DNA of 64,000 nucleotides from Cordylochernes scorpioides (lineage: Eukaryota; Arthropoda; Arachnida; Pseudoscorpiones; Chernetidae), in assembly GCA_030710605.1 (NCBI GenBank), contig CP092874.1:20995880-21059879 (forward strand), read 5' to 3'. Every line of letters starts with the position of its first letter. The first letter of the stretch is position 1. Of the stretch, positions 1 through 64,000 are shown one piece after another. The position numbers and the translations under genes are program-made. The notes under the pieces were generated by a model. The model made no database searches. It was not told where the DNA came from and saw only the letters and a list, made by a program, of their open reading frames with translations.

Positions 1-2
1 AT

Positions 3-365
3 AAAATAGCAAGGACGAGACAGGTAGTCATTAACAACACAGAGAAGACTCAGGAAAGAATGAAAAGAAACTATGACAAAAAACACAATGAGAAAATCTA
101 TGAACCAGGACATTTAGTGGCAGTTTGGACACCAGTCAGGAAAATCGGAAAATGCGAAAAACTATTGAGAAAATATTTTGGCCCATATCGAATATTAAAG
201 AAGCTGTCTAACGTAAATTACTTAATTGAGCCGAAAGATAATCCTGGCCAAGACCCATTGATTGTCCATGTCTCAAGACTCAAACCCTATTTTGAGAGAA
301 TTGATGAGGTAACTCACGAGGACGTGACGACCTCTGGAGAGGGGGAAGTGTTACATCATGATTAA
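3..365 (+). CDS. Ty3/gypsy pol C-terminus, cut by window edge
   Basis: This is the C-terminal end of a Ty3/gypsy-type Pol polyprotein, downstream of the integrase core. The frame is open from base 3, so the Met at 60 is internal and the real start lies left of the window. The translation has the basic linker seen after gypsy integrases (QERMKRNYDKK), then a GPY/F-type module (KYFGPYRIL) and a closing VHVSRLKPYFER segment, which in this family helps target integration. The stop is TAA at 363-365. The protease, RT, RNase H and DDE core would lie to the left and cannot be seen. Family assignment is firm; clade is not assigned. Confidence 0.85.
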   Translation, partial: KIARTRQVVINNTEKTQERMKRNYDKKHNEKIYEPGHLVAVWTPVRKIGKCEKLLRKYFGPYRILKKLSNVNYLIEPKDNPGQDPLIVHVSRLKPYFERIDEVTHEDVTTSGEGEVLHHD

Positions 366-594
366 TGGCGTATTTATTATATTATTTTTAATATATTTGA
401 AATTTAAATTATATATTTATTTATTTTTATATTCTATGATATTTATTTAAAACATATTATTTTTAGATTATCATCATTTGTATTTAGGTACACTGTGACT
501 TCACTGCTCTCTTTGATGTGAGAAAATAAATAAAGGATTCTGGTGGCTACATAAAGTAGACTTATCTCATTATTCCCTTTTATAAATTTGTAGG
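366..594 (+). other. AT-rich sequence after gypsy pol, possible LTR
   Basis: No gene is visible. Overlapping AATAAA signals lie at 525-534. The position directly after the pol stop suits a 3' untranslated region or LTR, but the second LTR needed to define it is outside the window. Confidence 0.3.
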
Positions 595-753
595 ATGGTT
601 GAAACACGCTCTGGTAAGATGCAAGACCCAGCACAGGAGAGAATCAAGGCTGAAGAGTCTGCCAAGCCGCAACCTGGTGCAACAATATACACTCATGGAC
701 AAAACTTAAGGAAGTTGTACCTTTTAGTATGTATATCAGGATTCAGACAATAA
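595..753 (+). CDS. Short ORF, possibly a gag N-terminus, interrupted by MITE
   Basis: An ATG at 595, preceded by a splice-acceptor-like TTTGTAG, opens a 52-codon frame beginning MVETRSGKMQDPAQER. The first about 30 residues are charged and look coding. The rest (THGQNLRKLY onward) is translated family-M repeat, so the original frame was interrupted by insertion at about 688. The MVETRSGK start resembles gypsy Gag N-termini in style, which would place a gag start just after a pol end, as in tandem elements. It could also be an unrelated host exon. No domain is recognisable. Confidence 0.3.
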   Translation: MVETRSGKMQDPAQERIKAEESAKPQPGATIYTHGQNLRKLYLLVCISGFRQ

Positions 754-1136
754 CTCTGAAAGATATTACAGTGACCTTTATTGAAGACACACGAGATAAC
801 CAAGTGTATATACACTCATGGACAAAACTTAAGGAAGTTGTACCTTTTAGCATGTATATCGGGATTCAGACAATAACTCTGAAAGATATTACAGTGACCT
901 TTATTGAAGACACACGAGATAACCAAGTGTATATACACTCATGGACAAAACTTAAGGAAGTTGTACCTTTTAGTATGTATATCGGGATTTAGACAATAAC
1001 TCTGAAAGATATTACAGTGACCTTTATTGAAGACACACGAGATAACCAAGTGTGAAACAACCTCTGTCTCCTTAAATAAAAAAGACGATCGGCGACATCA
1101 GAATATGAAACTTCCTTATATTTTGTCCCATAAGTG
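690..1136 (+). mobile_element. Family M TIR-MITE with internal tandem units
   Basis: The element begins CACTCATGGACAAAACTTAA next to TA (688-689) and ends in a degenerate inverted copy next to TA (1137-1138). A TA target with TIRs suggests a Tc1/mariner-type MITE. The left portion is repeated about three times with a unit near 123 bp, each unit restarting with the TIR sequence. The unique right part (about 1054-1136) contains the GGCGACATC segment seen in the other complete copies. Confidence 0.75.
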
Positions 1137-1320
1137 TATTATATAAATATATCGAAGAAATTTTATCTCTCCTTCGACCACATATAACAATTTCAGTAGT
1201 TCAGTATTCAATTCTAGTTGACAAACAACCACAACGGTGAAGAAGAAGACGCTCTGGCTAATACAGCGCCATGTCAATCTTCTAACCATATTGAAACGAT
1301 TTTTTAAAATTCAAATACTT
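1137..1320. other. No feature recognised
   Basis: AT-rich DNA between the MITE and the next foldback. I see no gene or repeat in it. Confidence 0.5.
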
Positions 1321-1802
1321 AATTGATCTAAAGAGACAAAGGTCGCCTCTCCCGTCAAAATAGACGTCAAAACTAGACGCCATCTATTGACCGTCGTCAC
1401 AAACTAGCGGTCTCGGGTCGGTGACAAAGCCACAACACCAGCTTTGGCAAACTGAAAAGCGTCCACCTAGAGACCATGGTTTCGGGCTAATGGCCCTCGT
1501 CAGTCTAGGGCGGACTTTATTCCATGAGATCCACACGGGATCTAATGGAATCTTGACAATCTGCCAAAGAGGTGTTTTGCTGGCAAGGTGGCTGGGCCAA
1601 ATCTATGGCTAAAATATAGATGGAAAATTTGCCGGGAGGATATTGATCTAAAGAGACAAAGGTCGTCTCTCCCGGTGTTGTGGCTTTGTCACCGACCCGA
1701 GACCGCTAGTTTGCGGTGACGGTCAATAGATGGCGTCTAGTTTTGACGTCTATTTTGACGGGAAAGGCGACCTTTGTCTCTTTAGATCAATATTCTCCCG
1801 GC
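1321..1802. mobile_element. Foldback element carrying hammerhead family B, copy 1
   Basis: The left arm (about 1325-1435) and right arm (about 1665-1795) are inverted copies of one sequence, including AAAGAGACAAAGGTCG and GACGCCATCTATTGACCG. The arm-to-arm loop holds a hammerhead motif on the minus strand at 1466-1509. No protein is encoded. Related copies lie at about 30.6-30.8 and 35.4-35.7 kb. Confidence 0.7.
1466..1509 (-). ncRNA. Hammerhead ribozyme motif, family B
   Basis: Read on the minus strand: stem I CCTAGA, core CTGACGA (position 7 may be any base), stem II GGGC with loop CATTA and GCCC, core GAAA, stem III CCATGG, then TC and stem I return TCTAGG. All six stem I pairs and four stem II pairs are perfect. 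Predicted cleavage is 3' of the GGTC, between + strand bases 1471 and 1472. The stem III palindrome is too short for a stable hairpin, which fits the dimeric minimal hammerheads known from Penelope-like elements. Activity is inferred. Confidence 0.8.
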
Positions 1803-1839
1803 AAAATTTACATCTATACTTATTTGAATAGAGGGGAAA

Positions 1840-1983
1840 ATGCTAGGTAAAATATGTTTTGATAAAATAAGAGTTGATAGAACAAAACGGACAACATTTC
1901 TGGATTCAGAAAAACAAAATTATGAAGAAACATTTCTTAAAGCCCCGGCTAATAATGTTTTAACCAGTTTTATTAATATATAG
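1840..1983 (+). CDS. Unrecognised 47-codon ORF
   Basis: The frame runs from ATG 1840 to TAG 1981-1983, starting MLGKICFDKIRVDR. It has a protein-like charged composition and is not part of any repeat I can see here. No family is recognised, and it is short enough to be chance. Confidence 0.15.
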   Translation: MLGKICFDKIRVDRTKRTTFLDSEKQNYEETFLKAPANNVLTSFINI

Positions 1984-2069
1984 TCGCGCTAAACAATGTT
2001 TATAACACAAATATGTTGTTTTCAAATAAATACATTAAGACAGAAAGACCTAGTAAATATTCCTCTGAA

Positions 2070-2700
2070 TTTTATAAACAAACACACACATACGCACACT
2101 CATACACGCACACAAAAACCTTTATTAGAGATCAAGCCCCATACAGGATTCTCCCAGTATAACAATGGTTTTAATTGAACATAAATCAAGTACTATATAC
2201 AACAATTCAGTATTATACCATGTTATAAATACACACACAAAAAACCTTTATTAAGGATCAAACCCCATACAGGATTCAACCAGTATAGCAATGGTTTTAA
2301 TTGAACATAAATTAAGTACTATATACAATTCAGTATTATACCATGTTATAAATACACACACAAAAATCCTTTATTAAGGATCAAACCCCATACAGGATTC
2401 AACCAGTATAGCAATGGTTTTAATTGAACATGAATCAAGTACTATTTACAACAATTCAGTATTATACCATGTTATAAATACACACACAAAAAAAACTTTA
2501 TTAAGGATCAAACTCCATACAGGATTCTCCCAGTATAGCAATGGTTTTAATTGAACATAAATCAAGTACTATATACAATTCAGTATTATACCATGTTATA
2601 AATACACACACAAAAAACCTTTATTAAGGATCAAACCCCATACAGGATTCTCCCAGTATAGCAATGGTTTTAATTGAACATGAATCAAATAAATTTTATA
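2070..2700 (-). repeat. Tandem LINE 3'-tail repeat, about 123-126 bp x5
   Basis: Five degenerate units each contain a CA-rich tract, then CCTTTATTA(A)GGATCAA and CATACAGGATTC, then TATAGCAATGGTTTTAATTG. The CA tract plus CTTTATTA matches the antisense 3' end of the LINE at 31.3 kb and its relatives. I infer a LINE 3' end amplified in tandem. Confidence 0.6.
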
Positions 2701-3179
2701 TATAACGAACTATGGGATAAAATAGAGTGGCATCATTAAAAATCGAGATAAAAAAATGGAAGCAAATTAATAAAAATAATGGTTAAAAATCTTTACTCCA
2801 TTTGGTGACAGCTGGTTCCCTAACTTGATTATATTTGGCTTTTTTATTATTCCTTTAGTTATTTCTTGCCACTTTTTTGTCGTTTTTTCTTCAAAAAATC
2901 TCTCTCTGAATTCAATAAGAAAAATCCATACCAGATATATGGGGGGGCATGTTTCAATATAAAATCCAAAAAAGGGAAATTTATGAAAAACTTGGCTTTT
3001 TTATATCGTAATTTTGTTTGAAATATATTTACATATAACCTTGACAAAGGTTGGCATTTAGCCAATCGAAATATTGGCAAATAAATCTTTTCATTCAATC
3101 CAATATATTTTTATCATCTTTATCTCTCTAAATATATATATAAATTACAATAGGAAGAATCGAAGGATGTTGTTTCTAA
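2701..3179. other. AT-rich DNA with a dispersed hairpin repeat
   Basis: No gene is seen. About 3040-3110 holds CCTTGACAAAGGTTGGC and GCCAATCGAAATATTGGC, followed by CCAATATAT. The same arrangement recurs at 35095-35163 and, inverted, near 49850-49890, so it is a dispersed repeat end. Confidence 0.5.
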
Positions 3180-4797
3180 GGTCACTGTAATTTCTTTCAG
3201 AGTTATTGTCCCGATATACATGCTAAAAGGTACAACTTCCTTAAGTTTTGTCCATGAGTGTATATATACATGGTTATCTCGTGTGTCTTCAATAAAGGTC
3301 ACTGTAATTTCTTTCAGAGTTATTGTCCCGATATACATGCTAAAAGGTACAACTTCCTTAAGTTTTGTCCATGAGTGTATATACACTAGGTTATCTCGTG
3401 TGTCTTCAATAAAGGTCACTGTAATATCTTTCAGAGTTATTGTCTGAATCCCGATATACATGCTAAAAGGTACAACTTCCTTAATTTTATCCATGAGTGT
3501 ATATACACTTGGTTATCTCGTGTGTCTTCAATAAAGGTCACTGTAAAATCTTTCAGAGTTATTGTCCCGATATACATGTTAAAAGGTACAACTTCCTTAA
3601 GTTTTGTCCATGAGTGTATATACACATGGTTATCTCGTGTGTCTTCAATAAAGGTAACTGTAATATCTTTCAGAGTTATTGTCTGAATCCCGATATACAT
3701 GATAAAAGGTACAACTTCCTTAAGTTTTGTCCATGAGTGTATATACACTTGGTTATCTCGTGTGTCTTCAATAAAGGTCACTGTAATATCTTTCCGAGTT
3801 ATTGTCTGAATCCCGATATACATGATAAAAGGTACAACTTCCTTAAGTTTTGTCCATGAGTGTATATACACTTGGTTATCTCGTGCGTCTTCAATAAAGG
3901 TCACTGTAATATCTTTCCGAGTTATTGTCTGAATCCCGATATACATGATAAAAGGTACAACTTCCTTAAGTTTTGTCCATGAGTGTAGTTATCTCGTGTG
4001 TCTTCAATAAAGGTCACTGTAATATCTTTCAGAGTTATTGTCTGAATCCCGATATACATGATAAAAGGTACAACTTCCTTAAGTTTTGTCCATGAGTGTA
4101 TATACACTTGGTTATCTCGTGTGTCTTCAATAAAGGTCACTGTAATATCTTTCCGAGTTATTGTCTGAATCCCGATATACATGATAAAAGGTACAACTTC
4201 CTTAAGTTTTGTCCATGAGTGTATATACACTTGGTTATCTCGTGTGTCTTCAATAAAGGTCACTGTGATATCTTTCCGAGTTATTGTCTGAATCCCGATA
4301 TACATGATAAAAGGTACAACTTCCTTAAGTTTTGTCCATGAGTGTAGTTATCTCGTGTGTCTTCAATAAAGGTCACTGTAATATCTTTCAGAGTTATTGT
4401 CTGAATCCCGATATACATGATAAAAGGTACAACTTCCTTAAGTTTTGTCCATGAGTGTAGTTATCTCGTGTGTCTTCAATAAAGGTCACTGTAATATCTT
4501 TCAGAGTTATTGTCTGAATCCCGATATACATGATAAAAGGTACAACTTCCTTAAGTTTTGTCCATGAGTGTAGTTATCTCGTGTGTCTTCAATAAAGGTC
4601 ACTGTAATATCTTTCAGAGTTATTGTCTGAATCCCGATATACATGATAAAAGGTACAACTTCCTTAAGTTTTGTCCATGAGTGTAGTTATCTCGTGTGTC
4701 TTCAATAAAGGTCACTGTAATATCTTTCAGAGTTATTGTCTGAATCCCGATATACATGATAAAAGGTACAACTTCCTTAAGTTTTGTCCATGAGTGT
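3180..4797 (-). repeat. Long tandem array of MITE family M
   Basis: About 13-14 tandem units, each carrying the terminal sequence ACTTCCTTAAGTTTTGTCCA and GTGTCTTCAATAAAGGTCAC. Full units are 123 bp. Several units (from about 3985 and through the right half) lack the TATACACTTGG piece and are shorter. Because 123 is a multiple of three, long frames stay open, but they only translate the repeat and should not be called genes. Confidence 0.85.
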
Positions 4798-5261
4798 ATG
4801 TAAATATGTTTAGGAAGTTTGAACTATATGCTGGTTATAGTTGGCACTTCATCTATGAGGTATTCTTATAAATAAAGATATTTTCTAACAATATATATTG
4901 TTATAACACTATTTCATAAAGTTAATAAAAATTAATTAATAAGGATGGGAATTTTAACAGGAGAAAGATATTGATCTATAATAATTAATTAATAAAAAAA
5001 TAGTTTTTTGAAGAGAATTTATTGAAATTTACTAATGAGATAAAGTTTTTACCAAATATCAGACTTCTAGGTGTGCCCTGGACATATTTTAAAAATCGTT
5101 CACAAAATATTTAAACGGAAAAATAGAAATTAGCCAATTCTCGAACACCGAGTTGTCTAAAATTTTGTCAACTTGCATTATCATCAGGTTTGAGCAAGTT
5201 TACCAAATTTCAGACTTCTAGGTTAAGGTTAAGTATATTCAAAATTACAATGTAAAAAAAA

Positions 5262-5590
5262 AAGTACAAATGTGATATTGTACTGGGATAAGGTGCATAA
5301 ATTGAGAAAAAGACATCTCCTTATCGTGCAACTGAAAGTTGCTAATGGCTTGCGCCATCTTTCGGAATAAATATCAACTTTGTTGAGGTACAGCTTGCAC
5401 CACGCTGATGAGGGCCAACAGCCCGAAACGCGTCCGTGGTCAGCTTTTCTTGATTAATCAAGAATGGGTATTTGGCCAATTCTGGAATAATTAAAAATCA
5501 ACGAGAATAGTTGATATTTATTCCGATAGATGACGCAAGCCATCAGAAACTTTCAGTTGCACGATAAGGAGATGCCTTTTTCTTAATAAT
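5262..5590. mobile_element. Foldback element with hammerhead family A, copy 1
   Basis: Inverted arms at about 5305-5381 and 5505-5585 share CATCTCCTTATCGTGCAACT and the GGCTTGCGCCATCT segment. A hammerhead sits in the loop. The element is non-coding and is inserted into RTE-like DNA. Relatives lie at about 14.2, 14.9, 20.8, 35.9, 43.9 and 58.4 kb. Confidence 0.75.
5399..5440 (+). ncRNA. Hammerhead ribozyme motif, family A1
   Basis: Stem I ACCACG 5399-5404, CTGATGA 5405-5411, stem II GGGC 5412-5415 and GCCC 5421-5424, GAAA 5425-5428, stem III CGCG 5429-5432, TC 5433-5434, stem I return CGTGGT 5435-5440. All pairs are perfect. Predicted cleavage is after C5434. The four-base palindromic stem III fits a dimer-acting minimal type I hammerhead. 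Confidence 0.87.
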
Positions 5591-6130
5591 ATATTGTTAT
5601 AACGACAATATTATAAAATTAATAAGGATGGGATTTTGACGGGTATTTTTTTTCTATAATAAAATTAATTAATAAAAAATCGTTTCAAAAAAAGCATTTA
5701 TAAAAAATCACTAAGGAAAATAAGTGCACCAACTTTCAGGCTTCAGGTGTGTGCCCTGAAAATAGATTCAAAATTGTTCATAAAATTTTAAAAGGAAAAA
5801 TTTAAATTAGCCATTTCTCGACCAACTCAGAAGTCTGATATTTTGTCAACTAGCATTGTCATCGGGTTTGAACAAGTTTACTAAATTTCAAACTTCTAGG
5901 TTAAGGTTAAGTATATTCAAAATCGTTCATAAAATTTGAAAGAAAAATTTGAAATTAGCCAATTCCCGACCACCCAGAATTCTAAAATTTTGTCAACTTG
6001 CATTGTCATCAGGTTTGAGCAAGTTTACCAAATTACAGACTTCTAGGTATTCTCTATAAGCATATTAAAAGGTTTGATTACAAAATTTGTGGACAGACAG
6101 ATATGGAAGCAATTTAAATAAAAACTTTAA

Positions 6131-6728
6131 AATTCGAAGCGAATTCCTTACTCAATGGAATTTATTAATTAAAAAATCATTGTTTTACCATATGACGATA
6201 AATAGATATTGAGAAATCATTGTTTTACCATACGGTAATAAATAGAGAGAAAAAATGAAATATAAATAACGAAAACGTAATTATTTATATGGGTATAGAT
6301 AAATATTTATCAAAGAGCATTATTTATCTCTCGGTATTTTTGTACAACAATTCATCTGGCAACACTGTACGACAAGCATTTCATCTTAGTGCAAATAAAA
6401 AGGCAGACGATGATAAAAGACCAGACGTATTGATTGGTAGAAATCCTTTTTTTTTTTTGTAAACTTCTAGAATCTTCTATTATTCATTTTGAAATGGAAA
6501 AAACTTCTTCTTTTCATCAATTTAATTTTCTATAGAGGGAGCTGATTTTTTGTATTATTAGAAAAAAATTAATACATCGTTAATTGCATGGAGCAGAAAT
6601 AAATTAAAAATGTGTACATTTTAATTATAAGATATCTATTTTTTCTCTTTTATTTGGAATAATATGTGCATAGTGTGAGCTCAAATTTATAAGATACATG
6701 TATGTTTTATTTTATTTTATTATTACAG
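6131..6728. other. AT-rich DNA, no gene
   Basis: No coding signal. A short direct duplication (AAATCATTGTTTTACCATA) occurs twice near 6175 and 6220. The stretch just before 6729 is a T-rich tract ending in ATTACAG. Confidence 0.4.
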
Positions 6729-6970
6729 AAGCACGAAGTCTATCAGACGATTTTGCTATATTAGAATTATTTACATATATATCTTTAATTGTTTACACGA
6801 TGAATTAGTAGTGATGTATAAATCTGTGTACAAATTGCTCTAAACTTGCCAATGTTTTCATAAAATTGAGTATATATAGAAAGATGATTTGGCATTATGT
6901 CAAAGTAAGCAAGTACAATTTGGTTAATTAGAGGGCAAGCCAACACTCTGGTGTATCAACATCTAGACAT
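6729..6970 (+). other. Duplicated segment, possible terminal exon, copy 1
   Basis: A pyrimidine-rich tract ending in TTATTACAG is followed by a short open frame, 6729-6764, reading KHEVYQTILLY and a stop. The next about 200 bp match the copy at 16287-16720 closely. The small frame keeps its reading and stop in both copies, which would fit duplicated 3' terminal exons with 3' UTRs. A non-coding dispersed repeat is equally possible. Confidence 0.35.
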
Positions 6971-7277
6971 ATAAAAAAAGATAATTCAATATAAATTATT
7001 AAAATAAGGACAGTGAAATCTCACGATATGGCATGTTTATAACACATATCATATGCCTAGGGGAAATATCAGATACCGTGTTGATAGAGGTTTGATGGTG
7101 GATGTCCCGTTAGCTAGTAAATTGATGATATACTTTACTGTTTATATACAAACAGAATGTAGAAGTATCTTTCTCACTAATGTCAAAATATCATTTCATT
7201 CTGATCGATTTGGTTGCAAATTATACATTATCTCAACTCTTGTCAAAATCTAAACACGTTTGGTAAGCACTAAACCT
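6971..7277. other. Unique flank of the satellite, nothing recognised
   Basis: AT-rich with no gene, up to the first 60-bp repeat unit at 7278. Confidence 0.4.
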
Positions 7278-10200
7278 CTACAATAGGAAGGATACAGAGA
7301 AGATCAGCATGGCCCCTGTGATACCACGGTACAACTACTACAATAGGAAGGATACAGAGAAGATCAGCATGGCCCCTGTGATACCACGGTACAACTACTA
7401 CAATAGGAAGGATACAGAGAAGATCAGCATGGCCCCTGTGATACCACGGTACAACTACCACAATAGGAAGGATACAGAGAAGATCAGCATGGCCCCTGTG
7501 ATACCACGGTACAACTACTACAATAGGAAGGATACAGAGAAGATCAGCATGGCCCCTGTGATACCACGGTACAACTACTACAATAGGAAGGATACAGAGA
7601 AGATCAGCATGGCCCCTGTGATACCACGGTACAACTACTACAATAGGAAGGATACAGAGAAGATCAGCATGGCCCCTGTGATACCACGGTACAACTACTA
7701 CAATAGGAAGGATACAGAGAAGATTAGCATTGCCCCTGTGATACCGCGGTACAACTACTACAATAGGAAGGATACAGAGAAGATCAGCATGGTCCCTGTG
7801 ATACCACGGTACAACTACTACAATAGGAAGGATACAGAGAAGATCAGCATGGCCCCTGTGATACCACGGTACAACTACTACAATAGGAAGGATACAGAGA
7901 AGATCAGCATGGCCCCTGTGATACCACGGTACAACTACTACAATAGGAAGGATACAGAGAAGATCAGCATGGTCCCTGTGATACCACGGTACAAATACTA
8001 CAATAGGAAGGATACAGAGAAGATTAGCATTGCCCCTGTGATACCGCGGTACAACTACTACAATAGGAAGGATACAGAGAAGATCAGCATGGTCCCTGTG
8101 ATACCACGGTACAACTACTACAATAGGAAGGATACAGAGAAGATCAGCATGGCCCCTGTGATACCACGGTACAACTACTACAATAGGAAGGATACAGAGA
8201 AGATCAGCATGGTCCCTGTGATACCACGGTACAACTACTACAATAGGAAGGATACAGAGAAGATCAGCATGGTCCCTGTGATACCACGGTACAACTACTA
8301 CAATAGGAAGGATACAGAGAAGATTAGCATTGCCCCTGTGATACCGCGGTACAACTACTACAATAGGAAGGATACAGAGAATATCAGCATGGTCCCTGCG
8401 ATACCACGGTACAACTACTACAATAGGAAGGATACAGAGAATATCAGCATGGTCCCTGCGATACCACGGTACAACTACTACAATAGAAAGGATACAGAGA
8501 AGATCAGCATGGTCCCTGCGATACCACGGTACAACTACTACAATAGAAAGGATACAGAGAAGATCAGCATGGTCCCTGTGATACCACGGTACAACTACTA
8601 CAATAGGAAGGATACAGAGAAGGTCAGCATGGCCCCTGTGATATCACGGTACAACTACTACAATAGGAAAGATACAGAGAAGATTAGCATGGGCCCTGTG
8701 ATACCACGGTACAACTACTACAATAGGAAGGATAAAGAGAAGATCAGCATGGCCCCTGGGATACCGCGGTACAACTACTACAATAGGAAGAATACAGAGA
8801 AGATCTGCATGGCCCCTGTGATACCACGGTACAACTACTACAATAGGAAGGATACAGAGAAGATCAGCATGGCCCCTGTGATACCACGGTACAACTACTA
8901 CAATAGGAAGGATACAGAGAAGATCAACATGGCCCCTGTGATACTACGGTACAACTACTACAATAGGAAGGATAGAGAGAAGATCAGCATGGCCCCTGTG
9001 ATACCACGGTATAATTTCTACAATAGGAAGGATACAGAGAATATTAACAGGGCCCCTGTGATACCACGGTACAACTACTACAATAGGAAGGATACAAAGA
9101 ATATTAACAGGGCCCCTGTGATACCACGGTACAACTACTACAATAGGAAGGATACAGAGAATATTAACAGGGCCCCTGTGATACCACGGTACAACTACTA
9201 CAATAGGAAGGATACAGAGAAGATCAGCATGGCCCCTGTGATACCACGGTACAACTACTACAATAGGAAGGATACAGAGAAGATCAGCATGGCCCCTGTG
9301 ATACCACGGTATAACTACTACAATAGGAAGGATACAGAGAATATCAACATGGCCCCTGTGATACCGCGGTACAACTCCTACAATAGGAAGGATACAGAGA
9401 AGATTAGCATGGGCCCTGTGATACCACGGTACAACTACTACAATAGGAAGGATACAGAGAAGATCAGCATGGCCCCTGTGATACCACGGTACAACTACTA
9501 CAATAGGAAGGATACAGAGAAGATCAGCATGGGCCCTGTGTGATACCACGGTACAACTACTACAATAGGAAGGATACAGAGATGATTATCATGGGCCCTG
9601 TGATACTACGGTACAACTACTACAATAGGAAGGATACAGAGAATATCAACATGGCCCCTGTGATACCGCGGTACAACTACAACAATAGGAAGGATACAGA
9701 GAATATCAACATGGCCCCTGTGATACCGCGGTACAACTACTACAATAGGAAGGATACAGAGAAGATCAGCATGGCCCCTGTGATACCACGGTACAAATAC
9801 TACAATAGGAAGGATACAGAGAAGATCAGCATGGCCCCTGTGATACCACGGTACAACTACTACAATAGGAAGGATACAGAGAAGATCAGCATGTCCCCTG
9901 TGATACCACGGTACAACTACTACAATAGGAAGGATACAGAGAAGATCAGCATGGTCCCTGTTATACCACGGTACAACTACTACAATAGGAAGGATACAGA
10001 GAAAATCAGCATGGGCCCTGTGATACCACGGTACAACTACTACAATAGGAAGGATACAGAGAAGATCAGCATGGGCCCTGTAATACCACGGTACAACTAC
10101 TACAATAGGAAGAATACAGAGAAGTTCAGCATGGCCCCTGTGATACCACGGTACAACTACTACAATAGGAAGGATACAGAGAAGATCAGCATGGCTCCTG

Positions 10201-12665
10201 TGATACCACGGTACAACTACTACAATAGGAAGGATACAGAGAAGATCATCATGGCCCCTGTGATACCACGGTACAACTACTACAATAGGAAGGATACAGA
10301 GAAGATCAGCATGGCCCCTGTGATACCACGGTACAACTACTATAATAGGAAGGATACAGAGAAGATCAGCATGGCCCCTGTGATACCACGGTACAACTAC
10401 TACAATAGGAAGGATACAGAGAAAATCAGCATGGCCCCTGTGATACCACGGTACATCTAATACAATAGGAAGGATACAGAGAAGATCAGCATGGCCCCTG
10501 TGATACCACGGTACAACTAATACAATAGGAAGGATACAGAGAATATCAACATGGCCCCTGTGATACCACGGTACAACTACTACAATAGGAAGGATACAGA
10601 GAAGATTAGCATGGTCCCTGTGATACCACGGTACAACTACTACAATAGGAAAGATACAGAGAAGATCAGCATGGCCCCTGTGTTACCACGGTACAACTAC
10701 TACAATAGGAAGGATACAGAGAAGATCAGCATGGTCCCTGTGATACCACGGTACAGCTAATACAATAGGAAGGATACAGAGAAGATCAGCATGGCCCCTG
10801 TGATACCACGGTACAACTACTACAATAGGAAGGATACAGAGAAGATCAGCATGGCCCCTGTGATAACACGGTACAACTACTACAATAGGAAGGATACAGA
10901 GAAGATCAGCATGGCCCCTGTGATAACACGGTACAACTACTACAATAGGAAGGATACCGAGAAGATCAGCATGGTCCCTGTGATACCACGGTACAACTAC
11001 TACAATAGGAAGGATACAGAGAAGATCAGCATGGCTCCAGTGATACCACGGTACAACTACTACAATAGGAAGGATACAGACAAGATCAGCATGGTCCCTG
11101 TGATACCACGGTACAACTACTACGATAGGAAGGATACAGAGAAGATTAGCATGGTCCCTGTGATACCACGGTACAACTACTACAATAGGAAGGATACAGA
11201 GATGATTATCATGGGCCCTGTGATACTACGGTACAACTACTACAATAGGAAGGATACAGAGAATATCAACATGGCCCCTGTGATACCGCGGTACAACTCC
11301 TACAATAGGAAGGATACAGAGAAGATTAGCATGGGCCCTGTGATACCACGGTACAACTACTACAATAGGAAGGATACAGAGAAGATCAGCATGGCCCCTG
11401 TGATACCACGGTACAACTACTACAATAGGAAGGATACAGAGAAGATCAGCATGGGCCCTGTGTGATACCACGGTACAACTACTACAATAGGAAGGATACA
11501 GAGAAGATTAGCATGGGCCCTGTGATACCACGGTACAACTACTACAATAGGAAGGATACAGAGAAGATCAGCATGGCCCCTGTGATACCACGGTACAACT
11601 ACTACAATAGGAAGGATACAGAGAAGATCAGCATGGGCCCTGTGTGATACCACGGTACAACTACTACAATAGGAAGGATACAGAGAAGATCAGCATGGCC
11701 CCTTTGATACCACGGTACAACTACTACAATAGGAAGGATACAGAGAAGATCAGCATGTCCCCTGTGATACCACGGTACAACTACTACAATAGGAAGGATA
11801 CAGAGAAGATCAGCATGGTCCCTGTTATACCACGGTACAACTACTACAATAGGAAGGATACAGAGAAAATCAGCATGGGCCCTGTGATACCACGGTACAA
11901 CTACTACAATAGGAAGGATACAGAGAAGATCAGCATGGGCCCTTTGATACCACGGTACAACTACTACAATAGGAAGAATACAAAGAAGATCAGCATGGCC
12001 CCTGTGATACCACGGTACAACTACTACAATAGGAAGGATACAGAGAAGATCAGCATGGCTCCTGTGATACCACGGTACAACTACTACAATAGGAAGGATA
12101 CAGAGAAGATCATCATGGCCCCTGTGATACCACGGTACAACTACTACAATAGGAAGGATACAGAGAAGATCAGCATGGCCCCTGTGATACCACGGTACAA
12201 CTACTACAATAGGAAGGATACAGAGAAGATCAGCATGGTCTCTGTGATACCACGGTACAACTACTACAATAGGAAGGATACAGAGAAGATCAGTATGGCC
12301 CCTGTACTACCACGGTACAACTATTACAATAGGAAGGATACAGAGAAGATCAGCATGGCCCCTGTGATACCACGGTACAAATACTACAATAGTAGGGATA
12401 CAGAGAAGATCAGCATGGCCTCTGTGATACCACGGTACAACTACTACAATAGGAAGGATACAGAGAAGATTAGCATGGGCCCTGTGATACCACGGTACAA
12501 CTACTACAATAAGAAGGATACAGAGAAGATTAGCATGGCCCCTGTGATACCACGGTACAACTACTACAATAGGAAGGATACAGAGAAGATCAGCATGGCT
12601 TCTGTGATACCACGGTACAACTACTACAATAGGAAGGTTACAGAGAAGATCAGCATGGTCCCTGG
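7278..12665. repeat. 60-bp satellite array, about 90 units
   Basis: Head-to-tail units of exactly 60 bp contain CTACTACAATAGGAAGGATA, AGATCAGCATGGCCCC and ATACCACGGTACAA. Point variants are common but indels are rare: a 2-bp TG insertion occurs at about 9541, 11461 and 11643. Since 60 is a multiple of three, several frames on both strands stay open for hundreds of codons (7309-9543 on +). In-frame TAA variants occur near 10458, 10518 and 10758. Both strands being open, and the shifts, argue against a real protein. Higher-order repeats are described in the findings. Confidence 0.95.
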
Positions 12666-13140
12666 CCCAGGATGACGAACCAAATCGCGAAGGTTTCCCA
12701 GTAGGGGGAGAGCTGAGGTTAAAACTGCCGAGTCAGGGGTCCAACTGGGGGTGTAGGGGTCCGTGATAGATGAGCCCAACGTGCTCACCAATTCATTAGT
12801 CCCGAGCTCCGCCCTTTCTGGATTTTCAAGTCCATTTGTCTTATTTCTTTTCCCAGAGCCCAAAGTTCTTTGGCTTAGGGACTTGTGGTTTCCTCTTTTT
12901 TCTTCATTATATATGGACCACCTAATTGGGATTACCTTTTAGTTTATTTTCACCCTTTTCCCGTCTAAAATTTGTTAGGAGTATAATGGTAGTTCTTTTA
13001 TTGTTGGCGTGTAAAAATATCTTTCTTGAATGCCACTGTTCTCACTTTCATATTGTCGGAACAAAATTACATATATTTATTTACAGTATGAGTCATTACT
13101 CTCTAATAAACCATGATTATCATTTCCTGGTACTAAATGT
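12666..13140. other. GC-richer flank of the satellite, unrecognised
   Basis: From 12666 to about 12890 the base composition is clearly less AT-rich than the surroundings. It gives an open minus frame (12624-12863) with no recognisable domain. It could be a fragment of an element or an untranslated exon. The rest to 13140 is AT-rich with nothing seen. Confidence 0.3.
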
Positions 13141-13345
13141 GTAGGCATATGGATTGCTTACAGTACAAGCTGCCACAGCCCTCTACTAACTATCGTGGCC
13201 TGGTACTACATATGTAGTATTTAGTATGCTATGTAGTTAATAGTAATGTTCGAATAAAGAGTTTTGAAACGTTACATATGTAGACCTGTGGTGTAGTTAC
13301 AGTACAAGCTGTCACAACCATCATCATGCCCCGGTACTACATGTA
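13141..13345 (-). repeat. Two degenerate units of the 78-bp family
   Basis: ACAGTACAAGCTG, CCTGGTACTACAT and GTAGACCTGTGG are the reverse complement of the minisatellite at 27.4-28.7 kb, but more diverged. They represent an older, dispersed state of that repeat. Confidence 0.65.
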
Positions 13346-13780
13346 CACTACCAGATAAAAGAATCAACACAGAGAAGAAGACATATGCAACAGAGGAAGA
13401 GTTATGCAACTAGGAAATTTACAAAGAATGCCAACGACAATTACGTTGTGTGACGAAGCAGATGTGCGAGGACTGTACAAAGTCCACATGGCGAAACAAA
13501 CATAACTCACCTATTTACATATGCACCTATGCAAATTTAGAGACAATCGTTCTTATAATTATATACCAGTTTGTATCTTGGCATACATATTGGTTCACAG
13601 ACAATGTATTTTCAATATATAGAGAAATATCGAGCCCCCTAAAAGTTACATAAATGGAGATTTCAAACAAATATTCTATTTAAATATTCTCAAATTTCGT
13701 ATTTGCTTATGCGACAGAACAGTGGTCTAGCTTTTAAGTGAAAAAGTTCATCCAGAGTGTCTTGCAAAAAAATGGCTTGA
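13346..13780. other. No gene recognised
   Basis: AT-rich. The open frame at 13450-13653 has no recognisable feature. Confidence 0.4.
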
Positions 13781-13784
13781 TTAT

Positions 13785-13916
13785 CTCAAACTTTCGGGCC
13801 TTGAAGCTCTTCTACAAGAGTAATGTTAACTATAAACCTTTAATAGTTAACCATATATGGGTTATAGTTAAACTTACCTTCCTGTAGAAAGGCTCCAAGG
13901 CCCGAAAGCTTGAATT
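13785..13916. repeat. Short foldback
   Basis: AACTTTCGGGCCTTGAAGCT at the left is mirrored by GGCTCCAAGGCCCGAAAGCTT at the right with a loop containing TTAACTATAAACC and its inverse. It is a hairpin-forming MITE-like unit; it lacks the hammerhead core. Confidence 0.5.
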
Positions 13917-14194
13917 GATTAAATAATCTTTACAAAAAAAAAAAAGCTTTTCACTCAATGAATTTTTCTCTCGAATGATATCTATTAGGGATTATTGTTT
14001 TTTAGAAGTGCTCCAGATTCCTATAGACTGCATATTACCGTTGTAAACTGTACATATTTAAGGTAAACTCTTCAATTTAGATCATCAACTAATCACATCT
14101 CTATGTGTGATTTACTTCAATACCGTTAGTTATATTTGTTATGTAATTAAAGTAAGTAAGAAGGATGAATCCGTAACCAATTTAACTTTACATA

Positions 14195-14530
14195 TTATTT
14201 ATTAAGAAAAAGGCATCTCCTTATCGTGCAACTGAAAGTTGCTGATGGCTTGCGCCATCTATCGGAATAAATAGCAACTCTTCTCGTTGATTTTTAATTA
14301 TTACAGAATTGGCCAAATACCCATTCTTGATTAATCAAGAAAAGCTAACCACGGACGCGTTTCGGGCTGTTGGCCCTCATCAGCGTGGTGCAAGCTGTAC
14401 CTCAACGACCAAAAAACTGGTCCTTCAGGCATCCTGAAAAATCATGAAACGGGTAGTTAAGGCCAGAATTGCGTTAGAACGCTACACAATGTGAAAAAAA
14501 GCCTTTTTCTTAATTTATGCACCTTATCCC
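14195..14530. mobile_element. Hammerhead element A, copy 2
   Basis: It starts AAGAAAAAGGCATCTCCTTA and GGCTTGCGCCATCTATCGG, passes through the hammerhead on the minus strand, and ends near GCACCTTATCCCAGTACAAT. Orientation is opposite to copies 1 and 4. Confidence 0.7.
14349..14390 (-). ncRNA. Hammerhead ribozyme motif, family A2
   Basis: The motif is identical in sequence to the cores at 5399 and 20798 but on the minus strand: ACCACG, CTGATGA, GGGC/GCCC, GAAA, CGCG, TC, CGTGGT. Predicted cleavage is between + bases 14354 and 14355. The core is intact. Confidence 0.87.
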
Positions 14531-14904
14531 AGTACAATATCACATTTGTACTATTTTTCATAATATTTATTATTAATAGTAATTATACAAAACAAATCTT
14601 GGTATATATGTTTTACATTAAAACAACAAAAACAACAATTATTATATACATACAAGTTCCTTTCCAAACACGAGCTCATCTATAGCCATTGTTACTCTGT
14701 GTAATATTCCAACAAAATTTTGGCAGAGCAATGACCCGAGATTGAATCCCGCATTGAGCACTTTTTTTTTCTGAAAAATAATGGCTTCAAAAATAAGGCC
14801 TTTGATTCTTGCAACAATCCACTCCTACCAGTGAATGAAAGTTATCAAACAAGGTCATGGCAAATTTGTAAGTTCAAAATTCGAAAAGTTTTCTACAATG
14901 TGAA
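14531..14904. other. AT-rich DNA with a tRNA-like 3' half
   Basis: No gene. Around 14727-14770, GACCCGAGATTGAATCCCGC followed by a T run looks like a tRNA T-arm and Pol III terminator, the remnant of a tRNA-derived unit. Confidence 0.35.
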
Positions 14905-15112
14905 AAATAGTACAAATATGAAATTGTACTGGGATCAGGTGAATAAATTAATAAAAAGTCATCTCCTGATTGTGTAACTAAAAGTTTTTGATAGCTTGCG
15001 CCATCTGACGGAATAAATATCAACTATTCGTTGATTTTTAAATATTCAATAATTGGCCAAAGACCCTTTCTTTATTGACCAATAAAAGCTAACAACGTAC
15101 GCGTTTCGGGAA
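14905..15112. mobile_element. Hammerhead element A, truncated copy 3
   Basis: Family A sequence (CATCTCCTGATTGTGTAACT, GCTTGCGCCATCTGACGG) runs to CTAACAACGTACGCGTTTCGGG and then stops. The hammerhead is therefore cut within stem II and cannot fold. New family A end sequence starts again at about 15116. Confidence 0.6.
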
Positions 15113-15510
15113 TGAATTAAGAAAAAGGCATCTCCAGTACGTACAGTGTAGACATGTGGTGCACTTACAGTAAAAGCAGTCGGAAACTATCCAACATGAT
15201 TATCATGGCGTGTACTTGGAATAAGTACCACACGACGTTATTTATATACGAAGTAAACATGTTAAAAGGTAGAACTTCCTTAAGTTTTGTCCATGAGTAG
15301 TGTGTAAATAAGGAGTATTTCAAATTATATGTAAATAAGTCACTAATTTACATATTTAAAAAAAATAAGTGGAAAAATTAAACTGGAGAAACCGCTGGGA
15401 CGATTCACCATTGATGAGCCAAGCTCACCCATTAATTTTTCCATTACAGTAAGGGCAGTAAAAAATATTTTATTTTTAAAAGAATAATACACGTCTATAA
15501 TAGTTTCGAA
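15113..15510. repeat. Mosaic of repeat fragments
   Basis: In order: an A-type end (about 15116-15136), a single 78-bp family piece (about 15138-15222), a family M end (15258-15299, ACTTCCTTAAGTTTTGTCCA) and a family F fragment (about 15375-15505, GAAACCGCTGGGA and TGATGAGCCAAGC). Confidence 0.55.
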
Positions 15511-16286
15511 TTATCAAATAATCAGTGTCGACCCTATCATTTACTCCACGGTATATGCAAATAGGAATAATTTTCAACAAAAATATGGCCTAATCTTACA
15601 TATTGAATATTTAAATATCTTACGATATATTTAGATATTTAACAAAAATCTGATTTTTTAAGAAAAAAAATTCCCGTTTGTTAGTCTTTGATAGATTTTA
15701 CTTTCCCAAAGTATTGGTTTCCTTTTGATTTTTCTAGAGCTTTTCAGTGTTTCTCGAACTTTTTTTTTTTCGGAAGTTTTTCTTTCTGTGAAATTCTTTT
15801 TATTTTCTCTCTCTCACATCTTTCACCTTAACTATCCCTTAGAGAATTCTTCTCAGAAGATTGGATCATTTTCGGCTGCAATTTTTCTTTGACATGATTC
15901 ATCATCAAGGTGATAATAAAAGTTTTACAGATATTAAAGTTCTTTTGGCATTGTGTGAGATCATCACAATCCGTGGTCTAGTATTGTGATCATTCGATTT
16001 TAATTTTATGTGAACAATATGTACCCAGGAGTTATTTGAATAAGAGAAAAATTTGAATTTGGACAAAACATTTCTTTTTCCAATAATTTTTTTTTTCAAA
16101 TATTTTTATAAAAATATCATTTTTATAATGTAAACAATAGTATTTGCCTGTTGAAGAGCAATATTTGCTCGAAAGCTTGAAAAAAAAAAACCTCAAATAT
16201 TAAAAAGAAACTTTTTGCCAAAATTATAATTTTTTCTCTATTCAAAAGATTTTTTATTTCATTATATTTTTATTTTATTATTACAG
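15511..16286. other. AT-rich, no gene seen
   Basis: Low-complexity A and T tracts. The open minus frame 15905-16099 has no recognisable domain. A small hairpin AGAGCAATATTTGCTCGAAAG lies near 16155. Confidence 0.4.
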
Positions 16287-16720
16287 AAGCACGAAGTCTA
16301 TCAGACTATTGTGCTATATTAGAATTATTTACATATATGTAACGTTTCTATGATAATCTGTAACACGCCAATATGCAGAGGATATTGTTTTGCGTAAAGA
16401 AAAAGGAGAACAATCAACCGTCTGACTAAATTTATTTCAATCACGCGCCTTTTATATAGTTACAAATATTTACATAATTCCTGATAGCGTAAAAATTTAC
16501 ATCTACTAATAATTTATAAGCAGAATGTGACATATATATCTTTAATTATTTACACGATGAATTAGCAATGATTTATAAATCTGTGTACAAATAGCTCAAA
16601 CTTGCCAAAGTGTTCATAAGATTGAGTATATACAGAAAGATGGCATTATGTCAAAGTAAGCAAGTACAATTTGGTTAGTCAGAGGACAAGCCAACACTCT
16701 GGTGTTTCAACATCTAGACA
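16287..16720 (+). other. Duplicated segment, possible terminal exon, copy 2
   Basis: After ATTATTACAG the frame 16287-16322 reads KHEVYQTIVLY and a stop, one residue different from copy 1. The following sequence matches 6765-6970 but carries about 200 bp of extra sequence (about 16340-16535), present here or lost from copy 1. Confidence 0.35.
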
Positions 16721-17156
16721 GCATTCATATGATTTCATTATATGAATTATCTACTATATAGAAAATATACGTTTTAATGGTTTATATATCAATTTATTCG
16801 TCCTCTGATTGGCTTTTTGCTGTCATGTGACCTTAATCAGTCAATCAGCATTGTGTTAATTATTAATCAACGTGCAGGGCTTTTTAGGTAATAGCAAAAA
16901 ATGAAAAAAAAAGTCTCAACTCCCAGCAGTCTCCTAATTGATATTGTGCCCCTTCCAAAAAGAGACACTTCATATTTATATCGGTAATTACGGTTTAAAT
17001 TTCAGCTGAGAAAGAGCCTTGTCGAAAGGCTCTCATTCATGATTAAATAATACTAAAAAGAGTTATGATGTAAATCTTTCTTTTATAGTCCTTATCGAAA
17101 ACTGAAATCATATTCGATTACTATTCCCCATCCTTTGATCATATAGTCTATCTACA
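16721..17156. other. No gene recognised
   Basis: AT-rich. A short hairpin (AGAGCCTTGTCGAAAGGCTCT) lies near 17015. Confidence 0.4.
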
Positions 17157-17347
17157 CACTCATGGACACAACTTGAGGAAGTTGTACGTTTCAGCATGTA
17201 TATCGGGATAATAACTCTGAAAGATATTACAGTGACCTTTATTGAAGACACACGAGATAACCAAGTGTGAACAGCCTCTGTCTCCTTTTAAAAAAATTGA
17301 CGACTGGCGACAAAATATGAAACTTTTTTAAATTTTGTCCATGAGTG
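17157..17347 (+). mobile_element. Family M MITE, single complete copy
   Basis: About 190 bp bounded by CACTCATGGACACAACTTGA and the inverted AATTTTGTCCATGAGTG, with TA at the right edge. It has one copy of the internal GTGACCTTTATTGAAGACAC segment, so it shows the unamplified form. Confidence 0.7.
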
Positions 17348-17369
17348 TAGCAGATTCTAGGAAGAGAGA

Positions 17370-17460
17370 GTCAGTAATCACACCACAACACCAGCTTTAG
17401 AAAATTCGGAAAGCTTACTTAGATACCATGGTTTTGGCTTATGACCTTTGTCAATCCATA
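17370..17460 (-). other. Decayed hammerhead family B fragment
   Basis: CACAACACCAGCTTTAG and ACCATGGTTTTGGCTTATGA match the B element flank and core but CTGACGA and stem II are mutated. It is a fossil. Confidence 0.45.
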
Positions 17461-17924
17461 GTAGTTTCGGTTTGATCAGAGGTAAAAGAGATTTATGAAT
17501 TATTCTAAACTTATTAAAAGTTATTTACGTAGGCACGTTAATAGATAACGAATTGACTGAGCCAATTCAACGGATATCTCGTATGTATCTTTTGTTTCTA
17601 TTTTGACAGGAGAGATTTCGAATAAAAGAATATAAATAGGATTGAGAGAGAGAGCGAGAAAGAATCTTTTACCAAGAAAGGTCCACGTGTTGGAGCTGTG
17701 GTGAGTTAGTTGACGCCATACTAATGGAGTGGGGGGTAAAGAAGAGAGAAGCATTTCCCCAGATTCGATAAGAGAAAGGAGAAAGTATTCAACAAAAGAA
17801 TGGACAAAGGCGTCACGGGGGATGACCAAGAATACGGCCATTGTCCACTCACAGGTCGATCTCAAATATCGATCACAGATCGATATACCTGGACCTCACT
17901 CCCTCTCTCTGTCAACGGTGCATT
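17461..17924. other. Less AT-rich stretch before the 75-bp array
   Basis: Open frames start at 17729 and 17800 on + and run into the array. The unique part (about 17700-17920) is not part of any repeat visible here and may contain exon sequence, but no domain or splice boundary is convincing. Confidence 0.25.
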
Positions 17925-18515
17925 CTTCTACTCTGGGGACATTGATCCTACCGAATGTACACACAGATATTCGGTCTTGTTCTCTACTTGTTTGGTCTAT
18001 CCACTGTTACATACTTCCACTCTGGGGACATTGCTCCTACCGAATGTACACCCAGTATTTACCTGTTTGGTCTATCCACTGTTACATACTTCCACTCTGG
18101 GGACATTGCTACTACTGAAGGTACACACAGAATTTACCTGTTTGGTCTATCCACTGTTACATACTTCCACTCTGGTAACATCGCTCCTACCGAATGTACA
18201 CACAGAATTTACCTGTTTGGTCTATCCACTGTTACATACTTCCACTCTGGGGACATTGCTACTACTGAAGGTACACACAGAATTTACCTGTTTGGTCTAT
18301 CCACTGTTACATACTTCCACTCTGGTAACATCGCTCCTACCGAATGTACACACAGAATTTACCTGTTTGGTCTATCCACTGTTACATACTTCCACTCTGG
18401 GGACATTGCTACTACTGAAGGTACACACAGAATTTACCTGTTTGGTCTATCCACTGTTACATACTTCCACTCTGGTAACATCGCTCCTACTGAAGGTACA
18501 CACAGAAAGTATTTA
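17925..18515. repeat. 75-bp tandem array with a 150-bp dimer repeat
   Basis: TTGGTCTATCCACTGTTACA recurs every 75 bp from about 17993 to 18443. Two monomer types alternate: CTCTGGGGACATTGCTACTA with GAAGG, and CTCTGGTAACATCGCTCCTA with GAATG. GAAGG units recur at 150-bp spacing (about 18117, 18267, 18417). Two + frames stay open because 75 is a multiple of three; they are not evidence of a gene. Confidence 0.9.
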
Positions 18516-19458
18516 TTTGGTATACCTATTTTATCTATCCACTCTTACATGATAGTAAATTATGTAACAATCGCAACACCTAATTGTATTCATTGTTGAT
18601 GCATTCCGCTATTTTCAGTCTGTTAACGCATTCACTTTGCAGTAAACTCGATCCATCCGTTATCTGAAGGGAGCTGTGTGTATGTAGAAATTTATCTCAC
18701 GTTTCTTATAATTCTGGAAAAGCTAATTCTTTGAATATTGAAATATATAGTTATTTTCTGTGAAAGTTTGGAACATTCAATTGTCTTTAGCCTATTGACC
18801 ATTGCTTCGTGTTGTAAATTTTCATGTGCCAAGATCAATACCCTAATTATTTTTAATAGTAATTTCTCTCTCTCACCTATAAAAAAAAACCTGTATGTTA
18901 TAAATATTTAAAAAAAAAACAGTAAAAATAGATAAATGCTTAGAAAATTGTATCAATTTCCACCTATACAAAATCTAAAATAAAAGATTGAGCATTTAAA
19001 TCATTTGGAAATTCTCAATGCATTTTACAAGTTTGAAATGAGTTAGGACAACACTAATCAATATTGTCAAGTAGCTCCATCCAGATGGGACACCTGTCAA
19101 TCATCCCTGGACCCCGGGGGGGACCACAGGTGTGAGGGCTTCTCGGAAGCTGATCTGTAAATAAGGAAAACGAGACGGTGGCTGACGCCATTCATTAGGA
19201 TTATCTTTTGACTTGGGGTAAGTTGTACACACTCTCTCTCTCCCTATAAATACCCCTTATAATAAATTATTTATTCCCAAATTTGCCCTTGCTTTATTTA
19301 TCTCCGCGACAATATAATACGTTTTGAATCCTGGTCCTATATTTTGGCGGTTCCAATTAGAATTCTCATTAAGTTGTGAAAACATCAGGATTTCTAGAGT
19401 GAGAGTCAACAAATACGTAGTGGGGATATGGGAAAGTGCATGGTCGTTCTGTATAGAC
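18516..19458. other. Mostly AT-rich; one GC-richer island
   Basis: About 19045-19225 is GC-richer and not repeated in the window. It ends near CTTGGGGTAAGTTG, a good splice-donor match, so it could be a non-coding first exon. No reading frame is supported. Confidence 0.25.
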
Positions 19459-19646
19459 CAGAGGTCGGAAAGCTGCGAGCCACATGCGGCTCTTTGAATG
19501 TGAAGCTGCTGCTTTTTATATAGTTCCATATGTAAATATTATTTATGTGAGTACTATTTATTGTTGGCAAGAAAATGTTGTGGCTCTTTAAAAACATTGA
19601 AATTGTAATTTTTGACTCTTCCGAATCAAAGGTTTGTCAACCTCTG
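19459..19646. mobile_element. hAT-type MITE
   Basis: The ends are CAGAGGTCGGAAAGCTGCGA and TTTGTCAACCTCTG, which are inverted repeats with a few mismatches. CCACATGCGGCTCTTTGAA inside is characteristic of a widespread hAT non-autonomous family. Flanking octamers GTATAGAC and GTATATAG are an imperfect 8-bp target duplication, the size expected for hAT. Confidence 0.75.
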
Positions 19647-20255
19647 GTATATAGCAATGTTGGTGTTGTGACTTGATCATCCCTCCCGATTCTGTTAGAT
19701 TGCAGGGACAATAGAGGGCGTATATATTTTTGGTTTGTTTTGAAAGGAGAGGTATCTTTTTATTTCTATAGGATTGTTGGATTATTTATTTCACTAAAGA
19801 ATGCGATGAAAATTGTTCCAGAAAGAAAGAGAGAGAGATTGAGATTGAAACTGATTTATTACAAAGTACATATAAGATTATATAAGGTTAAATACAGAAT
19901 AAATATAAATATGAATAAATATGATTATAAATTGATAAATATATGAATAAGTAAATGTAAATATATAAAATAATTGATAAATATACATAAATATAAAAAT
20001 ATATACAAGGTCTTCATTGGTGGCGCCCTCCGCGGGAAAGACTCCGCCACCGATGGACTACGAGAGTTCTTTCCCACAGAGAGGGCAGGTCGATGTGATG
20101 GCTGGTGTTACCCAACTCAAGACCAAGATGGTACTTGTAGATGGTAGCCTTCGCCACACTTGTGATATTTATTGCCTCGAGATGGAGGCCGGAGAGAGAT
20201 AAGAAGTAAAAAATAAACTTATCCCTGGAAGCCTGATGTTTCAAACATAATATTG
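19647..20255. other. AT-rich, then a GC-richer unrecognised block
   Basis: About 19740-19985 is AT-rich low complexity. About 20005-20215 is GC-richer and open in both directions (20017-20202 +, 20014-20244 -) without a recognisable domain. It may be a fragment of a gene or LINE 3' region. Confidence 0.3.
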
Positions 20256-20700
20256 ATAGAAATAATTATGAATGATTAACACTTATTTTGGATCAAAAAT
20301 ATTTATTATAACTTCCAATAGTTCAATGAGGCTGTTCGTCTATCTTCCTCGGGGATTCTAACCTTGTAAACAAATTATCCACGGGGATGTTTACAAGGTT
20401 AAAATCCCCGAAGAAGATAGGCGAACAGCCTCATAGAACTATTGGAAGTTATAATAAATATTGTAACATAGTATTTATTTTAATTTTTATTATTTTTTTT
20501 ATTAACAGAGTGGCCGTTTTTTTATGTTTATATCTGGCGACTCTGTAAATTTCCATCGTGGCTTATCTTTTGTTTACAATTCATAGTTTGTCCTTTCCCT
20601 GAAATAATTGTTGTCTCCTCCTGAAGTTTTTGTCTTCCCTAATTTTCCACGTGGCAATATTTTTGATCCGAAATAAGCGTTAATCATTCAAAGTATTCAG
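20256..20700. repeat. Foldback with near-perfect inner arms
   Basis: ACTTCCAATAGTTCAATGAG through CCTTGTAAAC at about 20310-20372 is mirrored at about 20390-20450 with a loop near 20375-20388. Outer sequences (ATGATTAACACTTATTTTGG near 20268 and its inverse near 20665) pair as well, so a nested hairpin of about 440 bp is possible. Confidence 0.7.
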
Positions 20701-20742
20701 AATGGATTTCTCGATTTTCAACAAGAAAGAAGTATATATATA

Positions 20743-20990
20743 TGATTTTTCAGGATGCCTGAATGACCAGTATTTTGGTCGTTGAGGTACAGCTTGCACC
20801 ACGCTGATGAGGGCCAACAGCCCGAAACGCGTCCGTGGTTAGCTTTTCTTGATTAATCAATAATGGGTATTTGGCCAATTCCGGAATAATTAAAAATCAA
20901 CGAGAATAGTTGATATTTATTCCGATAGGTGGCGCAAGCCATCAGCAACTTTCAGTTGCACGATAAGGAGATGCCTTTTTCATAATATAT
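20743..20990 (+). mobile_element. Hammerhead element A, copy 4
   Basis: The element starts near TTTTTCAGGATGCCTGAA, runs through the hammerhead, and ends GTTGCACGATAAGGAGATGC. Only the right arm is present, so it is not a full foldback. Confidence 0.7.
20798..20839 (+). ncRNA. Hammerhead ribozyme motif, family A4
   Basis: ACCACG 20798-20803, CTGATGA 20804-20810, GGGC 20811-20814 with GCCC 20820-20823, GAAA 20824-20827, CGCG 20828-20831, TC 20832-20833, CGTGGT 20834-20839. Core and stems are intact. Predicted cleavage is after C20833. Confidence 0.87.
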
Positions 20991-20994
20991 TTAT

Positions 20995-21905
20995 AATTTA
21001 CTAGACGAATGACCCGGGCAACGCCCGGGTTTACCCGATTAAATGTTTTATTCAAACACTATTCGTTACAATTATAAATTGGCGCCGTGGATGTCACTCT
21101 TGTGAAACGTCCCGCTCCAAACTTTACAGTCAGATTAGTTACGATATAAATCTTCAAATCGAGCGAGCGTCTATAAATATTTCGATTTAGATCAAGTATT
21201 CTAATTATCAAGCGAACACTATTATTAATAAAATTTTGAGAAGATTTCGATTTTAAACGTATTTATAACTTTGATAGAGGGCGCTGTTCGTGAGCTAAGT
21301 AGAATAATTTGAATATATAGTTTTAATATTTAATTTATATATAATTTAAAATAGCCTATCGTTTTCCTCGTATTTTTTTACCTATGTATGGAAATTTTGG
21401 TTTGAATTAGTGAACTACTGCGAATTTGTATACCGGACATACAAACCAACAAACAAACAAACAAACATACAAACATTCATTTTTATATATATAGAAGATA
21501 TAATATAAATGAGTTTTTAAAATTGTTTTAAAAAAATGCATCGGCCGGGAATCGAACCCGGGCCGCCCGCGCAGCATTCTACCACTGAGCCACCGATGCG
21601 TATTCAAAATGGCCATATTTGGGTATTCATTCCATTCCGGATTACTCCGCGTAAAAAAAAGTTCTTCAAATGAAAAAAAGAAATAGCCAAAAATACTAAG
21701 CAAATTGTATCCAAAAATTTTCCTCAGGTTTATAAAAAGCGACATGCAAAATTTGGTACCAATTGGTTCAGTAGTTTTTGAGTTTATCGCGAAACAGACA
21801 GACAGACAGACAGAAATTGACTTATATATATATAGAGATTAGTGTTTAGGTATTTGATTTAATTCATATATAGTTAATATAATAGTATTTATTTTTATTA
21901 TATTT
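20995..21905 (+). mobile_element. RTE-like non-autonomous element, copy 1
   Basis: GACCCGGGCAACGCCCGGGT (about 21011) marks a start seen in RTE-related elements. AATTGGTTCAGTAGTTTTTG and GCGAAACAGACAGACAGACA (about 21760-21810) form a typical RTE-like 3' tail. No RT frame is present. A damaged tRNA-Gly lies inside at 21537-21599. Confidence 0.55.
21537..21599 (-). pseudogene. tRNA-Gly pseudogene lacking the anticodon region
   Basis: Acceptor and T-arm sequences match the intact tRNA-Gly at 21941, but about 8 bases including the anticodon loop are missing (63 nt against 71). It cannot be a working tRNA. Confidence 0.85.
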
Positions 21906-22239
21906 TTTATAAATTAGTTTTAAAAATTGTAAAAAAAAAATGCATCGGCCGGGAATCGAACCCGGGCCGCCCGCGTGGCAGGCGAGCATTCTACCACTAA
22001 GCCACCGATGCTTTAAAAAAAATGGCCATATTTAGGTATTCATTCCATTCCGGATTAGTCCGCGTAAAAAAATAGTTCTTCAAATTAAAAAAAGAAATAG
22101 CCAAAAATAATAAGCAAAATGTAGCCAAAAATTTTCCTCGGGTTTATAAAAAGCGACATGCAAAATTTGGAACCAATTGGTTCAGTAGTTTTTGAGTTTA
22201 TCGCGAAACAGACAGACAGACAGGAATTGACTTTTATAT
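21906..22239 (+). repeat. Tandem second copy of the tRNA-Gly/RTE-tail unit
   Basis: This repeats 21511-21835 at a spacing of about 404 bp: the same AAATGGCCATATTT flank, ATTCCATTCCGGATTA and ACAGACAGACAG tail. The LTR element has inserted just after it at 22240. Confidence 0.8.
21941..22011 (-). tRNA. tRNA-Gly (GCC)
   Basis: A 71-nt gene with a perfect 7-bp acceptor (GCATCGG with CCGATGC), A-discriminator, T-arm GGTTCGATTCC and anticodon loop CTGCCAC giving anticodon GCC. A run of ten T follows at once on the minus strand, an ideal Pol III terminator. It appears functional. It sits in a tandem unit whose sister copy is damaged. Confidence 0.92.
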
Positions 22240-22553
22240 TGAGACGTTACAGAAACAATTTTCAATTGTACATAAATTCCTTTAAAATGTTATTTTAATT
22301 TTTCATGTGTTTATTTTCATTTAATTTTTTATTCATCAAAAGTCAATGATGTACATACTAAATTAGTAAAAACTCAATAAAAACGATATGTAAAAATATA
22401 CATAAACAAATGGCTGGTAAAAGAAAGCGGCAATAAAGCGAGTTTAGGTAAAATGTCTATTTCATTAACAAACATTTCACTTTTAAAATAATAAACTTTA
22501 AAATTAAAGTTTTACAAAACTAAAATTAGCGTTTTAAAAATAAAAACGTGGCA
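22240..22553 (+). repeat. 5' LTR
   Basis: It starts TGAGACGTTACAG and ends AACGTGGCA, so it has TG...CA ends. It contains several AATAAA signals. Confidence 0.95.
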
Positions 22554-22555
22554 TT

Positions 22556-22573
22556 TGGCGCAGCCGGCAGGAT
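22556..22573 (+). other. Primer binding site, probably tRNA-Ser
   Basis: TGGCGCAGCCGGCAGGAT starts two bases after the 5' LTR. It is complementary to a tRNA 3' end reading ATCCTGCCGGCTGCGCCA, which matches animal tRNA-Ser. Serine primers are known in the Drosophila 17.6/297 group. Confidence 0.75.
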
Positions 22574-22585
22574 ACGGAAAAAAAA

Positions 22586-25500
22586 ATGGCGGAAAATCCA
22601 AACAACCGGTTGCAAAAATTCAACGGCTCGAAGTCGGCAATTAGGCCTGAGTCATGGATCAAATTATATGATTTTGAAAATAATTCTTTAAAGGAAGATG
22701 AAAAAATCAAAAATCTTATGTACTACTTGACAGATTCAGCACTTGAATGGTATGCAGACGAGATTATTTCAAATCCTGCAATAAAAAGATGGGAAGTTGT
22801 AAAGGAAAAGTTGATTCAAAGATTTGGTTCATACAACGCAAATCCAATTGTCTCAGCATCACATCGAAGATTAAAACGAGAAGAATCAATAGAAAATTAT
22901 TTTCAAGATAAAATTCGCCTGTTAAATCAAACCCATCTAACGAAGGAGGAAAAAATTTATTTATTAACAGATGGACTTCCAAATGATTGGAAAGATTTAA
23001 TTGTGGCTGCACAGCCAACTGACGCCACAAAATGGTTTCATATCGCAGCTTCAATTGAACAAAATAGGGCTTCAATTCAGTTTAAGCCTAAAAACAAAAT
23101 ACATCTCGCGACAAAAAATAATGATAATAAAAAAAATGTTTGCCCATTCTGGTGTCCAATATGTTCGAAAAAGGGAATAAAAATTAAACATTGGGTCACA
23201 GATTGTGAGGATTATGATCCTAATTATAAAAAGGATAGACCTAATCAAAACACTTCAGTGAAACAAGTATGCGGAGCCCCGGAATTGTTGAATGTAAGTA
23301 CTTTGACAAATACCCCTACACAAGGAGCTTTCAAGCTTATCAACATAAGTGTTGAAGTAAATGGAATTCCTGCGCAAGCATTTGTGGATACTGGTGCAAC
23401 AGTATCAATAATCAATTGGCGATTGTTCAAGCGAACCCGTCTTCAACTTCAACCAAATTCAGACATTCACATCAGCCAAGCGGATGGTGTTACCAGGACA
23501 TGTGGAAGCCTTCAGACCAAGGTAAGAATAGATAAACTAAATAAACCTGTAACTCTCCATGTAATGAAGAACTTTAAATATCCACTCTTGATCGGATTAG
23601 ATGTTGCATCTCTTTTTAATCTTTTAATAGATGTCAGAGACAAAACAATTTACACCAAATTTGATGGATTACAAAATCCAATTCTTGTAAATCATCTAGA
23701 AGAGATAAGAGAACATGAATTTAAAAAATTACTTGAACACAATAGGAATGTATTTTCTCAGCATGCCATTGATTTGGGAAAAGTAGCTATACAACATAAG
23801 ATCATCACGAAAAGTGAACAACCAATTTCTCTTAGACCCTATCGTCGTCCTCTAAAAGAGTATGAAGAGATAGCTGAACAAGTTAAAGAACTTCTCGAAC
23901 ACAAGTTAATAAGAATTTCAGATTCTCCTTGGGCATTTCCTGTTGTTATGGTTCCCAAGAAGGATGGAAATAAAAGGATGTGCATTGATTACAGACGTCT
24001 TAATGAGATCACACTGGATGACAGGCAACCCCTACCTCACATACAGGACATGTTTGATCGATTGCATGGATCCAGATTCTTCTCTACCCTTGATGTTGCA
24101 TGGGGTTATTGGCAGATCGAAATGGACCCGCAATCTATTCAAAAAACTGCATTCGTCACAAACGATGGTCATTATGAGTTTTTAGTGATGCCCTTTGGTT
24201 TAAAAAATGCTGCTTCAACGTTTCAAAGGATAATCCAACATATTCTAGGTGAATTATTATGGAAAGGAACTTGCTCTTTCCAAGATGACATATTGGTGTA
24301 CACGAAAACATGGCAAGAGCACATAGAGCTTCTTAATAAAGTTTTTGACAAATTAAGACAGTACAACATGAAATTAAAATTGTCGAAATGTATTTTTGGA
24401 AGAACTGAAGTAAAATACCTCGGACATATCATCAGTCACAATCAATTAAAACCTGATCCAGGAAAAGTAAAATCTATTCAAGACTTTCCAAGACCTGATA
24501 CTGTAAAGAAAGTTCGTCAGTTCATGGGATTGGCAAATTATTACAGAAAATTTGTAAAGGACTTTTCTAAAATTTCATTCCCCTTGGTTCGACTCACTCG
24601 GAAGAATCAGCCCTTCATCTGGAATGAGGAAGTAGAGGAGTCATTCGCTAAACTTAAAATGGCACTATCTACAAAACCTGTCCTTGCTATTTACAACCCG
24701 GACTACCCCTCTAAAGTTTATACAGATGCCTCCAAATATGGAATTGGAGCAATCCTAACACAAATTGGTCCAGACAATGAGGAACATGTAATTGCTTATT
24801 ACTCCAAAACACTGCAACCACACCAAGAGAATTATTCTGCTTATGAGATGGAATGCCTAGCCGTGATACAAGCAACTGATCACTTTCATGTATACATAGA
24901 AAACCAACCATTTGAAATCATCACTGATCATGCGGCGCTCCAATGGCTTTTCACCATGAAGAAACCGAAACCTAAGTATTTTAGATGGATTCTTAGTTTA
25001 TCCTCGAAATCATGTAACATCGTTCATCGTTCTGGAAAGCAACAAACTCATGTTGACGCCTTATCAAGACTCCCAGTTGTTAACATTGCAACTCAAGAAC
25101 TTCAAGAACACCAACAAAATTCAGATTTGAGTTTCTTGAAAAATTCCCACACTCACGACGGTGTGGTAATGATCAAACAAAAAGGAGTTTTTAAAGCAGT
25201 TGTCCCAAACTCGCTTACCAAAAAAATATTGGAAGAATATCACGATTCATTGAGTCACCCATCAATAACCAAAACATGCAAACTTATAACTCAATGTTAT
25301 TGGTGGAAAGGAATAACAACTGATATCAAGAATTATGTTCGATCTTGTAAATCTTGTCAACTAGTGAAGGTCAGACATCAACCAACTTTAGGAGAAATGA
25401 TCACTCCAACGTCAAATATCCAACCATTACAAATGATCGGTTGTGACACTATTGTACTGGGAACAGCAGCAGCTAACACAAAGCATAAATTCATTCAAGT

Positions 25501-25996
25501 TTTTGTTGATCACGCAACTCGTTATCTATGGGCATATCCCACAATAACAAACACTGCTCAAGCTGTCACTCAATGTCTTGATAAGATAATCAAATCTGTT
25601 AATTCGATTAATACTATCTTAACAGATAATGGCAAAAACTTTATATCAAAAGAGTTCAACAAATTTCTTTCTTTACAAGGAATTAAACACACATATACTT
25701 CGCCTTATCATCCTCAGTGCAATGGCATTTGTGAGAAATTAAATGATACGATAATGACAAAACTGAGAATAGCTGTTCTAGAGAAACCTAGATGTAAATG
25801 GAGCACATTGTTACCGCAAGTTGTCAAAAATTATAATTCCACACCACATGACGTGACTGGTTTTTCACCGCTTTTCTTAATGTATGGAATCGGTAATGAA
25901 CCCGAATTTGCCGACCAAACTCCAATTACAATTGAAGAAGCCAGGAAGAAAGCTAGCCTGCGGACAGAACAAATTAGAAGTAGGTGGAAGATTTAA
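22586..25996 (+). CDS. Gag-Pol polyprotein, C-terminus lost to a stop
   Basis: A single 1136-residue frame joins Gag and Pol. A capsid-like region covers residues 1-180. A zinc knuckle CPICSKKGIKIKHWVTDC (CX2CX8HX4C) lies near 190-207. The aspartic protease motif VDTGATVSII is near 266. Reverse transcriptase follows from about 410, with the catalytic box written FQDD near 566 instead of the usual YxDD. RNase H (VYTDAS near 710) is next. Integrase has an HHCC zinc region (about 885-925) and DDE residues in GCDT (about 952), LTDNG (about 1012) and GICEK (about 1049). The ATG is 30 bp past the primer site and has no competitor upstream. The frame stops at TAA 25994-25996, before the C-terminal GPY/F-type module. 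Confidence 0.93.
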   Translation: MAENPNNRLQKFNGSKSAIRPESWIKLYDFENNSLKEDEKIKNLMYYLTDSALEWYADEIISNPAIKRWEVVKEKLIQRFGSYNANPIVSASHRRLKREESIENYFQDKIRLLNQTHLTKEEKIYLLTDGLPNDWKDLIVAAQPTDATKWFHIAASIEQNRASIQFKPKNKIHLATKNNDNKKNVCPFWCPICSKKGIKIKHWVTDCEDYDPNYKKDRPNQNTSVKQVCGAPELLNVSTLTNTPTQGAFKLINISVEVNGIPAQAFVDTGATVSIINWRLFKRTRLQLQPNSDIHISQADGVTRTCGSLQTKVRIDKLNKPVTLHVMKNFKYPLLIGLDVASLFNLLIDVRDKTIYTKFDGLQNPILVNHLEEIREHEFKKLLEHNRNVFSQHAIDLGKVAIQHKIITKSEQPISLRPYRRPLKEYEEIAEQVKELLEHKLIRISDSPWAFPVVMVPKKDGNKRMCIDYRRLNEITLDDRQPLPHIQDMFDRLHGSRFFSTLDVAWGYWQIEMDPQSIQKTAFVTNDGHYEFLVMPFGLKNAASTFQRIIQHILGELLWKGTCSFQDDILVYTKTWQEHIELLNKVFDKLRQYNMKLKLSKCIFGRTEVKYLGHIISHNQLKPDPGKVKSIQDFPRPDTVKKVRQFMGLANYYRKFVKDFSKISFPLVRLTRKNQPFIWNEEVEESFAKLKMALSTKPVLAIYNPDYPSKVYTDASKYGIGAILTQIGPDNEEHVIAYYSKTLQPHQENYSAYEMECLAVIQATDHFHVYIENQPFEIITDHAALQWLFTMKKPKPKYFRWILSLSSKSCNIVHRSGKQQTHVDALSRLPVVNIATQELQEHQQNSDLSFLKNSHTHDGVVMIKQKGVFKAVVPNSLTKKILEEYHDSLSHPSITKTCKLITQCYWWKGITTDIKNYVRSCKSCQLVKVRHQPTLGEMITPTSNIQPLQMIGCDTIVLGTAAANTKHKFIQVFVDHATRYLWAYPTITNTAQAVTQCLDKIIKSVNSINTILTDNGKNFISKEFNKFLSLQGIKHTYTSPYHPQCNGICEKLNDTIMTKLRIAVLEKPRCKWSTLLPQVVKNYNSTPHDVTGFSPLFLMYGIGNEPEFADQTPITIEEARKKASLRTEQIRSRWKI

Positions 25997-26220
25997 CACG
26001 ATAGCCATCACTCCAAGTATGTCTTTAAAGAAGGAGACTTAGTCATAAGAAAAATTGCCTTCAACGACCCTCGTCTCATCAAGACATCACCAAAATATGA
26101 AGGACCATTTGTCATTCAAAAAAGATATCTGATGTAACCTACGATATCTCTCTGAAAGACCAAAAGCAAGCAAGACGCGTTCACATATCTCAACTTCGAC
26201 CATTTATTACCCGAGAATAA
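25997..26220 (+). pseudogene. Broken C-terminal end of the integrase
   Basis: After the TAA the same frame stays open and recognisable (KEGDLVIRK, YEGPFVIQK) to about 26120. A one-base indel in an A6 run near 26121 moves the remainder (RRVHISQLRPF) to another frame ending TAA 26218-26220. So one nonsense and one frameshift separate the GPY/F-like module from the enzyme. Confidence 0.8.
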
Positions 26221-26227
26221 ATGCTTC

Positions 26228-26240
26228 AAGAAGGGGAATA
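26228..26240 (+). other. Polypurine tract
   Basis: AAGAAGGGGAATA lies directly before the 3' LTR, the usual place for plus-strand priming. Confidence 0.7.
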
Positions 26241-26554
26241 TGAGACGTTACAGAAACAATTTTCAATTGTACATAAATTCCTTTAAAATGTTATTTTAAT
26301 TTTTCATGTGTTTATTTTCATTTAATTTTTTATTCATCAAAAGTCAATGATGTACATACTAAATTAGTAAAAACTCAATAAAAACGATATGTAAAAATAT
26401 ACATAAACAAATGGCTGGTAAAAGAAAGCGGCAATAAAGCGAGTTTAGGTAAAATGTCTATTTCATTAACAAACATTTCACTTTTAAAATAATAAACTTT
26501 AAAATTAAAGTTTTACAAAACTAAAATTAGCGTTTTAAAAATAAAAACGTGGCA
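26241..26554 (+). repeat. 3' LTR
   Basis: Same length as the 5' LTR and, base by base, I see no difference. Confidence 0.95.
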
Positions 26555-27429
26555 ATATATATAGAGATAGGATTCCCCTAATCATTATCACAGGATTACG
26601 GATTTCGCCAAATTACAATTACTTTTCACTAAAACGTTTTAGTTAGATGAAAAAGGGCTTGTCCGAAAGCTTCCTTTAATTAAATAAATTTTAAAAAATG
26701 CGGCCTCTTATGCTTTTTTTTTCTGTAAAGAATTCATATTGTTTGTGACGATAAATTCAAATGTGTTTGTAATCGCGTAACATCTGTCTTATCACACAAG
26801 AATTATCAACGAAGAAATGGCCATGAGGCTAAAAAAAGAAGTTGAACATTCCAAACCGCCAAAAAAAAGGAGCATTCCTCAATATCAAAAGAATTCCGAT
26901 ATCTCACCAAAAGACCAAACCAAAGATCAGGCGACAAAGAAGGAAGTGACAATGTCCCCGTCCGTATCCTCACCTCGATAGTCTTGTCACGTCCGTGGAG
27001 GGAGGGGGGGGGGACAGCTAGGGGACAATTCTCCTTTGATTTGCATAGATGGTGAGTGATATGTAAATATGGGATTTTATCTATTGAACGCTTTTTGTTA
27101 TTTGTTTTTTAATCTTTTTATTTATATCATTTTATACTATTCATTTTTTATAATACCTCCGTACACTTTCGCTAATCATATTTAGAGACATTTAAATGCT
27201 TCCCTATTTTTATATACAAATGCACAATCGGGTATTCAGAAATGATATTTCAATTATGAATCGATTGGTATATTAATTGTGTTGTCGTTTAAATATCTTG
27301 TTTGTTAATTCGAGATTTCGATATAGTCAGGTCAGGGGTTTGTATTTACATATGTAAATGTGGAAATTTAGCTCTGGAGACAGAAATGTTCAACTATTAT
27401 CCTAAGAAATACAAGTATATTTGTACCAG
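26555..27429. other. Non-repeat DNA with one small ORF
   Basis: Contains a hairpin GGGCTTGTCCGAAAGCTTCC near 26655, the ORF at 26817, a G-rich run at about 26998-27014, and AT-rich DNA to the minisatellite. Confidence 0.4.
26817..26981 (+). CDS. Unrecognised 54-codon basic ORF, possible exon
   Basis: The frame begins MAMRLKKEVEHSKPPKKRS and ends SVSSPR before TAG at 26979. It is lysine-rich and less AT-biased than its surroundings, and the frame is open back to 26781. TCTTATCACACAAG upstream could be a splice acceptor. No family is recognised. Confidence 0.25.
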   Translation: MAMRLKKEVEHSKPPKKRSIPQYQKNSDISPKDQTKDQATKKEVTMSPSVSSPR

Positions 27430-28735
27430 GTGATGATAATCATGGTGGGTAGAGGGTTGTGACAGCTTGTACTGTAAGTACACCACATGTCTACACATGT
27501 AGTACCAGGCCATGATAACATGGTGGGTAGAGGGTTGTGATAACTTGTACTGTAAGTACACCACATGTCTACACATGTAGTACCAGGCCATGATAACATG
27601 GTGGGTAGAGGGTTGTGACAGCTTGTACTGTAAGTACACCACATGTCTACACATGTAGTACCAGGCCATGATAACATGGTGGGTTGAGGATTGTTACAGC
27701 TTGTACTGTAAGTACACCACATGTCTACACATGTAGTACCAGGCCATGGTGGGTAGAGGGTTGTGACAGCTTGTACTGTAAGTACACCACATGTCTACAC
27801 ATGTAGTACCAGGCCATGATAACATGGTGGGTAGAGGGTTGTGATAACTTGTACTGTAAGTACACCACATGTCTACACATGTAGTACCAGGCCATGATAA
27901 CATGGTGGGTAGAGGGTTGTGACAGCTTGTACTGTAAGTACACCACATGTCTACACATGTAGTACCAGGCCATGATAACATGGTGGGTAGAGGGTTGTGA
28001 TAACTTGTACTGTAAGTACACCACATGTCTACACATGTAGTACCAGGCCATGATAACATGGTGGGTAGAGGGTTATGACAGCTTGTACTGTAAGTACACC
28101 ACATGTCTACACATGTAGTACCAGGCCATGATAACATGGTGGGTATAGGATTGTTACAGCTTGTACTGTAAGTACACCACATGTCTACACATGTAGTACC
28201 AGGCCATGATAACCATGGTGGGTAGAGGGTTGTGACAGCTTGTACTGTAAGTACACCACATGTCTACACATGTAGTACCAGGCCATGATAACATGGTGGG
28301 TAGAGGGTTGTGACAGCTTGTACTGTAAGTACACCACATGTCTACACATGTAGTACCAGGCCATGATAACCATGGTGGGTAGAGGGTTGTGACAGCTTGT
28401 ACTGTAAGTACACCACATGTCTACACATGTAGTACCAGGCCATGATAACATGGTGGGTAGAGGGTTGTGACAGCTTGTACTGTAAGTACACCACATGTCT
28501 ACACATGTAGTACCAGGCCATGATAACATGGTGGGTAGAGGGTTGTGACAGCTTGTACTGTAAGTACACCACATGTCTACACATGTAGTACCAGGCCATG
28601 ATAACATGGTGGGTATAGGATTGTTACAGCTTGTACTGTAAGTACACCACATGTCTACACATGTAGTACCAGGCCATGATAATCATGGTGGGTAGAGAGT
28701 TGTGACAGCTTGTACTGTAAGTACACCACAGGTCT
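27430..28735. repeat. 78-bp minisatellite, about 16-17 units
   Basis: Units contain GGGTTGTGACAGCTTGTACT, GTAAGTACACCACATGTCTA and CACATGTAGTACCAGGCCAT. The variant with GGATTGTTACAGC recurs near 27685, 28145 and 28615, about six units apart. The unit length is a multiple of three, so minus frames stay open without meaning. Diverged single copies lie at about 13.2, 15.2, 30.1, 36.5, 56.4 and 57.0 kb. Confidence 0.92.
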
Positions 28736-29516
28736 ACAAGCATAGAAACAACACAATACCCACTTACATAACCTTCTAAAATAAAAAAAGACCACACACA
28801 CAATCCAAACATAAATATAAAAGTTTAATTACAAAGTAACAGACGACTTCATTAGTCACATCCAGACCACGCCACACAAACAATTAATAAAAAAGACAAC
28901 AATGGCGTGAAACAAAGGTTGGACACATTGCAAGGAAATCAAAGACAAAAAAGTACCAGAACTCTCCCCGGAGTGGAGACGGAAAGTTTTTTGTTCCGGT
29001 AGAGAATTCTTGTTGGCAACTTTTTTATTCCACGGGAGCTTCGCCTGGGCTCCTCCTTGGCTTCCTGGAACAATAAAAAAGTTTTAAATTGTTCACTCCA
29101 GGGTGACTAGATCGTTTTGACTATCAAAAAAAACGAGACAATCTGTGGTCATCACCCTCTGAAATTGGCGGGCGACACTCGGTGACATTTGATGTTCTTC
29201 CTTTTTTTTTTAGTGGCGATAAAAAAAAGTGGTGTTTAGTTTTTACCGTCACGTTTTGGTTACAAGACTCTCTAGTTGTGTATTTAGCATCAAAAATACT
29301 TGCGTTTTTTTTTTAGAAAATCGAAAATGGAGAGTAAAGAGGTGTTTTTAGTTTTTGTTAAGATGTTCTTTGGTGGTTCTTTAGGTACTTTTTGTTTGGG
29401 TGAAACAGACTGGCTATATCCTCAACCAGATTCTTCCAAGATGTTCAATCCATAGCTATAGTCTGGTGACTTGGTTGTCTAGGTTTCTCTCTTCACTTAG
29501 TACACCAATGTTAGTA
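28736..29516 (-). other. Possible 3' terminal exon and flank
   Basis: On the minus strand, CTTTTTTATTGTTCCAG ending at 29065 is a strong splice acceptor. The following exon from 29064 is GC-richer than its surroundings and opens in two phases (EAKEEPRRSSRG..., or KPRRSPGEAPVE then stop). An ATTAAA polyadenylation-like signal lies near 28829. I cannot choose the phase or name a gene. Confidence 0.3.
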
Positions 29517-29906
29517 CACTCATAGACAAAATTTAAGGAAGTGGAAAGTCTTTGATATCGTCGGTCGTCTGCTTTTTTTTTTAAGGATATCTCTTTAGAG
29601 ATGAAAGTATAGATATACAATTAATGAAAATAGATATAAATACATTTAACATAGAAGGAAATACACACTCTCTCTCTCATGGACAAAAACTTAAGAAAGT
29701 GGAAAGTCTTTGATGTCACCGGTCGTCTGTTTTTTTTTTTTTTTTTTTTTTTTTTGAAGAAGAAGAAGACAGAGGCCATTCCCACTTGGTTATCTCGTAT
29801 GTCTTCAATAAAGGTTACTTTAATATATTTCAAAGTTATTGTCTAAATCCAGATATACATGGTAAAAGGTACAGCTTCCTTAAGTTTTGTCCATGAGTGT
29901 AAAGTC
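29517..29906 (-). mobile_element. Nested family M copies
   Basis: Two M ends (ACACTCATAGACAAAATTTA near 29517 and CATGGACAAAAACTTAAGAA near 29680), a T22 run near 29731-29752, and one full right end closing with AGTTTTGTCCATGAGTG. It looks like one M copy inserted beside or within another. Confidence 0.55.
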
Positions 29907-30099
29907 CTCTCGATCTCTCTTCTCTTTGGAACCTTCAATGTTTCCTTCAATCAATCTTTAATTACTCTAATCTGTTTTCAGATATCAGAAAATTTGCGAA
30001 TTACTTTATGAAAAATTTTTGAAAAAAAAAACCTTACGCAATATGTTTCTTTATTATGAAACCACCACGAGCTTACGAGCTCTCGCTTTTTTATTTTTA

Positions 30100-30400
30100 C
30101 TTATCCCTAAGTACACGTGGTACAGGCCATGATAATCATGGTGGGTAGTTAGCGACTGCTTTTACTGTAAGTGCATCACATGTCTACACATGTGAAAAGC
30201 AGTTCGACTTTGCACTTACGAATGTGCAACAACCCCGTTTGGTTACTTGAACTCGCTGGTGGGGTTTTGACTTTTGTAAGAATCGGGGGCGATTGGAGCA
30301 ATTTTTTTTTTTTAATCAGAAAAAAAGTGTCCAATGCGGGAATTGAACCCGGGTCGTAGTGGTCGTAAACCAAACGGTTTAACCATCCTTCCACCGACCC
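30100..30400 (-). mobile_element. tRNA-derived SINE-like unit, copy 1
   Basis: A tRNA-like head at about 30328-30401 (minus) with T-arm GGGTTCAATTCCC and A-box-like GGTGGAAGGATGGTTAAAC is followed by T-rich spacers. A shared body contains AGTCGAACTGCTTTTCACAT and ends in the 78-bp minisatellite segment. A second copy with the same layout is at 56390-56690. The anticodon region is degenerate, so it is not a tRNA gene. Confidence 0.6.
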
Positions 30401-30599
30401 CCCTCGCTTTTAATAAGTTTAAGTGAATCCACTTCTGTTTCCTTAGTATTTCAATGAGGCATCTTTTCTCATCTTTTCAATCCCGGTAGTGTCAACACCA
30501 TGTCATATGGTGACATTTGCTGTCTATGGTGTTTGTAGATAAAGTCTTCTGCACAACATCTAGGAATCCACCTCCAAAACCACTATATTAGGTACCCCT
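30401..30599. other. No feature recognised
   Basis: AT-rich with no gene seen. Confidence 0.4.
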
Positions 30600-30815
30600 C
30601 AACAAGAAAAACCTAGAACAAGAACAAGTCCGCCCTAGACTGACGAGGGCCATTAGCCCGAAACCATGGTCTCTAGGTGGACGCTTATCAGTTTGCCAAA
30701 GTTGGTGTTGTGGCTTTGTCACCGACCGCCAGTTGCGGCGACGGTCAATAGATGGCGTCAGATTCTGACGTTTATTTTGACGGGAGAGGCGACCATTGCT
30801 TCTATGGAAGAGCAA
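30600..30815 (+). mobile_element. Hammerhead element B, copy 2
   Basis: Same order as copy 1, read on the other strand: hammerhead, then TGGTGTTGTGGCTTTGTCAC and GACGGTCAATAGATGGCGTC. Only one arm is present. Confidence 0.65.
30634..30677 (+). ncRNA. Hammerhead ribozyme motif, family B2
   Basis: CCTAGA 30634-30639, CTGACGA 30640-30646, GGGC 30647-30650 with GCCC 30656-30659, GAAA 30660-30663, CCATGG 30664-30669, TC 30670-30671, TCTAGG 30672-30677. Identical core to 1466-1509. Predicted cleavage is after C30671. Confidence 0.82.
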
Positions 30816-30839
30816 CCTAGTTTATGATAATTGAAACAG

Positions 30840-30955
30840 TGAATAACATGTGAAGGTTATTCACATATTTAACAAAATGTTAACGTGGGATTCAATCCCG
30901 GTTCTTGACTCGAAGGTGTTACCCACTCATTCACCGACGATTCTCACATCTAGAA
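30840..30955 (-). other. tRNA-like sequence
   Basis: On the minus strand, TCGGTGAATGAGTGGGTAAC resembles a D-arm/A box and CCGGGATTGAATCCC a T-arm/B box. The acceptor does not pair well. It is probably a tRNA-derived remnant. Confidence 0.4.
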
Positions 30956-31017
30956 ATGTTTTTAAAATGTTGACGTTATGTGGCGCTGAGTTTGTTGTTG
31001 ACACACATTAATATACA

Positions 31018-31322
31018 CAAAGCAATAACGCGCCATCTATACATATAAAATGAAAGGATTTAAAAGCACAAATGTTTCTTTTATACATAATACAAATTCT
31101 GTCCTTACTGCGATGAAAAAATATATTGGGAGGGCTTGGATCATTAGTAGTGAACCTTCCCAGCGGTTTCGCCAATTTAATCCACCAGACCGCTTCTCAG
31201 AGCTCTAATACTGTATTGGACGATTCTGCTTATATACGCAGCACTTAAGGATGGAATCTCAGAAATGGTTTTCAAGAAAACTATGGACATAAGCTTATAG
31301 GACAGTAGAATTACATTCAATA
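31018..31322. repeat. Family F repeat, copy 1
   Basis: About 300 bp starting CAAAGCAATAACGCGCCATC and including GGAGGGCTTGGATCATTAG, GCGGTTTCGCCAATTTAATC and GCTTATATACGCAGCACT. The same unit recurs at about 40.6, 44.9, 59.4, 63.2 and 63.8 kb. Confidence 0.7.
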
Positions 31323-31338
31323 TTAAAATGTTATAATA

Positions 31339-31340
<2 letters not shown>

Positions 31341-31370
<30 letters not shown>
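31341..31370 (+). repeat. (CA)n tail of the LINE
   Basis: The CA tract abuts the target duplication, so it is the element's 3' tail, not a chance microsatellite. Related LINE fragments start with the same CA tract and CTTTATTAAG. Confidence 0.8.
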
Positions 31371-31375
<5 letters not shown>

Positions 31376-31802
31376 CCTTTATTAAGACACACAGGTCTTA
31401 CAGAGGATTCTCCTTGGGGTTACAAAACGGAGAAACCTATGAAAGTGGGAAATAAAAAAATGGAGAAAGATTATATACATTTGGTAAATATATACAGATT
31501 ATAAGAAAGAATAAAAAATAAGAAGAATAAAAAAAATCAAAAAAAGAGAAAAAAATTTTTTTTGGAAATATGGATGGGAGAAGTGGAGAGCGAAAAGAGG
31601 AAAGAAAACAGGTATTTACATATGGAACAAGACCATTTAAGCTCTCACACAGCACAGGTGGGCCATGTATTTTTTAAGAAATCTTTAAGAGATTTCCCAG
31701 GAAATCCTCGTGTTCAGGGTTGTAAGGTAAACACCGTTTTATCATTGTTAACTTATCGTATCTGCCTAAACAAATAATTGGATGTTCGTTCTGTCTTTCT
31801 CA

Positions 31803-33332
31803 TCAAACAGAAATTTTTGGTATGTTTGAATGTTCGGTTAAGTCTTTCTTTTTTACAGCATTTTTATGGAAGTTATATAGATTTAGAGCTACTGAACTAT
31901 TGTCTATAAAGTTGGATAATAAAGAATATAATGTGAAGTGTGTATGGCCTATCTTAGAGAAGAGTATTTTTCTTTCCGTGTCAAGAGGCATGCATTCAAA
32001 TATATAATGTTCTAATTCATTTTCGGTTCTATTTTTGCATAGTTGGCAATACAAGTCTTCTGTCCTTAGATATTTTATATGGTCTTCTCGATATAAAACA
32101 AATAGAATTCTCAATTGCGCAATGAGGCGTTTAGCCGGCAGTGGGAGTTCACTTAGTAGATAGTTCTCTGCTGCGAATGTTTTATGTAAATATTTGTAGT
32201 GTGTGTGTAGCTTCGAATTGGTTATTCTTGATTGGTCGGTTTGGATAGACTGTTCTATAGTGATTCTGATAATTTGAGGTATTGCTTTCTGTAGAATATT
32301 GGGGTCTGAACAATTCTTTAACCACATGAATCCAGTTGAATTTAGGATATTCATTAAATTTTCTGTAAAACCTATAAAGGCATTCGTCAGAGTGGACGTT
32401 TCCCATAATTGGGCTAGACAGATTGCGGGCAATCTGGATTTTTCCATTTTTAATATTCTTAACCAGAACTTTAGAATTAGTTTGGTTGCTGTGACTCCTA
32501 GTGAGAAGCGTCCGGTTTCCATGCGTAGTATGTAGCCTGGTGTGTTACTCGGCAAGTTCAATAGTCGTCGGAGATAGTTATTCTGAATTTGGTCCAAGAT
32601 TTTGTACTTTTCGTTTGCCCAAATTGGAGCAGAATACAGCAGAGTTGACAGGATAATCGAGTCTAATAGTTTCATTGATGAACCAAATGAGTTCAACCTG
32701 GATTTCTCCATAATTTTCCATACTTCGCCGGTAGCTGCAAGCGCTTTGCCTTTAAAGTATGAAGCCACTTGACTAAACGAGATTGTTGTTGTGAGGGGAT
32801 AGCCAAGATAGAGATATTTCGATGTCACTGTCAACAGTTGGTCTCCCCAGAACCATTTGTCCGATTTTGCAGGGCGGCCACCATTTCGGAAAACCATTAT
32901 CTTGGATTTTGATTCGTTCAGGGTTAGATGATTTGTTTCGAAGTATTTTTTCAACATGTTGATTTTTATTTGTAGATTGATTTTTGATTCTCCTATGAGA
33001 ATTATGTCGTCGGCATACATCAAGAGGTGGACCGTTCCAAAATTAGGGAGGTATATGCCTGGTAGAGTAGAGTCATTAAAAATGTTGATTAAATCAGTTA
33101 CAAAGAGTATAAATAGATAGGGTGATAAGGGTTCTCCTTGTAACACTCCCGATCGGATTTTGATGGGTTCAGTAAATAGTCCATTCCATCTCACCGTCGT
33201 TGTCATTTGTTCGAAGTAGTTCCTGATAAGGTTAACAAAGCGGAAATCCAGACCTAATTCACCCAATTTTGACCACAGAAGTGAGTGGGGAACAGTGTCA
33301 AAAGCCTTTTTTAGGTCCACAAAAAAAAGCAT
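31803..33332 (-). pseudogene. LINE reverse transcriptase, C-terminal part
   Basis: A 509-residue frame begins inside the RT domain at VDLKKAFDTVPHS, continues with SGVLQGEPLSPYLF, the catalytic YADD (about residue 105) and the thumb. It ends with a zinc-knuckle-like CX2CX9HX4C (CQLCKN...H...C) near residue 440. RT copies the element RNA at a nicked target. The frame lacks its upstream RT fingers because of a one-base shift in a T run at about 33321-33328. The listed Met is not a biological start. Confidence 0.88.
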
Positions 33333-33903
33333 AGAGTTTTCTTCTTTTACGTCTGAGAGTCAGCTGTATCAAGGACAACAGTGTGAATATGTGATCTTGA
33401 CAGGAGTAGCCTTTTCTGAATCCGGCCTGGTTTTCTGGAATAATTGATCTACCTTCAATCCAGTTGCGTAATCGCGATTTTAGTATTGATGTGAAAAGTT
33501 TTGACAGATTACTAATAAGGGCAATTCCGCGGTAGTTTGATGGATTATCCCGGTCACCGCTTTTAAAAATAGGATGGATGATAGATTTAGACCATATTAA
33601 GGGATATGAACCAGAATTAATGATTCTGTTGAATATATTTTTTAGAGTAACAAGGTGTTCGAAAGGTAGGGTCTTTAATGCTTCATTCGGAATTTCGTCA
33701 GCGCCACAAGCTTTTTCATTTGCCAGACTGGAGATTTCTCTAGTTATTTCTGTTATGGAGATTTCACAGTAGAGTTCAGGATCAATTCGTGAGAGAGTAG
33801 ATAGGTCGCTTCCTATCGTCGTTTCAGCAGAGAGCAGTTTGTTGTAAAAGCATTGCCACTCTAAAATTGTTATATTTCCTTGTATATAGCTTTTGTCTTT
33901 CAA
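33298..33903 (-). pseudogene. LINE reverse transcriptase, N-terminal part
   Basis: This 201-residue frame carries the RT N-terminal motifs: DEIPNEALKTLP, then SKSIIHPIFKSGDRDNPSNY and GIALISNLSKLF, and PENQAGFRKGYS. It overlaps the next frame at the T-run shift, where the catalytic half continues in another frame. It is joined upstream to the endonuclease frame by a second shift near 33930. Confidence 0.88.
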
Positions 33904-33908
33904 GGTAG

Positions 33909-35072
33909 CTATAGTTTTCCAAAAGTTTGCGGAGTCACGGGCATTTTAAGAAGTTCTTGTTTTTCCTGAAGATATTTTTTCTTGTTGAAGTTTATTAAGG
34001 TCGTGTACCTTTTCCTATTTGAGACATAAATATTGCGGTCTACGTCAGTGTTCGTTTCCTTAAAGGTTGTGAGGCTTGCCTTAGCAGATTTTTTGGCTAA
34101 ATAGCATTCCCTGCTATACCAGGGTTTCGATTTTGGGCGGCCAGGTCTGACCTTAATGCGCATATCTGCAGCAAGCATTGCGTTTAGTATTTGTTTAGAA
34201 AATGTATTAACTAGGCTGTCAAGATTCTGGTCTGTAGAGACTTGATTGTTGTCAAGATTCTGCGAAAAGAGGGATGTGTTATCAGGTGCCCATCTGTATC
34301 TTTCAAAGCAGGGATAGACGGTTTCTTTCGTTCGTTTGAGATTAGATAAGTTAGACATGTTTATTGTTAGTGGAAGGTGGTCCGAGTATGGGTTATTATC
34401 TACTTTGAGGTCAACAACGTGCTCCAGCAGGGAATATGAGACAATAAAATAATCGACAACAGATGAGCCACGACTTGAGATAAATGTGCAGTTTCCAGTT
34501 TTGTCACTTATAGTTCTGCCATTAATTATTGTCAGTAGATTATTATCTAGGAAGTTTATGAGTTGTTCCCAATGTTTGGAAAGCACTGGGTCTCTAGATT
34601 TGCGTTCAGGTGAAAGAAGTAAGGGACGTTCTAGTGGGTTGTGTAGGTATCCATAGGTGCCGGTACGGATGTTTATGTCACCCGCTAGAACTATTTCATA
34701 GCCGTTAGCCAACCTATCTTCGACATGTTTGGATAAAGTAATGAAGTTTGACAGTTGAGAATCGTTTGGAGAAATATATGTAAATATATAACAAATTTGT
34801 ATGTTGAAACAACGCTTGAAAGGTATAGATATCCAATTATGCTCTACAACGACTTTCTCCAACATAGTTTTTAGTTTATTTTTAATTCCTACTATTATTC
34901 CACCCGAACATCTTCCCAGTTTGGAGCTTCTAGTTGCCAGTGATTCGAATAAGTGGAATCCTCTGGGGCCGTTTTTTAAGTGATGGTCGCACCAGGTTTC
35001 GGTCAGAGCAAATATTTCGTATCTCTCTAAGTGACTATAAAGAAGAGGAAAAACTGAATTGAGTCTATACAG
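33909..35072 (-). pseudogene. LINE apurinic-type endonuclease, truncated
   Basis: The EEP-family endonuclease nicks target DNA for retrotransposition. Visible motifs, in order: ALTETW (about 34995), GGIIVGIK, VLAGDINIRTG (catalytic N region), GSSVVDYFIVS and PYSDHLPL (catalytic SDH). The annotated Met frame (33909-34865) is too short; the frame is open upstream to about 35072, where the element is cut by 5' truncation. The first motif block of the domain (around the catalytic N) is therefore missing. Confidence 0.88.
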
Positions 35073-35095
35073 CCCGTTAAAATGTTATAATACCT

Positions 35096-35384
35096 TGATA
35101 AAGGTTGGCGTTCAGCCAACTGAAATATTGGTAAAATAAATGATATTTTGATCCAATATATGCCTTTTTAATTAAAGATCTAGGAATGTTTAGTGGTGTT
35201 TTTTATTTCCATATTTACAGACTCTCAGATGTTAGAGTTTCCATCGAGGCTATCCGAAGAGTTGAGATTGATTTAGAATATTTCATATTTACATATAAGG
35301 GTTCGGCAGACGAGAGATATAAACTGTCGATTCTCGACAGCTAGACCCGGGATCGAATCCCGTATTGGATACCTTTTTTCTGTA
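35096..35384. other. Hairpin repeat end and a tRNA-like unit
   Basis: 35096-35163 is the AAGGTTGGC hairpin repeat also found near 3.05 and 49.86 kb. At about 35300-35375 a + strand tRNA-like sequence has an anticodon-arm hairpin CTGTCGATTCTCGACAG, T-arm GGGATCGAATCCC and a T6 terminator. Its acceptor is poorly paired. Confidence 0.45.
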
Positions 35385-35690
35385 AGGGACAAAGGTCACC
35401 TCTCCCGTCAAAATAGATGTCAAAACCAGACGCCATCTATTGACCGTCACCGCAAACTAGCGGCCTCGAGTCGGTGACAAAGCCACAACACCAACTTTGG
35501 CAAACTGAAAAGCGTCCACCTAGAGACCAAGGTTTCGGGCTAATTGACCTCGTCATTCTAGGGCGGACTTTATTCCATGAGATCCACACGGGATGGCGTC
35601 TGGTTTTGACGTCTATTTTGACGGTAGAGGCGACCTTTGTCTCTTTAGATCAATATCCTCCCGGCAAAATTTCCATCTATACCTTTTTTT
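35385..35690 (-). mobile_element. Hammerhead element B, copy 3 with decayed ribozyme
   Basis: Inverted arms share CTCCCGTCAAAATAGA(C/T)GTC and its inverse, and GGACTTTATTCCATGAGATC is as in copy 1. The ribozyme at 35519-35562 keeps stem I (CCTAGA/TCTAGG) but has ATGACGA for CTGACGA, a broken stem II pair and CCAAGG for CCATGG. Loss of C3 predicts no activity. Confidence 0.65.
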
Positions 35691-36150
35691 TTTAATTAAA
35701 AAATTGCTTCAATGGCTTTTGATTCTTGAAAAAAGTCCAAATTCGAACAATGAAGGCAGATATAATCAAAGGAAATCTGGCACATTTGTAAGTGCAAAGT
35801 TGCAATAACACAGATTACAATTTAAAAAAAAAACATCTTCAGATTGTGAAACTGAAAGTTCATGATGACTTGCGCCATCTATCGGAATAAATATCAATTA
35901 ATCGACTATTTTTAATTATTCCAAAATTAATGAACAAATACGTTTTCTTAATAAATCAAGAAAGTCAACCACATAGGCATTTCGGGATGTTGACCTTTGT
36001 CAGCGTGACTGTAACTCAACAATTAGTTAATTTTTATTCCGATAGATGGCGTAAGCAATCAGCAACTTTCATTAATACGATTAGGATAAGCTTTTTTCTT
36101 AATTTTTACACCTGATCCCAGTATAATTTCACACTTTGGTGTTATTTTTC
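35691..36150. mobile_element. Diverged family A element with hammerhead fossil
   Basis: From about 35825, ACTTGCGCCATCTATCGG and later GATAGATGGCGTAAGC mark the arms. The centre (ACCACATAGGCATTTCGGGA, about 35968) is a hammerhead with several lost core bases. 35691-35824 shows nothing else recognisable. Confidence 0.5.
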
Positions 36151-36464
36151 TCACATAGATCTTCCATGCCAATAAAATACCAAGAGAGGTCAATTAGAAG
36201 TCAGATGACGTCAGATGGATGTCCAGCAGTGATTCAGAGCTTGTAATGGATACCCCGTCAATTTCCGGTAGTTATAGGAGTTGGGTATGGCCGGATGTGA
36301 CGTCATTACACCCCGCACATGCGCCGTGGGGGACATCCATTAAATTTTAGAGAGTTTCCTTTGTCCACTTAGTGGATTAGTCGGTCCCCGTGGGATTTGT
36401 GGACGGTTTTATGTTTCCCTGATTTAATCCCAGGGCCCGTCTCTAAATCCTTTTTTTTTTGTTA
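36151..36464. other. CpG-containing GC-richer stretch
   Basis: About 36190-36430 is GC-richer, with ATGACGTCAGATG and GTGACGTCATTAC (CRE-like TGACGTCA) and GCACATGCGCCGTG. It could be a promoter or part of an element. No gene is seen. Confidence 0.25.
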
Positions 36465-36955
36465 CTAATCCCACGTACACGTGGCCATGATAATCATGAT
36501 GGGTAGTCAGTTACTGTCTTTTACTTTTAGTACACCACATGTTTATACACTCATGGACAAAACTTAAGAAGGTGGAATTTTTTTTGACTTGAGTCTTTAT
36601 ATCTCGTATGTTTTCAATAAAGGTCACTGTAATATATTTCAGAGGTATTGTCTAAATCCCGATATACATGCTAAAAGGTACAAATTCCTTAAGTTTTGTC
36701 CATGAGTGTATATACACTTTGTTATCTCGTGTGTCTTCAATAAAGGTCACTGTAATATCTTTCAGAGTTATTGTTTGAATCCCGATATACATGCTAAAAG
36801 GTACAACTTCCTTAAGTTTTGTCCATGAGTGTATATACACTTGGTTATCTCGTATGTCTTCAATAAAGGTCACTGTAATATATTTCAGAGGTATTGTCTA
36901 AATCCCGATATACATGCTAAAAGGTACAAATTCCTTAAGTTTTGTCCATGATTAC
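36465..36955 (-). repeat. 78-bp fragment followed by family M array
   Basis: About 36470-36545 is a single diverged 78-bp unit (CATGATAATCATGATGGGTA). It runs into three M units (36545-36950) ending CCTTAAGTTTTGTCCATG. This direct junction of the two families is also seen near 15.2 kb. Confidence 0.65.
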
Positions 36956-37066
36956 AATTTTTTTTGTTACTATTTATTATGGTAGATGGCAGTAATAATC
37001 ATCTTTCAACATTAATTTGCATAAATAGAGATGTCAACTTCACTTCTTTATTTTTGTTAAAAAAAA
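36956..37066. other. No feature recognised
   Basis: AT-rich flank of the Helitron derivative. Confidence 0.4.
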
Positions 37067-37253
37067 CAATGGTTGCCTGTAAAGTCGGTTTTACGGGCGA
37101 AGATTTTACGTGACAACGGTAGAATATTTATTTATATGAATATAATTAAATTGCACAATAGGAACAAGGAATTGAATGAAAATAAGAATTGCACAAATTT
37201 TAACTATAGAAATATATTTTGTTTACTAAAACATTGTACATGTAAACTTAAAC

Positions 37254-37800
37254 TTAACTAATTCCTATTTGAGTGATTTTGTTGAGGATAGGACGATGAT
37301 AGGAGAAATATGAAATGAAAGGAAGTGTTTCTGCTGTAATGTGTCTTGCGAAAGTCAAGTCGATAGTTGTTCCTTTTAACGTAGTTGACTTAGAAACGTT
37401 TGATACGCAATCAAGATTATACGTATTTTTCATGAATTTAAGAAACGAGTTGTCAGGCTTTACGTTTTTGTTAAAATCACCACACAGAAGAATCGGTATA
37501 CTAGAATCAACTTGCACGAACGGTGGCACGTACTGGCTGTTGTGAATGTACGGCCGAGTCCTTGCCATAGTAACATTCCAATATCCTGCATACTAGCTCC
37601 TGGATGAATATATACAGCACCGAGTATAAACTTGAAGCTAATATTAGCGGCGAAGCAAGTAACTTCAGTCATGCACATGTCACCCTTGGTTTTAATGACA
37701 CGAGTTACGTCTGTAATCGCAACTTGGAACACTTCCGCCGTAGATGTCGATGATAATTTACGATAGATCGCCACTCCACCAGCCGCGTTGGTATTTGAAA
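37254..37800 (-). pseudogene. Helentron C-terminal endonuclease, frameshifted
   Basis: An EEP-type endonuclease is fused to the C-terminus of Rep/helicase in Helentron-type elements. Here GGVAIYRK opens the preserved part, followed by ILGAVYIHPGAS, then after a frameshift near 37575 PILLCGDFNKN, TTIDLTFAR and YFSYHRPIL. The GDFN, ID and (S)YH motifs correspond to catalytic blocks. Rep and helicase domains are absent: a deletion joins the 5' leader to the endonuclease at about 37800. Confidence 0.8.
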
Positions 37801-38070
37801 ATCAAAACACTTATTCAGATCGAAGGTTCAAATTTTTGCTAAATAAATTTGAAATTAAATAAAATTTGTAATTGTAAATGATGAAGTTGAAAATTAAAAC
37901 ATTTACTTAAATTAGATGTTAAAATTCTTGCTCAACACAGTTTAAATAAAGTTTTCTTATATCTGCCACTTTTTCTTAATATTTGTAATTTTAAAGAATC
38001 AATTCGAAAATCAAAACATTTATTCAGATCGAAGGTTCAAATTTTTGCTAAATAAATTTGAAACTATTTA
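37795..38070. repeat. Direct repeat within the Helentron leader
   Basis: About 68 bp around TCAGATCGAAGGTTCAAATT occurs at about 37795-37862 and again at 38000-38066. Copy 2 of the element has it once. Confidence 0.7.
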
Positions 38071-38563
38071 AAATTTGTAAAATAATAATTAATTAATTAA
38101 TTAATTTTAAACTAATTATTTACTTAACACTATCAACATTTATCAATAGTATGACATAACCTATAAACTCAGTTTCTCAACTTTTGTGTCAATCTAACAA
38201 TTAATCAATCAATCATAGTTTACGATAATGAAATATCAGTGTACAATTATTTACCTTTATTGTTGTAGTTGTTGTAAATGACGAATCTAAGCACTCCACA
38301 TTTTCACTACAGACACAGCTGACGATACTTTAACCACACGTGTGAACTTGTATTATGACGCTTTCTTGTTTTTCCAACGCCAAGAACGTTCGAGAAAGAC
38401 AAAGACAGAGACAAGCATGCGCCGATTCAATGCGCCTAATTCTCTAGCGCTGCGCGCGCAGCACTCTCGTTCGGTGACTCATCGTAACGTTACCGGGCGT
38501 TACACTTTTTCATAAGTGACTCCCAGCCGCAACCTAATTTAAGACGTTGTCACGTCAAAAAAA

Positions 38564-39468
38564 CTCTAAATATAAAATTGCCCTTTTTATAGCTGAAGAT
38601 AATAAAGAAAGCCTACCTGTATCTATATATAAAAAAGACGAAAAACAGTGTAAATTAGAGCTTTTCCTTCCTCTTTCTTAGCTTAATTAAACTTAAAAAC
38701 GGGAGCAATCCTACAAAATGTGGTAAAATATTCATTATTGCAATAACTTATTAATACTTTTAATATTTTGTTACATAGCAAATATCTTTCATTGCCTCTC
38801 AGTTCAATTATGTAAATAAGGTGAAAGTTTTTAATAAATATTGTCTTATATCCTCTCTACATTTGTCTTTCCTCATTTTTCTACATAACACAATATATTT
38901 GAAGACAATTATATCACACACACATACAGCTTTATTAAGACCATCGGTCTTATACAGATTCACCACAGGAAGGAAGCATAGATAGAGCTCCTATACTCCA
39001 GACAGCACAGAACTCAGCCTCCAGGTCCGACACATGTCCAGTGGCCACACCGTACATAGGTTAGCGTATTTTTCCTTTTTAATATTGATAATCGACGTAT
39101 TCCTTGTTTTAACATATTCTAAGCGGTCGAAATCATTGTTCGATTTTGTAAATTATTCCAGAAGACAATTATATAATGCAGACTTAATATTTCCTTTTTA
39201 GTTATTATCGCATTTTTTAAACGCCTTACCATGTATATATACAAGCATGATGACATTGCAGAAACCGACGTGAGCTAAATACAACAAAAATATGCCTAAA
39301 ATGAAAACTACGCATGCGTATTTACTGGCATTGCTAAATTAAATTATTGTGTAGGCTTTGTTCTATACAGTAAAATTAATTTTACATTTTTCAAAAGTTG
39401 TTTTATATTTTATAAAAGTTCGGGAACTCTTTGATCATACCGTGTATATCGGCTATACTTGGGTGCAG
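38564..39468. other. Mostly unannotated, with a LINE tail fragment
   Basis: 38925-39060 contains a short CA tract, AGCTTTATTAAGACC and TACAGATTCACCACAGG, a LINE 3' tail on the minus strand. The rest is AT-rich with nothing clear. Confidence 0.4.
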
Positions 39469-39603
39469 CGTAGAACTACCCGGGTAAATATTTCTGACGA
39501 TATAATCAATGAAGTGGAGAAACTCTGGTCAAATAACACAAAAGATGGAGTACAGGAAACGGAAGCTGAACAAACTAGGAAGACAGACGATTCCGCTGAT
39601 TAA
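39469..39603 (+). CDS. Possible terminal exon of an unknown gene
   Basis: After a GGGTGCAG acceptor at 39461-39468, an open phase reads RRTTRVNISDDIINEVEKLW and continues acidic and polar to DDSAD and TAA at 39601. It is distinctly coding-like (balanced, helix-rich, few of the AT-rich residues) beside AT-rich non-coding DNA. The frame is open further upstream, but that part (YFIKVRELF) is AT-driven. No domain is recognised. Confidence 0.35.
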   Translation, partial: RRTTRVNISDDIINEVEKLWSNNTKDGVQETEAEQTRKTDDSAD

Positions 39604-40630
39604 TTCGGCCGTTAAACTTCGATATAAACACACTCGGTCCGTGGTCAAATTTTATTATCTTTTTTTTCTACGAAATTATATATATTTTGAATATTTAAAT
39701 TTTCCTTAGGAGTTTTTTTTTCTCTCTCCAGAATTATATAAATATAATATTTTATTTAATATATTATTGAGATTTTATTTTTGTAGAAAAATATATATTT
39801 ATTTTTTTTTCTGAGTAGAAGAACGTATTTAATAATTTTTAGATTAGCATTTTTACACCAAAAAAAAAAGAAAAAAAAAACTTTGAGAAAAGTTTTCCTT
39901 ATCTTACTTTATTATTTTTTCCAAGTTAAAAAGACTAAAAAGTCGTTTTTTTATATAAAGTCTTCCAAAGTTTGTTGAAATGTAAATAAAAATATTTTCA
40001 TTAAAATATAAAAAAGTAAACATAAATTTAAAAATGTAAGTCAATGTCATTAATCATTTTCCGATCATAATATCTAAGTACATAGAAACACTGAAGCTTT
40101 AAAAAATAATAAAGATTGTTTTTTACTGAAATTGACACATTTTCCATATTACTTTTTAAAAATTAGAACACAATTTTCTACACGCTTTACAATAGACGGC
40201 ACTTGCCTATAACACCAATTTATATAACACGGCAAAGAGATAGAAATATAATATATTTACATATCTTTATATATTTACATATCTTTATATATATATATAT
40301 CTCAATTCATAAAATTATAAAAAATAATATGAGAAAAAGTAAGACTATAATAACTACTATCATTGCAGTAAGGTCCGTATATAGATAATATTTAATGATA
40401 TTATTAAAAAGAAAGACATTCACCAAAAATAATTATTACGAATTTTATATTTAATCAATATTTCCATAAGGGAGATTACAAATATGCGATGATACATATT
40501 GGATATTGCAAGACTGCCTTCTCTACTGAGTGAAAGGATCCATCAAAGGACACTACTGTAAACCTGACATGTCTCTATAATGTCTATTGTGAAAACAACA
40601 AATTGCATAAACTTAGCTGTATATTTATAA
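39604..40630. other. AT-rich stretch, no gene
   Basis: Very AT-rich with homopolymer tracts. It could be the 3' UTR and downstream DNA of the exon at 39469. Nothing else is seen. Confidence 0.4.
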
Positions 40631-40634
40631 ATTG

Positions 40635-41170
40635 AAAGGATTTAAAAGCACGAATGTTTCTTTTATATATAATACAAACTTCTACTGCCCTTACTGCGAT
40701 GAAATATATATTGGGAGGGCTTGGCTCATCAGTGGTGAACCCTCTCAGCGGTTTCGCCAATTTAATCCACCAGACCGCTTCTCAGAGCTCTAATACTGTA
40801 TTGGACGATTCTGCTTATATACGCAGCACTGAAGGGTGGAATCACAGGCCTTGTCTTTATTGTTTGCGGAAGAGCATTGCTCGATGCAAATATTTAAATG
40901 TAATGCTACTGTCCTATAAGCTTATGTCCATAGTTTTCTTGAAAACAATTTCTGTGATTCCACCCTTCAGTGCTGCGTATATAAGCAGAATCGTCCAATA
41001 CAGTATTAGAGCTCTGAGAAGCGGTCTGGTGGATTAAATTGGCGAAACCGCTGAGAGGGTTCACCACTGATGAGCCAAGCCCTCCCAATATATTTTTCAT
41101 CGCAGTAAGGACAGTAGAAGTTTGTATTATGTATAAAAGAAACATTCGTGCTTTAAAATCCTTTCAATTT
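40635..41170. repeat. Family F inverted pair (long foldback)
   Basis: Two F units face each other: 40635-40850 and 40940-41165 are near-perfect inverse copies separated by about 90 bp. A transcript would form a hairpin of over 200 bp. Open frames on both strands here are repeat translations. Confidence 0.85.
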
Positions 41171-41204
41171 ATATGTATAGATGGCGCGTTATTGCTTTGT
41201 GTTA

Positions 41205-41540
41205 GCTGTATATTGTAGAACGACATTTGAAAATTATCCCGCATGTGTTTCTTTTGAATGAAAAATTGAAATTTATTTTAAGGAGAAATAACGAATATTT
41301 CTAACCATAGGGATGAAGTATGAAAGGATGAATTGTGAAGAGTAATGATAAACAGAAAAATAAAGTGTCCAGATATGGGAACACTGTGGATTCGATTCCC
41401 ATCCCTGGACACTTTTTATTTTTCCGTTTATCATTACTCTTCACAATCCATCCTTTCAATTTTTCATTCAAAAGAAACACATGCGGGATAATTTTCAAAT
41501 GTCGTTTTACAATCATAAGCCGCATTATATTGTATTATAA
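41205..41540. repeat. Family G foldback with deleted tRNA-like core
   Basis: Arms 41215-41370 and 41405-41530 are inverse copies (GTTTCTTTTGAATGAAAAAT and GTGAAGAGTAATGATAAAC). The loop reads GTGTCCAG...GGATTCGATTCCCATCC...CTGGACAC: a tRNA acceptor and T-arm with D-arm and anticodon arm missing. The fuller tRNA-like core is in the copy at 58.6-58.9 kb. Confidence 0.7.
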
Positions 41541-41819
41541 ATATTAGCTGCGTATGTAAATATGGCGTATGTAAATATGGTGTATGTAAATATGGTATAT
41601 GTAAATATACTTCTAAAGATATCAGCCACTGTACATACATGGACTTTCTCACTGATTTCTTGTGGCCTTGTGTGTGCACATGCGTGTTAATAAATAACTA
41701 ATTATTATTAATAAGTAAAGAGAAGACATTTAAACACGCAAAAGTGGGGATAGAAGTTTGTTTTATGTGTAAAAGAAACTTGCTTGCTTAAATATTTGCT
41801 TTTCTTATATATAGACTAT
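41541..41819. other. Short GTATGTAAATATGG tandem and AT-rich DNA
   Basis: Four short repeats of GTAAATATGG type at about 41555-41605, otherwise nothing. Confidence 0.4.
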
Positions 41820-42370
41820 CAAAAAGCTAGAGGCTGCTTGGCCGGCATTCATATTTCTTAAATTTAAAGATACTTCGGCCAGTAAATCTTTTATTATCTC
41901 GACGTTTAGACAAAAAAAAAAGCTTTTGTCCTTGTATGATGGTTGTTGAGTGGTGTGGCTTGTGGAAAGGCTGCTGATAAAATTATAATTAAAATTAATT
42001 TATTTAAAGCAAGAGAAATTATAAAGAGAAAAGAAGCAATGGTTGAAGTAACGGCCGTCGGAGTTAGCCCTAGATGTTTACCGCTGAGTGGCCAGAGTCT
42101 CTGATGACGTCCCGCGCGCATGCGTAGTCAGGTTGACGCCCGCGGATGCCGAGGCCGTCCTAGTCCGGCTCGCTGAAGCAAAGTGTAGTCGCCACATCCT
42201 TGTCAGAAGCAAATAAAAACTAAAACATTTAGCAAAGCCTTAAAAATTATTCTGAAATATAATTTTTAACGCCTTGCTTAATGTTTCAATTTTTATTTTC
42301 TTCTGACAAGGACAAACATTTTTTGTAGAAACGTCGAGATAATAAAAAGATTTACTGTCCGAAGTATCTT
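41820..42370. mobile_element. Family E foldback, interrupted
   Basis: GAGGCTGCTTGGCCGGCATT near 41830 and TTAACGCCTTGCTTAATGTT with CTTCTGACAAGGACAAAC near 42265-42315 belong to the element also seen at 55975-56270. Here unrelated DNA (about 41940-42190) lies inside. GTAGAAACGTCGAG near 42328 recalls a hammerhead GAAAC but stem I is lacking. Confidence 0.5.
42050..42180. promoter_or_regulatory. CpG-rich island with NRF1-like site
   Basis: In otherwise AT-rich DNA this stretch is dense in CpG. CCGCGCGCATGCGTAG (about 42111) resembles the NRF1 palindrome, and GCCGTCGGAG, GATGACGTCCC lie beside it. A promoter is plausible but no transcript start can be shown. Confidence 0.3.
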
Positions 42371-43124
42371 TAATTAGATATAGATTGCGCGTTATTTTCC
42401 TATAATTATTAATATTAGGAATTTCTTATAGCGCGGACAGGGGTGAAAATCTACGAGAGAACCAATCAAAATTTTCCGTAGTTCTGTTTACCGAAACAAC
42501 AGTTATGAATGACTATCATAACCCTTGAAATAACCAAAAACTGATATCCCTATACCAAGTCTTTCCTATAAAATCAATTTGAATGATAACCGTTATAAAA
42601 TTAATTATCGATAATGGTCAAAATGGGGGGGGGGGGGGGGGGGTAAGAGATAATCCTTTCATGGATCAGGATTTCCCCCCCTTAGGGACGGAGATGATGA
42701 TAGAATGATGATAAGGGGTTATCCCTTAGTCAATTTATGAGCCAACTCTCCATTTATCTTAATTTACGCCTCAGAGCCACATCCCTAAATACTTCATAGG
42801 AAGAAGTAAAAAAAAAAGTCATTTTTCTTTCCCCAAGAGTTAGAGGAAAGTGTTAGATTTCTATTTAGTTTGTATTTCTTCTGTGATAGGATTACTCTGT
42901 GAGCGGAAATATACCGAGGGGGGGGGGGAGAATTTATGGTGGAAAATATCTCAATGTATAGTTTGATATATGCGCTGTGTTTGAATTTAATATTCTAAAT
43001 GTAATTTTTATATATGGTCTGTTTGTATTTTTCATATTCTGAATGTATTTTATAATTTTTCCGTTTGAATTTAATATTATGAATGTGTTTTTTTATATAT
43101 TTTCTGTTTGGTGCATTTCCTATT
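42371..43124. other. No gene; two long poly-G runs
   Basis: A G17 run begins near 42626 and another G run of about 11 lies near 42919. AT-rich, degenerate short repeats (TTTGAATTTAATATT) occupy 42980-43120. Confidence 0.45.
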
Positions 43125-43595
43125 CTCAATAGATTTGCATAGGCTTACTAATCAACTCTGCATATCTTACAATGTTAATGATAAAAGAAACAATAAATAT
43201 GTAATGCTTATATCATTAGTCCACCCTCTATAGATATATTTACATAAGCATACTAATCAACTTTGCATATACTAAAATATTAATTGTAAAAAAACAATAT
43301 TCAGTATTTACTTGATATCATTGGCTCACGCCTTATCTATATATTTGCATAGACTTACTAATTAACTTTGCATATCCTATAGTAGCAATGGTAAAAAAAC
43401 AATATGTAGCGTTTACTCGATACCATTGGTCCAAGCTCTATCTATAGATTTGCATACCCTACAATATTAATTGTAAGAAAAAAATATATTTATTGCTTAC
43501 TTGATATCATTGGTCCATTCTCTATTTATAGATTTGCATAGACTTACTAATCAACTTTGCATACCCTACAATAGTAATGGTAAAAAAACAATGGT
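43125..43595. repeat. Degenerate tandem repeat, about 125 bp x4
   Basis: TTTGCATAGACTTACTAATC, ACTTTGCATA, GTAAAAAAACAAT and GATATCATTGGTCCA recur at about 125-bp steps. Four of the units carry ATTTGCAT, the octamer bound by POU factors. Confidence 0.7.
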
Positions 43596-43880
43596 GTTCT
43601 ATAGGACTACTAACAAGAGTTACTTCCACCCGGAAGGGAAGATTAGAGAATCTACCTCATTAAATCTTCCCCTATTCACACACGCACCCGGGCATATGCA
43701 ACAATGGGACTTCTTCATTCAATCGACAGCGCTGCTGTATTTAATCTCAAGGTGATTGTTGATCAAGATTATCTCTGTGTTACTATGGCCTCCGTAACCT
43801 GAATACAGCAACAAGGTCAGTTTATACCTCGTTGAAATTCCTATGGCAACCACCTTTTGTTTTTCTTTATTTAGAAAGCT
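43596..43880. other. Less AT-rich unrecognised stretch
   Basis: The open frame from 43501 covers it to 43755 (HPEGKIRESTSLNLP part) without a domain. CTCAAGGTGATTG at its end could be a splice donor. Unsupported as a gene. Confidence 0.2.
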
Positions 43881-44045
43881 AAATGGTTGGTTGAGCTTTC
43901 ACTACGCTGATAATGGCCAACAGCTCGAAAACACGTTTGTAGTTAGCTGTTGATTGAATCGGAAAATCTTTTTACTTCTCGTAAATGAAGAAAATCAACG
44001 TTTAGTTTATATTTATTCCGATAGATGGCGTTAGCAATCTTTTAA
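43881..44045 (+). mobile_element. Family A half element with hammerhead fossil
   Basis: Hammerhead-like sequence at 43901-43943: ACTACG, CTGATAA, weak stem II, GAAA, ACACG, TT, TGTAGT. Stem I still pairs through changes on both sides, but G8 is A, which should abolish cleavage. GATAGATGGCGTTAGCAATC ends the arm. Confidence 0.55.
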
Positions 44046-44299
44046 AAGTTTAGAGATCTATAATAAAGTGTTGTTTACATCTTTATTTAAAAAGATCAGT
44101 AGATATGCAAAATGGGGGAAAGTAAATATGACATATTTGTTTGGGAAAATGATGCTTTTATGCTCCATACATTTGGTTTAGAGATTTTGTCAATCTATTC
44201 GTTAAAGAAGGATATTTCTAAACCATGATACCTTCATGAGTTCAATCGTGGCGGTAGTATGTATATGTAGTATTTATATATATACTAAAAATAAAAAAG
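44046..44299. other. No feature recognised
   Basis: AT-rich with no gene seen. Confidence 0.4.
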
Positions 44300-44770
44300 G
44301 AATATCCTGACCAGGAGCACATGTGCTTTTTAGATGGCAGACCGCCATCTGGTGGAACAGAAATCAATTAAACATTGATTTAGCCTGTTCCCTGATATTT
44401 GGCCAATTTTATTTATATTTTTAATATCAACACCTGACATTTTTATTTTACATTTTTTCTATTATCATTTTTTCACATGTTAAGCGTATTTACGCAAGTT
44501 TGGCCTTATATAATCATTTCTTGGTTTTTCAAGAAGCCTCTTGGACCAAAATTATTTTTGGTCGCAGTGGTACAGCCTACTCCACGCTGACGAGCGTCAT
44601 CAACGCGAAACGCGTTCGTGGATGGTATTTCTTGATTTATCAAGAAATTTGGTTGGCCAAATATCAGGGAACAGGTTAAATCAATGTTTAGTTGAATTCT
44701 GTTCCACTAGATGACGCTCTGCCATCTAAAAAAAGCACATGTGCTTCTGGTCAGGATATGCCTTTTTTAT
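44300..44770. mobile_element. Foldback with a distinct hammerhead subfamily (A')
   Basis: Arms about 44305-44410 and 44650-44765 are inverse copies (CAGGAGCACATGTGCTTTTT, CCTGTTCCCTGATATTTGGC). The layout matches family A (arm, hammerhead, CTTGATTTATCAAGAA hairpin, arm) but the sequence is largely different. Confidence 0.75.
44581..44622 (+). ncRNA. Hammerhead ribozyme motif, subfamily A'
   Basis: TCCACG 44581-44586, CTGACGA 44587-44593, GCGT 44594-44597 with ACGC 44603-44606, GAAA 44607-44610, CGCG 44611-44614, TT 44615-44616, CGTGGA 44617-44622. Compared with family A, the outer stem I pair and three stem II pairs differ yet pair perfectly, which is covariation. Cleavage would follow GTT, an allowed but weaker site. 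Confidence 0.82.
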
Positions 44771-45012
44771 ATATATTTAATATCAACACCTGGCTTTTTA
44801 TTTTTTTTTCTATCATTTTTTAATATATATTTATATTAACACAAAGCAATAACGCGCCATCTATACATATAAAATGAAAGGATTTAAGCCAAGCCCTCCC
44901 AATATATTTTTTCATCGCAGTAGGGACAGTAGAAATTTGTATTATGTATAAAAGAAACATTTGTGCTTTTAAATCCTTTCATTTTATATATATTTATATA
45001 TGTAGTATATAT
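44771..45012. repeat. Short inverted family F fragments
   Basis: About 44838-44990: CAATAACGCGCCATCTATAC then CCAAGCCCTCCCAATATATT and TAAATCCTTTCATTTTATAT. Two F ends are fused after deletion of the middle. Confidence 0.6.
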
Positions 45013-47900
45013 ATGTTGTATTGAAATATTTTATTTTAAAATGTTATGTATTAAAATGTTATTTTGTTTAAAATTATAATTTCATAGATATAAATACTCT
45101 GTTTAAATCGACCGCCAGAGGTCACGCTTACCATATAAAATCTCATTGTTGTTGTTCCCCTTGAATATGATAGCATTGAAAAAAAACATTGGAATTATGT
45201 AAATAATATTTTGTTTTATTTATCCTTACGCCTCAAGACAGGCATTACTTTAATCAAATTAGATTATCTTGATGATTATGCTATGGAGTTATTTGTTGGT
45301 TCTTTTTAGTGGCAATATGATTTTAAAAATGTTAAAGATAGCTTATTAAAATATTGAAGATGTGGGAAATAGGTAATGTTATTTTGTTGTTGTTCTCCTG
45401 GCCGACTGCCCCGCATATGGTGTTGTGTTAAAAAATTGGTGTAAATTGTTTAAATTATTTGAAAATGTTTTAAAAGTTAAATATGTAATGGGAGATATAT
45501 TAGCCAATTTACATATATTTAGGTTTACAATGTAAAATTATGACATGATATAAAAGTAAATTTTTAGTAAAAATGGGCTAAATTATTTGCACAAGTTTAA
45601 ATTTGAAGATAAAAAATGGCATGAGGTATATTATGGCATTTAGGAGCTCACCATACAAAGGAAAACTAAGGATTAAAGGGTGTGTGGTATTAAATGGCAA
45701 AAAGAGCTATGGAAAAATTGATATCTAAAAATGATTTGACAAAAGGAATATATCTCTAAATATGCGAATGAAAACTATTGAGAAGCATGGGTGAGAATTA
45801 CAAGTTAAAATAGGGTGAGATTTTATATGGTAAGCGTGACCTCTGGCGGTCGATTTAAACAGAGTATTTATATCTATGAAATTATAATTTTAAACAAAAT
45901 AACATTTTAATACATAACATTTTAAAATAAAATATTTCAATACAACATTTCCCCCCTGTGAAGAGAATAATATAGGTTAATTAAGAGTAAAGTGATAAAA
46001 AAATATTGTTAAAAAAAATAAAATGATTAAAATGTGATACTCAATAATCATATTGGTTTTGGAATGGTAACCAATAGACAGGAAAGTACAATAATGATAA
46101 TGTGAATAATTATAACAAAAATGTGGTGAAGAGTGAAAATGTGGTTGATTGAAAATTGTGGTAAAGAGTGAAAATTGTGGTAAAGAGTGAAGAAAGTGTT
46201 CCATAATCGTATTGGCTTATTGTGAACCAATAGATTGGACAAAAAAAAAATACACAAATATTATTTAAAATGAGGAAGAAAAATAAAATGAATGAAAATA
46301 CAAAAGTGAAATTAGAAGGTGGTTTTCCATAATCGTATTGGCTTGTTGTGAACCAATAGATTGGAAAAAACATGAGAAAATGACATTAAAAATAAGAAAA
46401 ATGCATGATATTTACAAAAGTATATAAATGAAAAATGATGAAGAACATAGAAAAAAAAACAATATGAAAAATAATTGCATTTGTAAAAGATAGGTGGAAA
46501 CATTTGATGATTATAAGAAGGACATTTGTGAAAAGCAAGAAGTTGGCACAAAGTTTATGTACAAAAAGCAAATGTGAAAACAATATAAAAAATAATTGGC
46601 AAAATATATATGGCCGACCCAAAACATTTGTACATTATGTAAATAATATTTTCATTTTTATTCTTACCATTAATTTTTCTTTACATGTTCATATATGGAA
46701 TATATGGATTTTATATGGTAAGCGTGACCTCTGGCGGTCGATTTAAACAGAGTATTTATATCTATGAAATTATAATTTTAAACAAAATAACATTTTAATA
46801 CATAACATTTTAAAATAAAATATTTCAATACAACATTTCCCCCCTGTGAAGAGAATAATATAGGTTAATTAAGAGTAAAGTGATAAAAAAATATTGTTAA
46901 AAAAAATAAAATGATTAAAATGTGATACTCAATAATCATATTGGTTTTGGAATGGTAACCAATAGACAGGAAAGTACAATAATGATAATGTGAATAATTA
47001 TAACAAAAATGTGGTGAAGAGTGAAAATGTGGTTGATTGAAAATTGTGGTAAAGAGTGAAAATTGTGGTAAAGAGTGAAGAAAGTGTTCCATAATCGTAT
47101 TGGCTTATTGTGAACCAATAGATTGGACAAAAAAAAATACACAAATATTATTTAAAATGAGGAAGAAAAATAAAATGAATGAAAATACAAAAGTGAAATT
47201 AGAAGGTGGTTTTCCATAATCGTATTGGCTTGTTGTGAACCAATAGATTGGAAAAAACATGAGAAAATGACATTAAAAATAAGAAAAATGCATGATATTT
47301 ACAAAAGTATATAAATGAAAAATGATGAAGAACATAGAAAAAAAAAAACAATATGAAAAATAATTGCATTTGTAAAAGATAGGTGGAAACATTTGATGAT
47401 TATAAGAAGGACATTTGTGAAAAGCAAGAAGTTGGCACAAAGTTTATGTACAAAAAGCAAATGTGAAAACAATATAAAAAATAATTGGCAAAATATATAT
47501 GGCCGACCCAAAACATTTGTACATTATGTAAATAATGATTATATTAATTTTAAGTAAATATAGAATTTTAACATTTAATTCTATATCACTATTTACATAT
47601 TTATATAAAATAATTGGCAAAATATATATGGCCGACCCAAAACATTTGTACATTATGTAAATAATTATTCTTGAATCAAAAATAATTTGATTAAAGTAAT
47701 GCCTGTCTTGAGGCGTAAGGATAAATAAAACAAAATATTATTTACATAATTACAAAGTTTTTAGCTGGCCAACGGGAAACAACAACAATGAATATTTATA
47801 GAGAAAGCGTGACCTCTGGCGGTCGATTTAAACAGAGTATTTTATCTATGAAATATAATTTTAAAATAAAATAATACTTTAATATAACATATATATTGTA
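45013..47900. mobile_element. Large foldback element (family J), 2.9 kb
   Basis: Ends of about 200-250 bp (45013-45265 and 47680-47900) are inverse copies: TTTAAATCGACCGCCAGAGG left, CCTCTGGCGGTCGATTTAAA right, each followed by CTTACGCCTCAAGACAGGCA or its inverse. TGTAGTATATAT occurs at 45001-45012 and 47901-47912, a possible target duplication in AT-rich DNA. No transposase or other protein is seen; short minus frames inside are AT-driven. Confidence 0.7.
45815..47533. repeat. 888-bp direct duplication inside family J
   Basis: 45821 onward and 46709 onward match for about 820 bp, differing mainly in A-run lengths (near 46245 and 46450). Each copy starts with another GGTAAGCGTGACCTCTGGCG terminus, so the element contains two extra copies of its own end. 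A third short piece is at about 47606-47662. Confidence 0.88.
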
Positions 47901-48139
47901 TGTAGTATATATGACATAGTATTCTCCTAGGTTCTAAGCTTTCATACAAAATACTCTTTCACAGCGTTAATAAATCTTTATCAACTTTTTATTTACATAT
48001 CAATAAAGTAATCCTTTGTATCAATATTGAAGTTAAAATATCAATCTTTCAGGGAACATTTTAATTTCAGAATCTTTAATTCACAAATATTTAGCTTTCG
48101 GACATGAAAACTCTTCTACAAAACACGATACAATAAATA
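47901..48139. other. No feature recognised
   Basis: AT-rich with no gene seen. Confidence 0.4.
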
Positions 48140-48700
48140 AACAACAATAACAACAAACAAAGCCTTTATTTAGGGCCTCTCGCCCTATACAGGATTCACC
48201 AGTTCACAAGGGATGGGGAGAACACTGTGTGGCCGGGATATAATCCTGTGGAATATCGCCACCGCTATATACCTATTCTTTGTTTAATTAGTGCCGGAAA
48301 TGAAGGACAAAGTTGCCCCGTTTTATCATTTAGTTTTCGTCTTTCCTCAGACAGAGCAGCACAATCAAATAAGTAGTGCAACATCTACATTGTTATTCCT
48401 GATCCACAGAAAATGCATTTCATGTCTTCACCCCTCATTAAAATCAGATGGTGTTCTCTGAAAAAATTGAAAGGGTTCTAAATTGCGCGATTTATCTGAT
48501 GACAGGAAAAGGGAGTTCACTTAAGAAATATTCTTCGGTGGTAAACGTTGTATATATGTCTCTATAGTGGGAATATAACTTTGATTGGGTTATTCTTGTT
48601 AAGTCATTTTGTATTGTTTGCTCTATCGCCGTTCTTAATATTCCTGGGAACTCATTCCTTAGTGATGATACAATAAATAAATAAATCGTGTTTATCTCCT
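48140..48700 (-). mobile_element. LINE 3' fragment
   Basis: Starts with CAACAACAATAACAAC then AGCCTTTATTTAGGGCC and ATACAGGATTCACC, the LINE tail on the minus strand. GGGAGTTCACTTAAGAAATA and GGGTTATTCTTGTTAAGTC align with the C-terminal coding part of the 31.8 kb LINE. Frames are broken. Confidence 0.6.
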
Positions 48701-48885
48701 GTAGAAGATTGTTCGTGCCCGCGAAAGATTAGAGATTTTGAAAATAAACTTCTCCTTCTGGCAGCCTGATATTTTAACCATAAAATTTTGATTTGAATAT
48801 TTTGTCTTCAATAGACGTGGAATGCAAAACTTTTTTCACTATTTAAAGTACAACTCGGGTATTTAAAGTTCTTTCTTTTTTTAAA
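48701..48885. other. Flank of the Pol III cluster
   Basis: Nothing recognised apart from a pyrimidine tract just before 48886. Confidence 0.4.
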
Positions 48886-48960
48886 TCCGAAATTGAGCTC
48901 CGTTGGGAGAATGTTCAACTGAAACTCTAAAGGTCCCTGGTTCGATTCCGGGTTTCGGCA
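48886..48960 (+). tRNA. tRNA-Phe-like gene (GAA), degenerate
   Basis: The acceptor (CCGAAA with TTTCGG), T-arm GGTTCGATTCC and anticodon loop with GAA match tRNA-Phe. There is one extra base before the D-arm, T replaces the first G of the acceptor, and the anticodon stem pairs poorly. A T10 terminator follows. Probably a pseudogene. Confidence 0.7.
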
Positions 48961-48970
48961 ATTTTTTTTT

Positions 48971-49042
48971 TCCAATGTGGTCTAGTGGTTAGGATACTTC
49001 ATTCTCAGTCAAGAGGTCCAAGTTTGGTTCTTGTCGTGGGAA
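48971..49042 (+). tRNA. tRNA-Glu-like gene (CTC), degenerate
   Basis: TGGTCTAGTGGTTAGGATAC is the tRNA-Glu D-arm/A box, and ATTCTCAGT contains anticodon CTC. The T-arm (GTTTGGTTCTTGTCG) is mutated and the acceptor pairs partly. Likely a pseudogene with a nearby T5. Confidence 0.65.
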
Positions 49043-49049
49043 CTTTTTG

Positions 49050-49112
49050 TACAAAGAATAACGCGTCTAACTACGGATCAGAAGATTCCAAATTCGAATC
49101 CTGGAACGCGCG
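49050..49112 (+). pseudogene. tRNA-Arg (ACG) remnant
   Basis: GCGTCTAACTACGGATCAGA is a tRNA-Arg anticodon arm with ACG, followed by a T-arm TTCGAATCC and GCGCG end. The acceptor 5' strand and D-arm are truncated. T8 follows. Confidence 0.65.
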
Positions 49113-49122
49113 ACTTTTTTTT

Positions 49123-49241
49123 GTCTATGGCCTTACCACATTGAAAACACCGTTTCTCGTCCGATCACCGAAGTTAAGCAATGTCAGAGGCCCGGTCAGT
49201 ACTTGGGAGGGTGACCACTTTGGAACACCGGTGCAGTAGGT
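49123..49241 (+). rRNA. 5S rRNA copy, diverged
   Basis: Full length (about 119 nt) and collinear with animal 5S: TATGGCCTTACCACATTGAA, CTCGTCCGATCACCGAAGTT, AAGCA, GGTCAGTACTTGGGAGGGTG ACC, and CACCGGTGCAGTAGG. The internal control region is largely kept. Several substitutions and a likely 2-base insertion after GTCAG suggest a dispersed variant or pseudogene. It is the fourth Pol III unit in a row on this strand. Confidence 0.85.
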
Positions 49242-49544
49242 TATTCCCTTTTTTATTTTTTATGATTTAGTTTAAAGAGTTCTTATAAAACGAATGGTGC
49301 ACGCGGGGGAAATAAATGAAGTTCTTTATTCATCCTACTCTATACTAATGATTGCCCAGTGTGTTTTATTCAAGCAACAACAAAAGCTCCCTAAAACGTA
49401 ACCTTCCAAACACATTAACCTACAAAAAAGAACTTAAATCAGGGTAAATACCAAAATGTTTGGCAAGGAGAAAGTAAAGCAATGTCCATTTGTAAAGGTC
49501 AGAACAACTATTACGGTTGTGGCAGTTTGTGATGTAACTTCACT
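49242..49544. other. No gene recognised
   Basis: Ordinary AT-rich DNA after the 5S copy. Confidence 0.4.
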
Positions 49545-49919
49545 GCCATTTTTACATATATAACACATATTTACATATTGGTAGAATATTTACATATATA
49601 ACACATATTTGCATATATAGGTAACACATATTTACATATTGGTAGAATATTTATACTTATATAATACATATTTGCATATATATATATATATAACACATAT
49701 TTACATATTGGTATAATATTTACATTTATACGACATATTTGCATATATATAACACATATTTACATAAATACAACACATATTGACATTTATACAGCATATA
49801 AGTACAGCAACATATTAATATAAAACCATAAAACCTTTACATATTGGTAAATACAATATTTCAGTTAGCTGAATATCAACCTTTTTCAAGGTACAACAAC
49901 GTATTTATGTAAAGGTTAC
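49545..49919. repeat. ACACATATTTACATAT tandem tract and hairpin repeat
   Basis: Irregular repeats of ACACATATTTACATATTGG occupy about 49550-49800. About 49835-49895 is the AAGGTTG hairpin repeat, inverted relative to 35.1 kb. Confidence 0.65.
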
Positions 49920-50120
49920 ATATATACCATAGGTATTAGTGAAAAAAGTGAGAAGTTTTGCTAAAAATCGGCTCTACCATTTTGTGACATCCGCTCACCC
50001 AGAATACCACTAAACCATAGCAACTGTACTGATGAGGGCTCTAGCCCGAACCTTGGTATATAAGTTGGAAAATCCAAATTTGCCGAAACTGTGATATTGT
50101 GGAACATACCCACTCATAGT
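49920..50120 (+). mobile_element. Family C element with damaged hammerhead
   Basis: At 50021-50067: CAACTGTA, CTGATGA, GGGC with GCCC, GAA (one A missing), CCTTGG, TAT, AAGTTG. Stem II is perfect and the CTGATGA intact, but the GAAA box has lost a base. The sister copy is at 56.85 kb. Confidence 0.6.
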
Positions 50121-50617
50121 AATCTACACAATGTTGTTAGAGATGGTCAAAAAATGAATTATTTTTTTCTTATTTATAAAAAAAAAAAAAGAAATGGTTC
50201 TTCCGTGTGAGAACCATCTTCCAGCAAAATCACAACACATCCTGTTTCTAATTGAATCAGTACGATTTGAACTTTCGCGTCTGTTACCTTTCTAAACCTT
50301 CGAATGAAATATCATAGGAACGCTCGAAAATAAACTAAATCGAACACATCCAAACCACAGGAAAACTGTACAGTTGTTGACCATCCTTCAACATATTGCG
50401 GAAGCTTTCGATACATCGTGCGAGATCTTCTTTAAGTTGAATGGGAAAGGCGTGAGAGCCAGCCGTGGCTCCATTATGCAAATATGTCTCCGTATTTGCA
50501 TACAATCTTGGCGGCCGGACTGTTGATGAGTAATTGCCTATATTTAGTATGGCCGCTATATGTTTTGGTTTTAATATATTTAAACTCCCATCAATATATA
50601 TTTACTGTATGTATATA
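50121..50617. other. No gene recognised
   Basis: AT-rich with an A12 run near 50180. The frames at 50484-50681 and 50534-50737 run into repeat M. Confidence 0.4.
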
Positions 50618-50822
50618 CACTCATGGACAAAACTTAAGGAAGTTGTATCTTTTAGCATGTATATCGGAATTCAGACAATAACTCTGAAAGATATTACAGT
50701 GACCTTTATTGAAGACACACGAGATAACGAAGTGTGAACAAAATTGTCGCTGTCTCCTTAAAAAAAATAGACGGCCGGCGACATCAAAGACTTTCCATTT
50801 CCTTATGTCTTGTCCATGAGTG
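50618..50822 (+). mobile_element. Family M MITE, single complete copy
   Basis: About 205 bp with CACTCATGGACAAAACTTAA at the left and TTATGTCTTGTCCATGAGTG at the right, each next to TA. One internal unit and the GGCGACATCAAAGACTTTCC right part. A solo right end lies at about 50970-51031. Confidence 0.75.
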
Positions 50823-51733
50823 TAACTCGCATAGATCATAACAATAAGCATGGCCGCCTTAATTGCAGTTGTATTCTTGTAATTCCATTCCCATATGAAC
50901 TCTTCTAGCCACTTCCCAGTTTAAACTTCAGTCATTTACTTTAACATGAAATGTTATTTAAAAAAAAAAAAAAAAGACGACCGGCGACATCAAAGATTTT
51001 CCACTTCCTTAATTTTTTTTTCTATCAGTGTAAACATTTTTTTGTATGTGTTTTTTCTTTCAATATCTTTAAAACATAGAAAGAAATGGGATGTAAAAGT
51101 TGAGTAAAGTATCCACATAGATCAGAGCAGGAAAGACATCAGTAGAATGCACCACGCGATAAGCTGGGGACCCACAAAGAAAAGAAGGAGATGAACAGTA
51201 CTGTAAGTGCATTCCAATTAATCCGAGATAATTGGGAGAGTAGAATGGGAGGTTCCATTGTTGGATGGCCAACGATGGGATATCTCCTCGGCCATCTTGG
51301 TCAGGGTCACTTGCTATGGGCCTGGCTCATCACTGCCACCTACCTCACCCTATAATTGGAACACCCAGCCCTACCAGACCATATCCTCTAGGTCAGCTAC
51401 TCTTCATAATCCGCTCTGCTCCCCCGCTGATTGTTTTTTTTTTTTTTTTACCTTTTTATCTTTTTATCCATGACGCCAGATTTCTAGTTGACTAACTATT
51501 GAAAGAAGAAGAAACACAAGTTGTGGAGAAACGCTTTTTTTATATACAAGCTGAACCCATCTCTGTATAATGCTTCTATTCAATGTTTTCATATAATGGC
51601 TGAAGTTTTGAGTGAATTGTTGTGGCTGAAATGTCACTGGACTTAAAGAGGAACTCGGTCACCGACCGTTGTCGGATTCTTGTGTTCACATTATGCTCCA
51701 TATCTGAAAAAATACAAAAGATAAATCAATTCT
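50823..51733. other. Mixed DNA with an M fragment; no gene
   Basis: A solo family M right end at about 50970-51031. About 51100-51480 is somewhat GC-richer with short open frames and nothing recognisable. Confidence 0.35.
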
Positions 51734-51896
51734 AAACACAAGTTAATAAGACCAAATCCAAATAAATAAATAGTGTGTGACGTTTCGGTAACAGCGTTGT
51801 CATTCAGTACTTTTGTCTGAAGATGGTAACAACGCTGTTACCGAAACGTCACACACTATTTATTTATTTGGATTTGGTCTTATTACCTTGTGTTTA
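51734..51896. repeat. Near-perfect palindromic foldback (family D)
   Basis: Arms of about 67 bp (51734-51800 and 51829-51896) are inverse copies, for example GTGTGTGACGTTTCGGTAAC with its mirror. The loop and right arm read CTGAAGA, GGTAAC/GTTACC, GAAAC, GTC, in hammerhead order, but stem I is at most three pairs. Confidence 0.85.
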
Positions 51897-52212
51897 TAAT
51901 CTATAATCCAAATTGTGCCTTATCAATAAATCAATTCTGATTACAGATATAAAAAGCAGAGTGTTTTAATTACAAGAAAAAAATATATATTTTATGATAA
52001 TAAATTAGTTATATATTTTGCTAGGGGTGATTGTACATTACTTATTGACCCAATCTTGTAAAAGGACAATCATATAGCTTTCGGACAACACGTCCTTTAA
52101 CGGGTACAAAATAATATTTATTATTTGTGTGAATATTTGATGCCTGGGGGAAATCGTTTATTATAAAGAAAAATTAGTTTTATTATTAATTAAAAAAATG
52201 TATTTTCACAAA
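51897..52212. other. AT-rich, no gene
   Basis: A small hairpin AAAGGACAATCATATAGCTT...GTCCTTT lies near 52058-52099. Nothing else. Confidence 0.4.
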
Positions 52213-52280
52213 ACACCTATCTCCCGATTTACACGGTACTTGTTTTACACGTTTTCGCTTTTACACGGTTTTCCAAATAA

Positions 52281-53978
52281 GTTTTTTGACGTGACAACGT
52301 CTTAAATTAGGTTGCGGCTGGGAGTCACTTATGAAAAAGTGTAACGCCCGGTAACGTTACGATGAGTCACCGAACGAGAGTGCTGCGCGCGCAGCTGCGC
52401 GCGCAGCGCTAGAGAATTAGGCGCATTGAATCGGCGCATGCTTGTCTCTGTCTTTGTCTTTCTCGAACGTTCTTGGCGTTGGAAAAACAAGAAAGCGTCA
52501 TAATACAAGTTCACACGTGTGGTTAAAGTATCGTCAGCTGTGTCTGTAGTGAAAATGTGGAGTGCTTAGATTCGTCATTTAAAACAACTACAACAATAAA
52601 GGTAAATAATTGTACACTGATATTTCATTATCGTAAACTATGATTGATTGATTAATTGTTAGATTGACACAAAAGTTGAGAAACTGAGTTTATAGGTTAT
52701 GTCATACTATTGATAAATGTTGATAGTGTTAAGTAAATTATTAGTTTAAAATTAATTAATTAATTAATTATTATTTTACAAATTTTAAATAGTTTCAAAT
52801 TTATTTAGCAAAAATTTGAACCTTCGATCTGAATAAGTGTTTTGATTTTCAAATTGATTCTTTAAAATTAAAAATTCATCCATTCAATTTCAAATGTTCA
52901 ACAGGAATCACCACTCTCAAAACAATGGAAACGGTGCCTTCAACTTCCAGTACTTCAATGGAGACGGAGGATATCGTGCCGTCAACGTCTGCAGTACCTT
53001 TCGTTGTTCCACACACCACCTCTACCGCCAGAACGAATGCTCAGCGACAACGTGAGTACAGACTACGAAAAGCATTGACCAGAACTCCTGAACAAGTAAG
53101 AGCCTTTGCAAAAGCGGCTGCGGAGAGGCAACGCAGGTTCAAGCTACGTAAATCTGCTAACATAGCCCTCACCAGCGGTACGTCAGAGTCACCTGCTTCA
53201 ACGTCTTGTTCTGTGGTGGAGAGAACAAGCGTTCCTGTCGTGGCGGAGAGAACGAGCGTTCCCCTAACTAACGCTCAACGGCAACGTGCATTCCGACAAC
53301 GTAGAGCAGCATCTTCTCGGACTGATGTACAACCGACTACTTCTTCAAGCCAAACAGCAATACAACTGGAACAATCCACCTGGTATACCAAATGGTCATC
53401 GTCAATACGGAGATTTCAATCTACTTTCCTGGACAACGATTTTGGCCATGCTTGCTCGGTTTGTGACAGATTGTGGTTCAAGAATGACCTTAAAACCATC
53501 ACTGCACTACAACTGAAGGTAATCTCGGATTGGTACGTTAAGGAAAATCGGCAGCTACGCAAGGAGGATTATACAAAGTCTAGCAACACCTGTAGACAAT
53601 CACTGAATAAGCGTAAGCTTCCTACTCTCGCAAAGGTCAACGGCTTCTCATATCCTGACATACCTCCAGGTCTACCGCCTCTGGATCCTATCAGTGAACG
53701 TTTGGTCTCACCGCGCCTTCCATTTATGCAAGTCCTATCATCGTCCTATCCTCAACAAAATCACTCAAATAGGAATTAGTTAAGTTTAAGTTTACATGTA
53801 CAATGTTTTAGTAAACAAAATATATTTCTATAGTTAAAATTTGTGCAATTCTTATTTTCATTCAATTCCTTGTTCCTATTGTGCAATTTAATTATATTCA
53901 TATCAATAAATATTCTACCGTTGTCATGTAAAATCTTCGCCCGTAAAACCGACTTTACAGGCAACCATTGTTTTTTTT
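52281..53978 (+). mobile_element. Helentron-type Helitron derivative, copy 2
   Basis: 5' end GTTTTTTGACGTGACAACGT at 52281; 3' end CAGGCAACCATTG plus T run at about 53970-53980. Inverted ACGTGACAACG at 52289-52299 and CGTTGTCATGT at 53919-53929 give the same asymmetric arrangement as copy 1. Insertion is into a T tract. It keeps the N-terminal part of the gene and the extreme 3' end. Confidence 0.8.
52925..53779 (+). CDS. Helentron Rep/helicase N-terminal fragment, 284 aa
   Basis: The start is a low-complexity Ser/Thr-rich region with basic NAQRQREYRLRK-type repeats (residues about 39-50 and 119-130). A zinc-binding region follows: HACSVCDRLWFKNDL (about 181-195), NTCRQSLNKRKLPTLAKVNG and PDIPPGLPPL, ending SERLVSPRLPFMQVL. 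This is the domain that precedes the Rep (HUH) and helicase domains in Helitron proteins of arthropods. After MQVL a deletion joins it, out of frame, to the last 50 bp of the element's coding end, giving a meaningless tail (SSSYPQQNHSNRN). Rep, helicase and endonuclease are missing, so it cannot move the element. ATG 52925 is the first in frame. Confidence 0.85.
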   Translation: METVPSTSSTSMETEDIVPSTSAVPFVVPHTTSTARTNAQRQREYRLRKALTRTPEQVRAFAKAAAERQRRFKLRKSANIALTSGTSESPASTSCSVVERTSVPVVAERTSVPLTNAQRQRAFRQRRAASSRTDVQPTTSSSQTAIQLEQSTWYTKWSSSIRRFQSTFLDNDFGHACSVCDRLWFKNDLKTITALQLKVISDWYVKENRQLRKEDYTKSSNTCRQSLNKRKLPTLAKVNGFSYPDIPPGLPPLDPISERLVSPRLPFMQVLSSSYPQQNHSNRN

Positions 53979-54192
53979 TTTGTTTTTATCGCACTATACT
54001 AAATGCTACTGTGATTGAACACATGCGCTGTGTACACATCTCACGAGGAATCCCGAGCTTATGTGCACACGCACACTGTGTCTGTATTTCTAATTTTTCA
54101 AATTTTTCAATTTTCGATTTACACGTTTTTCTCAGGAACGTATCTACCGTGTAAATCGGGGGATAGGTGTATAATACAACTCTCTACAAATA

Positions 54193-54366
54193 CAGTTAAA
54201 CCTGTCTATAGTGCCCCCTCTAAATAGCGCCTTCCTCTCTATAGCACTCTTTTAAATACGTAGTACGGTGCGATTTACATTAAAAGTGACCTGTCTATAA
54301 CACCCCCTCTCTATAGTACCCTGTTTTGGTGAGTCCCGAAGGGGGCGCTATAGACAGGTTTAACTG
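54193..54366. mobile_element. pogo/Tigger-like MITE, copy 1
   Basis: CAGTTAAACCTGTCTATAGT at the left and CTATAGACAGGTTTAACTG at the right, flanked by TA on both sides; 174 bp. TIR style and TA target fit the pogo branch of Tc1/mariner. Confidence 0.85.
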
Positions 54367-54952
54367 TATATATTTTTTTAGAGAATAAAAATAAATTAGT
54401 TAAAGATAAAAACAAAAGTTTTATAGATTTAAAACAAATAAATTCGACAACATTAAAAGAGTTTGCAAAACGAAAATTAAAATTATACCGCGAATGTTTC
54501 TTTTAAAAATCGAAATTTATTTTCAAAGAGAAATAGCGACATTTCTAACTTTGAGGATGAGGTATGGAAAGGTGAAACATGAAGAGTAATGGAGAAAAAA
54601 GAGTTTAAAGATAGGTAGGTCATCTTTTGATGAGGAAAACCTTGGCCGCATTTCTGGTTCTGGTTTCTACCGAATGTTCTAACTGGCCATAAAATGGAAC
54701 TAGTTTAGTGGAATTCCATTAAATCCTAGAAATCTTTCTAGAGATGGTCTAGTTTTATTATATAGTTAGAATCCACACATAAAACACGATAGACACTGAA
54801 TCTAGTTAAGTAAACTGTATATGTGATATTTCTGTAATAGTCATTGCTACTATGTAGGAGAAATATCATGTTGTCGAATTTATTTGTTTTAAATCTAAAA
54901 AACTTTTGTTTTTATCCTCTAACTAATTTATTTATATTCTCTAAAATATATA

Positions 54953-55130
54953 CAGTTAAACCTGTCTATAGCGCCCCCTCTTGGGACTCACCAAAATAGG
55001 GTGATATAGAGAGGGGGGTGCTATAGACAGGTCACTTTTAATGTAAATCGCATCGTACTATGTATTTAAAATCGGGCGCTATAAAGAGGAAGGTGCTATT
55101 TAGAGGGGGCACTATAGACAGGCTTAACTG
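54953..55130. mobile_element. pogo/Tigger-like MITE, copy 2
   Basis: 178 bp, same TIRs with TA flanks, in inverse orientation to copy 1. Flanks also match, so the pair arose by inverted duplication, not two insertions. Confidence 0.85.
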
Positions 55131-55271
55131 TATTTGTAGAGAGTTGTATTAATTCATGATTTAAGTTAAATTGGGAGAAAGGTAATTTAAAATTAGAAAG
55201 TTTTCACAATAGGGGAGTTTCTTTCTTTATTATTTTTTTATTTATTAAAAATGTTCTCTCTCTCTCTCCAG

Positions 55272-55343
55272 CTTTAAAACGGCAATCAGTCATCGACAGA
55301 CTTATAGAAAAACATGGACCACGTCTAACTCTAGGAGTGTTTT
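55272..55343 (+). CDS. Candidate 72-bp internal exon of an unknown gene
   Basis: A strong acceptor (TTCTCTCTCTCTCTCCAG, ending 55271) and a consensus donor (GTAAGT from 55344) bound exactly 72 bp. Read in phase with two leading bases, it gives LKRQSVIDRLIEKHGPRLTL then GVF with no stop; the first phase has an immediate stop. The sequence is not in any repeat in this window. I do not recognise the protein. Confidence 0.5.
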
Positions 55344-55425
55344 GTAAGTCTACGTGGAAATCTTGGATATATACAACCTAAATTTCAGGTGAATTAGTCC
55401 TAAGACTGGTATACCATCTCAATCA

Positions 55426-55804
55426 CACACACACAAAAGCCTTTATTAAGACACACAGGTCTTACAGAGGATTCTCCTTGGGGTTACAAGACGGAGAAAC
55501 CTATGAAAGTGGGAAATATACAAAGGGGTAAAAATGGAGAAAGATTATATACATATGGTAAATATATACAGATTATTATTTGAATAATCCTATGGAAAAT
55601 AAGAAAAAAAATTGGAAATATGGATGGGAGAAGTGGAGAGCGAAAAGAGGAAAGAAAACAGGTATTTACATATGGAACATACATATAATGGAACAAGTCA
55701 ATTTAAGCTCTTCTGCTCACACAGCACAGGTGGACCATGGCTTTTTCAAGAAATCTTTAAGAGATTTTCCAGGAAAATCCGAGTGTTCAGGGTTGTAAGG
55801 TAAA
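55426..55804 (-). mobile_element. LINE 3'-end insertion with 16-bp target duplication
   Basis: The sequence matches the 3' UTR of the LINE at 31.34-31.74 kb (CCTTTATTAAGACACACAGG through CAGGGTTGTAAGG). TATACCATCTCAATCA flanks it at 55410-55425 and 55805-55820. It is a separate, severely 5'-truncated insertion. Confidence 0.92.
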
Positions 55805-55820
55805 TATACCATCTCAATCA

Positions 55821-55974
55821 AGACTCCACCAAGATGATCGTTCCATAGCCATAGTCTGGTGGTTCTTGGTTTCTTTCTTCACTTAGTCCACACTAATGTA
55901 GTATGTCCACTTGATCTTGTATCTTGAAAATAATTTAGGCCAAATATCTTTAATTCTAACTACAATCTACTATC
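55821..55974. other. Dispersed sequence shared with 29.4 kb
   Basis: CCATAGCCATAGTCTGGTGG and TTCTTCACTTAGTCCAC resemble 29445-29510. Nature unknown. Confidence 0.4.
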
Positions 55975-56270
55975 TTAAAGATAGAGGCTGCCTGGCCGGC
56001 ATTCATAATTCTAGAAATATAAAGATAATTCGGCCAGTAAATATTTTTATTACCTTGACGTTTCGACAAAAATCTTTTGTCCTCGTCAGGAGCAAACAAA
56101 AATTAAAACATTTGGCAAGGCGTTAAAAATTATTCTACTATTAAATAGTTTTTAAAGCCTTGCCAAATGTTTTAATTTTTGTTTGCTCCTGACCAGGACA
56201 AAAGTTTTTTGTCGAAACGTCGAGGTAATAAAAAAGATTTACTTGCCGAAGTATCTTTATTTTAAAAAAA
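55975..56270. mobile_element. Family E foldback
   Basis: TGCCTGGCCGGCATTCATAA left. Central inverse arms TTTTGTTTGCTCCTGA with AAAACATTTGGCAAGGCGTT meet near 56130-56145. Each arm carries GACAAAA/TTTTGTC hairpins next to GAAACGTC and CTGACGA (56091-56097 region, minus), in hammerhead order but without a pairing stem I. Confidence 0.6.
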
Positions 56271-56389
56271 TACAATCTACTATCTTTATAACGGCCCTCT
56301 TTCCTAGTGATTAGACGGTTTGTCTGTTAAAAGGTATGTCCTTTATTAAATATGGATTTTGTTCAATGTTTTTTTTTTTTTTGCTTATC
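56271..56389. other. No feature recognised
   Basis: AT-rich with no gene seen. Confidence 0.4.
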
Positions 56390-56690
56390 CCTAGTACACG
56401 TGGTACAGGTCATGATTAATCATGGTGGGTAGTTAGCGACTGCTTTTTACTGTAAGCGCACCACATGTCTACACATGTGAAAAGCAGTTCGACTTTGCAC
56501 TTACAAATGCCAGAGACCCGTTTGGTTACTTGCACTCGCTGGTGGGGTTGGACTTTTGCAAGAATCGGGGGCCATTGGAGCATTTTTTTTTAAATAGAAA
56601 AAAGTGTCCAATTCGGGAATCGAACCCGGGTCCTAGTGGTCGAAAACCAAACGGTTTAACCAGCCTTCCACCGACCCCCCTTGTTCAATG
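56390..56690 (-). mobile_element. tRNA-derived SINE-like unit, copy 2
   Basis: Same order as 30100-30400: 78-bp family segment (CATGGTGGGTAGTTAGCGAC), body with CAGTTCGACTTTGCACTTAC, T/A spacers and a tRNA-like head at about 56606-56680 on the minus strand (T-arm GGGTTCGATTCCC; A-box-like GGAAGGCTGGTTAAACC). Confidence 0.65.
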
Positions 56691-56799
56691 TAACTTTGAA
56701 CGGATTAAAAGAGGCACCTCTTCTTTTACTTGTTAATATGCATTAGCACGATGGCACTGTACATCACCCTAGTAAAATATTTTACTAATGATGATAAAT

Positions 56800-56905
56800 A
56801 ATAAGCCACAACACCAGTTTTAACAAATACAGACAAAAGCCAACAACCAGTATACCAAGGTTTCAGGCTATGTCCCTCATCAGTACAGGGACGGCTTCCG
56901 TTACA
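56800..56905 (-). mobile_element. Family C element with partly decayed hammerhead
   Basis: On the minus strand (56847-56888): CCTGTA, CTGATGA, GGGA with GCCT (two good pairs), GAAA, CCTTGG, TA, TACTGG. Core boxes are intact and five of six stem I pairs form. Cleavage after GTA is chemically allowed. Stem II weakness makes activity doubtful. Confidence 0.6.
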
Positions 56906-57789
56906 TAACATTCTACGATAAGGGTTATGAAATCAGTCTAATTTACTAATATATAGCAGTCGCCAAGTTCTACCCACCATGATTATCATGGCCACATATA
57001 CTAGGGATAATTTAAAGAAGAAAAAAAAAAACAATATATTTATATTGTACGTTATATCGTAATGGTATTATAAAGGATGGCTGTTATAAAAATAATAGAC
57101 TGTAAGGAGAAAGGAGAAAAAAGATATCAACATGGAAAATTGCCAAATTGAAGCAACTTCCATTTGCAACAATCAAAATAAAACGAGGACCATCTAGCAA
57201 TTAATTAAGCAACTAATCGTTTAATTCTATCTAGCAGCAGATAAATTACAATCAATATAAAATGGCGGGAAATAAAATAAAACCAAACGACTCTATGTTT
57301 ATCGTCTGCTACGGCGGCGTTACTCTGTGATGGTAATTTCTCTAGCGATAAAATACAATTTGACCCAAAGACAACCATGTAGACAAAATAGTACATCTTG
57401 ACCTCTATTTGTTTAGTGTAGTTTTCCTTCTTTTACTGTTCACGCATCGTCTGCTTTTAAATAAAAACGTTTTTTTCCCGATTGGTTAACCAGCGTATGA
57501 CTAAACTTATTTACATACTATTTGGTCTTTATGCTAATATGTTAATTATTAAATATATATGTTGTAAAAAAGAATGAGATTTTTGTTGATTTTTGAATAT
57601 TAGAGTTATATAGAATTATTACTTGATGCTGATTATTTTGAGAATAGAGAATATTGTTGAGCATTTACTTGAACTTAGTATCCATGAGTTTTATTACGCT
57701 ATTGTTTTGCAGTCGTGGTAACAGAATAATATTAATGAAAATAGTTATAAAAATAGCTTTAATTGAGCTAAAGGAATATATAAAAAAAA
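56906..57789. other. Mostly unique AT-rich DNA, no gene
   Basis: 56955-57010 is an inverted 78-bp family end. 57205-57396 opens a minus frame (SLEKLPSQSNAAVADDKHR in part) without supporting signals. Confidence 0.3.
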
Positions 57790-57990
57790 ACATAATTTGA
57801 TAAAAGTACTGCCTGGCTTAAAACGTAAGAATCTAAAAAATGAAAAACTTATTTACATAATGTACAAAAGATTTGAGCCGGCCATCGGGAAACAACAACA
57901 ATGAGTTTTTATAGGGGAAGCGTTTAACAGAGTATTTGAATCTATAAAATATGATTTTAAATGAAATAGTATTTTAATATAACATATATA
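57790..57990. repeat. Solo end of family J
   Basis: ATTTGATAAAAGTACTGCCT, CGGGAAACAACAACAATGAG and TTTAACAGAGTATTTGAATC match the right terminus of the 45.0-47.9 kb foldback with divergence; the CCTCTGGCGGTCG part is deleted. Confidence 0.6.
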
Positions 57991-58334
57991 TATAATTTTA
58001 TTATATATTTTTTTCTGTTGATATATATTATGCTAAGAGATTCTTATGGTTAAGTCTTTTGACGCAATACACGAGTTTGAGGCGTAAAAAAAGTGTATAT
58101 TGACAAAGAAGATTCACATCTTTTTATGCTCACATTTTTCTAATAAACCAATCACAGTTTTCCTACTAGAATAGAACGCCCATATAGCATTCTTCCTAAA
58201 ATAGCCATGCCATATAAACGCCTACACTTATATTTGCATATTTACCTCATTTTTGACTTGCAGCAACAACCATACGATATTTGCTAAGAACAGATACAAC
58301 TATGAAAGCGATAAAAAACACAAACAAATAAGAA
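57991..58334. other. No gene recognised
   Basis: AT-rich with no gene seen. Confidence 0.4.
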
Positions 58335-58460
58335 AAAAAAAAGGCATCTCCTGATCTTGCAATTAAAGGTTGATGATGGCTTGTGCCATCTATCGGAATA
58401 AATATTTGGCGTAAGCCATCATCAACCTTTAGTTGCAAGATCAAGAAATGCCTTTTTTCT
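58335..58460. repeat. Family A foldback lacking its ribozyme
   Basis: AAAGGCATCTCCTGATCTTG and its inverse (CAAGATCAAGAAATGCCTTT) meet directly, with GATGGCTTGTGCCATCTATC between. The hammerhead-containing loop has been deleted. Confidence 0.7.
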
Positions 58461-58599
58461 CTCTTAATTTGTTCACCTAATTCCAGTACAATTTAACTGT
58501 TTTACCATTTTTCACAAACAACAAAGCCAACTAAAAGTAAATAATTACTTTAAATAGGACTCATACCACAACAACCACTTAACAATGCCACACACACTA
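58461..58599. other. No feature recognised
   Basis: AT-rich with no gene seen. Confidence 0.4.
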
Positions 58600-58910
58600 G
58601 CAACCATTGTAAAATGACTTTCGAGAATTATCCCGCATGTGTTTCTTTTCAACGAAAAATCAAAATTTATTCCAAGAAGAAATAACGATTATTTCTAACC
58701 TTAGGGATGAGGTATGAAAGGATGAATTGTGAAGAGTAATGATAAACGGAAAAATAAAAGTGGAAAGGGATGGGAATCGAACTCACAGTGTCCCGCTTAC
58801 CGGGCAGATGCCATGTCCACTAGGCTACCCTGGACATATTTTTCCGTTCGTAAATAATACATAAAGTAATTTATTATACAATATAATGCGGCTTATGATT
58901 GTAAAACGAA
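58600..58910. repeat. Family G element with tRNA-like core
   Basis: Left arm as in the 41.2 kb copy (GTTTCTTTTCAACGAAAAAT, GTGAAGAGTAATGATAAACG). The right arm is mostly lost. A tRNA-like core at 58760-58836 (minus) has A box GGTAGCCTAGTGGACATGGC and T-arm GAGTTCGATTCCC, followed by a T-rich stretch. Its anticodon arm is unclear and the acceptor mismatched. Confidence 0.6.
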
Positions 58911-59128
58911 CTAACAACCATAATGGCCGCCTAACCATTACTACATCAATTCCATCAATAGCCACCTTACCCCATATTCATACTACACCAACCATCTCAC
59001 CATGTGCATACATTACTCTGATAGTTTATTATCCTATAATAAGACTCATATCGTATTAACTCCGTACTATAGCTACTTCACATAGCATACTACCGTATAT
59101 TATCAGGAGAGATATCACGTTCGCGGTT
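58911..59128. other. No feature recognised
   Basis: Unique-looking DNA without a gene. Confidence 0.35.
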
Positions 59129-59321
59129 CTATACCGCGATTATAGGAATTATCTCCTCGAGCGATTCCCTCCTGAAAACAAGATAATTCTCTCCAAATTC
59201 CTCAACATTGTCATTGAGCATGTTGGAGGCAAGAACTCTGTCATTGACAAGGGTCTGTCCAAACTCAAGACAGCTTGTAGCTCCTGATAGGATCCAGATG
59301 TCTCTTTGCAGAAGGCTTTGT
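59129..59321 (-). CDS. Coding-like frame of an unknown gene, no start codon
   Basis: After an acceptor TATTTACAACAG (ending 59322 on minus), one phase is open for 63 codons: QSLLQRDIWILSGATSCLEF then GQTLVNDRVLASNMLND, and EEFGENYLVFRRESLEE before TAG at 59129-59131. The composition is that of a globular protein, quite unlike nearby AT-driven frames. The 3' boundary is not clear; an internal TTTTCAG could be a second acceptor. No Met start and no recognised domain. It may be an exon of a host gene or a transposon remnant. Confidence 0.45.
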
Positions 59322-59402
59322 CTGTTGTAAATATATTTCTTTATTTTAGCTCTAATTGTAAACTCTCATTTTGCTGTTGACTAGATGTCAATAAACTATT
59401 TT
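59322..59402. other. Short AT-rich flank
   Basis: Nothing recognised. Confidence 0.3.
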
Positions 59403-59775
59403 TAACACAAAGTAATAACGCGCCATCTATACATATAAAATGAAAGGATTTAAAATCACGAATGTTTCTTTTATACATAAAACCAACTTCTACTGTCCTT
59501 ACTGCGATGAAAAATATATTGGGAGGGCTTGGCTCATCGGTCGTGAACCCTCCCAGCGGTTTCACCAATTTAATCTACCAGACCGCTTCTCAGAGCTCTA
59601 ATACTGTATTGGACGATTCTGCTTATATACGCAGCACTGAAGGATGGAATCTCAGAAATGGTTTTCAAGAAAACTATGGACATAAGCTTATAGGGCAGTA
59701 GAATTACATTCAAAGTTTGTTACAGTAGAAGTTTGTATTATGTATAAAAGAAAAATTCGTGCTTTTAAATCCTTT
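59403..59775. repeat. Family F repeat, copy
   Basis: AAAGTAATAACGCGCCATCT left, GGAGGGCTTGGCTCATCGG, GCAGCACTGAAGGATGGAAT, and an inverted end TTTGTATTATGTATAAAAGA to TTTAAATCCTTTCG at the right. Confidence 0.7.
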
Positions 59776-59939
59776 CGAACTATTTTTAATTGTCAAATGT
59801 CACTACCGCATACTAAACATTACACGAAAACGTATAGCATAGAGATGAGTTAACTTGTCAAACCTATTTGTTTCACACAAGACACCCCTCACTCTAGTCA
59901 CCAGAACTATATATCATAACTATATAATACACTGCGGCC
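59776..59939. other. No feature recognised
   Basis: AT-rich with no gene seen. Confidence 0.35.
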
Positions 59940-60305
59940 TGTGATTGAAAAACGACACTTGAAGTTACACCGCATGAGTTTCTTTTCAAGGAAAAATCAA
60001 AATTTTATTTTAAGGTGAAATATTGACTATTTCTAACCTTTTTGGATGAGGTATGAAAGGGTGAATTATGAAGAGTAATGATGAACGGAAATATAAAAGT
60101 GTTCATAATTCACCCTTTCATACCTCATCCAAAAAGGTTAGAAATAGTCAATGAAAAGTAATGATGAACGGAAATATAAAAGTGTTCATAATTCACCCTT
60201 TCATACCTCATCCAAAAAGGTTAGAAATAGTCAATATTTCACCTTGAAATAAAATTTTAATTTTTCATTGAAAAGAAAATCATGCGGTGTAACTTCAAGT
60301 GTTGT
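59940..60305. repeat. Family G foldback with internal reduplication
   Basis: Arms TCAAGGAAAAATCAAAATTT and inverse. The inner block GTGTTCATAATTCACCCTTT through TTAGAAATAGTCAAT occurs twice (about 60105-60152 and 60182-60232), so the palindrome has been partly copied again. No tRNA-like core is left. Confidence 0.75.
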
Positions 60306-60689
60306 TTTGATATCATTACTATATTGCGATCAAATATTTAAAAAAAGCTTCTTTTTTTTAATCGTGTAGGTAAAATATTTTATTGGACTTCAGATTATTG
60401 GATTTCTAGCGAACATCAATCAATAAATGGCAGAGGCGATTGAAGTCTATCAGCTTTCATGTTGACATTTTCTTTCGTAAAAAGGAACCTCTTGTGTAGA
60501 ACATGTTTATTCCGCTAGCTTTCGAATGACATCATTCTTCATCGGTCGTGAAGATAAACTATAACAATATATATATGTTGTACAATGAGAGACAAGTAAT
60601 ATGTAAATTTGTAACTAACATAATGGCAGATATAATTACGAATAATCATAACACCATCACGTCAAAACCATATAGCCAAATAACTACAG
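60306..60689. other. No gene recognised
   Basis: AT-rich. A hairpin TTCGAATGACATCATTCTTC lies near 60521. Confidence 0.4.
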
Positions 60690-61330
60690 CAATATACTCA
60701 TGGGGACAAAACTTAAGGAAGTTGTACTTTTTAGCATGTATACTGGCCCGCAAAATTAAAAGGAACAACTTTTTTTTTTCATTTATCTCAAATTTTATTT
60801 AAAATTTATCTATGAAATTTTATACACAAATTTAGTATTCCATTATTGATTAAAATACCCGAAATCAAAGAAATCTAACACGCATTTTATGCAAATTAGC
60901 CGGTCAAGCAATGATCTTGCAGTCAGTGTATAAATATCTTAGGCTCGGTGACCCATACTAAGAATTAGGGAGTTTATAAGCTACTGTGAAATCAACGCCC
61001 ACTCTTGTGTTAAGGCTGTTTCTAGCTCATGAGTGTTTCTAGGAGGGGGTTGGAGGGATGAGATCCGCCGTCCTAGGTTGTCCCATACATGCTCAATGGG
61101 ATTTAGGTCTGGAGATCAAGCTGGGCAATTCATCCAAGGAATTGCTTGGTTTTGGAGAAAAGTGTCGACCACACCAGCCTTATGTGGACTGGCATTATCA
61201 TCCATTAGAAGAAAGTTTTCTCCTTCAGCGTCTATTTTGAAGAGAGAGGTGGCCTTCCTTTTTATGATCCAATATCCTCCTGGCAAAATTGCCACACACC
61301 AACCACGTCCCAACCACACTTGAACGGTGG
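60690..61330 (-). mobile_element. Tc1-like transposon relic inserted in an M fragment
   Basis: A family M left end (60695-60740) is interrupted at TA (60740-60741) by CTGGCCCGCAAAATTAAAAG, a Tc1-type terminal repeat. The element encodes transposase remains on the minus strand and is truncated near 61330. Confidence 0.75.
60981..61330 (-). pseudogene. Tc1-like transposase C-terminus (DD34E), one nonsense
   Basis: Transposases of this family cut and rejoin DNA with a DDE triad. Visible parts are GGYWIIKRK, then LMDDNASPHKAGVVDTFL with the second catalytic D, and SPDLNPIEHVWDNLGRRI with the catalytic E. Counting from D to E gives 34 intervening residues, the Tc1 spacing. A TGA at about 61116-61118 interrupts the frame where family members usually have an aromatic residue before SPDLNP. 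The frame then continues to TAG 60981-60983. The first D and DNA-binding domain are missing. Confidence 0.88.
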
Positions 61331-61369
61331 GGAAGACTCCCTGGCTGAAAATTTATATTTTTGTAAATA

Positions 61370-61543
61370 CAGTAGAACTTGGATAATTCGAACTTCTTTA
61401 ATTCGAAAACCTCTTTAATTCGAATATTTATCTTGGTCCCTAGAATTTCCTATATAAATAATTTAACATCTTTAATTCGAATTTTTGGATAATTCGAATT
61501 TTTTTTATGGTCCCTTGGGGTTCGAATTATCCAAGTTCGACTG
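61370..61543. mobile_element. pogo-like MITE
   Basis: CAGTAGAACTTGGATAATTC at the left and GAATTATCCAAGTTCGACTG at the right, with TA at 61368-61369 and 61544-61545. 174 bp, containing several TTTAATTCGAA motifs. Confidence 0.88.
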
Positions 61544-61573
61544 TATTAATTCTTATTTAAATTATTATATAAT

Positions 61574-61860
61574 AAGGCAAAATAGCCTAGCTGCGAAAGC
61601 TTTAGACTTTAGAACCTGATGTCCCTGGTTCGAGCACGCTTTTCGCTATCTTTTTTATTTTCTCTAATTATTTTTGTAATCTCTTCCTCAAGCCACAGTA
61701 CCAATCACACACAAGCAATGATAAGGCAAAATAGCCTAGCTACGAAAGCTTTAGACTTTAGAACCTGATGTCACTGGTTCGAACACGCTTTTCGCTATCT
61801 TTTTTATTTTCTCTAATTATTTTTATAATCTCTTCCTCAAGCCACACCAACCACACACAA
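61574..61860 (+). repeat. Tandem pair of tRNA-like Pol III units
   Basis: Two units at 149-bp spacing. Each has TAGCCTAGCTGCGAAAGC (A box), CTGGTTCGA(G/A)CACGC (B box), an acceptor of partial pairing and TTTTTT after CGCTATC. The copies differ at few sites. They look like a tRNA-derived gene or SINE duplicated in tandem. The anticodon cannot be assigned safely. Confidence 0.55.
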
Positions 61861-62051
61861 GCCACAGTACCAACCACACAGAAGCCACACCACAGCGCCA
61901 CAGAAGCAGGAACCACCACCGTCTAACCACCGCCATTATTTCCCGTAGCTTGTTACAGCTGCACGGACTTCAATTGGTCCGTACCGTAACTTCCCCCACA
62001 CCACTTAGCTGCACCTCTGTGGTCTTACTGCTTCCTTCTGACTGACTACCT
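61861..62051. other. CCACA-rich stretch
   Basis: Irregular ACCACACACAAGCCACA repeats; no gene. Confidence 0.4.
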
Positions 62052-62612
62052 ACACTCATGGAGACAAAACTTACGGACTTTGTACCTTTTACCATGTATA
62101 TCGTGACAGTAACTCTGAAAGATATTACAGTGATCTTTATTGAACACCCCTGAGATAACCAAGTGTATATACACTCTTGGACAAAACTTAAGTAAGTTGT
62201 AACTTTTAGCATGTATATCTGGATTCAGACAATAACTCTGAAAGATATTACAGTGACCTTTATTGAAGACACACGAGATAACCAAGTGTACATACACTAA
62301 TGGACAAAACTTAAGGGAGTTGTACCTTTTAGCATGTATATCTGGGGATTCAGACAATAACTGAAAGATATTACTGTGACCTTTATTGAAGACACACGAG
62401 ATAACCAAGTGTATATACACTCATGGACAAAACTTAAGGAAGTTGTACCTTTTAGCATATATATAGTGACAATAACTCTGAAAGATATTACAGTGATCTT
62501 TATTGAAGACACACGAGATAACCAAGTGTGAACAGCCTCTGTCTCCTTCAAAATAACAAACGACCGACGATATGAAAGACTTTCCACTTCCCAAAGTTTT
62601 GTCCATTAGTGT
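62052..62612 (+). repeat. Family M array, about 4 units
   Basis: Units start near 62052, 62170, 62293 and 62418 with (C)ACTCATGGACAAAACTTAAG variants. The last unit continues into the unique right part (GACCGACGATATGAAAGAC) and ends GTTTTGTCCATTAGTG. Diverged from the arrays at 0.7 and 3-4.8 kb. Confidence 0.8.
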
Positions 62613-62879
62613 ATATAACATATACATAGCTCTCCACATCTTATATTCTACCACTATTAACCACAAAGCACCAATCGCCCAACATTATCTTTCCTACTTA
62701 TAAAAGGCAATATAACAAGCCATCTATATATATAAGAAAATCTTTATATAAAAAAGACATATATTAGATTATCAATTATTTTATTTCCAAAGCGCTATAT
62801 CCCGCAAGGGATACTTGCGCCAAACAAGGAGAAAAGTTTATTTACATAAGTTATTTACATTATTCAACGCATGAAAATA
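62613..62879. other. No gene; likely LINE 3' UTR in part
   Basis: GCGCTATATCCCGCAAGGGA near 62792 precedes the LINE coding remnant on the minus strand and is probably its 3' UTR. Confidence 0.4.
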
Positions 62880-63060
62880 TTAGAGATCCAGATTTTGTAG
62901 AAAGTTTAGAATGTATTTACAAAATGAATTGAACTTTAAATATGATTTTTTATCGGAAATCAAATCGTTAAGCTCACAAACAACTAGTTCCTTCTTCATT
63001 CTATGATCTTGAAATGCTGGGCAATCGATCAGTAGATGTCTTAGATTAAATAAAAGATAT
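62880..63060 (-). pseudogene. LINE C-terminal coding fragment
   Basis: The minus frame reads LRHLLIDCPAFQDHRMKKEL and continues to YILNFLQNLDL and TAA at 62880-62882. The HLLIDCPAF block is the H-x4-C half of the C-terminal knuckle of non-LTR reverse transcriptases, as in HYIFECMPL of the 31.8 kb LINE, but from a different family. Upstream domains are absent. Confidence 0.65.
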
Positions 63061-64000
63061 TTTTTCAGTCCAATATATGTATTTTTATTCTCTAAAGATT
63101 AGAATATGGATTTTGCTCTATTTTCAGAGAAAGATATAAGAAAATAAAACCATTAAGCATGAAGTTTTCTTTTTCAAGATAAAACAAATACTTTATACTG
63201 TTTCTACTGTGGTGAAAACATATTGGAAGGGCTTGGTTTATCAGTGACAATTGACAATTAAAAATGGTTTATTGATATCTAGTCAACAGTCAAAGAGAGA
63301 AGTTTACAGAGTTTAAAACAGTAGAGAAAATATATACACCAGACGAGGCCTTCTCCGAAGTTACGTTTGGATCCTTAAGGAGCTTAGAATGGTCTTGAGT
63401 TCAGATAGGCCCTTGGTTCATCAGTGGGGAACCCTCCCAGCGGTTTCGCCAATTTAATCCCTCCCTTCTTTCACCAGACTGTTTTTTTAAAGAGTTCTAA
63501 TACTATATAGGACGATTCTGCTTATATATACGACAAGGAGGAAGAAATAGGATGATCAAAAATATCAAAAAATCATAAAAACGATATCATCAAAAGACTA
63601 GCCTTAGTAAGGATGCTTTAAGAGGACAAGAATCCTGCCAGTTACCAACCTATGTGTTGAGGGGAACCAATAGATAAGATTTAATTTATAATCCAAATTG
63701 GGTATGACCTATTTATTGAAATCGACCGTTTCAGGGTTCCTATCTAATGTATTTCTACTGTCCTCAAAACTTATGTCTATAGTTAATCTAAAATATCCAT
63801 TCCAAGAGTCTAGCATCAGTATCACTATAAAAGGAAAGCCGAAAAATGTAATATAACAGCTGTATGATAGATTAAACTGGCGAAACCGCTGGGAAGGTCA
63901 ACCACTAATGAGTCAGGTCTTCCCATTAATTTTTCATTGTAGTAAGGGCAGTAGAAAATTGTTTAATTTTTAAAAGAATCATACGTGAATAGTTTCGAAT
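63061..64000. repeat. Broken family F copies, to window end
   Basis: F segments at about 63190-63250 (GGAAGGGCTTGGTTTATCAG), 63405-63540 (GGGGAACCCTCCCAGCGGTT, GACGATTCTGCTTATATATA) and inverted at about 63790-64000 (AACTGGCGAAACCGCTGGGA). Inserted or unrelated DNA lies between 63255-63400 and 63550-63780. No gene is seen. Confidence 0.55.

Follow-up and report, generated by a model that had tools for sequence, protein, structure and literature searches.

Family A, a hammerhead-bearing repeat of the pseudoscorpion Cordylochernes scorpioides, is quite probably a non-autonomous retrozyme inserted by a Penelope-type reverse transcriptase-endonuclease that starts cDNA synthesis on each target strand at a different site of a single RNA. 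At the level of sequence, the family has a repeated unit with tandem arrays, and its insertions have two preferred end sites (S and L) that pair with each other, arms alike in private variants, target duplications and a covarying hairpin at S. Penelope-like elements with hammerheads in this genome show the same end pattern. The copies described by coordinates lie in the stretch of 64,000 nucleotides that was analysed (the window).

The family A unit and its hammerhead

The unit is 338 bp long, has a GC content of 0.41 and also occurs in tandem arrays. It is non-coding, as the initial annotation held: there is no open reading frame (ORF), neither for a Penelope-like reverse transcriptase with GIY-YIG endonuclease nor for anything else, and the longest stop-free run is 49 amino acids. 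A 30-nt core, allowing up to two mismatches, occurs 22,163 times in the 2.62-Gb genome, and its reversed control 0 times. Animal non-LTR retrozymes are tandem ORF-less repeats of about 150–450 bp with low GC and one hammerhead per unit, and their target duplications, when present, exceed 4 bp. Family A has all of these features and fits this class.

The three hammerhead motifs first proposed are present at 5399–5440 (plus strand), 14349–14390 (minus) and 20798–20839 (plus), with predicted cuts after 5434, 14354 and 20833, respectively. Each contains CTGATGA, GAAA, CGCG and the U-C preceding the predicted cut, with six pairs in stem I (ACCACG/CGTGGT) and four in stem II (GGGC/GCCC, loop CAACA). 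The pattern CTGAYGA-N13-GAAAC-NNG matches the window four times (these motifs and 44587, plus strand) versus 0.01 expected from dinucleotide shuffles. We reject chance hammerheads on this count and on that of the genomic core. The window scan adds further hammerhead-like motifs at 44587 (plus), 30640 (plus), 1503 (minus), 56089 (minus) and, weaker, at 56883 (minus). A relative with 72% identity (44467–44726, plus) keeps the type I hammerhead core at 44587, accompanied by compensatory changes in stem II (GCGT/ACGC). Family A itself shows the conserved core, stems I and II, the U-H before the cut and the open helix I of a type I hammerhead. The description as minimal is not quite right, because stem I is followed by a small internal loop and by an outer helix in which AGCU pairs with AGCU.

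No Rfam hammerhead model reached its gathering score, which is formally the outcome that the initial annotation had named as counting against it. HH9 matched two of the three copies (14349–14390 and 20798–20839) at 26.5 bits (E 0.024), below the cut-off of 52. Hammerhead_1 is absent from the Rfam match table, from which two lower-scoring overlapping clan matches were excluded. A genome search with RF00163 gave 0 matches, but the controls in the same search likewise matched nowhere.

An intramolecular closed helix III is not found in family A, which has an A-U pair and CGCG without a loop; helix III can be formed by a dimer only. The calculated fold energy is −41.7 kcal/mol for the hammerhead dimer versus −17.0 for one monomer without stem III. 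The lowest-energy dimer fold is not the hammerhead dimer, which lies within 0.5 kcal/mol of it, and single-strand folds of the hammerhead are no better than shuffles. The palindromic ACGCGU and the modelled dimer energy are consistent with the suggested action as a dimer, and the hammerhead would self-cleave at the predicted site.

Arms, ends and target sites

In the window, copies were mapped to the 338-bp unit. Copy 1 (5247–5587, plus) is two-armed, with an inverted arm at 5247–5379 (L end at 5247) and a direct arm at 5382–5587 (S end at 5587). Copy 2 (14201–14558, minus) has a minus-strand arm at 14201–14499 that bears the S end and the hammerhead, and a plus-strand arm at 14501–14558 with the L end. 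Copy 3 (20742–20990, plus) has one detected arm, with its S end at 20990. Older two-armed relatives with S and L ends lie at 35819–36156 (78–82% identity, decayed hammerhead core) and 58335–58516 (77–87% identity).

The wider sample consists of the first 100 listed places, all in the first 42.4 Mb of contig C1, together with the window, and is not a random sample of the genome. Duplicate loci (L008, L015, L019, L020, L022, L023, L028 and L030), segments below 88% identity or 60 bits and insertions touching a locus end were left out, which gave 78 mapped insertions. Two arms, head to head and joined at variable points, are seen in 41 of them. The outer ends fall at S (U147–160 in unit coordinates) and L (U188–209), and S is paired with L in 38 of the 41. 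The exceptions are one S/S insertion and two with a third kind of end (L065 and L066), which go against the S/L rule. The S/S insertion, L033, sits inside a 776-bp palindrome, and this suggests a later duplication. The other 37 insertions do not have the simple two-armed form; when they were screened automatically for traces of the opposite end, such traces turned up in 15 and a same-end motif in 10. L001–L003 are three copies of one larger repeat, with two S-ended pieces 249 bp apart. Lower-identity clusters, examined apart, comprise three S/L insertions (L074 and two in the window), five two-armed with an unclear end and 32 single.

The arms range from 35 to 1893 nt and usually stop at different unit positions. 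The paired arms resemble two products of reverse transcription that were linked head to head. The two arms of one insertion have 49% of their variants in common, versus a mean of 8.3% and a maximum of 18% in 1000 permutations of partners, and in 30 of 36 an arm is nearer to its own partner than to the median stranger. This likeness could also have arisen by gene conversion between the arms. Arms longer than one 338-nt unit (33 of 121) are what a circular or multimeric RNA template, as first proposed, would give. Rounds that follow each other within one arm differ by 0.8%, and insertions differ from each other by 4.4%. We take it that family A is transcribed and that its RNA is probably circular. 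Run-off of the reverse transcriptase at the hammerhead cut was rejected: there is no pile-up of ends, and among the 27 arms that lack part of the core used in the search, one stops at most 5 nt from the cut and two cross it. The count of arms crossing the cut, 96 of 121, was set aside as biased, because the core by which the copies were located lies just 5′ of the cut.

Direct repeats of at least 9 bp flank 38 of the 78 insertions, versus 5.7% in the null, and the flanks are 82% AT versus 67% further out. Inverted arms, a one-sided tail, a short target duplication and an AT-rich target are together the signature of Penelope-type insertion. The S site lies in the loop of a covarying hairpin, GATAAGG...CCTTATC, for which family-wide folding and covariation speak; copy 1 has this hairpin in its inverted arm, at 5287–5325 (minus). 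The GGCATCTCC of the initial annotation corresponds to the stem and loop surrounding S. Its foldback with fixed GGCATCTCC arms was not supported; the arms differ between copies and copy 3 has no detected second arm. A non-coding, dispersed element whose template extends past the unit end is what stands of that reading.

Proposed mechanism and competing explanations

We propose that the 338-nt non-coding unit, with its one type I hammerhead, gives rise to a multimeric RNA that would be cut into units, which probably circularise. A Penelope-type protein would cut both strands of an AT-rich target, and the 3′ end of each strand would prime reverse transcription inside the RNA. One strand would prime at S, in the hairpin loop about 150 nt after the hammerhead cut, and the other at L, some 46–50 nt beyond S. 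Both cDNAs, made from the same RNA, would run back through the unit, sometimes for more than one round. At the points where synthesis ended they would then be linked head to head, and in many cases a target duplication of 9–15 bp would remain. The shared end pattern points to a Penelope protein as the agent. The two strands were presumably served by one RNA molecule and not by two identical ones.

S/L pairing is also seen in hammerhead-bearing Penelope-like elements, in three full-length pairs (L089, C14 and C22) and in two window copies. The ORF of L089 encodes reverse transcriptase and GIY-YIG. One window copy, a two-armed solo copy at 55972–56272, has its own hammerhead (56057–56089, minus) and a TACAATCTACTATCTT-like target duplication read by eye; the other (41824–42369) is also a two-armed solo copy, with other DNA between the arms. 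Both have the L end on the left and the S end on the right. Of five head-to-head pairs examined, two are uninformative for S/L: the C3 pair (L096, L097), in which no hammerhead was recognised, and L088, whose ends lie beyond the stretch examined. The fold of the corresponding Penelope-like hairpin is no better than shuffles (z −1.15).

The strongest competitor, still improbable, is that an autonomous Penelope-like element, itself unseen, has family A as its pseudo-LTR, the copies being solo or tandem pseudo-LTRs. The ends of family A do match those of the Penelope-like pseudo-LTRs of this genome, where some Penelope-like families are large. Against this, no ORF lies between units in the 33 arms that exceed one unit, and in the seven Penelope-like loci checked (L088–L094) there is no family A start region, the resemblance to the unit being limited to short chance matches. 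Twin priming also yields inverted-then-direct arms, with the outer end of the inverted piece at an internal, variable position. That LINE machinery inserts family A by ordinary twin priming is very unlikely: the arm order is similar and LINE-type elements occur in the window and genome, but both outer ends lie at the two preferred sites, paired in 38 of 41, and a poly-A or simple-repeat 3′ tail was not seen at the insertion ends inspected.

We give hardly any credence to a foldback DNA transposon or MITE with an incidental hammerhead, in which a transposase would act on the arms as terminal inverted repeats. The initial annotation took this view, and the copies do have inverted arms and flanking duplications. 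However, in such a transposon an unvarying interior lies between fixed terminal inverted repeats, whereas here joins fall anywhere in the unit, arm lengths vary over the range given above, the two ends are unlike, 37 of 78 insertions depart from the simple two-armed form and there are tandem arrays. It is just as implausible that the first cDNA snapped back, or primed itself, and was copied into the second arm. The arms of one insertion are alike, and self-priming has been proposed for Penelope palindromes in the part of PMC3846280 used here. But the L tail is confined to one arm in 38 of 41, and the arms usually stop at different positions; snap-back is disfavoured because a copy of an S-started cDNA cannot hold the S-to-L stretch of the other arm.

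Relation to retrozymes and Penelope-like elements

Lunse, in 2017, and Cervera and de la Pena, in 2014, are said to have described small Penelope-like hammerhead variants that cleave as dimers. Family A differs from these, compared by description, in the internal loop and outer helix of stem I. It resembles them in its palindromic helix III without a proper loop, as excerpted from PMC7761336.

Family A shares with the animal non-LTR retrozymes (Cervera and de la Pena 2020, PMC7229834), in the portion of that account used here, repeats of a few hundred bp that lack an ORF and each carry a type I hammerhead, GC below 50%, arrays from dimers upwards, target duplications of more than 4 bp and thousands of copies. 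That portion describes tandem repeats and makes no mention of the two-armed insertions and paired end sites seen in family A. CircRNA expression was shown for those retrozymes; for family A, RNA circles are a prediction. As far as it goes, the same text does not settle what moves them and names Penelope-like elements as a strong candidate; excerpts of PMC7229834 and PMC7761336 name these elements as candidate movers from co-occurrence.

With Penelope-like elements (Frangieh 2024, PMC11167929; Arkhipova 2013, PMC3846280), according to extracts of these papers, family A has in common inverted head-to-head arms, a one-sided pseudo-LTR tail, AT-rich targets, two adjacent internal start sites, short target duplications and a hammerhead motif. 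Unlike them, it has no ORF, and its near-regular S/L pairing and shared arm variants are not stated for Penelope-like elements in those extracts. For a lizard Penelope-like protein, the extract of PMC11167929 describes cutting and extension of both target strands, with starts at two adjacent internal sites, and no difference in start site seen between strands. The cutting, extension and paired start sites speak for the mechanism proposed here, and the lack of a strand difference speaks against it.

The chances are about even that Penelope-type integration in general is a paired reaction. A protein dimer would act on one (circular) ribozyme RNA, and the two strands would prime at different fixed sites 46–50 nt apart, so that of the two ends of a complete insertion one would be short and the other tailed. 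Animal retrozymes would parasitise this reaction, and a dimer-only hammerhead would cut multimers while sparing the lone circle as template. In family A, whose core has some 22,000 copies in this genome, the insertions themselves bear the signature of the Penelope type. With S/L pairing and shared variants, the inverted pseudo-LTRs and the one-sided tail of Penelope-like elements would be explained by a simple model of two-strand priming on one RNA.

Hammerheads, the unit and neighboring elements

The three family A hammerheads proposed in the initial annotation, at 5399–5440 (+), 14349–14390 (−) and 20798–20839 (+), carry every base ascribed to them, at exactly these coordinates. A loose core pattern matched the window four times, against 0.01 expected; the fourth match is at 44587 (+). 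Allowing up to two mismatches, the 30-nt core has 11,071 + 11,092 occurrences in the 2.62-Gb host genome. The reversed pattern, used as a control on the same genome, has none. The anticipated Rfam assignment to the type I model was not recovered in the window: HH9 was the only hammerhead match listed, below threshold at 26.5 bits (cut-off 52), in two of the three family A copies (two overlapping clan matches of lower score are omitted from the window table). The three hammerheads are real motifs and part of a retrozyme of known kind.

The family A unit has a GC content of 0.41, and its longest stop-free run, read circularly, is 49 aa. At one locus (L021), five hammerheads lie head-to-tail at a spacing of 338 bp, and this array sits within an AT microsatellite. 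Unit positions (U) are numbered from the hammerhead cut, U1 being the base directly 3′ of it. Because ACGCGU is a six-base palindrome, a complete helix III requires two copies. For the hammerhead dimer, the evaluated energy is −41.7 kcal/mol, compared with −17.0 kcal/mol for a single monomer lacking helix III. Among family A dimers, the fold of lowest energy (−42.2 kcal/mol) is not the hammerhead dimer. We infer that tandem transcripts would cut themselves and that a single-unit circle would stay closed.

A second hammerhead family is present at 1503 (−), 30640 (+) and 35384–35688, with helix III replaced by a ACCATGGT palindrome. For the 30640 (+) copy, dimer folding predicts the hammerhead dimer itself. 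Inverted arms are also seen in the copies at 1503 and 35384–35688, and in this family one end seems to be short and the other long. The hammerhead-like motif at 56883 (−), which is weaker and has three stem II pairs, is partly similar to this family.

Other elements are also found in the window. A tandem array of approximately 120-bp units resembling U6 snRNA occupies 7258–12706 (+), with at least 46 RF00026 matches among those listed and long open stretches on both strands (up to 758 aa); it may be a U6-derived satellite. An open frame of 1150 aa at 22544–25996 (+), with protease, RT, RNase H and integrase domains, is an LTR-retrotransposon polyprotein. The strong palindromes at 41304–41475 and 60032–60142 gave sub-cut-off matches to plant and other microRNA precursor families, and are probably small inverted-repeat elements rather than microRNAs.

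Outer ends and arms of the insertions

Insertions were mapped in the window and at 87 loci covering the first 100 listed places (8 duplicate loci dropped). At 88% identity or more to the unit, 78 were obtained, three of them from the window. Their 3′ outer ends form two groups, S (U147–160) and L (U188–209), with one exception each at U70 and U96. In 41 of the 78 there are two arms, the inverted arm first and the direct arm last, with join positions scattered across the unit. An S end is combined with an L end in 38 of these 41 (20 L/S, 18 S/L); L/L is absent, S/S occurs once, and the remaining two, L065 and L066, have a different kind of end. Under even chance, the probability of at least 38 of 39 is 7e-11. 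The single S/S insertion (L033) is embedded in a palindrome of 776 bp (96.9% identity), and because this palindrome takes in flanking DNA, the insertion looks like a later inverted duplication.

The 37 insertions outside the two-armed set end at S (29) or L (8). A motif search allowing three errors placed a possible opposite end next to 15 of the 37 and an end of the same type next to 10, numbers too close to be decisive; reading by eye gave around 10 with a short opposite end. Below 88% identity, S/L ends are seen in three two-armed copies (35819 and 58335 in the window, and L074); in five further two-armed copies an end is unclear. A larger repeat in three copies (L001–L003, approximately 95–97% identical) holds two S-ended unit pieces with 249 bp of other DNA between them.

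The S site falls within the loop of a hairpin, GATAAGG-AGA-TGC...GCA-CCTTATC, and the L site is past a second hairpin. The start region folds at −20.9 kcal/mol (z −2.65; 2 of 200 shuffles equally good). In 21 copies and relatives chosen by hand, the hairpin is paired in 84.2% of cells, compared with 26–40% for a slid alignment. Double-sided changes occur at two stem positions (A-U/G-C and C-G/A-U), in 6 and in 7 sequences. Double-change cells number 14 against a shuffled mean of 7.5 (0 of 500 shuffles as high); the number of pairs with a double change (three) is not above shuffles in these 21 sequences.

Of the 78 insertions, 38 (28 of the 41 two-armed) have flanking direct repeats of 9 bp or longer, compared with 5.7% for shuffled flanks. 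This null is important because AT-rich repeats are common among them. The flanking AT content is 82% nearby and 67% farther out.

In 40 two-armed insertions, 49% of non-consensus bases are common to the opposite arms; for permuted partners (1000 permutations) the mean is 8.3% and the maximum 18%. Opposite arms diverge by 2.3%, compared with 4.45% for permuted partners, and in 30 of 36 cases the own partner is nearer than the median stranger. Counted over all pairs, the difference is 1.6% between opposite arms, 0.8% between successive rounds in one arm and 4.4% between strangers. Gene conversion between the arms could also produce such likeness. The arms exceed one unit in 33 of 121 cases, the longest being 1893 nt. 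The shared variants and these long arms argue that both arms of an insertion are copies of an identical or almost identical sequence, and that this template would run on beyond the unit end.

Penelope-like elements and the insertion reaction

A genome search for GIY-YIG gave 150 scored matches among 17,015 first-look candidates; several of these matches form head-to-head pairs. One pair (L089) has an ORF with RT and GIY-YIG, and a hammerhead with GAAACGTC. Its left arm stops within a hairpin loop (stem CTGGCCG/CGGCCAG) and its right arm beyond it; the fold of this family's hairpin is not better than shuffles (z −1.15). The full-length pairs C14 and C22 show the same end arrangement, with target duplications of approximately 12 bp as read by eye. 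The window solo copies at 55972–56272 and 41824–42369 have L at one side and S at the other. All five informative Penelope-like insertions in this small, hand-read set (three full-length pairs and two solo copies) obey the S + L rule of family A. Outside this set are C3, which has no recognised hammerhead, and L088 (6.5 kb), whose ends were not reached; the latter belongs to a different GIY-YIG Penelope-like family and is a head-to-head pair with 98.6% identity across 3 kb.

Penelope-like elements have been regarded as the likely movers of animal retrozymes on the basis of co-occurrence, by Cervera and de la Pena (PMC7229834) and likewise in a review (PMC7761336). Frangieh et al. (PMC11167929) reported that a lizard Penelope-like protein, a predicted dimer, cleaves both target strands and extends them, and that the RNA is copied from two adjacent internal start sites. 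They observed no difference in start site between the strands. For Penelope palindromes, self-priming has been proposed (Arkhipova et al. 2013, PMC3846280). Our data are consistent with priming of the two target strands at different sites of one RNA. No title reporting such S/L pairing was found among the retrozyme and Penelope-like papers listed from a mostly open-access journal literature. What is new here is the evidence, from genomic copies, pointing to Penelope-type insertion of a retrozyme. Also new is how regularly the two start sites are paired, with what appears to be a shared template.
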